NCBI GenBank assembly: GCA_022843565.1 | Contig: JALHNK010000009.1 | Coordinates: forward strand, 1-48,386 | Direction of reading: 5' to 3' | Origin: Phycisphaerales bacterium | Lineage (GTDB): Bacteria > Planctomycetota > Phycisphaerae > Phycisphaerales > UBA1924 | Length of the DNA: 48,386 nucleotides | Shown: positions 1-48,386 of the stretch, in pieces | Numbering within the stretch: the first letter of the stretch is position 1 | Layout: each line of letters opens with the position of its first letter | Translations under genes and position numbers: made by a program | Notes under the pieces: model-generated | Databases searched by the model: none | What the model saw: only the letters and a program-made list of their open reading frames with translations | What the model was told of the DNA's origin: nothing

Positions 1-195
1 AACGGCGTGACCGAGGCGGACTACAACGTCTTCTTCGCCAACTACTTCGATGCCTTCCCGGTCTGCGACATCGCCAACGACGACGGCGTCAGCCGCGTCC
101 CCACCCCCGCCCCCGGCACCGTCGTGAACAACGGCGTGACCGAAGGCGACTACAACTTCTTCTTCGCGGTCTACTTCGACGGCTGCACGCTCTAA
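1..195 (+). CDS. GC-type dockerin domain-anchored protein, C-terminal fragment (5' end outside window)
   Basis: The frame is open from base 1 and ends at TAA 193-195, so only the last 64 residues of a protein that starts upstream are present. They hold most of the two-part C-terminal domain: N-G-V-T-E-A-D-Y-N-V-F-F, then C-D-I-A-N-D-D-G, a Pro-rich linker, and N-N-G-V-T-E-G-D-Y-N-F-F-F ending D-G-C-T-L. The tail aligns without gaps to the last 195 bases of the gene ending at 30443, with about 11 differences by eye, and the likeness runs past the stop. By analogy with the complete members it is the anchor of a secreted protein; the cargo part cannot be seen. The GTG at position 7 is not a start. 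Confidence 0.85.
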   Translation, partial: NGVTEADYNVFFANYFDAFPVCDIANDDGVSRVPTPAPGTVVNNGVTEGDYNFFFAVYFDGCTL

Positions 196-325
196 GACGA
201 GGGCCGAGGGCCGAGTGAGAAGGCACTGGGCATTGGGCACTGGGCATCAGTGCTCGGACACCGAAGGCTGTCCCGAGGCCCCACCGGCGACTCGGAACTC
301 GCGACTCGCGACTGAAAACCCCAAG
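196..325 (+). repeat. Intergenic short-word repeat patch after GC-dockerin gene
   Basis: Between the stop and the terminator the DNA is made of near-repeated short words: GAGGGCCGAGGGCCGAGTG, then GGCACTGGGCAT twice with small changes, then ACTCGCGACTCGCGACT. The same words follow other GC-dockerin genes at 24036, 30444, 32614 and, inverted, near 42074-42205. No coding potential is evident. Confidence 0.7.
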
Positions 326-353
326 CCCCGGCTCACCTGAGCCGGGGTTTTTT
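326..353 (+). terminator. Rho-independent terminator (shared-arm family)
   Basis: Ten-base arms CCCCGGCTCA / TGAGCCGGGG around a CC loop, followed by six T. The arms match those found after other GC-dockerin genes in the window. Confidence 0.9.
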
Positions 354-411
354 CGTGGGCTTGTGCCGTTGGCCCCTCGACGGGGAATCGCGCTTCGGTA
401 CACTCTCTGCC

Positions 412-1419
412 ATGTCCACCTCTCTGCCTGCGTCAAAGGCCCAATCGCGTGCGCTGTCTGTGGCTCCTGGCATGGTGATCTGCATCGCGATGCTGATCAC
501 CGGAGCGCCGTCCGCGGCACTCGCCGCGACCGCCAATGAACGCACCGCCAGCGAGCCGGGCGCGCCGGGGAAGGATGCAGCACCGAAGAAGGACGCCGCG
601 CCGAAGAAGGATGCAGAGCCGAAGAAGGACGCAGAGCCTGCGAGCCCGGCGCCGACGCCCACTCCCCCTACACCCGCGGCGCCCACCAAGCCCGAGTCGC
701 CCGGCGTGGCGCCGGTCGCTGTCGACCGCCCGCTGGTGGCGTTCCCCCATCCGCTCATCAGCGAGATTCTGGCCAGCGTGCCCACCGGCCCGGCGGGTGA
801 CGCCAATCTCGACGGCACCCGCGACGCAACGGGCGACGAGTTCATCGAGATCATCAACCCTCACGACAAGCCCATCAACCTCAAGAACTACCGGCTCACC
901 GACAAGTCGCTGGGCAAGGGCAAGGCCCTGAGCTTCACGTTCCCGGCCCTTGAACTCCAGCCCGGCGAGGTGTGTGTGGTGTTCAACGGGTGCAACGCCA
1001 CGATCGCGCAGCCGGTGGGCGACGCGGGGGCGGCGGCGGCGGCGAGCCCGAAGTTTGATGGTGCGCGGGTCTTCACGATGCGGGCGTCGTCCAGCCGCGT
1101 GTCGCTGAGCAACGCCGCGGATGCGGTGGTCCTCTGGACGCCGGATGGACGGGTGATTGAGATCGTGCGCTGGGGGAAGGTCGATGGGCTGCCGCCCTGC
1201 GAGCTGACCGAGGAAGTCTCGGCGAGCCAGAACGGCTCGGTCCAGCGCGAGAGTCTCACGGGCAAACTCGTCGCCCACCCCAGCGATGGCGGCGTATCGT
1301 TCTCCCCAGGCAAGTTCGGACCCGCGGCGGCTCTCCGCTCCGCGAAGCCCGACACCCAACCGCCGAAGCCGACCAAAGGCACCGCCCCATCGCGGCCTGC
1401 CCCCAGCGGCAAGAAGTGA
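412..1419 (+). CDS. Exported lamin-tail-domain (LTD) protein
   Basis: A 335-residue protein. An N-terminal hydrophobic stretch (about residues 21-40, VICIAMLITGAPSAALA) looks like a signal peptide with a long n-region. A low-complexity Lys-Asp-Ala-Pro segment follows, in which KKDA units recur four times, then a Pro/Thr-rich linker. From about residue 115 comes a lamin tail domain: H-P-L-I-S-E-I-L-A, D-E-F-I-E-I-I-N-P-H-D-K-P-I-N-L, N-Y-R-L-T-D, then L-Q-P-G-E-V-C-V-V-F. In bacteria LTDs occur in secreted or surface proteins, often with nucleases; no enzyme domain is seen here. I chose ATG 412 because the frame's upstream GTG (355) lies against the terminator. No Shine-Dalgarno precedes 412, but TACACT at 399-404 lies seven bases before it, so the mRNA may be leaderless. 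Confidence 0.8.
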   Translation: MSTSLPASKAQSRALSVAPGMVICIAMLITGAPSAALAATANERTASEPGAPGKDAAPKKDAAPKKDAEPKKDAEPASPAPTPTPPTPAAPTKPESPGVAPVAVDRPLVAFPHPLISEILASVPTGPAGDANLDGTRDATGDEFIEIINPHDKPINLKNYRLTDKSLGKGKALSFTFPALELQPGEVCVVFNGCNATIAQPVGDAGAAAAASPKFDGARVFTMRASSSRVSLSNAADAVVLWTPDGRVIEIVRWGKVDGLPPCELTEEVSASQNGSVQRESLTGKLVAHPSDGGVSFSPGKFGPAAALRSAKPDTQPPKPTKGTAPSRPAPSGKK

Positions 1420-1518
1420 CCCCCGTCCGGTCACCGGGTGGAGTGCCGTGGCCGAGCCATCGGGCGCGGCGACGGGCGGGGAGCACGATCGATCAAGCAG
1501 TCAGGAGGTTTGGCAAGC

Positions 1519-2073
1519 ATGGCGTGGATCACCAAGAACTCAGGACAGATGAAGATCCCGCGTCGCAGCGAGCCGTATCTCACCGAGGCGCTCAAAGCCG
1601 AGCTGACGCGCACGATGCTGCCCCGATATGAGACGCGTCAGGGCGCACTGCTGCCGACGCTGCACGCGGTGCAGCACCAGTGGGGCTGGCTGCCCTGGCA
1701 GGCGCTGGAAGAAGTCGCGCAGTTTCTGGGCCTTGAGCCCGCGGTCGTCTGGGACACCGCGAGCTTCTACGAGGAGTTCTGGCTCCAGCCCAAGGGCAGC
1801 ACGGTGATCGCGGTCTGCCGCAGCGTCGCGTGCGAGGTGTGCGATCACCGCAAGATCACCGGCGCGTGCAAGAGCAAGCTGGGGATCGAAGTGGGCGAGA
1901 CCACCGACGACGGCAAGTTCACGCTCGTCGAGCTGGAGTGCCTCGGCCTCTGCGAGGGCGCGCCGGCCTGCCTCGTGAACGAGGACATGCACTTGAACGC
2001 CACGCCGGAGTCGATCACCAAGGCGATTGATGAGGCCGGGCGCAACGCCGGGCACGCGCACGGGCATCACTGA
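1519..2073 (+). CDS. nuoE: NuoE-like NADH dehydrogenase 24 kDa subunit ([2Fe-2S], thioredoxin fold)
   Basis: 184 residues, close to the usual NuoE length. An N-terminal helical region (residues 22-90) with the family pattern L-P-T-L-H-A-V-Q ... G-W-L-P is followed by a thioredoxin-like domain. The four cluster ligands are Cys100 and Cys105 (C-R-S-V-A-C) and Cys141 and Cys145 (C-L-G-L-C), the NuoE pattern C-x4-C ... C-x3-C. In complex I this subunit carries cluster N1a beside the NADH-oxidising NuoF; related subunits serve NAD-linked hydrogenases and formate dehydrogenases. The start is ATG 1519 because AGGAGG at 1503-1508 sits just upstream. No nuoF or other complex I gene lies nearby, so the host complex cannot be decided from this window. 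The 3' end overlaps the convergent glycosyltransferase gene by seven bases. Confidence 0.88.
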   Translation: MAWITKNSGQMKIPRRSEPYLTEALKAELTRTMLPRYETRQGALLPTLHAVQHQWGWLPWQALEEVAQFLGLEPAVVWDTASFYEEFWLQPKGSTVIAVCRSVACEVCDHRKITGACKSKLGIEVGETTDDGKFTLVELECLGLCEGAPACLVNEDMHLNATPESITKAIDEAGRNAGHAHGHH

Positions 2074-3073
2074 GCGGCGCTTGGCCCGAGCGGGCCAGAC
2101 GGTCGTTCACTGAGCATCGCACCGCCGGCGCGGGCGACTTCATCAACGCTCAGCCACTCCATCGGCGACGGCTTCGCGGGCTTCAGCACGCGAACGCGCG
2201 GCCCCGTTGGCGACCACACCGAAGCGTCCGTCGGGCCAAAGAGTGAGAGCGTCGGCACGCCGAGTTGGGCCGCCAAGTGCCCCGGGCCGGTATCGCTCGC
2301 GATCACCAATCTTGCAGCGCCCAGTGCGCGCGCCAGCTCCTCAAGCTCGATAATAATCTGGCCGCCGGCACGGTCGAACGCTGCACGCTCCGCGATCGTG
2401 AAATGCTCCTGCTCGACCTCGCCGGCGATCAGGCGGACGCTTGGCTTGTGTCTCGCTGCGAGAAGATCTCGAAGCGTAATGAATCGCTCCAGCGGCCAGC
2501 GCTTGTCCCGCCCGCCGGCGCCGACGTGCAGCACGATCGGCGCGTCAGGGGGAGTGATCGCTACGGTCGCTTGGCCGGTTGTGTGAACATCGAGGCACGC
2601 CCAGAGCTGATTGCGAGAGCGAGAACCGGGCGCGCCGGCGAGCGTGATCTCGGCGCGAGGGAAGAGCTCCGCCGCGCGGGCCGCCCACGCACGGCCCACC
2701 TCGCTCCCGGGCTCAACGAGGAACGAGATGACGCGGGCCACGCTGTCATCGCGAGCTTCGGCGGCGATCGCGCCGCGGCTCCAGAGCGCGTTGAAACGTG
2801 GCTGCTCGATGTCCTGTGCGCTCAGCCGGCCGCGTGCGTTGTGGGCGATCTCAGGGCCGAGGGCCAACTGCGGGTTCAGCGCCGACTGTGCGAGCGCCGC
2901 CTTTGACTTCGAGCTCACGAGCGTGACATCACCGCCGCGACGCAAGAGCACTCGCAGCAGAGGCCAGATCATCACCGAGTCGCCGAGTGAGCCGGCGTGA
3001 AACACGACGCAGGGCCGCGGCTCGCGCGGCCCTGCGTGGTCTGGCTTCTCGGCGTGATTGCCCTCGCTATCGA

Positions 3074-3077
<4 letters not shown>
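2067..3077 (-). CDS. Glycosyltransferase family 9 (ADP-heptose:LPS heptosyltransferase-like)
   Basis: 336 residues, normal for GT9. It has the two-Rossmann GT-B layout: N-terminal P-C-V-V-F-H-A-G-S-L-G-D-S-V-M-I (residues 22-37), a central I-V-L-H-V-G-A-G-G-R-D-K-R-W-P-L-E-R-F and the nucleotide-sugar site S-D-T-G-P-G-H-L-A-A-Q-L-G-V-P-T-L-S-L-F-G-P-T-D. GT9 enzymes add heptose or a related sugar to the lipopolysaccharide core at the cytoplasmic face of the inner membrane; donor and acceptor cannot be told from sequence alone. The start is GTG 3077-3075, whose last bases overlap the TGA of the sulfurtransferase gene (GTGA), so the two are probably translationally coupled. Confidence 0.87.
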
Positions 3078-3946
<869 letters not shown>

Positions 3947-4224
3947 TGGAGAACTGTCCTTTCGTGCATCGCGCCCGCGGCATGAGCGCGCGGCGCGAGA
4001 AATGCGGTGAACGATGATGAATATGAACGGCCCATCGCGACACACTGTCGCGCGGCGTAGTGATACTGGGTCAAACGCAAGATCGCGGCAGTGGCCGCGT
4101 CAGAATCGACACACCCGACAGCGATCCCGGGCCGCGCGAGCGGCGCGACGGAGACGGTGCAGCGCCGCGCACCGATGAACGGGGCGCGCCTGAGCACCTG
4201 CGCGATGACTTTGCGCGAGCGAGC

Positions 4225-5247
4225 TCATGAGCCGCCCTCCGCATCGCTACCACCAAGTTCTGGCAAGTGCTTGATCATGGTCGAGACATACTTGAAGATG
4301 TCGTCGCAGAAGATCATCACACCCATCGGCACGCCATCACGTGCCGAGATGATTCGAGCGCCCTCGAAGATCAGCCCGCTGGACGGCCCGGCCCGCAGCC
4401 CCTCGCGCCGCAGCAGGCTCAGCGCGTTCGTGTATGCGAGGTTGAAATCGATCTGCAGGATCTCATCGATGAGTGATGGGTCGTAGAGCTTGCTGACATC
4501 CAGCTCGCTCACGTTCCGCAGGCCCGGCACATCGTGCCCGGGTGAGGGCTGGACCGCGATGATCTTCACGTTTGCGTTTTTGGATTTCAGATATCGCGAG
4601 ATGCCGGTGACGGTGCCGCAGGTGCCGAGCGAAACAAAGACGTGCGACACCTTGCCCTGGGTCTGTCGCCAGATCTCCGGGCCGGTGGTCTCCTCGTGGG
4701 CCCGAGCGTTGATCTGGTTCTCGTACTGATTGGGCATCACGTACTTGTTGCTCTGGGCGCGGGCGTATGTGCGTGCCAGGCCGATGGTGCCGTCTTCGCT
4801 CCCCGGCAGCGGGCACATCGCGTCGCTGGAGATGTCCACATCCGCCCCGGCCATGCGGATCAGCGCCCGCTTTTCTGTGGGCACCTTTGAGGGCATGACG
4901 GCGCGGGCCGGGTAGCCGCGCACGCTGGCGATCGCGGCGAGCGAGAAGCCGGTGTTGCCGCTGGTGGGCTCAACAATCCCGCGGCCAGGCTTCGCGTCGC
5001 CAAGCTCGCCGCGTGACTCCAGATCCCGAATCATCGCCCACGCGGCCCGATCCTTCACGCTCCCGAACGGGTTCATCCACTCGAGCTTCGCGTAGAGCGT
5101 GCTGCCCGGGGGCGTCAGCGCGTTCAACCTCACCAGCGGCGTCGGGTTCTCTTCTGATGGCATCATGTCCAGCACGCCGTCGTAGACGCGAGCGTGGAGG
5201 TCGGTTGTTGTGCGAGTGCCGGGTTGACTGTGCGTTGATTCGGGCAT
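4225..5247 (-). CDS. cysK: PLP-dependent cysteine synthase family protein
   Basis: 340 residues, fold type II PLP enzyme. The PLP lysine is Lys65 in N-P-F-G-S-V-K-D-R; the substrate loop is S-G-N-T-G at 96-100; the phosphate-binding loop is G-T-C-G-T-V-T-G-I; G-P-S-S-G-L lies near the end. The enzyme should make cysteine from an activated serine and sulfide. The stretch M-C-P-L-P-G-S-E-D-G looks unusual against typical CysK, so an alternative donor such as O-phosphoserine, or a cystathionine beta-synthase role, cannot be excluded. The frame extends upstream to 5364, but ATG 5247 is where family-like sequence begins; there is no clear Shine-Dalgarno. The sulfurtransferase gene follows 278 bases downstream on the same strand. 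Confidence 0.88.
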   Translation of the reverse strand: MPESTHSQPGTRTTTDLHARVYDGVLDMMPSEENPTPLVRLNALTPPGSTLYAKLEWMNPFGSVKDRAAWAMIRDLESRGELGDAKPGRGIVEPTSGNTGFSLAAIASVRGYPARAVMPSKVPTEKRALIRMAGADVDISSDAMCPLPGSEDGTIGLARTYARAQSNKYVMPNQYENQINARAHEETTGPEIWRQTQGKVSHVFVSLGTCGTVTGISRYLKSKNANVKIIAVQPSPGHDVPGLRNVSELDVSKLYDPSLIDEILQIDFNLAYTNALSLLRREGLRAGPSSGLIFEGARIISARDGVPMGVMIFCDDIFKYVSTMIKHLPELGGSDAEGGS

Positions 5248-5495
5248 CTGGAACGCGGCGGGTGTTGCGAGAGAGCGAAACGTGAACGACGGAGCATCGA
5301 CGCTCCGCGATCTTTGACGCCGCTGGCGGCATCGACGTTGCGCGGTCCGCGAAGATTGACTCACAATTCACGCGCCCGCGTTCGATCGCGCCGGGCCCTC
5401 CCATCCTCCGAACGCCAGCCCTCTCATGCCGCGCCGTGCCTCGGCATCTGTGAGGGCTCACCCGCCTGCATCACTGAGACGCTCGGTGCGTTGCA

Positions 5496-7151
5496 TCACG
5501 CGCCACGGTCAATCTGGAACCGCGCGACGAGATCCATCAACTGGCGCGAGCGATCGACGAGGTCCGTGGTGTTCTGCGCCGTCGCGGCACTGGTACGCTC
5601 GAGTTCCTCAGCCGCTGAACCCACCTGGCGTACACCATCGCGGATGCCCTCGCCCAGCCGGGCCTGCTCCTGCGCGCTCTGGGCGATGGTCCCGATGAGT
5701 CGTCGGGTCTCGCCGGCGTGTTCAACGATCCGCTTGAGGCCTTGGGTTGTGCCCTGGACAACGACAATGCCGCGTTTGACCTCTTCGCTGCCGGCGTGGA
5801 TGCATTGAACGCTGTTTGAGGTCATGGACTGGATCTCCCCGATCGATTCGCTCACCTGTGTGGTGGCGGAGGTCGTGCGCTCGGCGAGCTTGCGCACCTC
5901 GTCGGCGACGACCGCGAACCCTCGCCCGTGTTCCCCCGCTCGCGCCGCCTCGATGGCCGCGTTGAGCGCCAGCAGGTTCGTCTGATCGGCGATGTCGTTG
6001 ATGACGCTGATGATCTGACCGATCTGCTTGCTCCGTTCGCCCAGTTCGCCGACGCTGCGTGCGCCCTGAGCAACCGTGCTGTCGATTCGCCCCATCCCGG
6101 CGATGGTCTGCTGGACCGCCAGATCTCCCTCGGCCGCCACGCGCCCGGTCATCTCCGCTGAGTCGTTTGCCTTGTTCGAGCTCTGCGCGATGTTCATCGC
6201 CGAGCCGCTCAACTGATCGATGCTCTGCGACATGGTGCGGAGGCTCTCGGTCTGGTGCTGGGTTGCACGCTGACTCTCCTCTGCGGACGCGGAGATCTGG
6301 TCGGCGCTGCCGCGAAGGCCCTTGGCGGCCTTGTCGATCTCGACAACGACGCCGTTGATGCACCTGACAAACCCGTTGAAGTTCTCTGCGAGTTGTCCGA
6401 GTTCGGAACGGTCGCCGCCGAGGTCGATCCGCACCGTCAGGTTGCCGGTGCCGCTGGCCACGTCGTGCATCGCGCCCGAAAGCTGGCGGATGGGCTTCCG
6501 GATACTGCGGACCATCAAGTAGCTCAGCGGGAGCACGAGGGCCAGCGTAGCCAGGGCGAACGCGTACGAACCGGTCCGCGCGGCCGTCACTTCGTCCATC
6601 GTCTTCTGCGTTTCAATCTCCGCCTGCTTGATCGTGGTCGCCGAGGCGTCGACGATCGCCGTCACGTGGCGCTGGAACGCCGGCGTCACCTTGTCACGCA
6701 GGATTCCCGATGCGGACTTCAGATCCCCCGACTTGGTCGCCGGGACCAGTTCGTTCTTCACGAGGTTCAGCAGTTCGGTCGCCGGCTCGCCCGCGGTATC
6801 AAAGACCGCGCGCCGAACCTCTCCGTCGATGGTCTTGTCCTTCCAATACGCGGTCCGTTTCGCGTAGTCTGCCGACAGCCGCTCGACCGTCTGAAGCAGC
6901 GCCGCCCGCTTCTCCTCGTTTGCCTCGGTCGTCAGCGACTGCGCGGTCGCGTAGAGCTCAACCAGGAACAGCGGCGGAGGGAGAATGTCCGCGAGCAGTT
7001 CTGACTGCAGCGCAACCCGCTGATACATCTCGCCACCAACGCGGACCTCGTCCAGCGTCCGGTTCATGGACCACCAGATGACGCCAGCGCCAATCACCGG
7101 CATCGCCACAAGCAGCACCAACCGTTGCCCGACAGACATCTTCGAGATCAC
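5496..7151 (-). CDS. Methyl-accepting chemotaxis protein
   Basis: About 551 residues. A first membrane helix (roughly residues 12-30, [17 protein letters not shown]) is followed by a four-helix-bundle-like sensor segment of about 150 residues, a second membrane helix ([17 protein letters not shown]), a HAMP domain starting [10 protein letters not shown], and a long signalling coiled coil. Its hairpin tip carries the nearly invariant [19 protein letters not shown] and [12 protein letters not shown] that dock CheA/CheW. The start is uncertain: I prefer GTG 7151 because GAGAGG lies eight bases before it; ATG 7139 is next, and the frame opens at 7229. No che genes are adjacent, so this is an orphan receptor. 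No C-terminal CheR-tethering pentapeptide is present. Confidence 0.9.
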
Positions 7152-7638
7152 TGTGACCACCTCTCGTGATTGAATCCCCGCTATCGCACCAATGTCGAAT
7201 CCGGAACGCAGACTCGCATTCACATCCACCTCTCACAGCGGCTTCTATCGGATGAGCCACGCCCGCAGTTCACGACATGACAGTTCCCCGCGATGGGGCG
7301 AGACCGAGAATCTGGCAGAGCTCCACGCAACCGCTCCGCACGGCCCGGTTCTCGGGCTCTGGACGAGCCCGCTCGAGCACCGATCGGGGCGATGCAGCAA
7401 CCGCCGTCGCACGGCGAACGATCGATGACGGTGGTCGCAGATCAACTGTTCGTCCCGGCTGCTTCGTCGCTCGCGACGCAACAAACTCGCCGAAATCTCC
7501 CGAGCAAAGCGTCACCAAGCCGGATCGATCGTTCCAGGCCGACGCCCGTCGTCGGGGTCGGGTCCCCGCGTACCGGCGCTCACCGGGAACGTGCAAGGGA
7601 TTCATGTCAGCAACCGAACCGTTCCCCCGCGCCTCCGC

Positions 7639-7644
7639 TATAAT
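7639..7644 (+). promoter_or_regulatory. Putative -10 element for the deoxyhypusine synthase-like gene
   Basis: A perfect TATAAT in GC-rich surroundings (CCGCTATAATCCCC), 114 bases before ATG 7758. No good -35 is present at 16-18 bases, so it would have to be an activated or extended type. It would give a leader of about 107 nt. Confidence 0.45.
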
Positions 7645-7650
7645 CCCCCG

Positions 7651-7743
7651 CTGGCGCCACCCCCGCCAGCCCATGTGAAAACTCAACCCAGGCCAGGGGG
7701 GCTGGCCAGAACATCGTTGACGGGCGTGTGAGAACACGCCGTC
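7651..7743 (+). promoter_or_regulatory. Structured 5' leader with three GC hairpins
   Basis: Three stem-loops lie between the -10 and the start codon: CTGGCG/CGCCAG (7651-7669), GGCCAG/CTGGCC (7691-7707) and a longer one with arms GGCGTGT/ACACGCC, a GAGA tetraloop and a bulged extension (7719-7743). The last ends three bases before the GGAG ribosome site at 7747-7750, where folding could affect translation. I do not recognise a known riboswitch class. Whether it senses anything is inference. Confidence 0.4.
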
Positions 7744-7757
7744 AGTGGAGATCTCTC

Positions 7758-8927
7758 ATGGCCGGTGGCAACTCATCGTCTTCAAACGTCAAGTGGACCA
7801 AGAAGGACCTGCTCTCACGCCCCGTTGAGCACGTGGACATCACGTCGTTCGACGCGCGCCCCGTCATCGACGCGTACCGCCAGATGGCCTACTCGGCCCG
7901 CACGCTGGCCAACGCGTCGGACATCTACAGCATGATGCTCAAGGACAAGGACTGCGCCGTGATCCTCACGCTCGCCGGCTCCTTGATCTCCGCCGGCCTG
8001 AAGCAGGCGATCATCACGCTCGTTGAGAACAACATGGTGGACGCCATCGTCTCCACCGGCGCCAACATCGTCGATCAGGACTTCTTCGAGGGCCTGGGCT
8101 TCGAGCACTACATCGCCCCCGGCAGCCCCGAGGCCCCGCCGGTGGACGACATGACCCTTCGCAACCTCATGATCGACCGCATCTACGACACCTACATCGA
8201 TGAGGACAACCTCCGCGATTGCGACGCCACCACGCACAAGATCTTCGATCAGTTCGAGCCCGGCGCGTACAGCTCGCGTGAGTTCATCGAGGCCATGGGC
8301 GCGTACCTGGCCCGCAAGCACCCCAAGAACAGCAGCATCGTCAAGACCTGCTACCAGAAGCGCGTGCCGATCTTCGTGCCGGCGTTCAGCGATTGCTCTG
8401 CCGGCTTCGGCATCGTGCTGCAGCAGACCGAGGCCATCGAGAAGGGCCGCGGGCAGGTCGCGTTTGATTCCGGCAAGGACTTCCGCGAGCTCACTGATAT
8501 CAAGCTCGCATGCAAGGACACCGGCCTGCTCATGCTCGGCGGCGGCGTGCCCAAGAACTTCGCCCAGGACATCGTCGTCGCGGCGGAGCTCCTGGCCGAG
8601 CGCAAGACCGGCAAGGGCGGCGCCGACCTCCGCAAGACCAACGAGGTCGGCATGCACAAGTACGCCATCCAGATGACCGTCGCCGACTCACGCGACGGCG
8701 CCCTCAGCGGCAGCACCCTCCGCGAAGCCTGCTCATGGGGCAAAGTCGACGTCGTCCACGAGCAGATGGTCTTCGGCGAACTCTCAGCCCTCTTCCCCAT
8801 CCTCGCCAGCGACGCCTACCACCGCGCCTCCTGGAAGAAGCGCAAGGCCTTCAAGTTCTCCGACCTCTTCGAGAAGGGCCAGGGCGCGCCGACCTTTGCC
8901 GAGGGCAAGCGCACCGCCAACCGCTGA
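7758..8927 (+). CDS. Deoxyhypusine synthase family protein
   Basis: 389 residues, full length for the family. NAD-binding and spermidine-site blocks are present: A-V-I-L-T-L-A-G-S-L-I-S-A-G-L near residue 75, I-V-S-T-G-A-N-I-V-D-Q-D-F-F near 100, P-I-F-V-P-A-F-S-D-C-S-A-G-F and L-G-G-G-V-P-K-N-F. The catalytic lysine is visible in A-C-S-W-G-K (Lys329), matching the V-S-W-G-K of eukaryotic enzymes. Eukaryotes and archaea use the enzyme to modify eIF5A with the butylamine part of spermidine. Bacteria lack that substrate; bacterial homologues studied so far make homospermidine or related polyamines, which is the likelier role here. GGAG at 7747-7750 supports ATG 7758. The gene stands alone, with a terminator behind it. 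Confidence 0.88.
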   Translation: MAGGNSSSSNVKWTKKDLLSRPVEHVDITSFDARPVIDAYRQMAYSARTLANASDIYSMMLKDKDCAVILTLAGSLISAGLKQAIITLVENNMVDAIVSTGANIVDQDFFEGLGFEHYIAPGSPEAPPVDDMTLRNLMIDRIYDTYIDEDNLRDCDATTHKIFDQFEPGAYSSREFIEAMGAYLARKHPKNSSIVKTCYQKRVPIFVPAFSDCSAGFGIVLQQTEAIEKGRGQVAFDSGKDFRELTDIKLACKDTGLLMLGGGVPKNFAQDIVVAAELLAERKTGKGGADLRKTNEVGMHKYAIQMTVADSRDGALSGSTLREACSWGKVDVVHEQMVFGELSALFPILASDAYHRASWKKRKAFKFSDLFEKGQGAPTFAEGKRTANR

Positions 8928-8995
8928 GCAAAGAACGCAACCAACTGGTGCGCGCGGTACGAACGCTACATCACCAATCGCCCGCACGCTCAATG

Positions 8996-9020
8996 CCCCC
9001 GGCACACGCCGGGGGTATTT
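8996..9020 (+). terminator. Rho-independent terminator
   Basis: Arms CCCCCGGC / GCCGGGGG around ACAC, followed by TATTTGTTTT, 68 bases after the deoxyhypusine synthase-like stop. Confidence 0.88.
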
Positions 9021-9146
9021 GTTTTCGTTGCCGACGCGATCCGGACTCGGCCGGTGACGCTCCGCTCATCATCCTCACGCGAATCATTCTCGAAGTGCGG
9101 CCATCACCGCCCACAGTCCCTGCAATATTGTGTACGATCTTGATCT

Positions 9147-11708
9147 ATGCCGCACACGATCAACGGAATTGGAACGTCGTACTCGGGCAAGCGCGATCTC
9201 ACGGTGAAGCGTGCCCGCTGCGAGCACTGCGGCGAGATCGCCGACCTTCGTTCATACGACACGACGCTCTTCTTCGTCGTTCTCTTCGTGCCGATGATTC
9301 CCTTGAGTTCGTACCGCGTGATCAATGACTGCGCACGCTGTCGCAAGCATCGCACCATGAGCCTCGACAAGTGGACGGCCTCGAAGAACGAGCAGTTGCA
9401 GACGCTGATCGCCGCGATGCACGCAAGCCCGCTGGACCCGCGCCCGGCGACAGAGGCGATCTCGCTCACCGCGGCGTATGACTCGAAAGCCGATTTCCTG
9501 CGCATCGCATCCACCTTCCCACCCAGCCATGCGAAGGACCCCGCATTCCTCGCGACACTGGGCGACGCGTATGTGCAGTTTGGCATGCTCGCAGAGGCCA
9601 CGCGGGCGTATCTGGCCTCGCTCGACCTTCGTGACGATGTTCACGTCGAGAACGCGCTGGCCGTGACGTTGCTCAAGCTCGGCCAGATCGATGACGCGCG
9701 GCCGCTGGTCATCGGGCTGGTGTCGGGAAACGCGCTGCCAAAGCCTCACGGCCTGATCTATCTCACCGTCGAGGCCTATCAAGCCGCGGGCCGACACACG
9801 GACGCAATCGCCTTCCTGGACGAGTGCGCTCGAAGCCTTAGTGGCCTGAAGCTCGAGCCGGACTACCAGAAGCACCTCGCCATCTCGGAGAAGAACCAGA
9901 TCACCGGCAAGCGCATCGAATCCAGTGCGCTGTCGTTGGGAACCAAGTCCACAGGCGGCTCTGCGGTCGGCTTCAGGTTCGCTCGCCTGATCCCGGTGCT
10001 CATCATCGCGGGTCTGGTGATCTTCTTCTTCCTGCGATCGACATACCTCGGATTCAATCGCGATGTCTGGATCGTCAACGGAACGTCGCAAGGCTATCAG
10101 GTGACGATCGCGGGTCAGACGGTCAAGCTCATGCCGGCGGCTGTGTCCCGGCTGACGATCGCCGAGGGCGAGCACAAGGTGGTGCGTCTTGGCCAGGAGG
10201 GGCAGCCCGAAACCATCGATGTGACCATCGAGACGAACTTCTGGTCGCGTCCGTTTCGCACCCCGACGTTCATCGTGAACCCCGACGGGCTGGCGTTCCT
10301 CACGCTCCAGGAATACATCTATTCCACGCCGCCAAAGGTCGGCGCGCCCGATCGGCTCGTGCTCCCCCAGACCGTGCATGAGCTCTCGGGTATCGATCAC
10401 CCCTTCGAGCCCGCGCCAACCCAAATCAAGGCCAAAGCCGGCACGACGACAATCCGCAAACGCATCGATGTCACCCACGCTCTGGACACGCTGTCGCGAC
10501 TGTCGGAGGTCGAGTCGACGTCAGGACGCGACGCGGCGCTCGCAATGGCCAAGCGCGGAGCGACAGTGGATCCGGCCGAAGAGACGTACTTCCTGTACTT
10601 GCAGCAGTTGCTGCCAGCGCCGGAGGTTGTCGCGATCGTGAAACCCATGCTGGCGGTCCGGCCGATCCTGATTCACCCGCACCGCATCTACCAAGAGGCG
10701 GTCAAGGTCGCCGAGCCCGGAACCGACGTATCTCGTGAGTACGCGAGCCTGCTGAAGGCCGACCCGAGCAATGCAAGCCTCGCCTACCTCGCCGGCCGCG
10801 CTGAAACGAGCAAGGACGAGTCGCGCCGCCTCTACACGATGGCGATGCAGGGCGAGAACCCCGAGCCGCTCGCGTTCCGCGCCATGGCCATGGTGCATTT
10901 CGGGAACGCGCAGTTCGAAGAAGCCATCGCAACCGCCGACGCGGCTCGCCAGAAGGCCCTGGTGGATGACCGGCTCTTCGAGGTTCAGCGCGACTCGCTC
11001 ATCGCCCTCGGCCGACTGTCGCAAGCGCTTGACCTACCGGAGATGCAGGCCGCGGCTCAGGGCCTGGACAACGACAGCTTCCCCGTGGCCTTCGCGCTCA
11101 TCATGCAAACCGGCAGCCGCCAGCAAGCCATGGATCGCGTCCGCGATCTGGCGACGAACCAGCAACTCGGCACCGAGAATACCGTGGCCGTGTTCTCGTA
11201 CTTCGGCACGCTCGCTGATGAAATCGAGGGCACGCCGATCTCGCCGGAGATCACCACCGAGTCGATCGAGCGTCCGGCCAAGCGATTCCGCGTCGCAGTC
11301 GAGCGCGGCCAATGGGACCTTGCCCGCAGCGCGTTCGGCGATGATCAGATCACGCCCGCCGCGACGCGCGTCCGCGAACTCACGCTCTGCGTTGGCGCGC
11401 TGGCGCGGGGTGATTCGCCCGCATTCAAGGAATCGCTGGAACGCTGGGTCGTCGCCCTCAGCCAAGACGACGCGGAGAGTCGCGATCTCGCCAAGTACGT
11501 CAAGACCGACGCCGCCAAGGCCCTTGCGCTGATGCCCGATCAGTACGGCTCGCCGGTCCACCAGGCGATGGCGTACGTAATCCTCGCGCAGCTCCATGAA
11601 CCGGCCCGCGCGGAGTCCCTCCGGCTCGCACGCGCCTTCAACTTCGAGAAGGTGTTCCCGGCCCGGCTTGTGAACGACGCGATCAAACGCGTCGAATCTG
11701 CGAAGTAA
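9147..11708 (+). CDS. Zinc-ribbon, membrane-anchored tetratricopeptide repeat protein
   Basis: 853 residues. The N-terminus holds a zinc-ribbon-like pair, Cys25-x2-Cys28 and Cys62-x2-Cys65, flanking a hydrophobic stretch (T-L-F-F-V-V-L-F-V-P-M-I). TPR-like helical pairs follow (about 95-255), a clear membrane helix at about 280-300 (L-I-P-V-L-I-I-A-G-L-V-I-F-F-F-L), a beta-rich section (about 300-420) and a second long helical repeat region to the end. The beta-rich section may be a carboxypeptidase-regulatory or PEGA-like fold because it has G-Q-T-V-K-L ... I-A-E-G-E-H-K-V. The second TPR half would therefore lie on the other side of the membrane from the first. No enzyme motif is seen and I do not recognise a named family; a scaffold role is a guess. 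There is no Shine-Dalgarno, and TACGAT at 9133-9138 sits eight bases before ATG 9147. Confidence 0.75.
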   Translation: MPHTINGIGTSYSGKRDLTVKRARCEHCGEIADLRSYDTTLFFVVLFVPMIPLSSYRVINDCARCRKHRTMSLDKWTASKNEQLQTLIAAMHASPLDPRPATEAISLTAAYDSKADFLRIASTFPPSHAKDPAFLATLGDAYVQFGMLAEATRAYLASLDLRDDVHVENALAVTLLKLGQIDDARPLVIGLVSGNALPKPHGLIYLTVEAYQAAGRHTDAIAFLDECARSLSGLKLEPDYQKHLAISEKNQITGKRIESSALSLGTKSTGGSAVGFRFARLIPVLIIAGLVIFFFLRSTYLGFNRDVWIVNGTSQGYQVTIAGQTVKLMPAAVSRLTIAEGEHKVVRLGQEGQPETIDVTIETNFWSRPFRTPTFIVNPDGLAFLTLQEYIYSTPPKVGAPDRLVLPQTVHELSGIDHPFEPAPTQIKAKAGTTTIRKRIDVTHALDTLSRLSEVESTSGRDAALAMAKRGATVDPAEETYFLYLQQLLPAPEVVAIVKPMLAVRPILIHPHRIYQEAVKVAEPGTDVSREYASLLKADPSNASLAYLAGRAETSKDESRRLYTMAMQGENPEPLAFRAMAMVHFGNAQFEEAIATADAARQKALVDDRLFEVQRDSLIALGRLSQALDLPEMQAAAQGLDNDSFPVAFALIMQTGSRQQAMDRVRDLATNQQLGTENTVAVFSYFGTLADEIEGTPISPEITTESIERPAKRFRVAVERGQWDLARSAFGDDQITPAATRVRELTLCVGALARGDSPAFKESLERWVVALSQDDAESRDLAKYVKTDAAKALALMPDQYGSPVHQAMAYVILAQLHEPARAESLRLARAFNFEKVFPARLVNDAIKRVESAK

Positions 11709-11769
11709 CGCCACGTGCGGCGGGCAAAGTTCGAAGATGAGTCCACCTTTCCCCGCGCACCGCGAGCTC

Positions 11770-12453
11770 CTACGCGTCCCGCTCATACGCCCGGCGCATC
11801 CACGCCAGCACCTCATCATCGATCGCATCAATCGAGCCGATCGCGATCCGGTGCGTGACGCGGTCTTTCTTCGCGAACCCGCCGGTCTCGATCAATCGCT
11901 TTGCCGAAGGGCCCTTGATCAGCTTCGGATCGCCCAGCGCCAGCCCAAGATCGATCCGCGTCCGCGTCGCTGGCTTGATCTGCGCGAACACGTGCTTGCG
12001 ATACAAAGGCACGATCGTCTTGCACGGGCACACCTTCACGTCCGCGCCCAGCCGGCGACCGACCTCGACCAGCCGGTCGTGTACCGGGCGGAGTGCGCCC
12101 TTCGCGCCCGCGTACATCGCGTTCACCATCGCCGGGCAATGCCGCACATACACCGCCGCGTCCTCGCCCTCGGTGTTCTTGCCAGTTGAGCGCTCCGCGA
12201 GCCACGCCGCGGTGTTTGTTCCCAGGGCGTGCTCGCGCTTGAACCACGCCCGCCGCGCCGTCTCGTTGCGCGGCCCCTCATCTTGCACCAGCTCGATCCA
12301 CTCCTGAACCGAGCGCCCCGAACTGTCCTTGAGATTCGCAACCCAGTGCTGCAACAACTGGATCGACGGGTGAACTGAATAGATCGATTTCCCGCCGCGG
12401 CCCGCGCCGATCTCCGGATTCGCCTTTGGCGCGCTGAGAGTCTTCCTGCTCAT
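11770..12453 (-). CDS. DUF4287 / DUF5655 domain protein
   Basis: 227 residues. The N-terminal part (about 45-95) has the DUF4287 pattern: E-W-I-E-L-V ... A-R-R-A-W-F-K-R-E-H-A-L-G-T-N-T-A-A-W. The C-terminal part (about 115-225) matches DUF5655: D-V-K-V-C-P-C-K-T-I-V-P-L-Y-R-K, then I-D-L-G-L-A-L-G-D-P and D-R-V-T-H-R-I. Both domains are of unknown biochemical function. Its ATG overlaps the TGA of the preceding cyclodeaminase gene (ATGA), so the two form a coupled pair, though no shared pathway is known to me. Confidence 0.8.
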   Translation of the reverse strand: MSRKTLSAPKANPEIGAGRGGKSIYSVHPSIQLLQHWVANLKDSSGRSVQEWIELVQDEGPRNETARRAWFKREHALGTNTAAWLAERSTGKNTEGEDAAVYVRHCPAMVNAMYAGAKGALRPVHDRLVEVGRRLGADVKVCPCKTIVPLYRKHVFAQIKPATRTRIDLGLALGDPKLIKGPSAKRLIETGGFAKKDRVTHRIAIGSIDAIDDEVLAWMRRAYERDA

Positions 12454-13055
12454 GCTCGCACGCGCTCCTCGAGCCCCCCCGCGCGCTTCAGCATCAGCTC
12501 CATCGTCCGCCGCTCGCTCTCACGCGACACCACATCCTCGATCAGCGGCAGGTTCACCTCGACATTGCACCGAGAACTCTGCGCCGCGGCGCTCAGCGCG
12601 ATCGCGCTGATCCGCAGATCGCTCTCCAGAAACCGATTCGTCTTGCCCTTGATCCCCGCCAGCGTCTCCAGCGCTTCAACACACGTCGCCAGCACAAACA
12701 TCGGCACCATCGCGCTCGCCTTCGCCGCGGCGGGCAACTCGCTCGCACGCACCGGGTCGCCCTCGGGCAACTTCTGCAGCGCGTTGAGCGCCGCGTACGC
12801 CGTGCCGTCTTCATCGGCCAGCGTGAGCAAGACCTGACGCGCCCGCGTGAGCTTCGCCATCGCCGCCGAGAGCAGCTCGCGATGCTCCGCAAGATCCTTC
12901 TTGCCGATCGAGTACTCAACCACCATCAGCGCCTGCGCCACGCCGACCGCGCCGACGACCGCCGCGGTCGCGCCGCCGCCGGGCGCGGGCGTCTTGCTTC
13001 CCAGCGCGTTGAGGAAGTCGTCGAGCGTGAGCTGTGCGAGCCGCGTGATCGCCAT
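12450..13055 (-). CDS. Cyclodeaminase/cyclohydrolase family protein (FTCD-C-like)
   Basis: 201 residues, the usual size for a free-standing FTCD cyclodeaminase domain. It is all-helical, with the signature S-K-T-P-A-P-G-G-G-A-T-A-A at residues 20-32 that shapes the folate pocket. Family members convert 5-formimino-THF to 5,10-methenyl-THF and ammonia, or open methenyl-THF to formyl-THF. Nothing nearby points to histidine or purine breakdown, so the exact substrate is open. ATG 13055 is chosen over the frame start at 13082 because the conserved N-terminus begins just after it. It is coupled by a four-base overlap to the DUF4287/DUF5655 gene. Confidence 0.82.
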   Translation of the reverse strand: MAITRLAQLTLDDFLNALGSKTPAPGGGATAAVVGAVGVAQALMVVEYSIGKKDLAEHRELLSAAMAKLTRARQVLLTLADEDGTAYAALNALQKLPEGDPVRASELPAAAKASAMVPMFVLATCVEALETLAGIKGKTNRFLESDLRISAIALSAAAQSSRCNVEVNLPLIEDVVSRESERRTMELMLKRAGGLEERVRA

Positions 13056-13172
13056 GGCGCAAGCGTACGGCGCAAAGCGCAAGGCTCAAACGCTCAAAGC
13101 AGCAAATCAGACAAGGCACACCAAAGCGGGCATCGGCGCTGCGCAACCCACTCACGAGCCGCGTTCAATTTG

Positions 13173-13288
13173 AGCTTTGCTGCTTTCCTGCTTTGCTGCT
13201 TTCCTGCTTTGCTGCTTTCCTGCTTTCCTGCTTTGCTGCTTTGCCAGCGCCTCCCCACTCGCGACTGGCAACTCGCGACTCGCGACTT
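13173..13288. repeat. Intergenic short-word repeats (TGCTTTCC/TGCTTTGC, then ACTCGCG)
   Basis: From 13173 the words GCTTTGCT and GCTTTCCT alternate about eight times in a 72-base tract; from about 13257 ACTCGCGACT-type words repeat four times with small changes. It lies between the cyclodeaminase gene and the HAD gene. The ACTCGCG words recur after GC-dockerin genes. There is no spacer pattern that would fit CRISPR. Confidence 0.75.
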
Positions 13289-13298
13289 CTCCCCCCCA

Positions 13299-14189
13299 CT
13301 ACCACTCTCCCGCCAGCACGTGATCAATCGCGACCGCCACGCCCGCCTCGTCGCACGCGCTGGTCGTTCGCTTGGCGACGCGTTTGATCCGCTCGTGGGC
13401 GTTGCCCATGGCCACGCCCAGTCCGGCGTGCGTGATCATCTCCATGTCGTTGAGCTGGTCGCCGATCGCAGCGGTGCGGGCCGGATCGATCCCCAGCCGC
13501 TGGCACAACCGCTCGATCGCCTGCCACTTGTCGGCGCGAGCGTGAAACATCTCGATGATGTGAACGCTGCTGATCCCCAGATCGCGCCGTTCCTTCGGCA
13601 GCAGCGCGCCGTGGAAGTGCTGCAGCGTGGCCCGATGGCCGAACTCGCCCCGAAGCTTCTGGGCGAACTCATCGATCGGCGCGTTGGTCTGATACGCCCC
13701 GACGCGCACCGTGTGCTCGTGATGCTCGTCATCATCCAGATGTGTCGCGTAGCGCACGCGGACGCCCATCTTGGCGAACCACCATCGCGACGATGGGTCC
13801 AGCGATTCCTCGCCGTCGGGCGCGACGACGAGGTAGTCGTACTCGGCCGCCGACGGGTCTTTCAGCACCAGGGCCGCGTGATCGTGCGCGCCGAGGTACG
13901 CGACCATCTCGTGAACCATGTCGCGGTCCATCGCGAATCGTTCGAGCGTCTGGCCGGTGGTCGGGTCGGCGACCATCGCCCCTCCGCTGACAACCACCGG
14001 CCCGGTCTGCTCGATCGCGCGGATGATCGGCATCGATTCAATCAACGCCCGCCCGGTGCAGACCGTCACGACCATCCCCGCGGCTCTCGCTCGCTTCAGC
14101 GCGTCCAGGTTCCGGGCGTCCACCGCGCCAGAGTGGTCCAGCAACGTGCCATCCAGATCGATCGCAAGAAGGTCGTATTTTCGGCCCAT
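13299..14189 (-). CDS. HAD superfamily hydrolase, Cof/YbiV-type phosphatase
   Basis: 296 residues. HAD motif I is D-L-D-G-T (11-15) with Asp11 as nucleophile; motif II is T-V-C-T-G-R; the C-terminal part has K-W-Q-A-I-E-R-L and motif IV G-D-Q-L-N-D-M-E, followed by A-G-L-G-V-A-M-G-N-A. The large C2B cap in the middle is typical of Cof-type enzymes, which hydrolyse sugar phosphates, FMN or pyridoxal phosphate in the cytoplasm. The substrate cannot be read from sequence. ATG 14189 is used because family-like sequence starts there; the frame reaches 14291 without conserved residues. Confidence 0.85.
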   Translation of the reverse strand: MGRKYDLLAIDLDGTLLDHSGAVDARNLDALKRARAAGMVVTVCTGRALIESMPIIRAIEQTGPVVVSGGAMVADPTTGQTLERFAMDRDMVHEMVAYLGAHDHAALVLKDPSAAEYDYLVVAPDGEESLDPSSRWWFAKMGVRVRYATHLDDDEHHEHTVRVGAYQTNAPIDEFAQKLRGEFGHRATLQHFHGALLPKERRDLGISSVHIIEMFHARADKWQAIERLCQRLGIDPARTAAIGDQLNDMEMITHAGLGVAMGNAHERIKRVAKRTTSACDEAGVAVAIDHVLAGEW

Positions 14190-14307
14190 ATCCGCTGAGC
14201 GTAGAGCGCTCGAACATGATCCCGAGCAGGTTTTGAAAGATGCGATCGCGACCGTCGCCCAGCAGATCTGCTTAGTGAAATCCCCAAACATCTCGAATTC
14301 TGTCCCG

Positions 14308-14341
14308 CTTTGGGAACCCCCCCAAAGAGGTTATGTATAAT
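14308..14341 (+). promoter_or_regulatory. Putative promoter with inverted repeat, upstream of first LuxR-type gene
   Basis: TATAAT at 14336-14341 is preceded by a 7-base inverted repeat CTTTGGG-AACCCC-CCCAAAG at 14308-14327 that covers the expected -35 area. It could be an operator or activator site. The leader to GTG 14442 would be about 95 nt. Confidence 0.45.
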
Positions 14342-14441
14342 CTCGTGTCAGAGCAGGGTGATCCGCACTGATGCCGTACATTCTGACTTTCCGACTCCGA
14401 AGACGACGTCAGAACTGAAATCCGCCTGGCGGGAGCTTCGC

Positions 14442-15161
14442 GTGACACTGTCAGCACCACTCAGCAACCTGCCCCCCGAGCACTCGCGCGTCGGCGCCGC
14501 AGTCTTGGCCATGGCCGAAGACGCCGCGCTGGGTGTCCTGTTGCTCGATCATCATTGCCGCGTTCTGGCCTGCAACGAGGTCGCCCGCAGCTTCCTCCGC
14601 GTCGGCGAGGCTCCGATCCTCTCGCCCGCCCATCGCGAGTCCTCGAACTTCGCCGCGGCTCTTGTCGACTGCCTCGACGCCGACCGACCCAAGGGCAACC
14701 ACATCGCGATGCTCGTGGACCGTCGCCAAGGGCGATTCGTGCGGTGTACCGTGCGATCGCTGCCCAGCCCCAGCGCGCCGCCGCTCACACTCTGCGTGTT
14801 CAGCCAGTCCGCCGCGGCTCCGCTTTCGCTCGGCAACAGCGACTCCGAGATCATCCATGTCGCGCCGGAGGCCGACGGCAAGGCCGAGGCGCCCGCCCTG
14901 GCGCGTCTCACAACGTCCGAGTTGGCGATCCTGCGCATGATCGGCGAGGGGCTCAGCACGAATGACATGGCCAGCCGCCTCTCGCGCTCGTCCAAGACGA
15001 TCGAGTGGCATCGCGCCAGCCTCGGTCGCAAGCTGCATGCTCGCTCGCGCGTCGAACTTGCTCGCCTGGCCATCACCCTGGGCATCGTCAAGCCGCTCAC
15101 GGAGGCCCCGCCGACGCCTCCGTCCCCCAGTGCCACGCGCCAGCAACTCAACAACGCGTGA
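14442..15161 (+). CDS. LuxR-type (GerE HTH) transcriptional regulator with PAS-like N-terminus
   Basis: 239 residues. The N-terminal half looks PAS-like (G-V-L-L-L-D-H-H-C-R-V-L-A-C-N-E-V-A), and the last 65 residues are a LuxR/GerE helix-turn-helix: L-T-T-S-E-L-A-I-L-R-M-I-G-E-G-L-S, then S-K-T-I-E-W-H-R-A-S-L-G-R-K-L. There is no receiver phospho-site. The start is GTG 14442, with GGGAGC at 14431-14436 just before it; longer in-frame starts (to 14310) would run through the -10 element. The next gene is a paralogue on the same strand with the same R-M-I-G-E-G-L-S-T and H-R-A-S-L-G-R-K-L blocks. The signal sensed is unknown. Confidence 0.82.
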   Translation: MTLSAPLSNLPPEHSRVGAAVLAMAEDAALGVLLLDHHCRVLACNEVARSFLRVGEAPILSPAHRESSNFAAALVDCLDADRPKGNHIAMLVDRRQGRFVRCTVRSLPSPSAPPLTLCVFSQSAAAPLSLGNSDSEIIHVAPEADGKAEAPALARLTTSELAILRMIGEGLSTNDMASRLSRSSKTIEWHRASLGRKLHARSRVELARLAITLGIVKPLTEAPPTPPSPSATRQQLNNA

Positions 15162-15498
15162 CCGCGGGTTCCTTCACGCGATCTTCACACATCACGCCGC
15201 CGGCAACGCGGCAATGCTCCTCGCAGAAACGACATTCCAGAACGCGGAAACCGTTTCTGCGAAGAATCCTCCAGAATTGCAATCCACGTGCTTTCGTGCC
15301 GCGATCAGCAACGCCGCGCCCGTGCAGCCGCGGATTGATCGCGTCCGAGAAGCGACCGTGGGCTAGGGACAAACCCGAGGCGGCGCAAAAGGGAATGCGA
15401 TCGATTTTCCGCCCAGATGCCGCGCATCTTGGTGGTTTTCGTGTATGCTTTCCATGGGTTTAGGGGTAGTCTAAATTGTTCATGAGGTCAGGAAGGCG
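15162..15498. other. 337-base intergenic region between paralogous regulators
   Basis: No convincing gene. Near its right end TTTCCA (15449-15454) and TAAATT (15472-15477) are 17 bases apart and could be a weak promoter for the second regulator. No clear terminator follows the first regulator. Confidence 0.4.
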
Positions 15499-16284
15499 AT
15501 GTCTGTGAACACAACGATCGCGGCCGGTCTGTCAAACCATGCCGAAGTCAACACCCCACACGGGGTGGCTGATCTGGCAGAACTCACGTCGCACCCGACG
15601 TGGGACGCGCTCGTAAACGACACCGGTTCTCTGGTGAGCATCCTCGACATCGACGGGCGTTGGCTCTTTGCCAATGAGGCGACCGCCGCGTTCGTCGGCA
15701 AGCCCATCGCCGAGTTCGTTGGACGCTCGCTCAACCAGATACTCCCCGAAGATTTCGCCGACGAGCGATTGAGCGTCGTCCGGCGTGTCATCCGCACGAA
15801 TCAGACCGTGCGACTCGTCACGCGGCTGCTCGGCTCGCGCCTCGAGTGCGTCTATCGCCCGATGCGGCCGAGCCCGACTTCCGCGACCGTGGTGCTCGCC
15901 ACCGGCCGGCTGATCCCGATCAGCAACGCCAACCCCTCGACGCCGTACGCGGCGCGCGATACCGGCCCGAACACCATCGAACTCTCCACGCGCGAGTCGG
16001 TCAAGATCGACAGCCTCACGCCGCGAGAGCGCGAGGTGCTCCGCATGATCGGCGAGGGCCTGTCGACGCAGCAGATCTCCGAGCGTCTGTTCCGCACCGT
16101 CAAGACGGTCGAGGCCCATCGCGCGTCTCTGGGCCGCAAGCTCGGCGTCACCAACCGCGTGCAACTCGCCCTCTTGGCCATCCAGGCCGGACTCGTCCCG
16201 CAGCCGGGCTCAGAGAACCCGCTCTCGGCACGCATGGCCCGCCCGACGCTCAGCAGCGGATCGGTCACGACCTCCCAGGATTGA
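15499..16284 (+). CDS. PAS domain, LuxR-type (GerE HTH) transcriptional regulator
   Basis: 261 residues. The PAS domain spans about 30-145 (V-S-I-L-D-I-D-G-R-W-L-F-A-N-E-A-T-A-A-F, then G-R-S-L-N-Q-I-L-P-E-D), and the GerE helix-turn-helix about 175-240 (L-T-P-R-E-R-E-V-L-R-M-I-G-E-G-L-S, then V-K-T-V-E-A-H-R-A-S-L-G-R-K-L). AGGAAGG lies a few bases before ATG 15499. It is a paralogue of the gene upstream. The L-T-P-R-E-R-E-V-L box is the classic form; the upstream gene has a diverged T-T-S-E-L-A-I-L. No heme- or flavin-binding residue stands out in the PAS domain, so its ligand is unknown. Confidence 0.87.
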   Translation: MSVNTTIAAGLSNHAEVNTPHGVADLAELTSHPTWDALVNDTGSLVSILDIDGRWLFANEATAAFVGKPIAEFVGRSLNQILPEDFADERLSVVRRVIRTNQTVRLVTRLLGSRLECVYRPMRPSPTSATVVLATGRLIPISNANPSTPYAARDTGPNTIELSTRESVKIDSLTPREREVLRMIGEGLSTQQISERLFRTVKTVEAHRASLGRKLGVTNRVQLALLAIQAGLVPQPGSENPLSARMARPTLSSGSVTTSQD

Positions 16285-16338
16285 ACTCGCACCGGCGTTG
16301 GCGCGCCTCGCGGCGTGCCCCGAGGCTGCTTGATCGCC

Positions 16339-17130
16339 TCACGCACCGGCGCTCAGTTTCTCCAGCACGCCCGGCGGCAGGCTCGCCCGCAACTCATCGC
16401 GATGTGATGCCGCGTCTGCGAGCCAGCGCCTGATCGTCGTCGAGCTCACATCGATCGTCGGCGTCTGGACCACGCCCTCACGCAGGACCGCGAGCTCCGC
16501 GTCTGACCACGCGCCGGTCGCACGCAGCGCGTCGTCGAGCGTTCGAGCCCCGCCGTCGATCGAACTTTGGACCGCGAGCGTGCCTCCCGACATCGCGCGC
16601 CGCATGATCACCGGTGGTGCAATCGCCACAAGGCGGTGGGCGTCCTTCCAGCGGTGCAGGGCCAGCGCCTGGTCCTCACCCATCAGCCACCGGAGCGCGA
16701 CATCGGCGTGCCCGGCCTCGTCAAGAGCAGCGCGTGCGCGAGTCGCGGTGTCGATCGAGTACGACCGCGCCGACTCCTCGCCAAGAGCCGCAGCCGCAGC
16801 CCCGCGATCCAGCTCGTCGGTCCAGACCGTCGCGCCCGCTTCACCCGCCAGCGCGATCCGCAGCAACTCGACGCGCGTCGACCCGTCGAACATCGTTGCC
16901 TCGCCCTTGTGGGGCGAGCGATGCGCCGGCACGAACCACCGCACGACGCTCCGACCCGTGCGGGTCGCCAGCGCAGCCGCCGCGGCGTGCGAGAGCTCGA
17001 CATGTCCGCGATGCACCGGGTCGAACGAGCCGCCAAAGAGCAACACAATCCCGCCGGCACCGAGCACGCCATCGCTCCGCGTCGGGTCCGCCGGGCATCG
17101 CGCCGGCGCCGGGCCGCCCGCGTCGTTCAT
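16339..17130 (-). CDS. nadD: Nicotinate-nucleotide adenylyltransferase
   Basis: 263 residues. Nucleotidyltransferase signatures are G-G-S-F-D-P-V-H-R-G-H (33-43, with the H-x-G-H ATP site) and S-S-T-T-I-R-R-W near the C-terminus. It adenylates nicotinate mononucleotide to deamido-NAD in NAD synthesis. It is somewhat longer than the roughly 200-residue E. coli-type enzyme, with an N-terminal extension of about 27 residues and an insert in the middle, so a related NMN/NaMN adenylyltransferase is possible. ATG 17130 is the first Met before the fold; the frame stays open to 17313 but that stretch overlaps the upstream gene. It lies 23 bases after the SpoIIE-type phosphatase stop, probably one operon. 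Confidence 0.82.
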   Translation of the reverse strand: MNDAGGPAPARCPADPTRSDGVLGAGGIVLLFGGSFDPVHRGHVELSHAAAAALATRTGRSVVRWFVPAHRSPHKGEATMFDGSTRVELLRIALAGEAGATVWTDELDRGAAAAALGEESARSYSIDTATRARAALDEAGHADVALRWLMGEDQALALHRWKDAHRLVAIAPPVIMRRAMSGGTLAVQSSIDGGARTLDDALRATGAWSDAELAVLREGVVQTPTIDVSSTTIRRWLADAASHRDELRASLPPGVLEKLSAGA

Positions 17131-17153
17131 CGCTCTGCCGGTGCCACTGGCGC

Positions 17154-18926
17154 TCACGCGCGGCTCGCCAGTTCGTCCAGCGCGATCGACGCGATGGTCA
17201 GATCGTCCGCCAGGTCCACGGGGCTGTCGCTCAGGCCGTCGGGCGCATCGCCCAGCGCGTGCCGCCTCACGGCGCGGAGCAGTTGGCCGACATCGTCCTC
17301 CGGGGCCATGCACATCGACAGCGCGCTCAAGATCCGCTCCATGCCGAACTCTTCGCCGTTGGTGTGGCGCTGCTCGATCACGCCGTCGGAGAAGACGATC
17401 AATCGCGAGCCAGCGTCGAGCCGGTGGGTCCCGGATTCGTACGGCTCATCGGGGTTCACGCGCAGGGGCAAGCCCCGCACGTGCTCGCCGGGGTTCACCA
17501 GCCGCCCCGAAGGCTCGCGGATGAGCCAGTAGCCGTGGCCCGCGTCGATGTAGGTCATCTCGCCGGTCTGCGTGTCGATCATCGCGCTGAAGAGCGACAC
17601 GAAGCCATTCTCGGGCATCTTCGCGCCCAGGTGCCGGTTCAGCCCGCAGACCGCAAGCGAGAGATCACCGGTGTTGTGCAGCGCCGCAGTGAGATAGCTC
17701 GACGTGACGGCCGCGAGCATCGCCGCCGGCACGCCCTTGCCCGACACATCGCCCATGAACAGCGCCAGCCGCCGGTGATCGAGCGCGAAGATATCGAACA
17801 GATCGCCGGCGATGAACCGCCCGGGCTCGACGTGCATCCGGTACGCCGCGTGCAAGACGCGCCCGCGCGTCGGCGGCAGGATCGATTGCTGGATCAGCGC
17901 CGCAGTGGCCATCTGCTCGCTCATGCGAGCCCTATGCATCTCCGAGTCGGCCCGGCGCAGCGATGACAGCGTCAGCGAGCACAGATCCGCGACCGCCTGG
18001 CAGAACGCCGCGGCGTCATCCTGGATCCGCATGTGCCCCTCGCGGCAATCCAGATACAGGCAGTGCGTCATCGCGCCAGCGTCCATGATCGGCACGCACA
18101 GGCACATCTGCACGCCCACCAATGACTGCGTGTGCGCGAACGAATCCGCACTGCGGTTGATCTTCACCGCCTGCCCACGCGTCGCCGCGGCTCGGATCAG
18201 CGATCGCGAGAAGACCAGCGTGTCCGTGCGATGGCCGGTCGAGCGCACGCCCAGAACGTGAATCTCCTCCGCCAGCATGTCCGGCCGGATGAACGCGATC
18301 ACCGAGAATCCCGTCGCCTCTTCCAGCGTCTTAACGATCGATTGCGCCAGCTCGTCCTCGCTCCGCACAGCTTGCATCTGCTTGGCGCACTCCAGCAGCA
18401 GCTCCAGCCGCCGCCGGTGAATCCCGTCGCGGTTGACCTCCGCGATCGTGACCATCGAGCTGTCGCTGCCGACAGGATCACGCATCGCGAACGTGCTCAG
18501 CGACGCGGCGCCCGACGCCACGCGCAGCACCCAAGGCCCGACCCGGATCTCATCGCCCACCTTCAGCGGCGTGTCCACGTGCGGCGTCAACTTCTGATTG
18601 TTCAACACCGTCCCGTGCCGACTCTCCAGATCCGCGATCGTCGTCATGCTCCCCAGCCGCTGAAACCGGCAGTGCTCGCGGCTCACGCCCAGCTCGTTCT
18701 CCGGCGTCCGCAGGCTGCACTTGGTCGAGCGCCCCAGCACACTGGCGGTCTCCGGCGGCAGGACCATCGGCTCCAGCGTGGGGCCCTCCACAACGTCAAG
18801 TCGCAAGGCAATCGGGATGACCGTCGAGTCGCTCAAGGGTCTGCTCTGCGAAAGGTGCGCGCGCCGAGGCCGCCCGCCGATTCGAGGCGGGGCCGCGCAC
18901 AGTCTAGCGGGAATCTGGCTCCTCAT
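17154..18926 (-). CDS. FHA-GAF-SpoIIE (PP2C-type) serine phosphatase
   Basis: About 590 residues, three domains. The FHA domain (roughly 35-140) has L-G-R-S-T-K-C-S-L, V-S-R-E-H-C-R-F and S-R-H-G-T-V-L-N-N and would bind a phosphothreonine partner. A GAF domain follows (about 175-330). The C-terminal SpoIIE/PP2C phosphatase (about 370-590) has A-G-D-L-F-D-I-F, F-M-G-D-V-S-G-K-G-V-P-A-A, I-D-A-G-H-G, V-F-S-D-G-V-I-E and D-D-L-T-I-A-S, with the metal-binding aspartates in place. Such proteins usually dephosphorylate anti-sigma antagonists in partner-switching; no such partner is visible here. The start is uncertain: ATG 18926 has a weak ribosome site, and a TTG nearer the FHA domain (about 18836) is an alternative. 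Confidence 0.86.
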   Translation of the reverse strand: MRSQIPARLCAAPPRIGGRPRRAHLSQSRPLSDSTVIPIALRLDVVEGPTLEPMVLPPETASVLGRSTKCSLRTPENELGVSREHCRFQRLGSMTTIADLESRHGTVLNNQKLTPHVDTPLKVGDEIRVGPWVLRVASGAASLSTFAMRDPVGSDSSMVTIAEVNRDGIHRRRLELLLECAKQMQAVRSEDELAQSIVKTLEEATGFSVIAFIRPDMLAEEIHVLGVRSTGHRTDTLVFSRSLIRAAATRGQAVKINRSADSFAHTQSLVGVQMCLCVPIMDAGAMTHCLYLDCREGHMRIQDDAAAFCQAVADLCSLTLSSLRRADSEMHRARMSEQMATAALIQQSILPPTRGRVLHAAYRMHVEPGRFIAGDLFDIFALDHRRLALFMGDVSGKGVPAAMLAAVTSSYLTAALHNTGDLSLAVCGLNRHLGAKMPENGFVSLFSAMIDTQTGEMTYIDAGHGYWLIREPSGRLVNPGEHVRGLPLRVNPDEPYESGTHRLDAGSRLIVFSDGVIEQRHTNGEEFGMERILSALSMCMAPEDDVGQLLRAVRRHALGDAPDGLSDSPVDLADDLTIASIALDELASRA

Positions 18927-19105
18927 GTCCAGAAAGCCGCCCGGTCGCGACAAATCCACCTCCGCAGTGAGATCAATGGCCCGATCGCGCGACGGCCCCC
19001 CCACCCCCCACCCCCGAACAGCAGGATCGCGACGGCACTGCGACGGGGCGCAGGCGGCAAAGATCGCACAGGTCCGCGTGCTCGCGCCCGCGGCTCTGAC
19101 GCTTG
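18927..19105. other. Intergenic C-rich tract
   Basis: Between the thiG stop and the phosphatase start. It contains runs of C around 18995-19020 (CCCCCCCACCCCCCACCCCC), so the other strand carries several close G-runs that could form a quadruplex. No gene or clear terminator is seen. Confidence 0.5.
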
Positions 19106-19993
19106 TCACTCGCCGGGGATGTACGAGATCGCGCCCTCCCAGGGTGAACTCGCCGAGGCGTACAGCCGCTTGGCGATTCGCCCGGCGACGTAGCTCTCGC
19201 GCCCGGCGATGCAGGCGTGGCGCATGGCGCTGGCCATCAGCACCGGGTCCTTGGCGTGGGCGATCGCGGTATTCATCAGCACGCCATCGGCCCCGAGCTC
19301 CATCGCGATCGACGTATCGCTGGCGCTGCCGACGCCGGCGTCAACGATCACCGGATAACTCGCGTCGCCTTGCTTGAGCAGCTCCAGGCACAGCACGATG
19401 TTGTTGCGATTGAGCACGCCCTGGCCGCTGCCGATGGGCGAGCCGGCGGGCATGACGCTGGTCGCGCCGGCCTCCTTCAACCGCAGGGCAGCGATCGGGT
19501 CGTCCGACGAGTAGCACAGCACCTGGAAGCCGTCTTTGACCAGTTCCTTGCAGGCTTCCAGCGTTCCGCCGGGATCTGGCAGGAGCGTCTTCTTATCGCC
19601 GAGCACCTCGAGCTTCACCCAGCCCGAGCCGGGGTTGCCCAGTTGCTCCAGCAACTCGCGCCCGAGGCGCGAGACTCGCACCGCGTCCTCCGCCGTGAAG
19701 CACCCGGCGGTGTTGGGCAGGATCGTGTACCGCGACAGGTCGATCGCGTCCAGCAAGCTCTGGCCCTGGGCGTTGATCAGCCGCTCGCGCCGCACCGCGA
19801 CGGTGACCACCTCGGCCCCGCTGCGATCCAGCGCACTGCGCATCTGCTCGAAGCTCGCGTATTTGCCGGTGCCGACGATCAATCGCGAGGCGAACCGCCG
19901 CCCGCCGATGGAGAGGGCCCCTCCTGCACCCGCGTCAGCGGCAACATCGACCCGAACCGCCCCGCTCCGCGTGCTCGCCAGTTGATCACTCAT
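19106..19993 (-). CDS. thiG: Thiazole synthase
   Basis: 295 residues, a TIM-barrel enzyme that builds the thiazole phosphate of thiamine from deoxyxylulose phosphate, dehydroglycine and ThiS thiocarboxylate. The Schiff-base lysine is Lys127 in [11 protein letters not shown]. Other family blocks are [10 protein letters not shown] (37-46), [15 protein letters not shown] and D-A-G-V-G-S-A-S-D, then V-L-M-N-T-A-I-A. The first 29 residues are an unconserved extension. ATG 19993 is the last Met before the fold. No thiS, thiF or thiH is adjacent and I see no TPP riboswitch upstream. The gene diverges from holA across 86 bases. Confidence 0.93.
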
Positions 19994-20079
19994 GCCGCAT
20001 CGTTGGCGCTCCCCACCGCCCCCGCCGCCGCCGTTCCCAGCACCCGCCCGAGCGCATGTGAGCCTGATACGCTCGCCCG

Positions 20080-21222
20080 ATGGCCACCCGACCTTCACCC
20101 GCCGCCAAGGCCACCCACGCCGCGATCCCCCTCTCGGCACCGATCGCGGTGCTGCACGGGCCGGAGCAGTTCCTGGTCGCCCAGCACACGCGCGACCTGC
20201 GCGACGCGCTGACGCGTCAGCACACCGAGATCGACGTCTTCACGTTCGACGGCAACTCCGTCAGCCCCGCCGAGGTGCTCGACGAGTGCCGCAGCATGGG
20301 CCTGATGATGCGCCCCAAGCTGGTCATCGTGGACAACGCCGAGCGGTTCCTGAGCGAGTCTGATGATGACGAAGCCGCGAGTTCGCCGAAGGCCGCGGGC
20401 CCGCGCTCGCGCGTCGGCACAAGCCGATCGGCACGCGAGCTCATGGAGTCGTACGCCAAGCAGCCCGAGACCACCGCGGTGCTGCTGCTGCGGGCCAACG
20501 TCTGGCGTCCGGGCAATCTGGACAAAGCGATCGTCGCCTCCGGCGGCGTTGTCATCAAATGTGAGAAGATCAGCCTCGACGCGGCCCACGATTGGGCGAC
20601 CGCCCGGGCCCCAAAGGCCCTGGGCGTCACGCTCGCGCCCGACGCCGCGGACCTGCTCATCGAAGAACTCGGCAACGACCTGGCCCGCATCTCGAGTGAG
20701 CTGGACAAACTCGCGATCGCCGCCCGCGCCCGCGTGGGCCCCGGTGAGACGCCGGTGATCGCCGCGGATCTGGTCCAGCTCCTCGTCGGCGCCTCGCGCC
20801 AGGACGACGCGTGGTCCATGCAGAGCGAGCTGCTCAGCGGCTCGATGCCCCGCGCGATGGACGCGCTCCGCGCTCGGCTGGACGTTTCACGCATGAGTCC
20901 GGTCCTGTTGGGTGTCGCGTACATCGACCTGGCCCGCAAGCTCTCGCGCGCCAGCATCGCTGCGTCGCTGGGAAAGCGAGACAACGAGATCGCCGGCGAA
21001 GCGGGCCTCTGGGCCGCCGCGGCTGCGCCGATCATCAGCGCCGCCAAGCGCTTGCCGCCCGCGTCGGCCGCGGCGTTGCTCCGTGAGGCCATCCGCGCTG
21101 ACGAACGCCAGAAGACCGGCGACGGCGATCCCGAGCACATCCTCGAGGGCCTGACGGTGACGTTCGTGAACGCACTGGCCCCGCGCCAGGCGACGCACGG
21201 CGCGGGCATGGCCACCCGCTAA
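20080..21222 (+). CDS. holA: DNA polymerase III subunit delta
   Basis: 380 residues, usual for HolA. The N-terminal AAA-like domain begins [14 protein letters not shown], with no functional Walker A as expected for delta. [14 protein letters not shown] fits the second strand, and the C-terminal helical collar region has [19 protein letters not shown], a well-known HolA block. Delta opens the beta clamp as part of the clamp loader. There is no Shine-Dalgarno before ATG 20080; instead TGATACGCT, an extended -10-like element, ends six bases upstream, suggesting a leaderless mRNA. Confidence 0.9.
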
Positions 21223-21569
21223 GTTCGCCAACTTCACACCCGCGGCACCCCCGCCCCCCCCCGTCACCCCCCGCCACCTCCACCCGCCCCACCCAGGCCC
21301 ACTCGCCCGCCCGCGAGCCCCTCGTCGATTCCGACCGAGGGCACCAGCACAACCCGCCAAATCTCGAAAGGACCCGCGAAAAGGCCCGCGATTATGCCGT
21401 CTGTGCGCTCTGTGCGGTTGTCGATCAAGGTTCTCGCCCCGGCTTTTCGTTTCCCCTGTTGCCGCGTCCCAGTGTTCCCCCAGTTCTCCCGTCCCCTGGA
21501 TCCCTCGTTCCCACGATCCCTCGATCCCTCGATCCCTGCCCCGACACCCACACAGCGAAAGGCCTCACG
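21223..21569. other. 347-base intergenic region: C-rich run and short-word repeats
   Basis: The left part (21241-21300) is extremely C-rich with a run of nine to ten C. The right part (about 21490-21540) repeats the word TCCCTCGA/TCGATCCC about five times, just ahead of the ribosome site GAAAGG of the next gene. I see no gene and no clear terminator for holA. Confidence 0.6.
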
Positions 21570-24032
21570 ATGAACCCGCTTCTGACCGCTCACCGGACCA
21601 ACCTTCTCCGATCCGCCTGTCTGCTGGCGCTGCTCAGCGGCTCGCTTTGCACCGTCGCGAACGCGCAATCGGTCGTCCGCGAGAGCCAGGACTCGCCGAA
21701 CAACGGCGATACGCAGGGCAACGGCAACTCGCAAGAGCCCGCCATCGCCGGCAACGGCAACCGCCTGGTCTTCCGCACTGCGGCGACCAACTTCGTCACC
21801 GGTGCCGCCATGAGCGGCTCCGGCCAGTACGTCCTCCGCAAGGACCGCACCACCGGCTCGCTTTTCATGCTCAACGGCAGCGGCCAGACCGCCAGCCCGC
21901 CGCTCTCCGGCGAGTTCCCCTCCGGCGGCACCTCGTCGGTCCCCACATACAAGGGCGCCGGCGCCGCGTGGATGAACAACTCGGATCAAGCCGCGCCGCA
22001 GTTCGGCTGCGCCGACAGCAACAACCAGCGCGACATCTACTTCAACACCGGCACGCCATCGCCCTTCACCGCCATCCCCAGCGGCGGCGGCTGCCCCACG
22101 CAGTTTGACAACGACAGCACCAACCCCGACATCACGCCGGACAACGTCTTCCTGGCGTTCGAGAGCACCGCGACGAACATCCCGGGCGATGGCAACGCCT
22201 TCAGCGACATCTACTGGTCACCGACGACGGGCACCCGCACGTTCTCGAAGCTCTCGGTCAAGGGCAACATCCTCTCCGGTGTGACGGCGGCCAACGGCGC
22301 CAGCAACAAGCCCGCCACCGGCGGCTCAGAAGCCGACGGCTCCTACGTCATCGCGTTCGAGTCCATCGCGACGAATCTCGGCGGCACCACCGACACCCTC
22401 GGCCACCGCGACATCTTCGCCCGCATCGTCCCCGCCGGCGGCGTTCTCTCGTTCCCCAGCACCATCCGCGTGAGCCGCACCGTCAGCAGCGGCGAGACCA
22501 ACGGCGCTTCCTTCGATCCGCACGTCTCCAAGACCGGTCGCTACATCGCCTACTCGTCTGACGCCAGCAACATCGTCAGCGGCGACACCAACAACCAACG
22601 CGACATCTTCCTCTTTGATCGCTCCACCGGCGACACCAAGCGCATCAGCCTCTCGCTCTCCGGCGCGCAGCCCAACGCCGCGTGCAACCGCCCGCGCGTC
22701 AACGCCGACGGCACCTGGGTCGCCTTCGAATCCATCGCCACCAACCTCATCCCCGGCTTCTCGCCCCCCGCCAACCGTTCGTACGTCTACCTCTGCCACG
22801 TCCCCACCGGCGCGATCTTTGCGTGCTCTTACAACTACGACACCAACGCCCCCACCGACGCCAACAGCGCCTGGGCCACCATCTCCGACGACGGCCTCAC
22901 CGTCGCCTTCCACTCCGACGCGACCAACCTCATCGACTTTGACACCAACGGCAATCGCGACGTGTACAGCTACTCACGCAGCGCCGCGCCGGCCAACGAC
23001 ACCTGCGACAGCGCCACTGCGGTCAGCAACAGCACCGGCGGCCCCAGCATCGTCCTCGGGAGCCTCTCCGGCGCGTTCCCCACGCCCGGCCTGACCAGCC
23101 CCTGCGGCAGTTCCGCCTTCTCCCCCGACGTGTGGTACGTCTACACCCCCATCTGCTCCGGCCCTTATCGCTTCCAGACCGGCGGCTTTGACACCGTCCT
23201 GGCCCTCTACGAGTCCTGCGGCGGCGCACTGATCGCTTGCGATGACGACAGCGGCACCAACCAGGGCTCGCTCATCAACACCACGCTTGTCGCGTTCCAG
23301 CCGGTCCTCGTCCGCGTCTCGGGCTTCGCCAACCGCTCCGGCGACTTCAACCTCGGCATTCAGCCGCTGGGCATCCCGGCCAACGACTCGTGCTTCAACG
23401 CCGGCCCGGCGCCCCTTGGCACCATCACCTTCCCCACCTGCCTCACTTCGAACGACGGCCCGGCGCTCAACCCTCCTGTCAACGACCTGCCGATCGGCGC
23501 CGATGTCTGGCACACCTTCTCGCCCCCCTACACCGCCCGCTACAACCTGAACACCAACGGCTCGAACTTTGACACCATGATCGCGGTCTACCTCAGCGCG
23601 TCGTGCCCCGTCACCACCGTTCAGCAGGTCGCCGCGGACGATGACAGCGGCGTCGGCAACGCCTCCAGCACCAGCCTCGTGATGATCGGCGGCGCGTCGT
23701 ACAAGATCCGCGTCGGCGGCTTCCAGGGCGCTGTGGGTCAGGCCGTGCTGACCATCCGCGTCGCGGGCTGCTCACCGGCCGACATCGCCTTTGACACCGG
23801 CGACCCGCTGCCCCCGTTCAACATCAACCCGCCCGGCACCAACAACGGCGTCACCGAAGGCGACTACAACCTCTTCTTCTCCGGCTACTTCGATGCTCTG
23901 CCCTACTGCGACATCGCCGACGACCAGGGCACCCCGCTGGCCCCCTTCGGGAACCCCGTCGGCGCCAACAACGGCGTCACCGAGGGCGATTACAACTGCT
24001 TCTTCAGCATCTACTTCGACGGCTGCCCGTGA
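21570..24032 (+). CDS. GC-type dockerin domain-anchored protein with TolB-like propeller and PPC-like domains
   Basis: 820 residues. A signal peptide of about 32 residues ends A-N-A-Q. Residues 35-470 hold repeats of the form Y-I-A-Y-S-S-D-A-S-N-I-V-S-G-D-T-N and D-I-F-L-F-D-R-S-T-G, seen about six times, typical of TolB/WD40-like propellers in exported planctomycete proteins. Two domains resembling pre-peptidase C-terminal (PPC) beta sandwiches follow, each with A-N-D-(T/S)-C, W-Y-V-Y-T-P or W-H-T-F-S-P, and D-T-V-L-A-L-Y or D-T-M-I-A-V-Y, then an acidic D-D-D-S-G. The last 87 residues (from 23769) are the two-part GC domain, ending D-G-C-P. GAAAGG just upstream supports ATG 21570. No catalytic motif is seen. 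Confidence 0.85.
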   Translation: MNPLLTAHRTNLLRSACLLALLSGSLCTVANAQSVVRESQDSPNNGDTQGNGNSQEPAIAGNGNRLVFRTAATNFVTGAAMSGSGQYVLRKDRTTGSLFMLNGSGQTASPPLSGEFPSGGTSSVPTYKGAGAAWMNNSDQAAPQFGCADSNNQRDIYFNTGTPSPFTAIPSGGGCPTQFDNDSTNPDITPDNVFLAFESTATNIPGDGNAFSDIYWSPTTGTRTFSKLSVKGNILSGVTAANGASNKPATGGSEADGSYVIAFESIATNLGGTTDTLGHRDIFARIVPAGGVLSFPSTIRVSRTVSSGETNGASFDPHVSKTGRYIAYSSDASNIVSGDTNNQRDIFLFDRSTGDTKRISLSLSGAQPNAACNRPRVNADGTWVAFESIATNLIPGFSPPANRSYVYLCHVPTGAIFACSYNYDTNAPTDANSAWATISDDGLTVAFHSDATNLIDFDTNGNRDVYSYSRSAAPANDTCDSATAVSNSTGGPSIVLGSLSGAFPTPGLTSPCGSSAFSPDVWYVYTPICSGPYRFQTGGFDTVLALYESCGGALIACDDDSGTNQGSLINTTLVAFQPVLVRVSGFANRSGDFNLGIQPLGIPANDSCFNAGPAPLGTITFPTCLTSNDGPALNPPVNDLPIGADVWHTFSPPYTARYNLNTNGSNFDTMIAVYLSASCPVTTVQQVAADDDSGVGNASSTSLVMIGGASYKIRVGGFQGAVGQAVLTIRVAGCSPADIAFDTGDPLPPFNINPPGTNNGVTEGDYNLFFSGYFDALPYCDIADDQGTPLAPFGNPVGANNGVTEGDYNCFFSIYFDGCP

Positions 24033-24335
24033 TTGAGAAGGCACTGGGCACGGGGCACTGGGCCCTGGTCCACCAAATCTGACCCCTCAAAGACCGGCAA
24101 CGGTCATAAACCCCGGCTCACGCGAGCCGGGGTTTTTGTTTGGTCGCGATCAGGCAGTCCCTGCGTTCCCCGGCCTCGTGCCCCCGGCCACCCCCTCAAT
24201 TCTCCTGAATTGCCCCTCATTACGGGTGCTTTTGATCGGATTCGTGCAATACTCCCCTTCCGATCCTGATGCCCGCCGCGCCAGATGTCCGCGCGGCTGG
24301 CAGTCTCATTCACGCCGATGCAAGGACCCATCACG
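24033..24335. other. 303-base intergenic region: word repeats, terminator, leader
   Basis: After the stop come GGCACTGGGCAC words (24036-24068), then the shared-arm terminator at 24111-24137, then about 200 bases with no gene leading to the ribosome site AAGGA (24322-24326) of the next gene. Confidence 0.7.
24111..24137 (+). terminator. Rho-independent terminator (shared-arm family)
   Basis: Arms CCCCGGCTC / GAGCCGGGG around ACGC, then five T. Confidence 0.92.
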
Positions 24336-27300
24336 ATGCGTTTCACCCGACCCGCCCTGCTCTCGCTCGCAGCGTCATTTGCGATCGTCTCGCCGACGCT
24401 CATGGCCCAGTCGGTCGACTTTGATCCGTTCGGCCCGATCCCCACCTCCAACCTCGGGGCCATCAGCAACGGCGGCTTCGGCTCGGCCACCACCCAGCGC
24501 ACGCCGCCGGCCCCGCGCGAGGACGAGACCATCCTCATCTACTTCCGCGTCTGCTGCCAGAACGCTTACGACCGCGTCGCCATCTACTACACCACCGACG
24601 GCTCCGAGCCCCAGGGCTCCGCGTCCGTCGGCTTCGGCACCACACAGGTGATCTCGAACGTCAGCCCCACCGGCCCCGTGCAGTTCATCGCCAATCAGTT
24701 CGGCGTCAGCGGCGGCACTCGCGATTGGTGGCGCGCCACCCTGCCCGTCGGCACCCGCGCGTACAACCAGCGCATCCGCTACAAGCTCGCCCGCTGGATC
24801 AACTCCAACCCCAACGCCACCCAGGCCTGGGCCGGCGGCGGTTCAAGCTCCAACGCCGCGCAGACCTTCGAGCACACCAACCTGCTCGCCTGGCCTGGCC
24901 AGGGCTCGGCCTTCCCCGGCAACGAAGGCGTCGGCTACCCGCCCTTCTGGCCCTACAAGGAAGAGGGCGTTGTCGGCAACAACTTCATCAACTCGATGCT
25001 CGATCAGAACGGCAACATCTTCGACATCTACTACCCCGGTGCCGGCGCGGTCCAAGGCATCGCCACCAAGAACGAGGGCTACGTCGACGGCTTTGACACC
25101 TTCCCCGCCGGCCTCCCGCTGGACAACCGCGGCCAGATGCACCTGAACCAGATCCTCACCGGCATCCGCGCCGGCGGCATCACAAGTTGGCTCAGCAACC
25201 AGAACGGCACCGACTTCACCAACATCCAGCAGCAGTACGAGCCCCGCACCCAGACCATCACCACGACCAGCACCTACGTCCGCGCCGGCCGCAACATCTC
25301 CATCACTCAGCACGACTTCTCGCCCAAGGGTGTCTTCACCCCGCCCAACGCCTCCCAAGGCATGACCATCAAGCGCATGATCCTGCGCAACAACCAGGCC
25401 ACCACCCAGACCGTCAACGTCTACATGTACATGGATCCCGCCCTCAACGGCGGCGACAACCACGACTTCATGCTCAAGTCCACCGACATGCTCGGTGCCA
25501 TGATCGCCGGCGATAACACCTATCGCGTCGTGACCAACACCGGCTCCATCGGCTTCGGTCAGGAATACAACCCCACCACCTTCGGCGGCTATGAGAAGAA
25601 CGTCTCGGTCTTCCTCGCCGCGGCGATGAAGACCGTGCCATCGGTCAATGGCACCGGCGGCGCGATGGCCTCGGACGCGTGGCGCGACACCTCCGGCGAT
25701 AACGGTCAGGGCTGGATCGGCCAGCAGGTCATCCTCCCGCCGAACCAGGACGTCGAAGTGAACTTCATCATCGTCGGCGGCTTCGAGCGCCCCGCAGGCC
25801 GCGATGCCTTCGCGGGCATCAACGGCCCCGGCGTCTACAACATCCAGATGGGCCCGATCATCTCCTGGTTCCGCGATGGCAACACCTCCACCTGGCAGGC
25901 TCAGACCGACGCGTACTGGCAGAACTTCCTGAACCAGGGCGTGACCGTCGAGCTCCCCGATGCTCGCCTGCAGACGCTCTTTGATCGCGGCATCCTGGGC
26001 ACCATGCTCCACTTCGACGAGCGCACCGGCGGCCTCATCGCCGGCTTCCGCAACGGCGCGTACCCGTTCGTCTGGCCGCGCGATATGGCGTGGGCCGGTG
26101 TCACGCTGGCGCGAGTCGGTCACACCGATGTCGTCGATCGCATGACGCGCTTCCTGCGCGACACGACCTTCCGCGACTTTGAGACCTGGACCAACGGCAA
26201 CACCCCGGGCTTCGAAGCCGCGGGCGGCAACCCCTTCTTCGGCACGCGCAAGGGCTTCTGGAAGCAGAAGTACACCACCGACGGCTTCACCGTCTGGGGC
26301 GCGCCGCAGGTCGACGAGACCGCCGTGATTCCGTGGATGGTCCTCTACAACTACAAAGTCCACGGCGACGCGAACTACCTCATCGAGGACCAGGCCGGCA
26401 ACCCCGCCAACACGACGTACTCGGTGGTCAAGGACGCCGCGATCGCCATGAGCCAGACCAGCAAGAACGACGGCACGCGACTGAACCACCGGCAAAGCTA
26501 CCCCGGCGCTTCCACCTTCATGATGTACTCCAACAACGTGTGGGAGGACAAGTACGACACGTTCATCATGTCGAACGCCAACATCGTGCGCGGCCTGCGC
26601 GACGCCGCGACCATCGCCGGCACCATCGGTCAGCCCGCGGACGCCAACGACTTCATCAACCGCGCCAACGGCATCAAGGCCGGCCTCGATGACAAGCTCT
26701 TCTGGAACGGCGAAGCCTCCGACATCTCCATGCTCGGCATCGTCTACCCGTTCGAGACCCACCTGGCCACCGACACCCGCGCTGTCAAGATCATCGATCG
26801 CATCAACGGCGTCGCGCAAGACCGCTTCGGCAACACGCACCCGCTGGTCCGCTTCCCGAACCAGTTCATCAACAACGCCTCGGACTTCGTCGGCCTCATC
26901 GATCGCTACTGGGGCGACAGCTACTGGGGCAACGGCTCCCTGGGCAACACGCCCGCGGGCCCCTGGTTCCTGACGACCCTCTGGTACGGCGCGTACTACG
27001 CCATGCGACAGGACTTCACCCCCGGCAAGGCCGACATCGACAACCACCTCTACCGCCTGAACCGAGCCGCGGACCACAACGGCCCGATCGGCTTCGGCGC
27101 CGAGCAGATGGCCCCCTCCAACTCGCTGCTCTATCCCGGCCAGTCCGATTTCACGCTCCAGACCGCGTGGCCCAACGCCTGGGAGTCGATGAGCTTCTAC
27201 GTGGACAGCGTCATGCTGTTCCTGGACTTCACGCCCGACTCGCCGGGCAACACGCTCCGCACCGAGCCGAAGCTGCCCACCGGCTGGACCTCGATGAAGT

Positions 27301-27821
27301 TCAACAACCTGCCGGTCCGTGACCATCGCATCGACATGAAGATCGAGGAGCGTTTCAACGGCACCGCGGCGATCTTCACCAATCGCAACGGCGGCGCGCT
27401 GAACTTCAACACGGTCCTGCGGATCCCCGCCGGAACGCCGCCGTGCTACATCACGCTCAACGGACAGCCGGCCAGCGCTGACGCGATCGACACCGCCACC
27501 GGTCGCGTGACCGGCAGCGGGCCGATCCAGACCGGCATCGGCGCAGAGACCGTCTTCTTCGTCTTCACCAAGAGCCCCACGGACATCGCTGACGATTCCG
27601 GCAATCCGCTGCCGCCGTACAACGTCGGCCCCAACTCCGAGAACAACGGCGTGACCGAGGGCGACTACAACGCGTTCTTCTCCGGCTACTTCGAGGCCCT
27701 GCCCTACTGTGACATCGCCGATGACTCCGGCGGCACGCCGCCGATCGGCACCAACAACGGCGTGACCGAGGCCGACTACAACGTCTTCTTCAGCGTCTAC
27801 TTCAACGGCTGCCCGTCCTGA
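24336..27821 (+). CDS. GC-type dockerin domain-anchored glycoside hydrolase, GH15-like (glucoamylase/glucodextranase type)
   Basis: 1161 residues. The signal peptide ends M-A-Q at about residue 24. A large beta-rich N-terminal region (to about 520), as in bacterial glucoamylases, precedes an (alpha/alpha)6-barrel region. Family signs are Y-P-F-V-W-P-R-D-M-A-W-A (W580-D583), Q-V-D-E-T-A-V-I-P-W with V-H-G-D, and G-F-G-A-E-Q-M followed by T-A-W-P-N-A-W, with Glu923 as the candidate catalytic base. GH15 enzymes release glucose from starch or dextran ends; which alpha-glucan is used cannot be told. The last about 83 residues are the GC domain, but the usual first cysteine is absent (S-P-T-D-I-A); the end is N-G-C-P-S. 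AAGGA before ATG 24336 fixes the start. This is the clearest enzyme among the anchored proteins. Confidence 0.83.
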   Translation: MRFTRPALLSLAASFAIVSPTLMAQSVDFDPFGPIPTSNLGAISNGGFGSATTQRTPPAPREDETILIYFRVCCQNAYDRVAIYYTTDGSEPQGSASVGFGTTQVISNVSPTGPVQFIANQFGVSGGTRDWWRATLPVGTRAYNQRIRYKLARWINSNPNATQAWAGGGSSSNAAQTFEHTNLLAWPGQGSAFPGNEGVGYPPFWPYKEEGVVGNNFINSMLDQNGNIFDIYYPGAGAVQGIATKNEGYVDGFDTFPAGLPLDNRGQMHLNQILTGIRAGGITSWLSNQNGTDFTNIQQQYEPRTQTITTTSTYVRAGRNISITQHDFSPKGVFTPPNASQGMTIKRMILRNNQATTQTVNVYMYMDPALNGGDNHDFMLKSTDMLGAMIAGDNTYRVVTNTGSIGFGQEYNPTTFGGYEKNVSVFLAAAMKTVPSVNGTGGAMASDAWRDTSGDNGQGWIGQQVILPPNQDVEVNFIIVGGFERPAGRDAFAGINGPGVYNIQMGPIISWFRDGNTSTWQAQTDAYWQNFLNQGVTVELPDARLQTLFDRGILGTMLHFDERTGGLIAGFRNGAYPFVWPRDMAWAGVTLARVGHTDVVDRMTRFLRDTTFRDFETWTNGNTPGFEAAGGNPFFGTRKGFWKQKYTTDGFTVWGAPQVDETAVIPWMVLYNYKVHGDANYLIEDQAGNPANTTYSVVKDAAIAMSQTSKNDGTRLNHRQSYPGASTFMMYSNNVWEDKYDTFIMSNANIVRGLRDAATIAGTIGQPADANDFINRANGIKAGLDDKLFWNGEASDISMLGIVYPFETHLATDTRAVKIIDRINGVAQDRFGNTHPLVRFPNQFINNASDFVGLIDRYWGDSYWGNGSLGNTPAGPWFLTTLWYGAYYAMRQDFTPGKADIDNHLYRLNRAADHNGPIGFGAEQMAPSNSLLYPGQSDFTLQTAWPNAWESMSFYVDSVMLFLDFTPDSPGNTLRTEPKLPTGWTSMKFNNLPVRDHRIDMKIEERFNGTAAIFTNRNGGALNFNTVLRIPAGTPPCYITLNGQPASADAIDTATGRVTGSGPIQTGIGAETVFFVFTKSPTDIADDSGNPLPPYNVGPNSENNGVTEGDYNAFFSGYFEALPYCDIADDSGGTPPIGTNNGVTEADYNVFFSVYFNGCPS

Positions 27822-27922
27822 TCAGGCCACCGACCCGTCGCATGGTCGAGACCTTGAATCGCTGCAGACCGAGGGGAAGCCCTCTCCGTACCCCCTGATC
27901 GCGTCAACCCTGAAGTCCCTCA

Positions 27923-27946
27923 AGCGCCCCGTCCGGGGCGCTTTTT
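27923..27946 (+). terminator. Rho-independent terminator after GH15-like gene
   Basis: Arms AGCGCCCC / GGGGCGCT around GTCC, then TTTTT. The arms are unlike the shared family used by its neighbours. Confidence 0.92.
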
Positions 27947-28075
27947 CTTTCCCCGCGTTCGCGGTTCACCCATTCTCACATCGCCCCTACTTTGCGAGGA
28001 ATCGACTGTATTTTCCCGCAGGTCTCAACCGTTTCATGGATTTTCGAACCATCTTGCGGAACACTTAGCTCGCTC

Positions 28076-28103
28076 TTGACGCATCGTACAGCGTCCACAT
28101 TCT
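28076..28103 (+). promoter_or_regulatory. Possible promoter for the PPC/GC-dockerin gene
   Basis: TTGACG (28076-28081) and CATTCT (28098-28103) with a 16-base spacer. The -35 is good and the -10 poor. Confidence 0.25.
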
Positions 28104-28208
28104 CTCACCGCTCTTCGAACCGAGCGCTCACCTGAGCCGCGTTGGCGGCCAGCGGTCGCTGCCGTTTGTCGCCGCAGACTCGAAACACCACTCACCGGAG
28201 ATTTCGCT

Positions 28209-30443
28209 ATGCCTCGCTCGCTCTCGACCTCGATTCTGGCTCTGGCGCTGGCCGCCAGCGCCGCAATGGCTCAGAACTCAACGCTGCCGTCGGTCACCGT
28301 GCCCAGCGTCACCGACGTGAACACCTTTGTCGCGCTGAACACCGCCGGCGTCCCCGCCGGCACGTATCGCGCGTACACGATGACCATGAACTGGTCAGAG
28401 AACGCGTTCTCCGGCGCGTATTCCGAGGAAGCCCAGCCCTCGCTCTACTCCGCCGCGGACATCTCCAGCACGCTGCACGCCTTCGGTCGCGTCGGTCGCT
28501 TCTCGAACTCCAACGAGAACAACGTGACGCTCTCGTGGCAGGGCAACCTGATCAACAACTACACCGGCGGCCAGCCGCTGTTCCTGGCCGCGAGCCAGCT
28601 CCCGTTCATCGGCGGCACGCCGAACGCCACGTGGGCGAACGTCGCGGTCACCGTCCGCTCCGCGGCGTACACCGCGCCGGCGGTGTTTGAGGACTTCGGC
28701 ACCGCGAACTTCGGCGCTGTCGGCACCTCGGTGCCGCAGACGTTCACCGGCCCGTTCGCCGCGGGCGATGTGAAGTGGTTCAAGGTCGTCATCCCCGCGC
28801 CGGGCATCACCACGGGCGCGCTGGACAACGGCAACTTCCTGGACATCACGACGCAGAACTCCGCGGGGCGCTCGATCGTCTACCTCTTTGATGAGAACGG
28901 CTTCCGGCTGCGGAACGCGCCGCTGTCGACGTCGTCGGCGCTCTTCGGGACGATGAGCTTCGGCGGCACGACCACGCCGCGCGATCCCAACAGCATCATT
29001 CCTGTGTTCGCCGGCGGCGATGGCGGCCTGCCCGCGGGCACGTATTGGCTTGCCGTCACCGCTCGCAAGGCTTTCTTCAACGAGACCAACACCGTCGCGT
29101 TCGACGGCTGGCAGGTCTTCAACGACGGCGCATCGACGACCGGCTCGTACAGCATCCAACTCACCTACGGGCGCGTCTCGCCGGTGGCCAACTGCACGAT
29201 CACCGAGACCGAGCCGAACGATACCAAGGCCACCGCTCAGGCCGTGAGCTTCACCGCGTTCAACGACGTGCTCTGCGGCACCTGCACCGGCAACAGCCAG
29301 ACCACACCGGGCGCAGGCAGCGCCGACTACTTCAAGATCTCCGTCCCCCAGGCGCCCGCTGGCCAGATTTACCGCCACCGCATGCACATCGAAACCGGCG
29401 GCTCGGCATTCGTTCACAACTTCCAGATGCGCTCGCTCGACGTCGTCGGCGGCGTCATCGACACCGCCTCTGACGAGCTCTTCACCAACGCTGTCGGCAG
29501 CACGAATCCCTCGCGACTGCTGCAGTTCTACACCCTCGGCTCCGAGCCCAACCCGTACGTCATCGTCCGCGTGCTGGGCTCCGCCTCCACCACCAATCCG
29601 TACAAGATCATCTACGACGGCTTCGATGTCGTGACCATCGATGAGCTCGGCAGCTTCGCCGCCGGCAACACCGCCATCACCACCGCTGGCGACAGCTTCC
29701 TGCCGAACATCAACGGCGGCATCGATGTCGTCACCACCGATACCGACATGTCGATCTACGACGCCTCGTTCAACCCTGTCGCTGGCGCCAGCAACGACGA
29801 CCCGACAAGTCTGACCGGCCCCCAGAGCGCAGCGCTCACCCGTTCGCTCAACGCCGGCACCTACTACCTGGCCATCTCCAACTTTGACGTGGCCAACGAC
29901 CAGCCCCCCGCCTTTGACGAAGGCCGCCCGAACAAGGGCAACGCCATGGACTCCGCCGGCGTCATCGCTTGCAGCGAGGCCCGCCCCGGCGTCATCGCCC
30001 CCACCGCCCTCATCAACTATCAAATCACGCTCACTGACAGCGTCGGCGCGTCGAACATCTTCTTCACCAACAAGAGCGCCGCGTTCGAGGTCCGCTTCAT
30101 CCGCTTTACGCTCGTTGGCGCTCCCTCCGCGACGCGTTGCAACGGCGCCGACATCGCGTACGACACTGGCGACTTCCTCCCCCGCGCCGAGATCGTCGAC
30201 GGCAGCAACGGCACCCCGGCGATCCCCGGCCCGTCCCTCGGCGTGAACAACGGCGTGACCGAGGCGGACTACAACGTCTTCTTCGCCAACTTCTTCGACG
30301 CCTTCCCGGTCTGCGACATCGCCAACGACGACGGCGTCTCACGCGTCCCGACCCCCGCCCCCGGCACCGTCGTGAACAACGGCGTGACCGAAGGCGACTA
30401 CAACTACTTCTTCAGCATCTACTTCGACGGCTGCACGCTCTAA
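28209..30443 (+). CDS. GC-type dockerin domain-anchored protein with PPC-like domains
   Basis: 744 residues. The signal peptide ends A-M-A-Q (residue 23). The cargo is all-beta. Around residue 330, E-T-E-P-N-D-T-K-A-T-A-Q-A-V is the classic opening of a pre-peptidase C-terminal domain, and earlier sections contain D-V-K-W-F-K-V-V-I-P-A, Y-L-F-D-E-N-G-F and P-A-G-T-Y-W-L-A-V, which fit another such domain. The C-terminal domain (from 30138) has an unusually long first linker (about 20 residues between D-T-G and N-N-G-V-T-E) and ends D-G-C-T-L. GGAG before ATG 28209 supports the start. No catalytic residues are recognised. The final 195 bases and the 3' flank match window bases 1-251. Confidence 0.85.
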   Translation: MPRSLSTSILALALAASAAMAQNSTLPSVTVPSVTDVNTFVALNTAGVPAGTYRAYTMTMNWSENAFSGAYSEEAQPSLYSAADISSTLHAFGRVGRFSNSNENNVTLSWQGNLINNYTGGQPLFLAASQLPFIGGTPNATWANVAVTVRSAAYTAPAVFEDFGTANFGAVGTSVPQTFTGPFAAGDVKWFKVVIPAPGITTGALDNGNFLDITTQNSAGRSIVYLFDENGFRLRNAPLSTSSALFGTMSFGGTTTPRDPNSIIPVFAGGDGGLPAGTYWLAVTARKAFFNETNTVAFDGWQVFNDGASTTGSYSIQLTYGRVSPVANCTITETEPNDTKATAQAVSFTAFNDVLCGTCTGNSQTTPGAGSADYFKISVPQAPAGQIYRHRMHIETGGSAFVHNFQMRSLDVVGGVIDTASDELFTNAVGSTNPSRLLQFYTLGSEPNPYVIVRVLGSASTTNPYKIIYDGFDVVTIDELGSFAAGNTAITTAGDSFLPNINGGIDVVTTDTDMSIYDASFNPVAGASNDDPTSLTGPQSAALTRSLNAGTYYLAISNFDVANDQPPAFDEGRPNKGNAMDSAGVIACSEARPGVIAPTALINYQITLTDSVGASNIFFTNKSAAFEVRFIRFTLVGAPSATRCNGADIAYDTGDFLPRAEIVDGSNGTPAIPGPSLGVNNGVTEADYNVFFANFFDAFPVCDIANDDGVSRVPTPAPGTVVNNGVTEGDYNYFFSIYFDGCTL

Positions 30444-30900
30444 GACGAGGGCCGAGGTTTGAGGGCCGAGGGCCGAGTGGGATGGCATAGGGCATCGGGC
30501 ACTGGGCATCAGTCTTGTTCTGCTGAAGGCTGGTGGCTGATGGCTGAAAACTGAAAGCTCCCTCAAGCCCCGGCTCGTCTGAGCAGGGGCTTTTTCGTTA
30601 CTGGCGCGCCAAAATGGGCGAAATGGGCACCCGTACCACGGGTTTGCCCGATGCGCGACGACGTTTTGTGGCATCACCGCGGCGGGTGTTGTACGGTTCT
30701 GACGATGGCGTTGCACGCCCGCGTGTAACCGCGACGGCGCGAGCGCTGTTCCCGCATGTCCCCGCATCGTGTGGGACCTTTGACCCGTTTTGCGATGTCA
30801 CCAAACCACGCGGCCCGCTGTGCGTATCGTGAAGTTCTCACTCGAAGCACCGCTCAGGCCGTCGGCGATCGATAGACCGAACAACACTCAGGAAGCTCCA
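30444..30900. other. 457-base intergenic region: repeats, terminator, leader
   Basis: Word repeats (GAGGGCCGAG, GGGCATCGGGCACTGGGCAT, then GGCTGGTGGCTGATGGCTGA) run to about 30560, followed by a terminator. Then an imperfect hairpin GGGCA-CCCGT/ACGGG-TGCCC lies at 30625-30649. The rest is the leader of the next gene, with AGGAAG about seven bases before its ATG. No gene is seen. Confidence 0.65.
30566..30595 (+). terminator. Rho-independent terminator (shared-arm family, one mismatch)
   Basis: Arms AGCCCCGGCTC / GAGCAGGGGCT around GTCT, with a single G-A mismatch, then TTTTT. Confidence 0.9.
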
Positions 30901-32613
30901 ATGAAGCTGATGACCGCCGCGCTTGCCACGACCCTTCTCGCCGGTACCACGCTCGCCCAGCCGCTGCATCGCGTGCTCTATACCACCCAGGAGTCCGTCG
31001 CACCGACGAACGTGATGCCCGGCGGCGGCCTCTTTGAGAGCTTTCAGAAGCTCGATGTCTCTCCGAACGGCCAGCACGCCGCGCTGATCGCTCGGCGCGC
31101 CGTCGCAGTGAACCGCGATTACGCGCTGATCCGCAACCCCGGCAGCGGTGCATCGGTCATCATCCGGTCTGGCTCGGCGTTGCCCGCGCCGTACGCGACG
31201 CTCAGCACGCGCATCGGCACCACCGCATCGGACGAGGGGATCAAGCTGACCGAGCTGAGCGTCAACGACGCTGGTCAGATCGCCTTCGTCGCGCGCAGCA
31301 CCGGCACCGGCGCGCCGACCGAGCCGCGCAACGTGCTGCTCCGCCACGATCCGGTCGCGGGATTCTCGTACATCAAGGTCGGCGGGCAGACGCTGCCCGG
31401 CCTGTTCAGCGGCCTTCAGCCCGGCGCGCTGCCCGCGGTCGGCCTCGTGAATGACTCGAACTTCGCCGCGGCGTTCTCCGGCGTGAACATGCTCGCCGAC
31501 GGGACCGTCGCGTACCAATCCAACGACATTATCGATGACGGCACCGGCGGCATCAACCCCGGTGGCGGCGTCTCGAATCACTTCGCGGCTTTCACCTCCA
31601 ACGGTGACTCGCCGGCCGACGTGCTCAACCAGCAGGGCTCAACACCGATCACCGGTGGCTTCGGCTGGCTCTTCAGTCATACCGGCGGCACGCTCCACAT
31701 CACGCCCGATGGCACGCAGTGGATCCTCCGCGGCAACCAGTTCTGGAACACCGCCGGCAACGCCGTGCTCATCCGCAACAACGCCCTGCTCTATCAGGTC
31801 GGTGATGAGATCCCCGGCCTGCCCGGCGAGTTCATCTCCAACGCATCGACCGCCATCGGCTCGACGATCACTCAGGACGCCTTAGGCAACTGGTACGCGC
31901 CCGTCGTCGGCACCGCGGGCACGCGCGCACTGCTCCGTAACGGCGTGATCATCGCCAAGAGCGGCGACCCCATCACCCCCACCGGCACCGTCAACTACCA
32001 GGCCCCCGGCGGCGGCGGCTTCCTGGCCATCCCCGCCTCTGATGGCCAGTACGCCATCATCGGCACAACCGTCAGCACGCCGACGATCCAGCGCGTGTGT
32101 GTGCTCAACGGCACGACACTCCTGGCATCCTTCGGCGACAAGGTCGATGTCAACAACGACGGCATCGACAACGATGACCGCGTCATCCGCAACTTTGACA
32201 GCAGCACATCGGCGTTCGTCGGCACGAGCAAGCTGCTGCTGGGCGTGACGCTCGGCACCGCCATCAACGACAGCGCAGTCGGAAGCGCGATCCTTGAGAT
32301 CTCGCTTGCCGACACCCCGGTGCCGGCCCGCTGCAACGCCGCGGACATCGCCAACGACGGCGGCCAACCGATCCACAACTTCACGACGGCGCCGAACCCG
32401 CTGGTGCCGAACAACGGCACCGGCGAGGCCGATTACAACGTCTTCTTCGCCAACTACTTTGACGCGATCGCGGTCTGCGACATCGCCGACGACCAGGGCA
32501 TCCCGCTCCCGCCGTTCGGCAACGGCGGCGTCTTCCCGAACGTGAACAACGGCGTGACCGAGGGCGATTACAACTACTTCTTCAGCGTCTTCTTCGACGG
32601 CTGCGCGTTCTGA
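30901..32613 (+). CDS. GC-type dockerin domain-anchored secreted protein, propeller-like
   Basis: 570 residues. A short signal peptide (M-K-L-M-T-A-A-L-A-T-T-L-L-A-G-T-T-L-A-Q) ends near residue 20. The cargo is beta-rich with weak repeats such as L-D-V-S-P-N-G-Q-H-A-A-L-I-A and L-S-V-N-D-A-G-Q-I-A-F-V-A, which suggest a beta-propeller; I recognise no named family and no catalytic motif. The GC domain starts at 32332. Its first half is the most deviant in the window, with N-N-G-T-G-E-A-D-Y-N in place of N-N-G-V-T-E; its second half is standard and ends D-G-C-A-F. AGGAAG before ATG 30901 supports the start; the frame opens earlier at 30790. Confidence 0.82.
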   Translation: MKLMTAALATTLLAGTTLAQPLHRVLYTTQESVAPTNVMPGGGLFESFQKLDVSPNGQHAALIARRAVAVNRDYALIRNPGSGASVIIRSGSALPAPYATLSTRIGTTASDEGIKLTELSVNDAGQIAFVARSTGTGAPTEPRNVLLRHDPVAGFSYIKVGGQTLPGLFSGLQPGALPAVGLVNDSNFAAAFSGVNMLADGTVAYQSNDIIDDGTGGINPGGGVSNHFAAFTSNGDSPADVLNQQGSTPITGGFGWLFSHTGGTLHITPDGTQWILRGNQFWNTAGNAVLIRNNALLYQVGDEIPGLPGEFISNASTAIGSTITQDALGNWYAPVVGTAGTRALLRNGVIIAKSGDPITPTGTVNYQAPGGGGFLAIPASDGQYAIIGTTVSTPTIQRVCVLNGTTLLASFGDKVDVNNDGIDNDDRVIRNFDSSTSAFVGTSKLLLGVTLGTAINDSAVGSAILEISLADTPVPARCNAADIANDGGQPIHNFTTAPNPLVPNNGTGEADYNVFFANYFDAIAVCDIADDQGIPLPPFGNGGVFPNVNNGVTEGDYNYFFSVFFDGCAF

Positions 32614-32832
32614 GCGGAAGGGCCGAGGGCCGAGTGTGTGGGGCAGGCGTCCTCGCCTGCCTGCCGCAGACCACGGTCCTTGCCGCGACGGCAATCGGGA
32701 TTCGGCAATCGGCAATCGTGGAGAATCAGATGCAACAAGACTCCGGCGCGCCGTGCGCCGGGGTTTTCGTTCGAAGCTGCTGGCTGGCGGCTGCTGGCTG
32801 AAGGCTGGCGGCTGAAATCTGTCGGCTGACGG
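32614..32832. repeat. Intergenic short-word repeats around a terminator
   Basis: GGGCCGAGGGCCGAGTG, then GGCAGGCGTCCTCGCCTGCCTGCC with GACGGCAATCGG and GGCAATCGGCAATCG. After the terminator, CTGCTGGCTGGCGGCTGCTGGCTGA-type words. The segment GCCTGCC ... CGCAGACC ... CGCGACGGCAATCGG is found again, inverted, at about 42960-43010 beside another GC-dockerin gene. Confidence 0.7.
32741..32767 (+). terminator. Rho-independent terminator
   Basis: A nine-pair stem CTCCGGCGC / GCGCCGGGG (two G-T or outer pairs) around GCCGT, then TTTT. The arms differ from the shared family. Confidence 0.8.
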
Positions 32833-32857
32833 CTCTCTCCCCGCCAACGATCGTCGC

Positions 32858-33685
32858 ATGACGACGCCCAGTGACCCCTCGATGGACCGGAGCTCGCCTT
32901 CTTCACCCCCGCCCGGCTCGGCGGCTGGCAACGCATGGGGCAAGGCGTCCACGTCGCCGCACGAGCCGTTGATGTTGTCCGGCCCGCGCTCGCGGCGTGA
33001 GGAGTTGTGGCGGGTGCTTCGGATCTGCGCCGAGTTTGTGCGCGGCTTCCGCACGCTGCACTTCGTCGGCCCCTGCGTCACGGTGTTCGGCTCGGCTCGC
33101 TTCGATGAGAAGCACCCGTACTACGTTCAAGCGCGAGAGATGGGCTCACGATTAGCGTGGGAGGGGTTCACGGTGATGACCGGCGGCGGGCCGGGGATCA
33201 TGGAGGCTGCCAATCGCGGCGCGATGGAGGCGCGAGCGCAAGGGGCGCGCGGGCTCTCGATCGGCTGCAACATCGAGCTGCCGCGCGAGCAGCGCCCGAA
33301 CCCGTACCTCGATCGCTTCGTCGACTTCCGGTACTTCTTCATCCGCAAGGTGATGCTCGTGAAGTACTCGTACGCGTTCGTGATCCTGCCCGGCGGCTTC
33401 GGCACGCTGGACGAGATGTTCGAGGCCCTCACGCTCATCCAGACCGGCAAGATCAAGAACTTCCCGGTGGTCGTCATGGGCACGAGCTACTGGGGCGACC
33501 TCTTCAAGTTCATCCAGGACAAGATGGTCGCCGCTGGCACCATCAGCCCCGAAGACCTTCGGCTGTTTCTGCTCACCGACTCGCCCGAGGAAGCGATGGA
33601 ACACATCCGTCGCTACGCGATCGACGGCTTCAAGCTCCGCGCACTGCCCGGCGCCCCCAAGCGCCGCTGGCTGTTTGGCGAGTGA
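32858..33685 (+). CDS. LOG family protein (TIGR00730-type Rossmann-fold)
   Basis: 275 residues. The LOG signatures are M-T-G-G-G-P-G-I-M-E-A-A-N-R (107-120) and P-G-G-F-G-T-L-D-E (178-186), with Arg and Glu residues of the nucleotide site in place. Family members cleave the N-glycosidic bond of nucleoside 5'-monophosphates, classically cytokinin ribotides, giving the free base and ribose 5-phosphate; old annotations call them lysine decarboxylases without support. An N-terminal Ser/Pro-rich tail of about 40 residues is not conserved. The gene is cytoplasmic and has no evident tie to the anchored proteins on either side. ATG 32858 lacks a clear ribosome site. Confidence 0.88.
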   Translation: MTTPSDPSMDRSSPSSPPPGSAAGNAWGKASTSPHEPLMLSGPRSRREELWRVLRICAEFVRGFRTLHFVGPCVTVFGSARFDEKHPYYVQAREMGSRLAWEGFTVMTGGGPGIMEAANRGAMEARAQGARGLSIGCNIELPREQRPNPYLDRFVDFRYFFIRKVMLVKYSYAFVILPGGFGTLDEMFEALTLIQTGKIKNFPVVVMGTSYWGDLFKFIQDKMVAAGTISPEDLRLFLLTDSPEEAMEHIRRYAIDGFKLRALPGAPKRRWLFGE

Positions 33686-33783
33686 TCCAATTCCCGTGGC
33701 TCCAAGCGCTCACCGATCAGCCACGCGGCCCAACACAAAGAGCTCCGACGCAGAAGACAGTTGATGTCGGCCTTCCCGTCTGG

Positions 33784-36642
33784 TCACGTTCCGCAGCCGT
33801 TGAAGAAGATCGAGAAGAACAAGTTGTAGTCTGCCTCGGTCACGCCGCTGTTGATTGTCAGCGGGCCGAACGGTGGCGCCGGAGAGCCGTCGTTGTTGGC
33901 GATGTCGGTCAATGGGTTCGCGTCGAAGTACACGCTAAAGAACGCGTTGTAGTCGGCCTCGGTTACGCCGCGGTTGACGCTCGAAGGGTCACATGGTTCA
34001 AACGGCGGGAGCGGCCGTCCGGAGTCATCCGCGATGTCTGCTGCGTTGCAGCGTCTGCCTTGCGTGGTCAGTTCCAATAGAGCTGCTGCCGATGTCGTTT
34101 CACCACAGTCATCGGAGACGACACACGTATACGTTCCTCGTGTGAGAGAACTCGCCCCGAAGACTGTCAATGTGGCCGTGGCTGCCGTCGGATTCGTGGT
34201 CGTGCTGATAGCTGCGCCGTTTCGGAGCCATCGATACCGCAGCGGCCCTCCGGCGCTGCTGCCCTGAGCAATCACCGAGAACGTGACATTCGACCCGGCG
34301 CACGCACTGAGGATGCTCGTTGGCTGCGACGTGATGACCCGCGACGGCCCCCCGCCCCGATAGGTAGAGAACTCGTACGAGGCTCCCGCCGCGTTCAGAA
34401 AGAACGCCCCGGCTGCACTGAACCCTCCATCCGGTCGCAGAGCCAGCGCTCGGACAGGGCCGCCGAGGCCTCCATCAGCGCTCCGCCATCGGGTTCCGTC
34501 GAACAGAGCGATGTTCCGGGTGGCAGCTGCAACTCCCGCCGTGCTGAAGTTCCCGCCAACCGCGATGTCACCGTTGGGGAGCGTCACGATTGCGTCAACG
34601 GATGCCGGGATCGGGCCGGAGGCGCTGACTCCGCTCTCCAATGAACGCCAGTTGGTGTTATCCCACCGGGCAACACTCGTCGTCGAAAAGGCACCAGATG
34701 TCGTAAAGGTGCCCCCCGCGATCACACCACTCTCGCCGAGACGCGCCAAAGCCCTCACTGGGCCGTTGAATCCGGCACCGAGGCTCCGCCAGGCGGACCC
34801 GGTCCAGATCGCGATTCGGGCGACGGGGACCGTTCCTGATTGCGAGAAGGAGCCGCCCGCAACCAAGTCGCCGTTCGGCATGACCAAAAGCGCGTTCACG
34901 TCACCATTGAAGCCAGCTCCCATGCTCGTCCACTCGGATCCGTTCCACCGAGCGATTCGATTGACCGGCACTCCGCCAGCTGCGGTGATCGTCCCAGCGG
35001 CGACGATATCTCCGGACGGGAAGATCGCGACTGCTCTAACGGTTCCGGACACTCCCGTCCCAAGTGCCGACCAAACGCCACTCCGAAGAACCGCGACCGA
35101 TGACGCAGCAACGCCGCCTGCGGACGTAAAGCTACCGCCAACAACAAGGTCTCCGTTTGCAGCGACCGCAAACGATTGAACGATCGCTCCGGCATTCATC
35201 CCACCTGCGAAGGTCTCCCAGTTCGATCCGGTCCATCGCGTGATTGCGCCGGTGGCAGATGGCCCCTCTGTGGGCGACTCACGACCCGCGATGACGTCAC
35301 CGCTCGGCAGGACCGCAAGTGCCTGAATGCTCCCGACGACCGCCGGTGCCGGGCCCAAGGAAGTCCAGTTGTCGCTCACGCTGGCGGCAATCGACAGGGC
35401 ACGAACCCCGCTGACCTGATCAAATCTACCGCCGATGTACACCTCGCCGGTTGGCAACGCAAGAACCTCTGCGACAGAAGCGGACGGACCGCTGACACCG
35501 GTACCAAAGGGCGACCACGTTGACCCTCTGAGGACCGCGACGGATCTTGCCGGAACGCCAGCAACGGATGTGAAGAGTCCGCCAATCACAAGATCGCCGT
35601 TTGGCAGAGCCGCCATGCCCGCGACAGTTGCAAGCCCAGTCCCATTCAAGAGACCCGCGTCCATTGCACTCCAGACGCTTCCGTTCCATCGGGCGATCGG
35701 CGTTGTTGGAGATCCATTCAAGAAGTTGATCACGCCGCCAACAACGATGTCGCCGTTTGGCATGATCTGGATCGACGAGACTCTGGAGCCGTTCCCGAAC
35801 CCGCCACCGATGGGCGAGAATCCGGGAGGCCGCCAGAGAACCAGACCCCAGCTTCCCGTGCGCCCGGCAAACGAGAAATCCCCGCCAATGATCAAGGAGC
35901 CGTCGGCGGTAACGGCCAGTGCTTGGACGACATTTCCCATTTCAGCGATGGAGGACCAACCGAAAGTCGCGGTCCAGCGAGCGATGTTGATTGCGATGAC
36001 AGCGCCACCAGCCGCGTGTGTGAAGCGGCCACCAACAACCAAGGTGCCGTCCGGAAGAACTGCGAGCGCGTTGACTGAAGCAGGCGAGTTCGGGATGCCC
36101 GAGTTGTTAACCACTCCGTTGCCGCCGCCGAGCGCCAGCCACTGGCCTCGGCTCCAGCGCGCGATCCGACTCGCCGGCACCCCGCCCGCCTCAGTGAACA
36201 GTCCGCCGGCGACCAAGTCGCCGTTTGGTAGAACGATGAGCGCGTTCACAGCGTCGTTGCATCCCGCGCCGAAAGATCCCCATGTATTCGAGCCGGTGTC
36301 AAAGTATGCGATGTTGTTCGCGGCGATGCCCCCGGCAAAGCCGAAGCGACCTCCGACAACGATGCGCGCCGGTAGCGGACCAGCCCCATCGGGATCCCAC
36401 CTCACCAGCGCACTCACGCTTCCATCGACACCGGGAATCGGTTCGCCGGGCACCCACCGACCGGGGCACTGCGCTGAGCAAAGCGGTGTCGCTGCCAAAC
36501 AAATCAGCATACAGCAATAGAACAGAAAACGGCTGTGCAACTTCTTCGCGAAGAGCACCAACGCGCGGCGACCCGTCAACTCGATCAGCCCTCCGCGTTG
36601 ATTCCCCGAGAAGATACGGCCAAGGCACCACAAGCTCTGCAT
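33784..36642 (-). CDS. GC-type dockerin domain-anchored repeat protein with Ig-like domain
   Basis: 952 residues from ATG 36642, chosen because GGAG lies six bases upstream; the frame opens at 36792. The signal is unusual: about 40 residues of n-region precede the hydrophobic core (F-L-F-Y-C-C-M-L-I-C-L-A-A), with cleavage probably after C-S-A. From about residue 70 to 770 a unit of about 40 residues repeats some 15 times: L-P-N-G-D-L-V-A-G-G-x-F, A-G-G-V-P-A, I-A-R-W-x-G-x-x-W, L-G-x-G, consistent with large propellers. An Ig-like domain follows (about 770-865; Y-R-W-L-R-N-G, G-T-Y-T-C-V-V-S-D). The GC domain begins at 34050 and lacks the middle cysteine (L-T-D-I-A); the end is N-G-C-G-T. 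No enzyme motif is seen. Confidence 0.83.
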   Translation of the reverse strand: MQSLWCLGRIFSGNQRGGLIELTGRRALVLFAKKLHSRFLFYCCMLICLAATPLCSAQCPGRWVPGEPIPGVDGSVSALVRWDPDGAGPLPARIVVGGRFGFAGGIAANNIAYFDTGSNTWGSFGAGCNDAVNALIVLPNGDLVAGGLFTEAGGVPASRIARWSRGQWLALGGGNGVVNNSGIPNSPASVNALAVLPDGTLVVGGRFTHAAGGAVIAINIARWTATFGWSSIAEMGNVVQALAVTADGSLIIGGDFSFAGRTGSWGLVLWRPPGFSPIGGGFGNGSRVSSIQIMPNGDIVVGGVINFLNGSPTTPIARWNGSVWSAMDAGLLNGTGLATVAGMAALPNGDLVIGGLFTSVAGVPARSVAVLRGSTWSPFGTGVSGPSASVAEVLALPTGEVYIGGRFDQVSGVRALSIAASVSDNWTSLGPAPAVVGSIQALAVLPSGDVIAGRESPTEGPSATGAITRWTGSNWETFAGGMNAGAIVQSFAVAANGDLVVGGSFTSAGGVAASSVAVLRSGVWSALGTGVSGTVRAVAIFPSGDIVAAGTITAAGGVPVNRIARWNGSEWTSMGAGFNGDVNALLVMPNGDLVAGGSFSQSGTVPVARIAIWTGSAWRSLGAGFNGPVRALARLGESGVIAGGTFTTSGAFSTTSVARWDNTNWRSLESGVSASGPIPASVDAIVTLPNGDIAVGGNFSTAGVAAATRNIALFDGTRWRSADGGLGGPVRALALRPDGGFSAAGAFFLNAAGASYEFSTYRGGGPSRVITSQPTSILSACAGSNVTFSVIAQGSSAGGPLRYRWLRNGAAISTTTNPTAATATLTVFGASSLTRGTYTCVVSDDCGETTSAAALLELTTQGRRCNAADIADDSGRPLPPFEPCDPSSVNRGVTEADYNAFFSVYFDANPLTDIANNDGSPAPPFGPLTINSGVTEADYNLFFSIFFNGCGT

Positions 36643-36986
36643 ATCTGACTCCATCCAAGGATCGTGATTCGGCCACATTTGACGACAAGTGCTGGGCGGC
36701 CCGAGATCGCGTGAACGAGCCGACAGACTACATGCAGATTCAATCCATTGGAAGCACAAGTCCGCGATTTGTTTGAATCTTTGGCGCCCCAATCGAGATC
36801 AGCTGCGCGACAATCGTCGTGTGAGTGGACCATCGCCTTCGCACGTTCCGTGAGCATGAGCCAAACGACCGAAGTTCGATGTCGGGTCCGCTTCGGACAA
36901 TAGAAATCGACCCCGGCGCACTGCGATCCGGGGTCGTGAATGCTCAACTCGTGATCAACCGACGGCCCGCGAGTTTCAGCCAGCCG
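36643..36986. other. 344-base intergenic region
   Basis: Between two leftward GC-dockerin genes. It contains the terminator of the beta-helix gene (36902-36935) and otherwise no gene, repeat or clear promoter that I can support. Confidence 0.55.
36902..36935 (-). terminator. Probable terminator of the beta-helix gene
   Basis: Read leftward: arms GACCCCGG / CCGGGGTC with an 11-base loop, then GATTTCTA. The T-tract is weak. Confidence 0.55.
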
Positions 36987-37244
36987 TCAGAACGAGCAGC
37001 CGTCGAAGAAGATCGCGAAGAACAGGTTGTAGTCGCCTTCGGTCACGCCGTTGTTGGTGGCAAGGGTGCCGAAGGGCGGCAGGGGTGAGCCGTCGTCATT
37101 GGCGATGTCGCAGGCGGCGCCGGCGTCGAAGAACGTCGCGAAGAAGAGGTTGTAATCGCCTTCGGTCACGCCGTTGTTCGTGCCGGCGGTGCCGATGGGC
37201 GGCAGCGGCGAGCCGTCGTCATTGGCGATATCGGCGGGGTTGCA
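36987..37244 (-). repeat. GC-domain DNA copy A (near-identical to 43048-43305)
   Basis: The 258-base C-terminal segment of the beta-helix gene. Compared by eye with 43048-43305 it has about seven substitutions and no gap, mostly silent, although the two host proteins share nothing else. The copy at 42209-42469 is a more distant third member. Confidence 0.85.
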
Positions 37245-40200
37245 GCGGGCCGGGGCGCAGGTCTGTGCGGTGAGGGTGGCGGTGGTGCTGGTGACGCCGC
37301 CGCACGCGGTGATGATGTCAACGTCATAGTTGCCGACATCCGCGGCTGAGAAGGCCGGGATGGTGAGGGTCAGCGTGGCTGCCGATGGATTCAAGACCGG
37401 GTCGATCGCGATGCCTTGGAAACGCCACTCGACAATCTGGGCCGGGGCTCCAGTGACCACGACGGTCAGCACCGCGGGCTGCCCAAGGCACGCGGCGAAC
37501 GACGCGGGCTGCGTCGTGATGACCGGTGCGCAAGGCGGGGCATTGAACTCATACGCGCCCATGTCCACCGTCAGCGGGGCGCCGTTGGTGCCGGCGGCGA
37601 AGCGAGCGTTCTCGACCAGATCAAAGCCCAGGGCCGCGGGGACCAGGGCGTTGTTGCCCGTGTCCACCGACGGAGAGCCGGCGCTGAGGCGGAAGTTGCC
37701 GGCCGGGGCATCCGCAAAGAGCGGATCCGCGTCAATGTTCCCGATGCCACTGAAGCCACTCTCGACGTTCGACGAGGTGACGTTGATCGAAACCGGCGGG
37801 TCAACAAACGCGCAGCCGACACCGTTGACGTTCGGAAGACCGGTGTTCAAACGGACAATCGAGTTCTCGATCGAGCTGACGCCGATGGCATCGCACGAGC
37901 CGAAGTACACGCCGCCGCCGGCGTTGCGAACGATGGTCGAGTTCTCGACACGGTTGGAGCGCGGCGTGCCGCCGATGCCGTCGATCATCATGCCGCCGCC
38001 GAGGTTCGACGCGGTGTTGTCGGCGATGAGGAGATTCTCGAAAGAAGCGTTGAGCGAGCTGGTCCAGATGCCGCCGCCTCGCGCGGCGGAGTTGCCCGTG
38101 GCGATGGTGTTGTAGATACGGGCCGGGCCAGCGCGATCGATGAACATGCCGCCGCCGCGCACGTTGTTCAGGTTGCCGGTCGGGACGGTCGCCGCGACGT
38201 TCCCGATGAAGCGAAGATTCTCAGCGAGCACGGAGCCGCCCGCACCGCCGCCGGAGAGATGGAGCCCGCCGCCAACGCGGGCCTGGTTGTTGGTGAAGGT
38301 CAGGTTTCGCAGGGTGACGTTGATCGCGTCGATCCGGGCGCCGCCGCCATCGCCGAACGAGTCAGTCGCAGTTGGGTTTGCCTTGCAGCCGGTGAAGGTC
38401 GTGTTCTCAACCAGGAGCGAGGCGCCCGAACCCAGCAGGCCGCCGGCGAGCTTGCCCTCACAATCGATGAACGCAACATCGCGGACTTCGCCACCGGCCG
38501 AGCTGATGCGGAGTCCGCCGCCATCGCCGAACTGGCCGGAGGCGGTGGGGATGGCCCTGCAACGGGTAAACGTGGTGTTCTCCACAATGGCCGAGACGGT
38601 GCCGCTGAGGTTGAAGCCGCCGTGGAACTTGGCGCTGCAATCGGTGACAGTGGTCTGACGGACCACGGTATTGGTGCCACCGAACTCGCCAGCGCCGATG
38701 TCGCCGCCGTTTCCGGTGGCGTTCGGCGTGGAGACGAGGTTGCGGAACGTCGAGTTCTCGACCGTGACAGATGATGTGCCCGTCGTGCCGATCGCGCGGA
38801 TGCCGGCGACGTTGCGGGCGGTGCAGTTCTCCACTGTGACGCTGCGGAGCAGGATGGTGCCGGCCGAGACGTTCGCTGCGCCCCAGTCGCCACCGTTGCC
38901 CGTCGCATCAAAGACCGCGCTCAGGTTGCGGAACTGTGTGCGGGTGAATGAGACCGTCGAATCGCTGCGTCCGGGGTAGACGACGCCAGCGCCCTGACGC
39001 GACGTGGCATCACGGAACACGGTGTCGGTGACGATGAGCCCGCCGGCGGCCTCACCAAAGATGTGAGAGCCGATCGTCGGTGCCGAGTTGTTCGCGAACG
39101 TGCTGGACTCGATCGTGATGTTCACGCGCCCGGTCGCGCCGATCGCGCCGCCTTCCATGCGCGTCGGGCCGAGCGTCGTGTTTCCGGTGAACGTACACCC
39201 GCGGATGAGCGACGAGCGCAGCGTGGTCGAGGTGCTCTCGAACCAGATTGCGCCGGCGCGGTTGTTGGTCGCCTTGTTGGCGTCGAACGTGCAGTTGATG
39301 AAGTTCGCGGCCGATCGGCGCACGCGCACCGCGCCGCCCTCGTTCGAGGGCGTGGAGCCCGAGTTCACCGTGTTGTTGCGGAAGGTCGTCCGCTCGAACG
39401 TTGTCAGATTGGCGCCGCTATCGATGCGGACCGCGCCGCCGCCGCCGGAGAAGATGAACGAGCCGCTGCTACCACCGATGGCCTGGTTGTCCTCGAGCAC
39501 GCAATCGGAGATCCGCGTCACCGTCCGGAGGGACAGGGCACCGCCAACGCTCGCGACGTTGCCCGTGAACGTCGAGTTGGCGATGATCGCGCCGTCGGGC
39601 CCGCTTGGGGCCTGCAACGAGGCCTGTGCGATCGCGCCGCCGGTGCTGTTGGTGGCGGTGTTCGCGGTGAAGGTTGCGTTCCGCACGCTGAACGCGCCGA
39701 TGGCGTTCGTCGAGATCGCGCCGCCGCTGCTGGTGCTGGTGTTCGAGGCGAACTGGGTGCCGTCCACCGAGAGCGAGACCAGGGCGTTGCTCCCCAGCAA
39801 CGAGATCGCTCCGCCGCCGCCACCGCCGGTCAGGCTGTTGCCGGTGAACGAGCCGCCGGTGACCGTCAGCACGACCACGTCGCGAGCCGCCAGCGCCCCG
39901 CCGCCGAAGACCTCGCTGAGCCCTGTGAGCGACGTGCTCGCGGTGTTCGATGTAAAGGTTGTTGCGGTGCCGATGTCCAGCGTGCCGCCGCCCGAAGCGC
40001 CGATCGCACCACCACCAACGTTCACGCCCTGATTGCCGGTGAACGTGCTGCCGTTGACCGTCGCGATGCAGTCGGCCATCGAGACCGCGGCACCGAGCGC
40101 GACGCCGCCGATGCTCGTAGTCGCGAAGTTGTTGCGGATCGTGCTCGCGGTGATCGTCAGCGAGCCGCCGACGGCGTTGATCGCGGCACCGCCGCCATCG

Positions 40201-40622
40201 AGCGACTGGTTGTTCTCAACGATCGAGTTCAGCAGGATCACGGTCGAGCTCGTCGCGTTGATGCCCGCGCCCGAGCCGCTGGCCAACGTCGCGCCCGAGA
40301 TCGTGAAGCCATCGATCGTCACCGTTCCGGTCGCGGTGGTGATGGTCACCAGCGGCGCGGCACCGCCGGGCGCGCTGATCGTGGTCAGGGCGGCACCCCC
40401 GGTCGATCGAAGCGCGAGCCCCTTGCCCAAGAAGTCAATCTGCTCGACGTAGACGCCCGGCGCGACGAGCACCTCATCACCGTTGGCCGCCGCGGCGATC
40501 GCCGCCTGGATGCTCGGGAAGTCCGCCGGAACGTTGATCGTCGCGCTCAGAGCGCTGCACGACGTTCCGCTCAGCAGACACAGGATCAACGCGGCACGAA
40601 CAGATCGGTGCGAACACAGCAT
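36987..40622 (-). CDS. GC-type dockerin domain-anchored right-handed beta-helix protein with Ig-like domain
   Basis: 1211 residues. The start is ATG 40622 with AGGAG seven bases upstream. The signal peptide core is A-A-L-I-L-C-L-L-S-G-T-S-C-S-A-L-S-A. It opens with the pectin-lyase-like start I-N-V-P-A-D-F-P-S-I-Q-A-A-I and G-D-E-V-L-V-A-P-G-V-Y, then some 40 coils of 20-25 residues rich in G-G-A-I, N-S-T-F-T-G-N and V-E-N-T-T-F, as in chlamydial Pmp-like and other parallel beta-helix surface proteins. A section with A-D-P-L-F-A-D-A-P-A-G-N-F-R-L-S closes the helix, an Ig-like domain (I-T-T-Q-P-A-S ... V-G-N-Y-D-V) follows, and the GC domain (36987-37244) ends D-G-C-S-F. No lyase active site can be assigned, so a structural or adhesin role is as likely. 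Confidence 0.87.
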   Translation of the reverse strand: MLCSHRSVRAALILCLLSGTSCSALSATINVPADFPSIQAAIAAAANGDEVLVAPGVYVEQIDFLGKGLALRSTGGAALTTISAPGGAAPLVTITTATGTVTIDGFTISGATLASGSGAGINATSSTVILLNSIVENNQSLDGGGAAINAVGGSLTITASTIRNNFATTSIGGVALGAAVSMADCIATVNGSTFTGNQGVNVGGGAIGASGGGTLDIGTATTFTSNTASTSLTGLSEVFGGGALAARDVVVLTVTGGSFTGNSLTGGGGGGAISLLGSNALVSLSVDGTQFASNTSTSSGGAISTNAIGAFSVRNATFTANTATNSTGGAIAQASLQAPSGPDGAIIANSTFTGNVASVGGALSLRTVTRISDCVLEDNQAIGGSSGSFIFSGGGGAVRIDSGANLTTFERTTFRNNTVNSGSTPSNEGGAVRVRRSAANFINCTFDANKATNNRAGAIWFESTSTTLRSSLIRGCTFTGNTTLGPTRMEGGAIGATGRVNITIESSTFANNSAPTIGSHIFGEAAGGLIVTDTVFRDATSRQGAGVVYPGRSDSTVSFTRTQFRNLSAVFDATGNGGDWGAANVSAGTILLRSVTVENCTARNVAGIRAIGTTGTSSVTVENSTFRNLVSTPNATGNGGDIGAGEFGGTNTVVRQTTVTDCSAKFHGGFNLSGTVSAIVENTTFTRCRAIPTASGQFGDGGGLRISSAGGEVRDVAFIDCEGKLAGGLLGSGASLLVENTTFTGCKANPTATDSFGDGGGARIDAINVTLRNLTFTNNQARVGGGLHLSGGGAGGSVLAENLRFIGNVAATVPTGNLNNVRGGGMFIDRAGPARIYNTIATGNSAARGGGIWTSSLNASFENLLIADNTASNLGGGMMIDGIGGTPRSNRVENSTIVRNAGGGVYFGSCDAIGVSSIENSIVRLNTGLPNVNGVGCAFVDPPVSINVTSSNVESGFSGIGNIDADPLFADAPAGNFRLSAGSPSVDTGNNALVPAALGFDLVENARFAAGTNGAPLTVDMGAYEFNAPPCAPVITTQPASFAACLGQPAVLTVVVTGAPAQIVEWRFQGIAIDPVLNPSAATLTLTIPAFSAADVGNYDVDIITACGGVTSTTATLTAQTCAPARCNPADIANDDGSPLPPIGTAGTNNGVTEGDYNLFFATFFDAGAACDIANDDGSPLPPFGTLATNNGVTEGDYNLFFAIFFDGCSF

Positions 40623-40696
40623 GGGCAACTCCTGCGAGGTGTTGAGGATTGAACGGATCGACAAACGATACTCGGACTTTGAGTCGTTGCAAGAAG

Positions 40697-40710
40697 AATG
40701 TTTAAACATT
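40697..40710. promoter_or_regulatory. Perfect 14-base palindrome AATGTTTAAACATT
   Basis: AT-rich palindrome in an otherwise GC-rich region, directly abutting the -35 of the rightward promoter and about 75 bases before the leftward start at 40622. Probable operator for one or both divergent genes. Confidence 0.55.
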
Positions 40711-40739
40711 TTGCCAACACGTGAAGTTCGGGTTATACT
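40711..40739 (+). promoter_or_regulatory. Sigma70-type promoter giving a leaderless mRNA
   Basis: TTGCCA (40711-40716), 17-base spacer, TATACT (40734-40739). ATG 40746 lies six bases after the -10, at the expected transcription start, and has no Shine-Dalgarno. Confidence 0.7.
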
Positions 40740-40745
40740 TCATCT

Positions 40746-41972
40746 ATGCCTGCTCAAGCTCGACCACCGATCGTCGCCGTCGAGGCTGGTGCCGACCCGT
40801 TCTTTGACGAGGCAGGGAAAACCCTGCGCGAGCTCCGTGCCGCGACCGGGTCGGTGATCGCTGCGTGCGGGGGGATCGAGCGAGCGACCGACGTCGCGAC
40901 GCGGCTGGATCTTGATTCGAGCATCGCGTGGAAGCTGTGGCACGTTGGGCGTGATGTGGCTGGACTTCCTTCGCCTGCGCACATCCCCGGCAAGCAGGGG
41001 TACGAGCGGTTCCTGCAAGCGGCGGCGGCCCTGGGCATTGAGCCGGCGGTGATCGATCGGGCCCGCGCCGCGTTCGCCGGCTTTCAGCAGTTGGCGCGTC
41101 ATCACGCCGGCGATCGAGCCGCGGCGGACCGGCTCATCGGCGCGATCACTGACGAGGGTCGCTCCCGACTGGACACGAGCATCCGGCGCGACGGCTTTCG
41201 CGCCAACGCGTATCTGCTCGGGGTTCAGGCCGACAGCGTGTACCAGCTCGACGCGCTCAAGCCTGTAGGGGCAGAGTTCATGCCGGAGGTCTTTCGCGTG
41301 CGCGGGCACTTTGGTCTACAGCGCAACCGGGCCAACGCGCCATGGGTCATGTCTCGGACGATGCTTGTGTACGACGCGGGCCGTTCAGAGGATCTGAAGC
41401 GCTCGCCGATCGACGGTCGTCCGGAGGCGACGAACTCGCCGGGATCGCTGCTGCTTGCGCAGTTCTGCTCGGAGCAGAACATCCCGATCGTGCGCCGAAC
41501 GCTGGCGGATTCGACGGTCGAAGATGAGCTCGCTGCGGGGCACATCGGCCAGAGCGGCGCGCTGGATGTCGTGCTCGGCGAGCACTTCAGCGGGATGCCG
41601 CGGATCAAGCAGAGCGCCGACGCGATGATCATGCGGGTGCTGACACCGGCCAAGCGGCTGGTGTTTGACGTGCTTCTGCCGCCGGGCATCCCGCACCGGT
41701 CGGTGAGCTATCGCGTGCACAGCACGGTGCAATCGGACGTGCCCTACAGCCGGAGCGATGACTACGCGCAGATTCCGATTGCTGAGTCACTGGAAGTCCT
41801 CGGCGCCGCGTCAACGGCGCCCGAGGCGATCGAGGTGCCACACCAGGGGCAGATGCTGCGCTGGCTGCTGGCGCGTCTGCCAAGCGCCGGCGAGGGGTAC
41901 ACGCTCTGCCGCGTGCGGATGAAGTTCCCGCCGGTGCCGTCGGTGGTCGCGGTGCGATACGAGCTTGCGTGA
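40746..41972 (+). CDS. Unrecognised cytoplasmic protein with HTH-like N-terminal segment
   Basis: 408 residues. I do not recognise the family. There is no signal peptide, membrane helix or GC domain, unlike its neighbours. Residues about 36-65 (A-C-G-G-I-E-R-A-T-D-V-A-T-R-L-D-L-D) could be a helix-turn-helix: a helix, a turn at L-D-L-D-S-S, then I-A-W-K-L-W-H-V-G. The rest is mixed alpha/beta with no catalytic motif that I can name; the segment around 230-330 contains paired hydrophobic strands. It has the strongest promoter in the window, with a palindrome next to it, and is divergent from the giant beta-helix gene. A role as a regulator, possibly autoregulated, is inference only. Confidence 0.7.
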   Translation: MPAQARPPIVAVEAGADPFFDEAGKTLRELRAATGSVIAACGGIERATDVATRLDLDSSIAWKLWHVGRDVAGLPSPAHIPGKQGYERFLQAAAALGIEPAVIDRARAAFAGFQQLARHHAGDRAAADRLIGAITDEGRSRLDTSIRRDGFRANAYLLGVQADSVYQLDALKPVGAEFMPEVFRVRGHFGLQRNRANAPWVMSRTMLVYDAGRSEDLKRSPIDGRPEATNSPGSLLLAQFCSEQNIPIVRRTLADSTVEDELAAGHIGQSGALDVVLGEHFSGMPRIKQSADAMIMRVLTPAKRLVFDVLLPPGIPHRSVSYRVHSTVQSDVPYSRSDDYAQIPIAESLEVLGAASTAPEAIEVPHQGQMLRWLLARLPSAGEGYTLCRVRMKFPPVPSVVAVRYELA

Positions 41973-42000
41973 GTTGGGGGCGAGGGCGGCGGCCGACCGA

Positions 42001-42205
42001 GAGACTTCAGACTTCAGACTTCAGACTTCAGCAACACCAAAGCCCCGGCTCGCGGGAGCCGGGGCTTGGTGTTCGTTAGTCGCGAGTCGCGAGTTCCGAG
42101 TCGAGAGTTGACGCCGGCGTTGAGCGGATCAGCCACACTGATGCCCAGCGCCCGGTCCCAAGTGCCTTCCCTCTCAGCACTCAGCACTCATCGCTCAGCA
42201 CTCTG
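42001..42205. repeat. Intergenic short-word repeats flanking a bidirectional terminator
   Basis: GACTTCAGACTTCA repeated four times (42001-42031), the terminator, then GTCGCGAGTCGCGAGT words, GCGCCCGGTCCCAAGTGCCTTCC and CTCAGCACTCAGCACTC words to 42205. Read on the minus strand these are the same words, in the same order, that follow the stop at 195. Confidence 0.72.
42041..42066. terminator. Bidirectional terminator hairpin (shared-arm family)
   Basis: Eleven-base perfect arms AGCCCCGGCTC / GAGCCGGGGCT around GCGG, between convergent genes. The T-tract is short in both directions (TTGG rightward, TTTGG leftward). Confidence 0.8.
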
Positions 42206-42208
42206 CTC

Positions 42209-42718
42209 TTAGAACGAGCAGCCGTCGAAGAAGATGGCGAAGAAGAGGTTGTAGTCGCCTTCGGTGACGCCGTTGTTGGTGGCGAGCGTGCCGAAGGGGG
42301 GTAGCGGTGTGCCGTCGTCATTGGCGATGTCGCAGGCTGCGCCCGCGTCGAAGAACGTTGCAAAGAACAGGTTGTAATCGCCCTCGGTCACGCCGTTGTT
42401 GACGCCGCCGGCGGGGCCGATGGGCGGGAGGGGCGCACCGTCGTCATAGGCAATGTCCGCGGGGCTGCAGCGTGGGGCGGTCGGCGTGGAGGTGCCCGGC
42501 CAGAAGCCGCCTTTGATCGTGAAGGTGCTCCCACTGAGCGTGCCAGCATCCGGCTGGCCGATCGTTCCGGACACGGAGTAGACGATGCCGGTCGAGGTGC
42601 CGCCGCCACCGTCAATCGTGTACCAAGGCACCGAGAAGCTGCCCGCAAGGGCCGCGCGTGAGAACACAAGCGACCCAAAGAACACGGCGGCAGAACGAAT
42701 GGCGACGGTACGGGTCAT
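42209..42718 (-). CDS. Minimal GC-type dockerin domain-anchored protein
   Basis: 169 residues, the smallest carrier. A signal peptide (A-V-F-F-G-S-L-V-F-S-R-A-A-L-A) ends near residue 25. The mature cargo is only about 55 residues: F-S-V-P-W-Y-T-I-D-G-G-G-G-T-S, then Y-S-V-S-G-T-I-G-Q-P-D-A-G and F-T-I-K-G-G-F-W-P-G. I believe this module recurs in planctomycete exported proteins; its function is unknown. The GC domain (from 42469) then fills the second half and ends D-G-C-S-F. AGGAGG six to seven bases before the ATG supports the start. Because it is nearly all anchor, it may be a filler, a competitor for the anchoring site, or a donor sequence for conversion of neighbouring copies; these are guesses. 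Confidence 0.83.
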   Translation of the reverse strand: MTRTVAIRSAAVFFGSLVFSRAALAGSFSVPWYTIDGGGGTSTGIVYSVSGTIGQPDAGTLSGSTFTIKGGFWPGTSTPTAPRCSPADIAYDDGAPLPPIGPAGGVNNGVTEGDYNLFFATFFDAGAACDIANDDGTPLPPFGTLATNNGVTEGDYNLFFAIFFDGCSF

Positions 42719-43047
42719 GGAGAGCCTCCTAGCCGAATCGAAGTCTACAGCAAATCCGCAGTGCGATTGGCGAACATGCCACAGATTTCAGAGATCATCT
42801 GACGGTGCGACCCGGCGCGCGGGCACGCTGGCGAAGGGGTCTGTTCGGACGCGGCGCGCGAGCTGCGGCTCGGAATGGGCCCGTCGAGATCGATCAAACG
42901 AAAAGCCCCGGCTCGCGCGAGCCGGGGCTGTCGAGTTGTCTCAGTGCCTTCGCGATTGCCGATTGCCGTCGCGGCGGGGTCGGCGGTCTGCGGTAGGCAG
43001 GCGGGACACCTGCTCCACGCTCAGCACTCAGCGCTCAGCACTGGTTC
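42719..43047. other. 329-base intergenic region: terminator and word repeats
   Basis: It holds a leftward terminator (42901-42929), CGATTGCC/GATTGCCG words (42950-42970), a segment related to 32640-32710, and CTCAGCACTCAGCGCTCAGCACT at about 43020-43042. No gene is seen. Confidence 0.65.
42901..42929 (-). terminator. Rho-independent terminator (shared-arm family)
   Basis: Perfect arms AGCCCCGGCTC / GAGCCGGGGCT around GCGC; read leftward it is followed by TTTCG. It terminates the gene ending at 43048. Confidence 0.88.
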
Positions 43048-43305
43048 CTAGAACGAGCAGCCGTCGAAGAAGATCGCGAAGAAGAGGTTGTAGTCGCCTT
43101 CGGTCACGCCGTTGTTGGTGGCAAGGGTGCCGAAGGGCGGCAGGGGTGAGCCGTCGTCGTTGGCGATGTCGCAGGCGGCCCCGGCGTCGAAGAACGTCGC
43201 GAAGAAGAGGTTGTAATCGCCCTCGGTCACGCCGTTGTTCGTGCCGGCGGTGCCGGTGGGCGGCAGCGGCGAGCCGTCGTCATTGGCGATATCGGCAGCG
43301 TTGCA
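43048..43305 (-). repeat. GC-domain DNA copy B (near-identical to 36987-37244)
   Basis: Same length, phase and codon choices as copy A, with about seven substitutions. The cargo-coding DNA just upstream shows no likeness, so the match stops at the domain edge. Confidence 0.85.
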
Positions 43306-44268
43306 GCGCGGCGTGGGCGGCGCGGTGAAGAGACCGGGGGCGTAGGTTGCGCCGCCGCTGGGGTTGGCGGTGTTCGGGCCGAGGCTCGAGTTCGCATAAG
43401 CGGGGTACGGCGTGGAAATGGGTTCATCGAACGTGCCCGACGCGATGTCGTAGATCTTGTGGGTGCCGCCGTTGCCCTGCACGCCGTCGGAGAGCAGGAA
43501 GACCTTGCCGCCGCCCACAGCCAGGCCGTCAACATCCGTGGTGCCGGCGGGGTAGGTGAACACGATGACCAGTGGGGCGGCGAGGTTCGAGGCGTCCAGC
43601 GAGTAGACGTTGCGGCCGCCGGTGTCGTCATCGTCGGCCATGAAGAACTTGTCGCTCGCGGCGTCGTAGTCGAAGCCATCGATGGTGAAGTCCGACGCCG
43701 GGGAGACCTCAAACTGGCGGACGAGCGTGGTCTGGCCGGTGGTGGTGTTAATCTCGTAGATGCCCTCGGGCTGGAGGGTGGCGCCGCTGCCGCTCTGGAG
43801 GCTCTTGACGCCGAAGAGGCGATTGCGAGTGGAGTCATAGCCGAGGCCGGTGAGAACGACGCCGTTGGCGTTGGTGAGGGTGTTCTCGACCAGCGGGTTG
43901 ATGCGGCACTGAGCGACAAAGGTCGCGGTCGCGGTGTCGTAGCTGATGGCGTGCAGGTCGCTGCGGAGGCCGTTGGTGGTCACGGCGTAGAGGCGGCGGT
44001 TCGCCTCGTCCGCCGCGAGGCCCTGGAAGCCGGGGGCAGTGGCGGGGATGACCGGGGCGGCGAGCGGGTCAAAGAACTGGGCGCTCTCGCCGGATGAGAG
44101 GTCGAGCTTGTAGACGAGGGCAGGGTTGGGGTTCGGAACGGGGCCGAGAGCCGCGGGGCGGGTGATTGCGGTGGCGACCTGACCGGCGGCGGTAGAGACC
44201 AGCGCGGCCGAGAGCATGACAACCGTCGCGGACAGACCGATCGCTCGCGAGGATGAACATCCTGACAT
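43048..44268 (-). CDS. GC-type dockerin domain-anchored propeller-like protein
   Basis: 406 residues. The start is ATG 44268 with AAGGAG eight bases upstream. A signal peptide (I-G-L-S-A-T-V-V-M-L-S-A-A-L-V-S-T-A-A-G-Q) ends near residue 30. The cargo (to about 320) has propeller-like blades: L-V-Y-K-L-D-L-S-S-G, L-A-A-D-E-A-N-R-R-L-Y-A-V-T, I-Y-E-I-N-T-T-T-G-Q-T, D-G-F-D-Y-D-A-A-S-D-K-F-F-M-A-D-D and D-G-L-A-V-G-G-G-K-V-F-L-L-S, the kind of repeat used for surface binding. No catalytic motif is seen. The GC domain ends D-G-C-S-F and its DNA is almost that of the beta-helix gene. A possible cotranscribed gene upstream is mutY, 231 bases away, but the gap and strong own ribosome site argue for separate expression. 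Confidence 0.85.
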   Translation of the reverse strand: MSGCSSSRAIGLSATVVMLSAALVSTAAGQVATAITRPAALGPVPNPNPALVYKLDLSSGESAQFFDPLAAPVIPATAPGFQGLAADEANRRLYAVTTNGLRSDLHAISYDTATATFVAQCRINPLVENTLTNANGVVLTGLGYDSTRNRLFGVKSLQSGSGATLQPEGIYEINTTTGQTTLVRQFEVSPASDFTIDGFDYDAASDKFFMADDDDTGGRNVYSLDASNLAAPLVIVFTYPAGTTDVDGLAVGGGKVFLLSDGVQGNGGTHKIYDIASGTFDEPISTPYPAYANSSLGPNTANPSGGATYAPGLFTAPPTPRCNAADIANDDGSPLPPTGTAGTNNGVTEGDYNLFFATFFDAGAACDIANDDGSPLPPFGTLATNNGVTEGDYNLFFAIFFDGCSF

Positions 44269-44499
44269 AACTCGACTCCTTCTTGGTGGAATGATGGCGC
44301 GAAGGTGGGGGTTCGCGGCATCGTGACACGCTGCATACGGGCACCGCTGCGCCGGGTTCCGGACAAGTCCCAGAATGCCGGAAACCTTCACAGAGTCGAG
44401 AGGAAACCCCGAGCGAAGCTGGAGAGCCGTCGAATGGGGCGGGCAGCGACCGCACCGGAGAGCATTGTCACCAGCGGAAGTGCGGGCGGGTGAATGTGC

Positions 44500-45645
44500 T
44501 TACTTCGTACGTTGATCGGCCGCCATCGCGATCGCGCGGCGTTGAGCGTTGGAGATTCCCAGCGAATCCAGGTCAGAGAGCGAGGCCCAGTGGCGTGTTC
44601 GCGTCTTTCGGACGCACGCAAGCGGCGTTGCGACAAGCACCCGGAATCGCACCGTGCGGTGCGTGGTCTGATGGGTGAACTCGATCGGCGCGATCGCCAA
44701 TGGTGCGGGCTGGATCGCCAGCGATCGCATCTGTGCAAAGGCGTTGATGTCTGGGCGCGAGGGCCAGTCATCGGGCGATTCGAGGGTGGGCAGTTGCCAC
44801 ATGTTGGCCCACATGCCCTCGCTTGGGCGTTGCTCGAGAAGTACGCGGCCGCGCGAATCGAGTGCGAAGAGGCTGGTACAAAAGACGTCACTCGGCGGCC
44901 GGACCTGCTTGGGTCGTGGGATGGTCTGCCAGAGGCCGGCACGGCTGGCGCAGTACGGCGCGATCGGGCACCGATCACACATCGGGCGCGACGGCGGCGC
45001 GAGGCAGACCGTTGCGCCGAGTTCCATCAGGGCTTCGTTGAAAACGCCGGGGCTTGAGGCGATGTTGACCAGGTCCGCGGCGTGATCCCATGTCCAGCGA
45101 TCGGTGGCCGGCACGCCGGGATCGAGATCCTGCGCGTGGATGCGGAGGAGGACTCGCTTGACGTTGCCATCGACGATCGGCGCGGGGCGGCCGTGGGCGA
45201 TGGAGCTGATCGCGCCGGCGGTGTAGCGCCCGACGCCGGGGAGGCTCAGGAGTGAGGGGACATCGCTGGGGACGACGGAGGCGAATCGCGCGACGATCTC
45301 CTTCGCGGCGCGATGGAGGTTTTTGGCACGTCGGTAGTAGCCGAGGCCGGACCAGAGCGCCAGCACCTGTCGCTCGTCGGCATCGGCGAGGTGGTTGACG
45401 GTGGGGAACGCCGCGATGAAGCGCTCGAACGCCGGCACGACGCGCGAGACCTGGGTCTGCTGGAGCATCGCCTCGCTGACGAGCGACCAGTAGGGGTTGC
45501 GGGGCGATGTCCGCCAGGGCAGTTCTCGGGCTTCGCGGGCGAACCACGCTTGGAGCGAACTGGCGATCGCACGCGAGGCGGGTGCGTCGGACGGCGCGCC
45601 GGCCCGCGGCGGACGTTGAGCTTTGGCGGGTTTACGCGCTGGCAA
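44500..45645 (-). CDS. mutY: A/G-specific adenine DNA glycosylase
   Basis: 381 residues. The catalytic Glu58 is in V-S-E-A-M-L-Q-Q-T-Q-V; the helix-hairpin-helix is L-P-G-V-G-R-Y-T-A-G-A-I (135-146); Asp159 is in I-V-D-G-N-V-K-R-V-L. The [4Fe-4S] ligands are Cys214, Cys223, Cys226 and Cys232. Their spacing is C-x8-C-x2-C-x5-C, two residues longer in the first gap than in the E. coli and human enzymes. The C-terminal NUDIX-like domain that recognises 8-oxoG (R-G-R-V-L-L-E-Q-R-P, W-A-N-M-W-Q-L-P) is complete. MutY removes A opposite 8-oxoguanine. The only available start in the frame is TTG 45645, with GGAAG upstream, and it overlaps the preceding NifU-N-like gene by 14 bases. Confidence 0.93.
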   Translation of the reverse strand: MPARKPAKAQRPPRAGAPSDAPASRAIASSLQAWFAREARELPWRTSPRNPYWSLVSEAMLQQTQVSRVVPAFERFIAAFPTVNHLADADERQVLALWSGLGYYRRAKNLHRAAKEIVARFASVVPSDVPSLLSLPGVGRYTAGAISSIAHGRPAPIVDGNVKRVLLRIHAQDLDPGVPATDRWTWDHAADLVNIASSPGVFNEALMELGATVCLAPPSRPMCDRCPIAPYCASRAGLWQTIPRPKQVRPPSDVFCTSLFALDSRGRVLLEQRPSEGMWANMWQLPTLESPDDWPSRPDINAFAQMRSLAIQPAPLAIAPIEFTHQTTHRTVRFRVLVATPLACVRKTRTRHWASLSDLDSLGISNAQRRAIAMAADQRTK

Positions 45646-45946
45646 GGGCGGCTTCCACGCCGAGCTTGATCGCCGGCCAGGGCGCGCCGGGGGCGCGGGT
45701 GACGGTGATGAAGTCGTTCAGGATCAGCACACCGGCGATGCCCGGCACGCTGAGGATGCGCTGGGCCAGCGGGTCCGCGGCGGCGTCGCTCAGGGAGCGA
45801 TACGAGCGCGGACGGGCGATCGCGGCGCCGGGATGGGCGGGTTCGACAAGTGGCGCGGGTTGCGCGGGGGGCGCGGGGGCGGCGAGGATGCACTTGAGCG
45901 CGTCGGGGTTGGGGGTGGGCTCAAACTTGGCGATCTTCGTTGGCAT
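45632..45946 (-). CDS. NifU N-terminal (Nfu-N) domain protein
   Basis: 104 residues. The opening K-F-E-P-T-P-N-P-D-A-L-K (7-18) is the Nfu-N signature, and I-A-G-V-L-I-L-N-D-F-I-T-V-T-R near the end is the usual closing strand. In between is a Pro/Ala-rich insert. The C-terminal Nfu domain with C-x-x-C is absent, so this is a stand-alone N domain. The role is unclear; it is associated with Fe-S cluster delivery. It overlaps mutY, whose product carries a 4Fe-4S cluster, so a chaperone role for MutY is an attractive inference. ATG 45946 is used rather than the TTG five codons earlier. Confidence 0.8.
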   Translation of the reverse strand: MPTKIAKFEPTPNPDALKCILAAPAPPAQPAPLVEPAHPGAAIARPRSYRSLSDAAADPLAQRILSVPGIAGVLILNDFITVTRAPGAPWPAIKLGVEAALASA

Positions 45947-46104
45947 TTCGTGTGGGCGCAAAGAGTGCGGGCTGGATTTCCGATCCTAGTCGAGGACTCG
46001 GCCGGATTGCGAATCTAAACTCGTGCAAGAACGGAGACACGGGGAGGCGGCGGTGTCTCCGATGCTCTGACGGGAGCCTCGCACCGTAGGGGCAACCCGA
46101 TCCG

Positions 46105-46190
46105 CGTGCCGCTTCGTCACTCTGCCGCTCTGTCACTTTGCGACTCTGTCACTTCACCACTTCTCCACTCTGTCACTTTGCCGCTCTCCC
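46105..46190. repeat. Tandem word repeat CTCTGTCACTT / CTCTGCCGCT upstream of cdaA
   Basis: About seven imperfect copies of a ten- to eleven-base word (CACTCTGCCGCTCTGTCACTTTGC and variants) run up to seven bases before the cdaA ATG, where a ribosome site would be expected. None is visible. Confidence 0.75.
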
Positions 46191-46196
46191 CTCCCG

Positions 46197-47126
46197 ATGC
46201 TCGACCGCTTCAGCCAGATCGCCGACCGACTCGCCGGATATCCCTGGTGGCAGGTGGCGATCGAACTGGTGATCATCTGGTCGGTGCTGTACGTCGGGCT
46301 GCGGTTCATTGAGAACGCGCGCGCCAGCCGCTCGCTCAAGTTTGTGTTCGTGCTGCTGGTGATCTCGTCGCTGCTGATCCGGATTCTGGGATCGCGCGAG
46401 GCCTTCCAGCGTTTGGGCTTCCTTTACGACAGCGTTCTGCCGGTGACGGTGCTGGCGCTGCTGGTGATCTTCCAGCCCGAGCTCCGCCGGGCGCTGATCC
46501 GGGCCGGCGACTTCTCGTTCTTCCGCAAGCGCGTGCAGACGCAGACCGCGGTGGTCGAGGAGATCGTGCAGGCGGTGAAGTATCTCACGCGCGCGAAGTT
46601 CGGCGCCCTGATCGTCATCGAGCGGCAGACGAGCCTGAAGTCCCTCATCGAGGCCGGCACGATCATCGACGGCAAGGTGAGCGCCGCGATGCTCCAGACG
46701 ATCTTCTTCCCCGGCTCGGCCCTGCACGATCTGGCGGTGGTGATCAATGACAACACCCTGGTCGCGGCGGGCGTGCAGCTCCCGCTCGCTGAGGCGGGCG
46801 ATATGGAAGACTCGCAGCTCGGCTCAAGACATCGAGCCGCGGTGGGCGTCTCGCAAGAGACCGACGCGGTCGTCGTCGTCGTCTCTGAAGAGACCGGGAC
46901 GATCTCGATCGCCGAGAAGGGCGAGCTGACGCGCGGGCTCAACGAAGACGAGCTGCGCTCGCTGCTGATCCTGAAGTTCAACCGCGGCCTGGTGACTCAG
47001 TTGACCGGGCCCAACGCGCCCACAGCGGTCGAGGGCGAGCCGGCCCGCGCGGATGATGACGAAGATCGGTCGCGCGATGAGCAGAGCATCTTCGCCAGCG
47101 ACGGACCGACGGAGCGGCGCGCATGA
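46197..47126 (+). CDS. cdaA: Diadenylate cyclase (CdaA type)
   Basis: 309 residues. Three N-terminal membrane helices (about 20-37, 47-63, 77-93) precede the DAC domain (about 105-265), which joins two ATP into cyclic di-AMP at the inner membrane. Seen motifs: F-G-A-L-I-V-I-E-R, F-P-G-S-A-L-H-D-L-A-V-V-I, G-S-R-H-R-A-A-V-G-V-S and V-S-E-E-T-G-T-I-S. The RHR triad (211-213) is intact, but the usual D-G-A is D-L-A (Asp178-Leu179-Ala180). The acidic tail is species-specific. The stop overlaps the next start (ATGA). The start ATG 46197 has no ribosome site; a tandem word repeat lies just before it. Confidence 0.93.
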   Translation: MLDRFSQIADRLAGYPWWQVAIELVIIWSVLYVGLRFIENARASRSLKFVFVLLVISSLLIRILGSREAFQRLGFLYDSVLPVTVLALLVIFQPELRRALIRAGDFSFFRKRVQTQTAVVEEIVQAVKYLTRAKFGALIVIERQTSLKSLIEAGTIIDGKVSAAMLQTIFFPGSALHDLAVVINDNTLVAAGVQLPLAEAGDMEDSQLGSRHRAAVGVSQETDAVVVVVSEETGTISIAEKGELTRGLNEDELRSLLILKFNRGLVTQLTGPNAPTAVEGEPARADDDEDRSRDEQSIFASDGPTERRA

Positions 47127-48127
47127 GGACGCTGATCCACATCCTGCTGACCACGACGCTGGCGCTGCTGGTGTGGGCGTGGGCTGAGGGCGAGGGGCTT
47201 TCGACGGCCCCGGCGACGCCGCGGCTGGTGTTCGCGGCTCCGCCATCGAGCGATCTGTCTGCTCGGGTGGTGGACCCGTCGTGGAACTCGATTGTGACGG
47301 TGTCGCTGCGCGGGTCGAACTCATCCATCGGCGCGGCGCAGCGGGCGATGCTCTCGCCCCTGGTGCTGACGCCGGGCGTCGGGGCGTTTCCTTCAACGCC
47401 CGGTGCGCATCGGCTGGACCTTCGCGATGTGCTGCGCGCTTCGCCGGAGATCCGGCGCACGGGCGTGAGCATCATGAGTGTTGAGCCGGCGACACTGGAT
47501 GTGCGCGTGGATCAGTTGCTCACGCGCCAGGCGACGGTGCGACTGCGCACGCGGGGCGGCGAGCTGGCGCAGCCGGCGAGCGTGACGCCTGAAGTGGTCA
47601 CGGTGAGATTCCCGGCGGAAGCCGCGCCGAAGCTGCCCGAGGTGCTGGAGTTGGACGCGGTGCTTGATCTGGCGACGATCGGCGCTGGGGTGGGCGCGAA
47701 GGCGACGGGCGCCGCGGATGTCCGCGTGCCGGTGGCGATCCAGAGCGCGTGGCGCGAGCTGGGCGTGCTGGACCCGGTGCCGGCGATGGTCAGTGTCTCG
47801 TTCCTTCGCGGCACGCCGGATGAGACGATCACGCTGCCTTCGATTCCTGTGGTCGTGGTGATTGACCCCGAGGCGCCGGGCGGCACGGGTTGGCAGATCG
47901 AGCTGATCGACTCGTACGTGCGCGATGTGAAGATGGTCGGACCGGGCGCGGCGCTGGCTGGCTTGCGCGATGGCAAATCACAGGCTCGCGCCGTGGGCGT
48001 GTTGAGCGAGGGTGATCTGGTCGCGGGAGATCGGCTGATCCCGGTGACGATCGCGACGGGTGTCGATGGCGTGCGTGCCGACGGCGAGGGGCGGACAGCC
48101 CGGGTGCGTGTGAGCCGGAAGAAGTAG
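47123..48127 (+). CDS. cdaR: YbbR-like CdaA regulator (CdaR)
   Basis: 334 residues. One N-terminal membrane helix (L-I-H-I-L-L-T-T-T-L-A-L-L-V-W-A-W, about 4-20) and a large extracytoplasmic beta-rich region with YbbR-like repeats (V-E-P-A-T-L-D-V-R-V-D, then R-Q-A-T-V-R-L-R-T-R-G). Position is strong evidence: it overlaps cdaA by four bases, as ybbR/cdaR follows cdaA in many genomes, where it modulates cyclic-di-AMP synthesis. The YbbR likeness itself is weak because the repeats diverge quickly. In Firmicutes glmM comes next; here no gene follows before the window ends. Confidence 0.78.
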   Translation: MRTLIHILLTTTLALLVWAWAEGEGLSTAPATPRLVFAAPPSSDLSARVVDPSWNSIVTVSLRGSNSSIGAAQRAMLSPLVLTPGVGAFPSTPGAHRLDLRDVLRASPEIRRTGVSIMSVEPATLDVRVDQLLTRQATVRLRTRGGELAQPASVTPEVVTVRFPAEAAPKLPEVLELDAVLDLATIGAGVGAKATGAADVRVPVAIQSAWRELGVLDPVPAMVSVSFLRGTPDETITLPSIPVVVVIDPEAPGGTGWQIELIDSYVRDVKMVGPGAALAGLRDGKSQARAVGVLSEGDLVAGDRLIPVTIATGVDGVRADGEGRTARVRVSRKK

Positions 48128-48386
48128 AGAGGACGACGACGACTGCGTGGCGGCGCGGCGTGCCTGCTGTTCCCGCGCCTGGGGGTTGGCCCGATGCGAT
48201 GTCACATTGCTTCCCGGCGACGATTCCGTGGACCTCGTTCACGCACGCCATCTGCCGCGTATTCGGATTGTGTTTGTGTTGTTCTGGGCGACTTGTCGCC
48301 AAAACCTCGAAATCGGACCTGCGCCCGTCTAACCTTGTCCCCCCGGTGAGCGCCGATTTTTCGGCACCGATCCGGGCGATGTCGAT
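48128..48386. other. Right-end non-coding stretch
   Basis: No convincing gene to the edge. The only structure is a short hairpin GCCGA-TTTT-TCGGC at 48352-48365, too weak to call a terminator. Confidence 0.4.

Follow-up and report, generated by a model that had tools for sequence, protein, structure and literature searches.

The window, that is, the whole stretch of DNA analysed here (48,386 nucleotides), is the entire contig C9 of a Phycisphaerales MAG (G000; 3.54 Mb, 237 contigs, 89% complete). Segments A and B, on which this report centers, are the 3′ ends of two of its minus-strand genes, 6 kb apart, and further copies of the same domain lie on both strands:

1..195, plus strand: truncated copy of the domain, cut by the contig start; contig C1 ends in the same 119 bases with which this copy begins
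23769..24032, plus strand: domain copy (gene 21459-24032)
27570..27821, plus strand: domain copy on a GH15-like protein
30138..30443, plus strand: domain copy grouped with C81_7153, C91_2932 and C138_4338, a second set that is strongly homogenised, the cargos being unrelated
32332..32613, plus strand: domain copy
33784..34050, minus strand: fourth copy of the domain on this strand, carried by a Rax2/Ig-type propeller protein and diverged (62% to A without gaps)
36987..37244, minus strand: domain copy A, C-terminal and dockerin-like, two repeats of ~41 residues, stop codon TGA
37245..40622, minus strand: cargo of gene A, an exported beta-helix protein with a C-terminal Ig-like domain
42209..42469, minus strand: third domain copy, with one extra codon, on a small exported protein (42209-42718)
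43048..43305, minus strand: domain copy B, 97.3% identical to A over the sense codons, stop codon TAG
43306..44268, minus strand: cargo of gene B, exported and propeller-like, with a weak DUF4394 match; likely ATG at 44268

Gene A opens, from its ATG at 40622, with a signal-peptide-like start (MLCSHRSVRAALILCLLSGTSCSALSA), and the start of gene B is also signal-peptide-like. On the plus strand, positions 1-209 and 30249-30457 form a second near-identical pair (95%), which belongs to the C81_7153/C91_2932/C138_4338 group and likewise has unrelated cargos. For comparison we used a sister species of the same genus, G001, taken as Phycisphaerales bacterium Desfum bin_9_GBBB08 (JACVCS01), which was the only match in a scan of genome contigs with the domain alignment, a scan that may leave out the query's own genome. 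Both genomes are short-read MAGs with a completeness of 89-92%.

The intergenic DNA of the window contains period-7 tandem repeats (198-313, 13257-13287, 24040-24068, 30446-30547, 32689-32834, 42002-42203 and 43020-43042), often immediately 3′ of the stop codons of dockerin genes. The period is common to them; the unit is not (CGAGGGC, GGCACTG, GCGACTC, CGGCAAT, AGACTTC, CTCAGCA). A dispersed intergenic unit, consisting of CGGCAAT heptamers and then a terminator-like hairpin (CCCCGGCGC...GCGCCGGGG), sits 3′ of different dockerin genes, namely C81_7153 (L067), C91_2932 (L071) and, in the window, at 32614-32790; the units of C81_7153 and C91_2932 are about 85% alike.

The domain is C-terminal and comprises two 41-residue repeats (CxxADIAxDxG...NNGVTEGDYNLFFA..FFDA..CDIANDDG...NNGVTEGDYNLFFAIFFDGC), with a tandem period of 123 bases in the DNA (1.9 copies). 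The complete copies in the window all finish within a few residues of the stop, and most have a cysteine at the start and at the end. We counted about 87 near-complete copies in this genome (77 matches at E ≤ 1). The nearest named family was the GC-type dockerin (NCBIfam NF041540, dockerin_GC; curated cut-off, 29 bits), against which A, B and the third copy scored 20.1, 18.6 and 19.0 bits, below the cut-off, and four copies of the genome scored 29.1-31.7 bits, above it. Members of NF041540 are likewise C-terminal and cysteine-framed, with two tandem repeats, and many members of this bacterial family have tens to more than 100 of them per genome. However, besides the scores of A and B, the present domain differs from them in its expanded calcium-loop part, which reads DIANDDG...NNGVTEGDYN instead of DxNxDGxxNxxD, the canonical loop being interrupted by a linker.

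Other comparisons gave little more. Pfam dockerin models found no match in 24 copies, and a profile comparison with classic dockerin copies was weak (P 0.01, probability 4%). The structure predicted for the domain, at low confidence (mean pLDDT 59), was a loop-helix-loop-helix with helices at 28-38 and 69-79; it had no PDB match, and Foldseek and VIA-align were without result. No PF00963 cohesin was matched at E ≤ 0.01 in G000 or G001, at the completeness given above, although the partner could belong to a different type. Clostridium cellulosomal dockerins, too, have a duplicated segment with recognition residues (positions 10, 11, 17, 18 and 22) that are common within a species or group and different between groups (PMC5748583), and here, too, the dialect at the corresponding place is particular to each genome; the clostridial system differs from ours in the cohesin and in the Pfam match. 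Given the lack of a canonical calcium loop, of a Pfam match and of a cohesin, and the low-confidence structure, we use "dockerin-like" only as a label, for a divergent tag that is not proven to be a dockerin.

A and B aligned without gaps, with 9 differences over 258 bases; the stop codon accounts for 2 of them and the 85 sense codons for 7. The initial annotation, which had counted about seven differing sites and no gaps, was thus right for the sense part. In that part, 2 amino acids are changed, and 4 codons differ silently. The differences are scattered along the domain, and the longest identical run is 74 bases. The similarity starts at the first domain codon and stops before the stop codon (TGA vs TAG), falling to background at both edges (33% identity over the 30 bases upstream, 20% over the 20 downstream), with unrelated 3′ flanks. 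The third copy, also described at the outset as less alike, was 88.6% identical to A and 87.5% to B, in an alignment that needs one codon of gap.

The cargos had been considered unrelated, beta-helix versus propeller, and this proved correct: cargo A (beta-helix/Ig) and cargo B (propeller-like) gave no significant BLASTP match to each other. Neither has an orthologue in the sister species. For cargo A, no homologue was found at E ≤ 1e-30 in 60 relatives. For cargo B, a scan of genome contigs gave no relative, and the closest one (42%, and the only clear one) was in genome G024, with a classic dockerin at its C-terminus.

We built a codon alignment of all near-complete copies and then, in 300 whole-genome shuffles, exchanged codons at random between copies that carry the same residue in a column; this null preserves every protein sequence and the codon usage of every column. 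Since the A-B differences are spread along the domain and leave no inner tract, we used this shuffling and not a GENECONV-style column permutation. A and B, the most similar of the 3,741 copy pairs in the genome, agree in 79 of the 83 silent-capable codons, whereas 57.9 were expected (sd 4.0; largest value in 300 shuffles, 69); with a z of 5.68 they lie above every pair of the 300 shuffled genomes (largest z, 4.34). In total, 10 of the 3,741 pairs lay above the 5% genome-wide threshold (z 3.83), 8 of them without cargo similarity. The sister genome behaved in the same way, with 13 of 2,926 pairs passing the same test and a top pair that is 97.2% identical on unrelated cargos. In four other genera (11-26 copies each, small samples), the closest pairs share silent codons too, which is only suggestive.

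Tags could conceivably be alike without any copying of DNA, through strong selection on the protein combined with a common codon bias, and dockerin recognition residues are indeed common within a species or group (PMC5748583). The claim that protein selection cannot explain the shared silent sites needs a qualification: of the 79 codons that A and B share, 58 are accounted for by constraint and codon bias, but the observed value was never reached in 300 codon shuffles. The mean silent z over all pairs was about 0 in both genomes, as likeness without copying would have it; this implies that most copies are silent-saturated, that their likeness is mostly kept by selection, and that recent copying is occasional or rare. 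Nearby pairs with unrelated cargo had a slightly higher mean z (0.50 vs -0.05, bare means being compared).

Two homogenised pairs have cargos that can be aligned, and they allowed silent distances to be compared inside and outside the domain. In C33_11834/C33_16482, silent sharing was 0.48 in the cargo (0.48 expected) and 0.91 in the domain (0.70 expected); in C2_54437/C2_57346, it was 0.46 (0.47 expected) and 0.90 (0.69 expected), respectively. In both pairs, the silent sites of the cargo are saturated and those of the domain are not.

A repeated domain might also have been copied or mis-joined by a short-read assembler, and the assembly does break in near-identical domains, as the 119 bases common to the window start and the end of C1 attest. 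C1 and the window contig are probably joined at 1-119, the assembly having broken on the repeat inside a domain copy. The end of C58 and the start of C86 also overlap within a domain copy, over 231 bases, one of them mismatched. Assembly breaks appear to fall where about 119 bases are identical between copies; A and B survived in the assembly because their longest identical run is shorter than that. For this pair, then, an artefact is scarcely conceivable: the 9 differences are scattered, a mis-join swaps flanks and does not make two domains alike, and the sister genome, assembled separately, has the same pattern. Short-read assemblies break at the newest, near-identical copies, so that the counts of these are probably too low in both MAGs.

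The sister species G001 carries about 77 copies of the domain, in a different dialect. Reciprocal best hits between the cargos of the two genomes gave 36 orthologous pairs (35-75% identity over at least 200 residues). Domain identity was 0.66 and 0.65 within the two species and 0.54 between them; it was 0.58 for the 36 orthologues, and 0.547 when cross-species partners were shuffled. For every one of the 36 pairs, there was a paralogous domain closer than the orthologous one, and a maximum-likelihood tree of the 36 + 36 orthologous domains split them by species with a single change (shuffled mean, 24; support 89/98). Neither of the two checks that the initial annotation had named as able to refute its reading, silent distances inside and outside the domain and closeness to orthologues, did so in the pairs to which they could be applied, which do not include A and B. 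The G001 orthologue (70% over 1092 aa) of the GH15-like protein of the window carries the G001 dialect. At the residue after V in the core, Thr is found in 97-99% of the copies here and Asn in 97-99% of those in G001, in both repeats. Several other genera of the family match the family model about 60 to 111 times each, and the sampled genera each have their own core (NTQDVLAFLNAW, NTLDVLAFLNAY, DFNDFLEFLNLYN, TIADLNYYIGLWL, and TLFDFLEFQNLF from a single copy). The genus-specific places in the core match the clostridial dockerin specificity positions 10 and 11 (PMC5748583).

The dialects also differ by a 10-residue insertion in core 1, present in 68 of 77 sister copies and in 0 of 87 here, which separates 30 of the orthologous pairs. 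The insertion is probably derived, because classic dockerins of other genera have short spacing at this place. That 68 genes acquired it independently is not credible, and the insertion must presumably have spread by copying. As selection could not have placed the same 10 residues separately in 68 genes, we regard likeness without DNA copying as very improbable, although somewhat less so than an assembly artefact. In the 30 pairs separated by the insertion, an orthologue signal persists before and after it (reached in 0/2000 and 4/2000 shuffles, respectively); the cores have zero orthologue signal, which is weak evidence taken alone, as cores vary little. A clear mosaic is C27_9099/xC110_57780, where a common gene-specific linker lies directly upstream of the sister-type insertion. 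Linkers surviving beside the insertion fit short-tract conversion into existing domains and not the pasting of whole domains. Nine of the 77 G001 copies are without the insertion, and two copies, xC148_9819 and xC134_25979, retain Thr in the first repeat; it is possible that such copies are unconverted remnants.

The initial annotation had attributed the likeness to recent conversion or domain shuffling by homologous recombination, and the silent excess within the domain and the sorting of domains by species support this. For the A-B pair itself the silent excess stands, but conversion is not fully separated from a recent capture, in which gene A or gene B was untagged before and gained a fresh copy by recombination, with no older domain overwritten. 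The tag is found on very many unrelated cargos; cargo A occurs in no relative and cargo B clearly only in G024, so that a recent assembly of these genes is possible; and the A-B copy spans the whole domain including the linkers, unlike the short tracts that we infer in the sister species. Nevertheless, the stop codons differ and the 3′ flanks are unrelated, so that capture would require a block whose end coincides with the last sense codon, and the relative of cargo B in G024 already ends in a dockerin. Conversion tracts cannot run past the end of homology, whereas pasting would be expected to carry the stop codon along with the block; for A and B we therefore think that conversion probably occurred rather than capture, which is an unlikely but serious alternative.

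Overall, the likely explanation combines gene conversion limited to the domain with selection for a single docking partner common to the copies. Sequence would pass from one domain copy to another by ectopic homologous recombination, presumably for the most part into domains already present, since the tracts end where homology ends. Recognition by a single shared partner would have selection keep the cores uniform, and copying and selection combined may move all tags of a species together, i.e., by concerted evolution. A and B would then represent one recent event, covering nearly the whole domain. A species-specific shared receptor would be a natural explanation of the dialects.

Concerted evolution by gene conversion is known from rDNA and multigene families and from the exchange of the 3′ domain of meningococcal tpsA (PMC3848433), and the present case resembles it in that paralogues are closer than orthologues, silent sites are shared and tracts are bounded by homology. 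However, such systems act on arrays or whole genes, whereas here one small domain on some 80-90 mostly non-homologous, scattered genes is involved, and, unlike in those systems, the domain retains a vertical signal in its linkers. A search for literature combining dockerins with gene conversion or concerted evolution, which covered few subscription journals, found no relevant paper.

The tag version of each species is uniform while the attached proteins, in this bacterium about 90 otherwise unrelated exported proteins, diverge. An old puzzle of cognate tag-receptor systems is how one receptor and dozens of client tags can change together, and here the tag of some 80-90 clients, most of them unrelated, has changed in concert between two congeneric species, with the shared insertion between vertically inherited linkers indicating the part played by DNA copying. 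We consider it slightly better than an even guess that patchwork conversion in short tracts spreads changes, the 10-residue insertion included, through 70 to 90 mostly unrelated genes and keeps the docking code uniform, so that the exported proteome can shift dialect together with its unseen receptor, each genus of the family having a dialect of its own. The co-change of tag and receptor is something that sequence comparison can test, and a protein whose variation between genera parallels that of the dialect would be a lead to the receptor.
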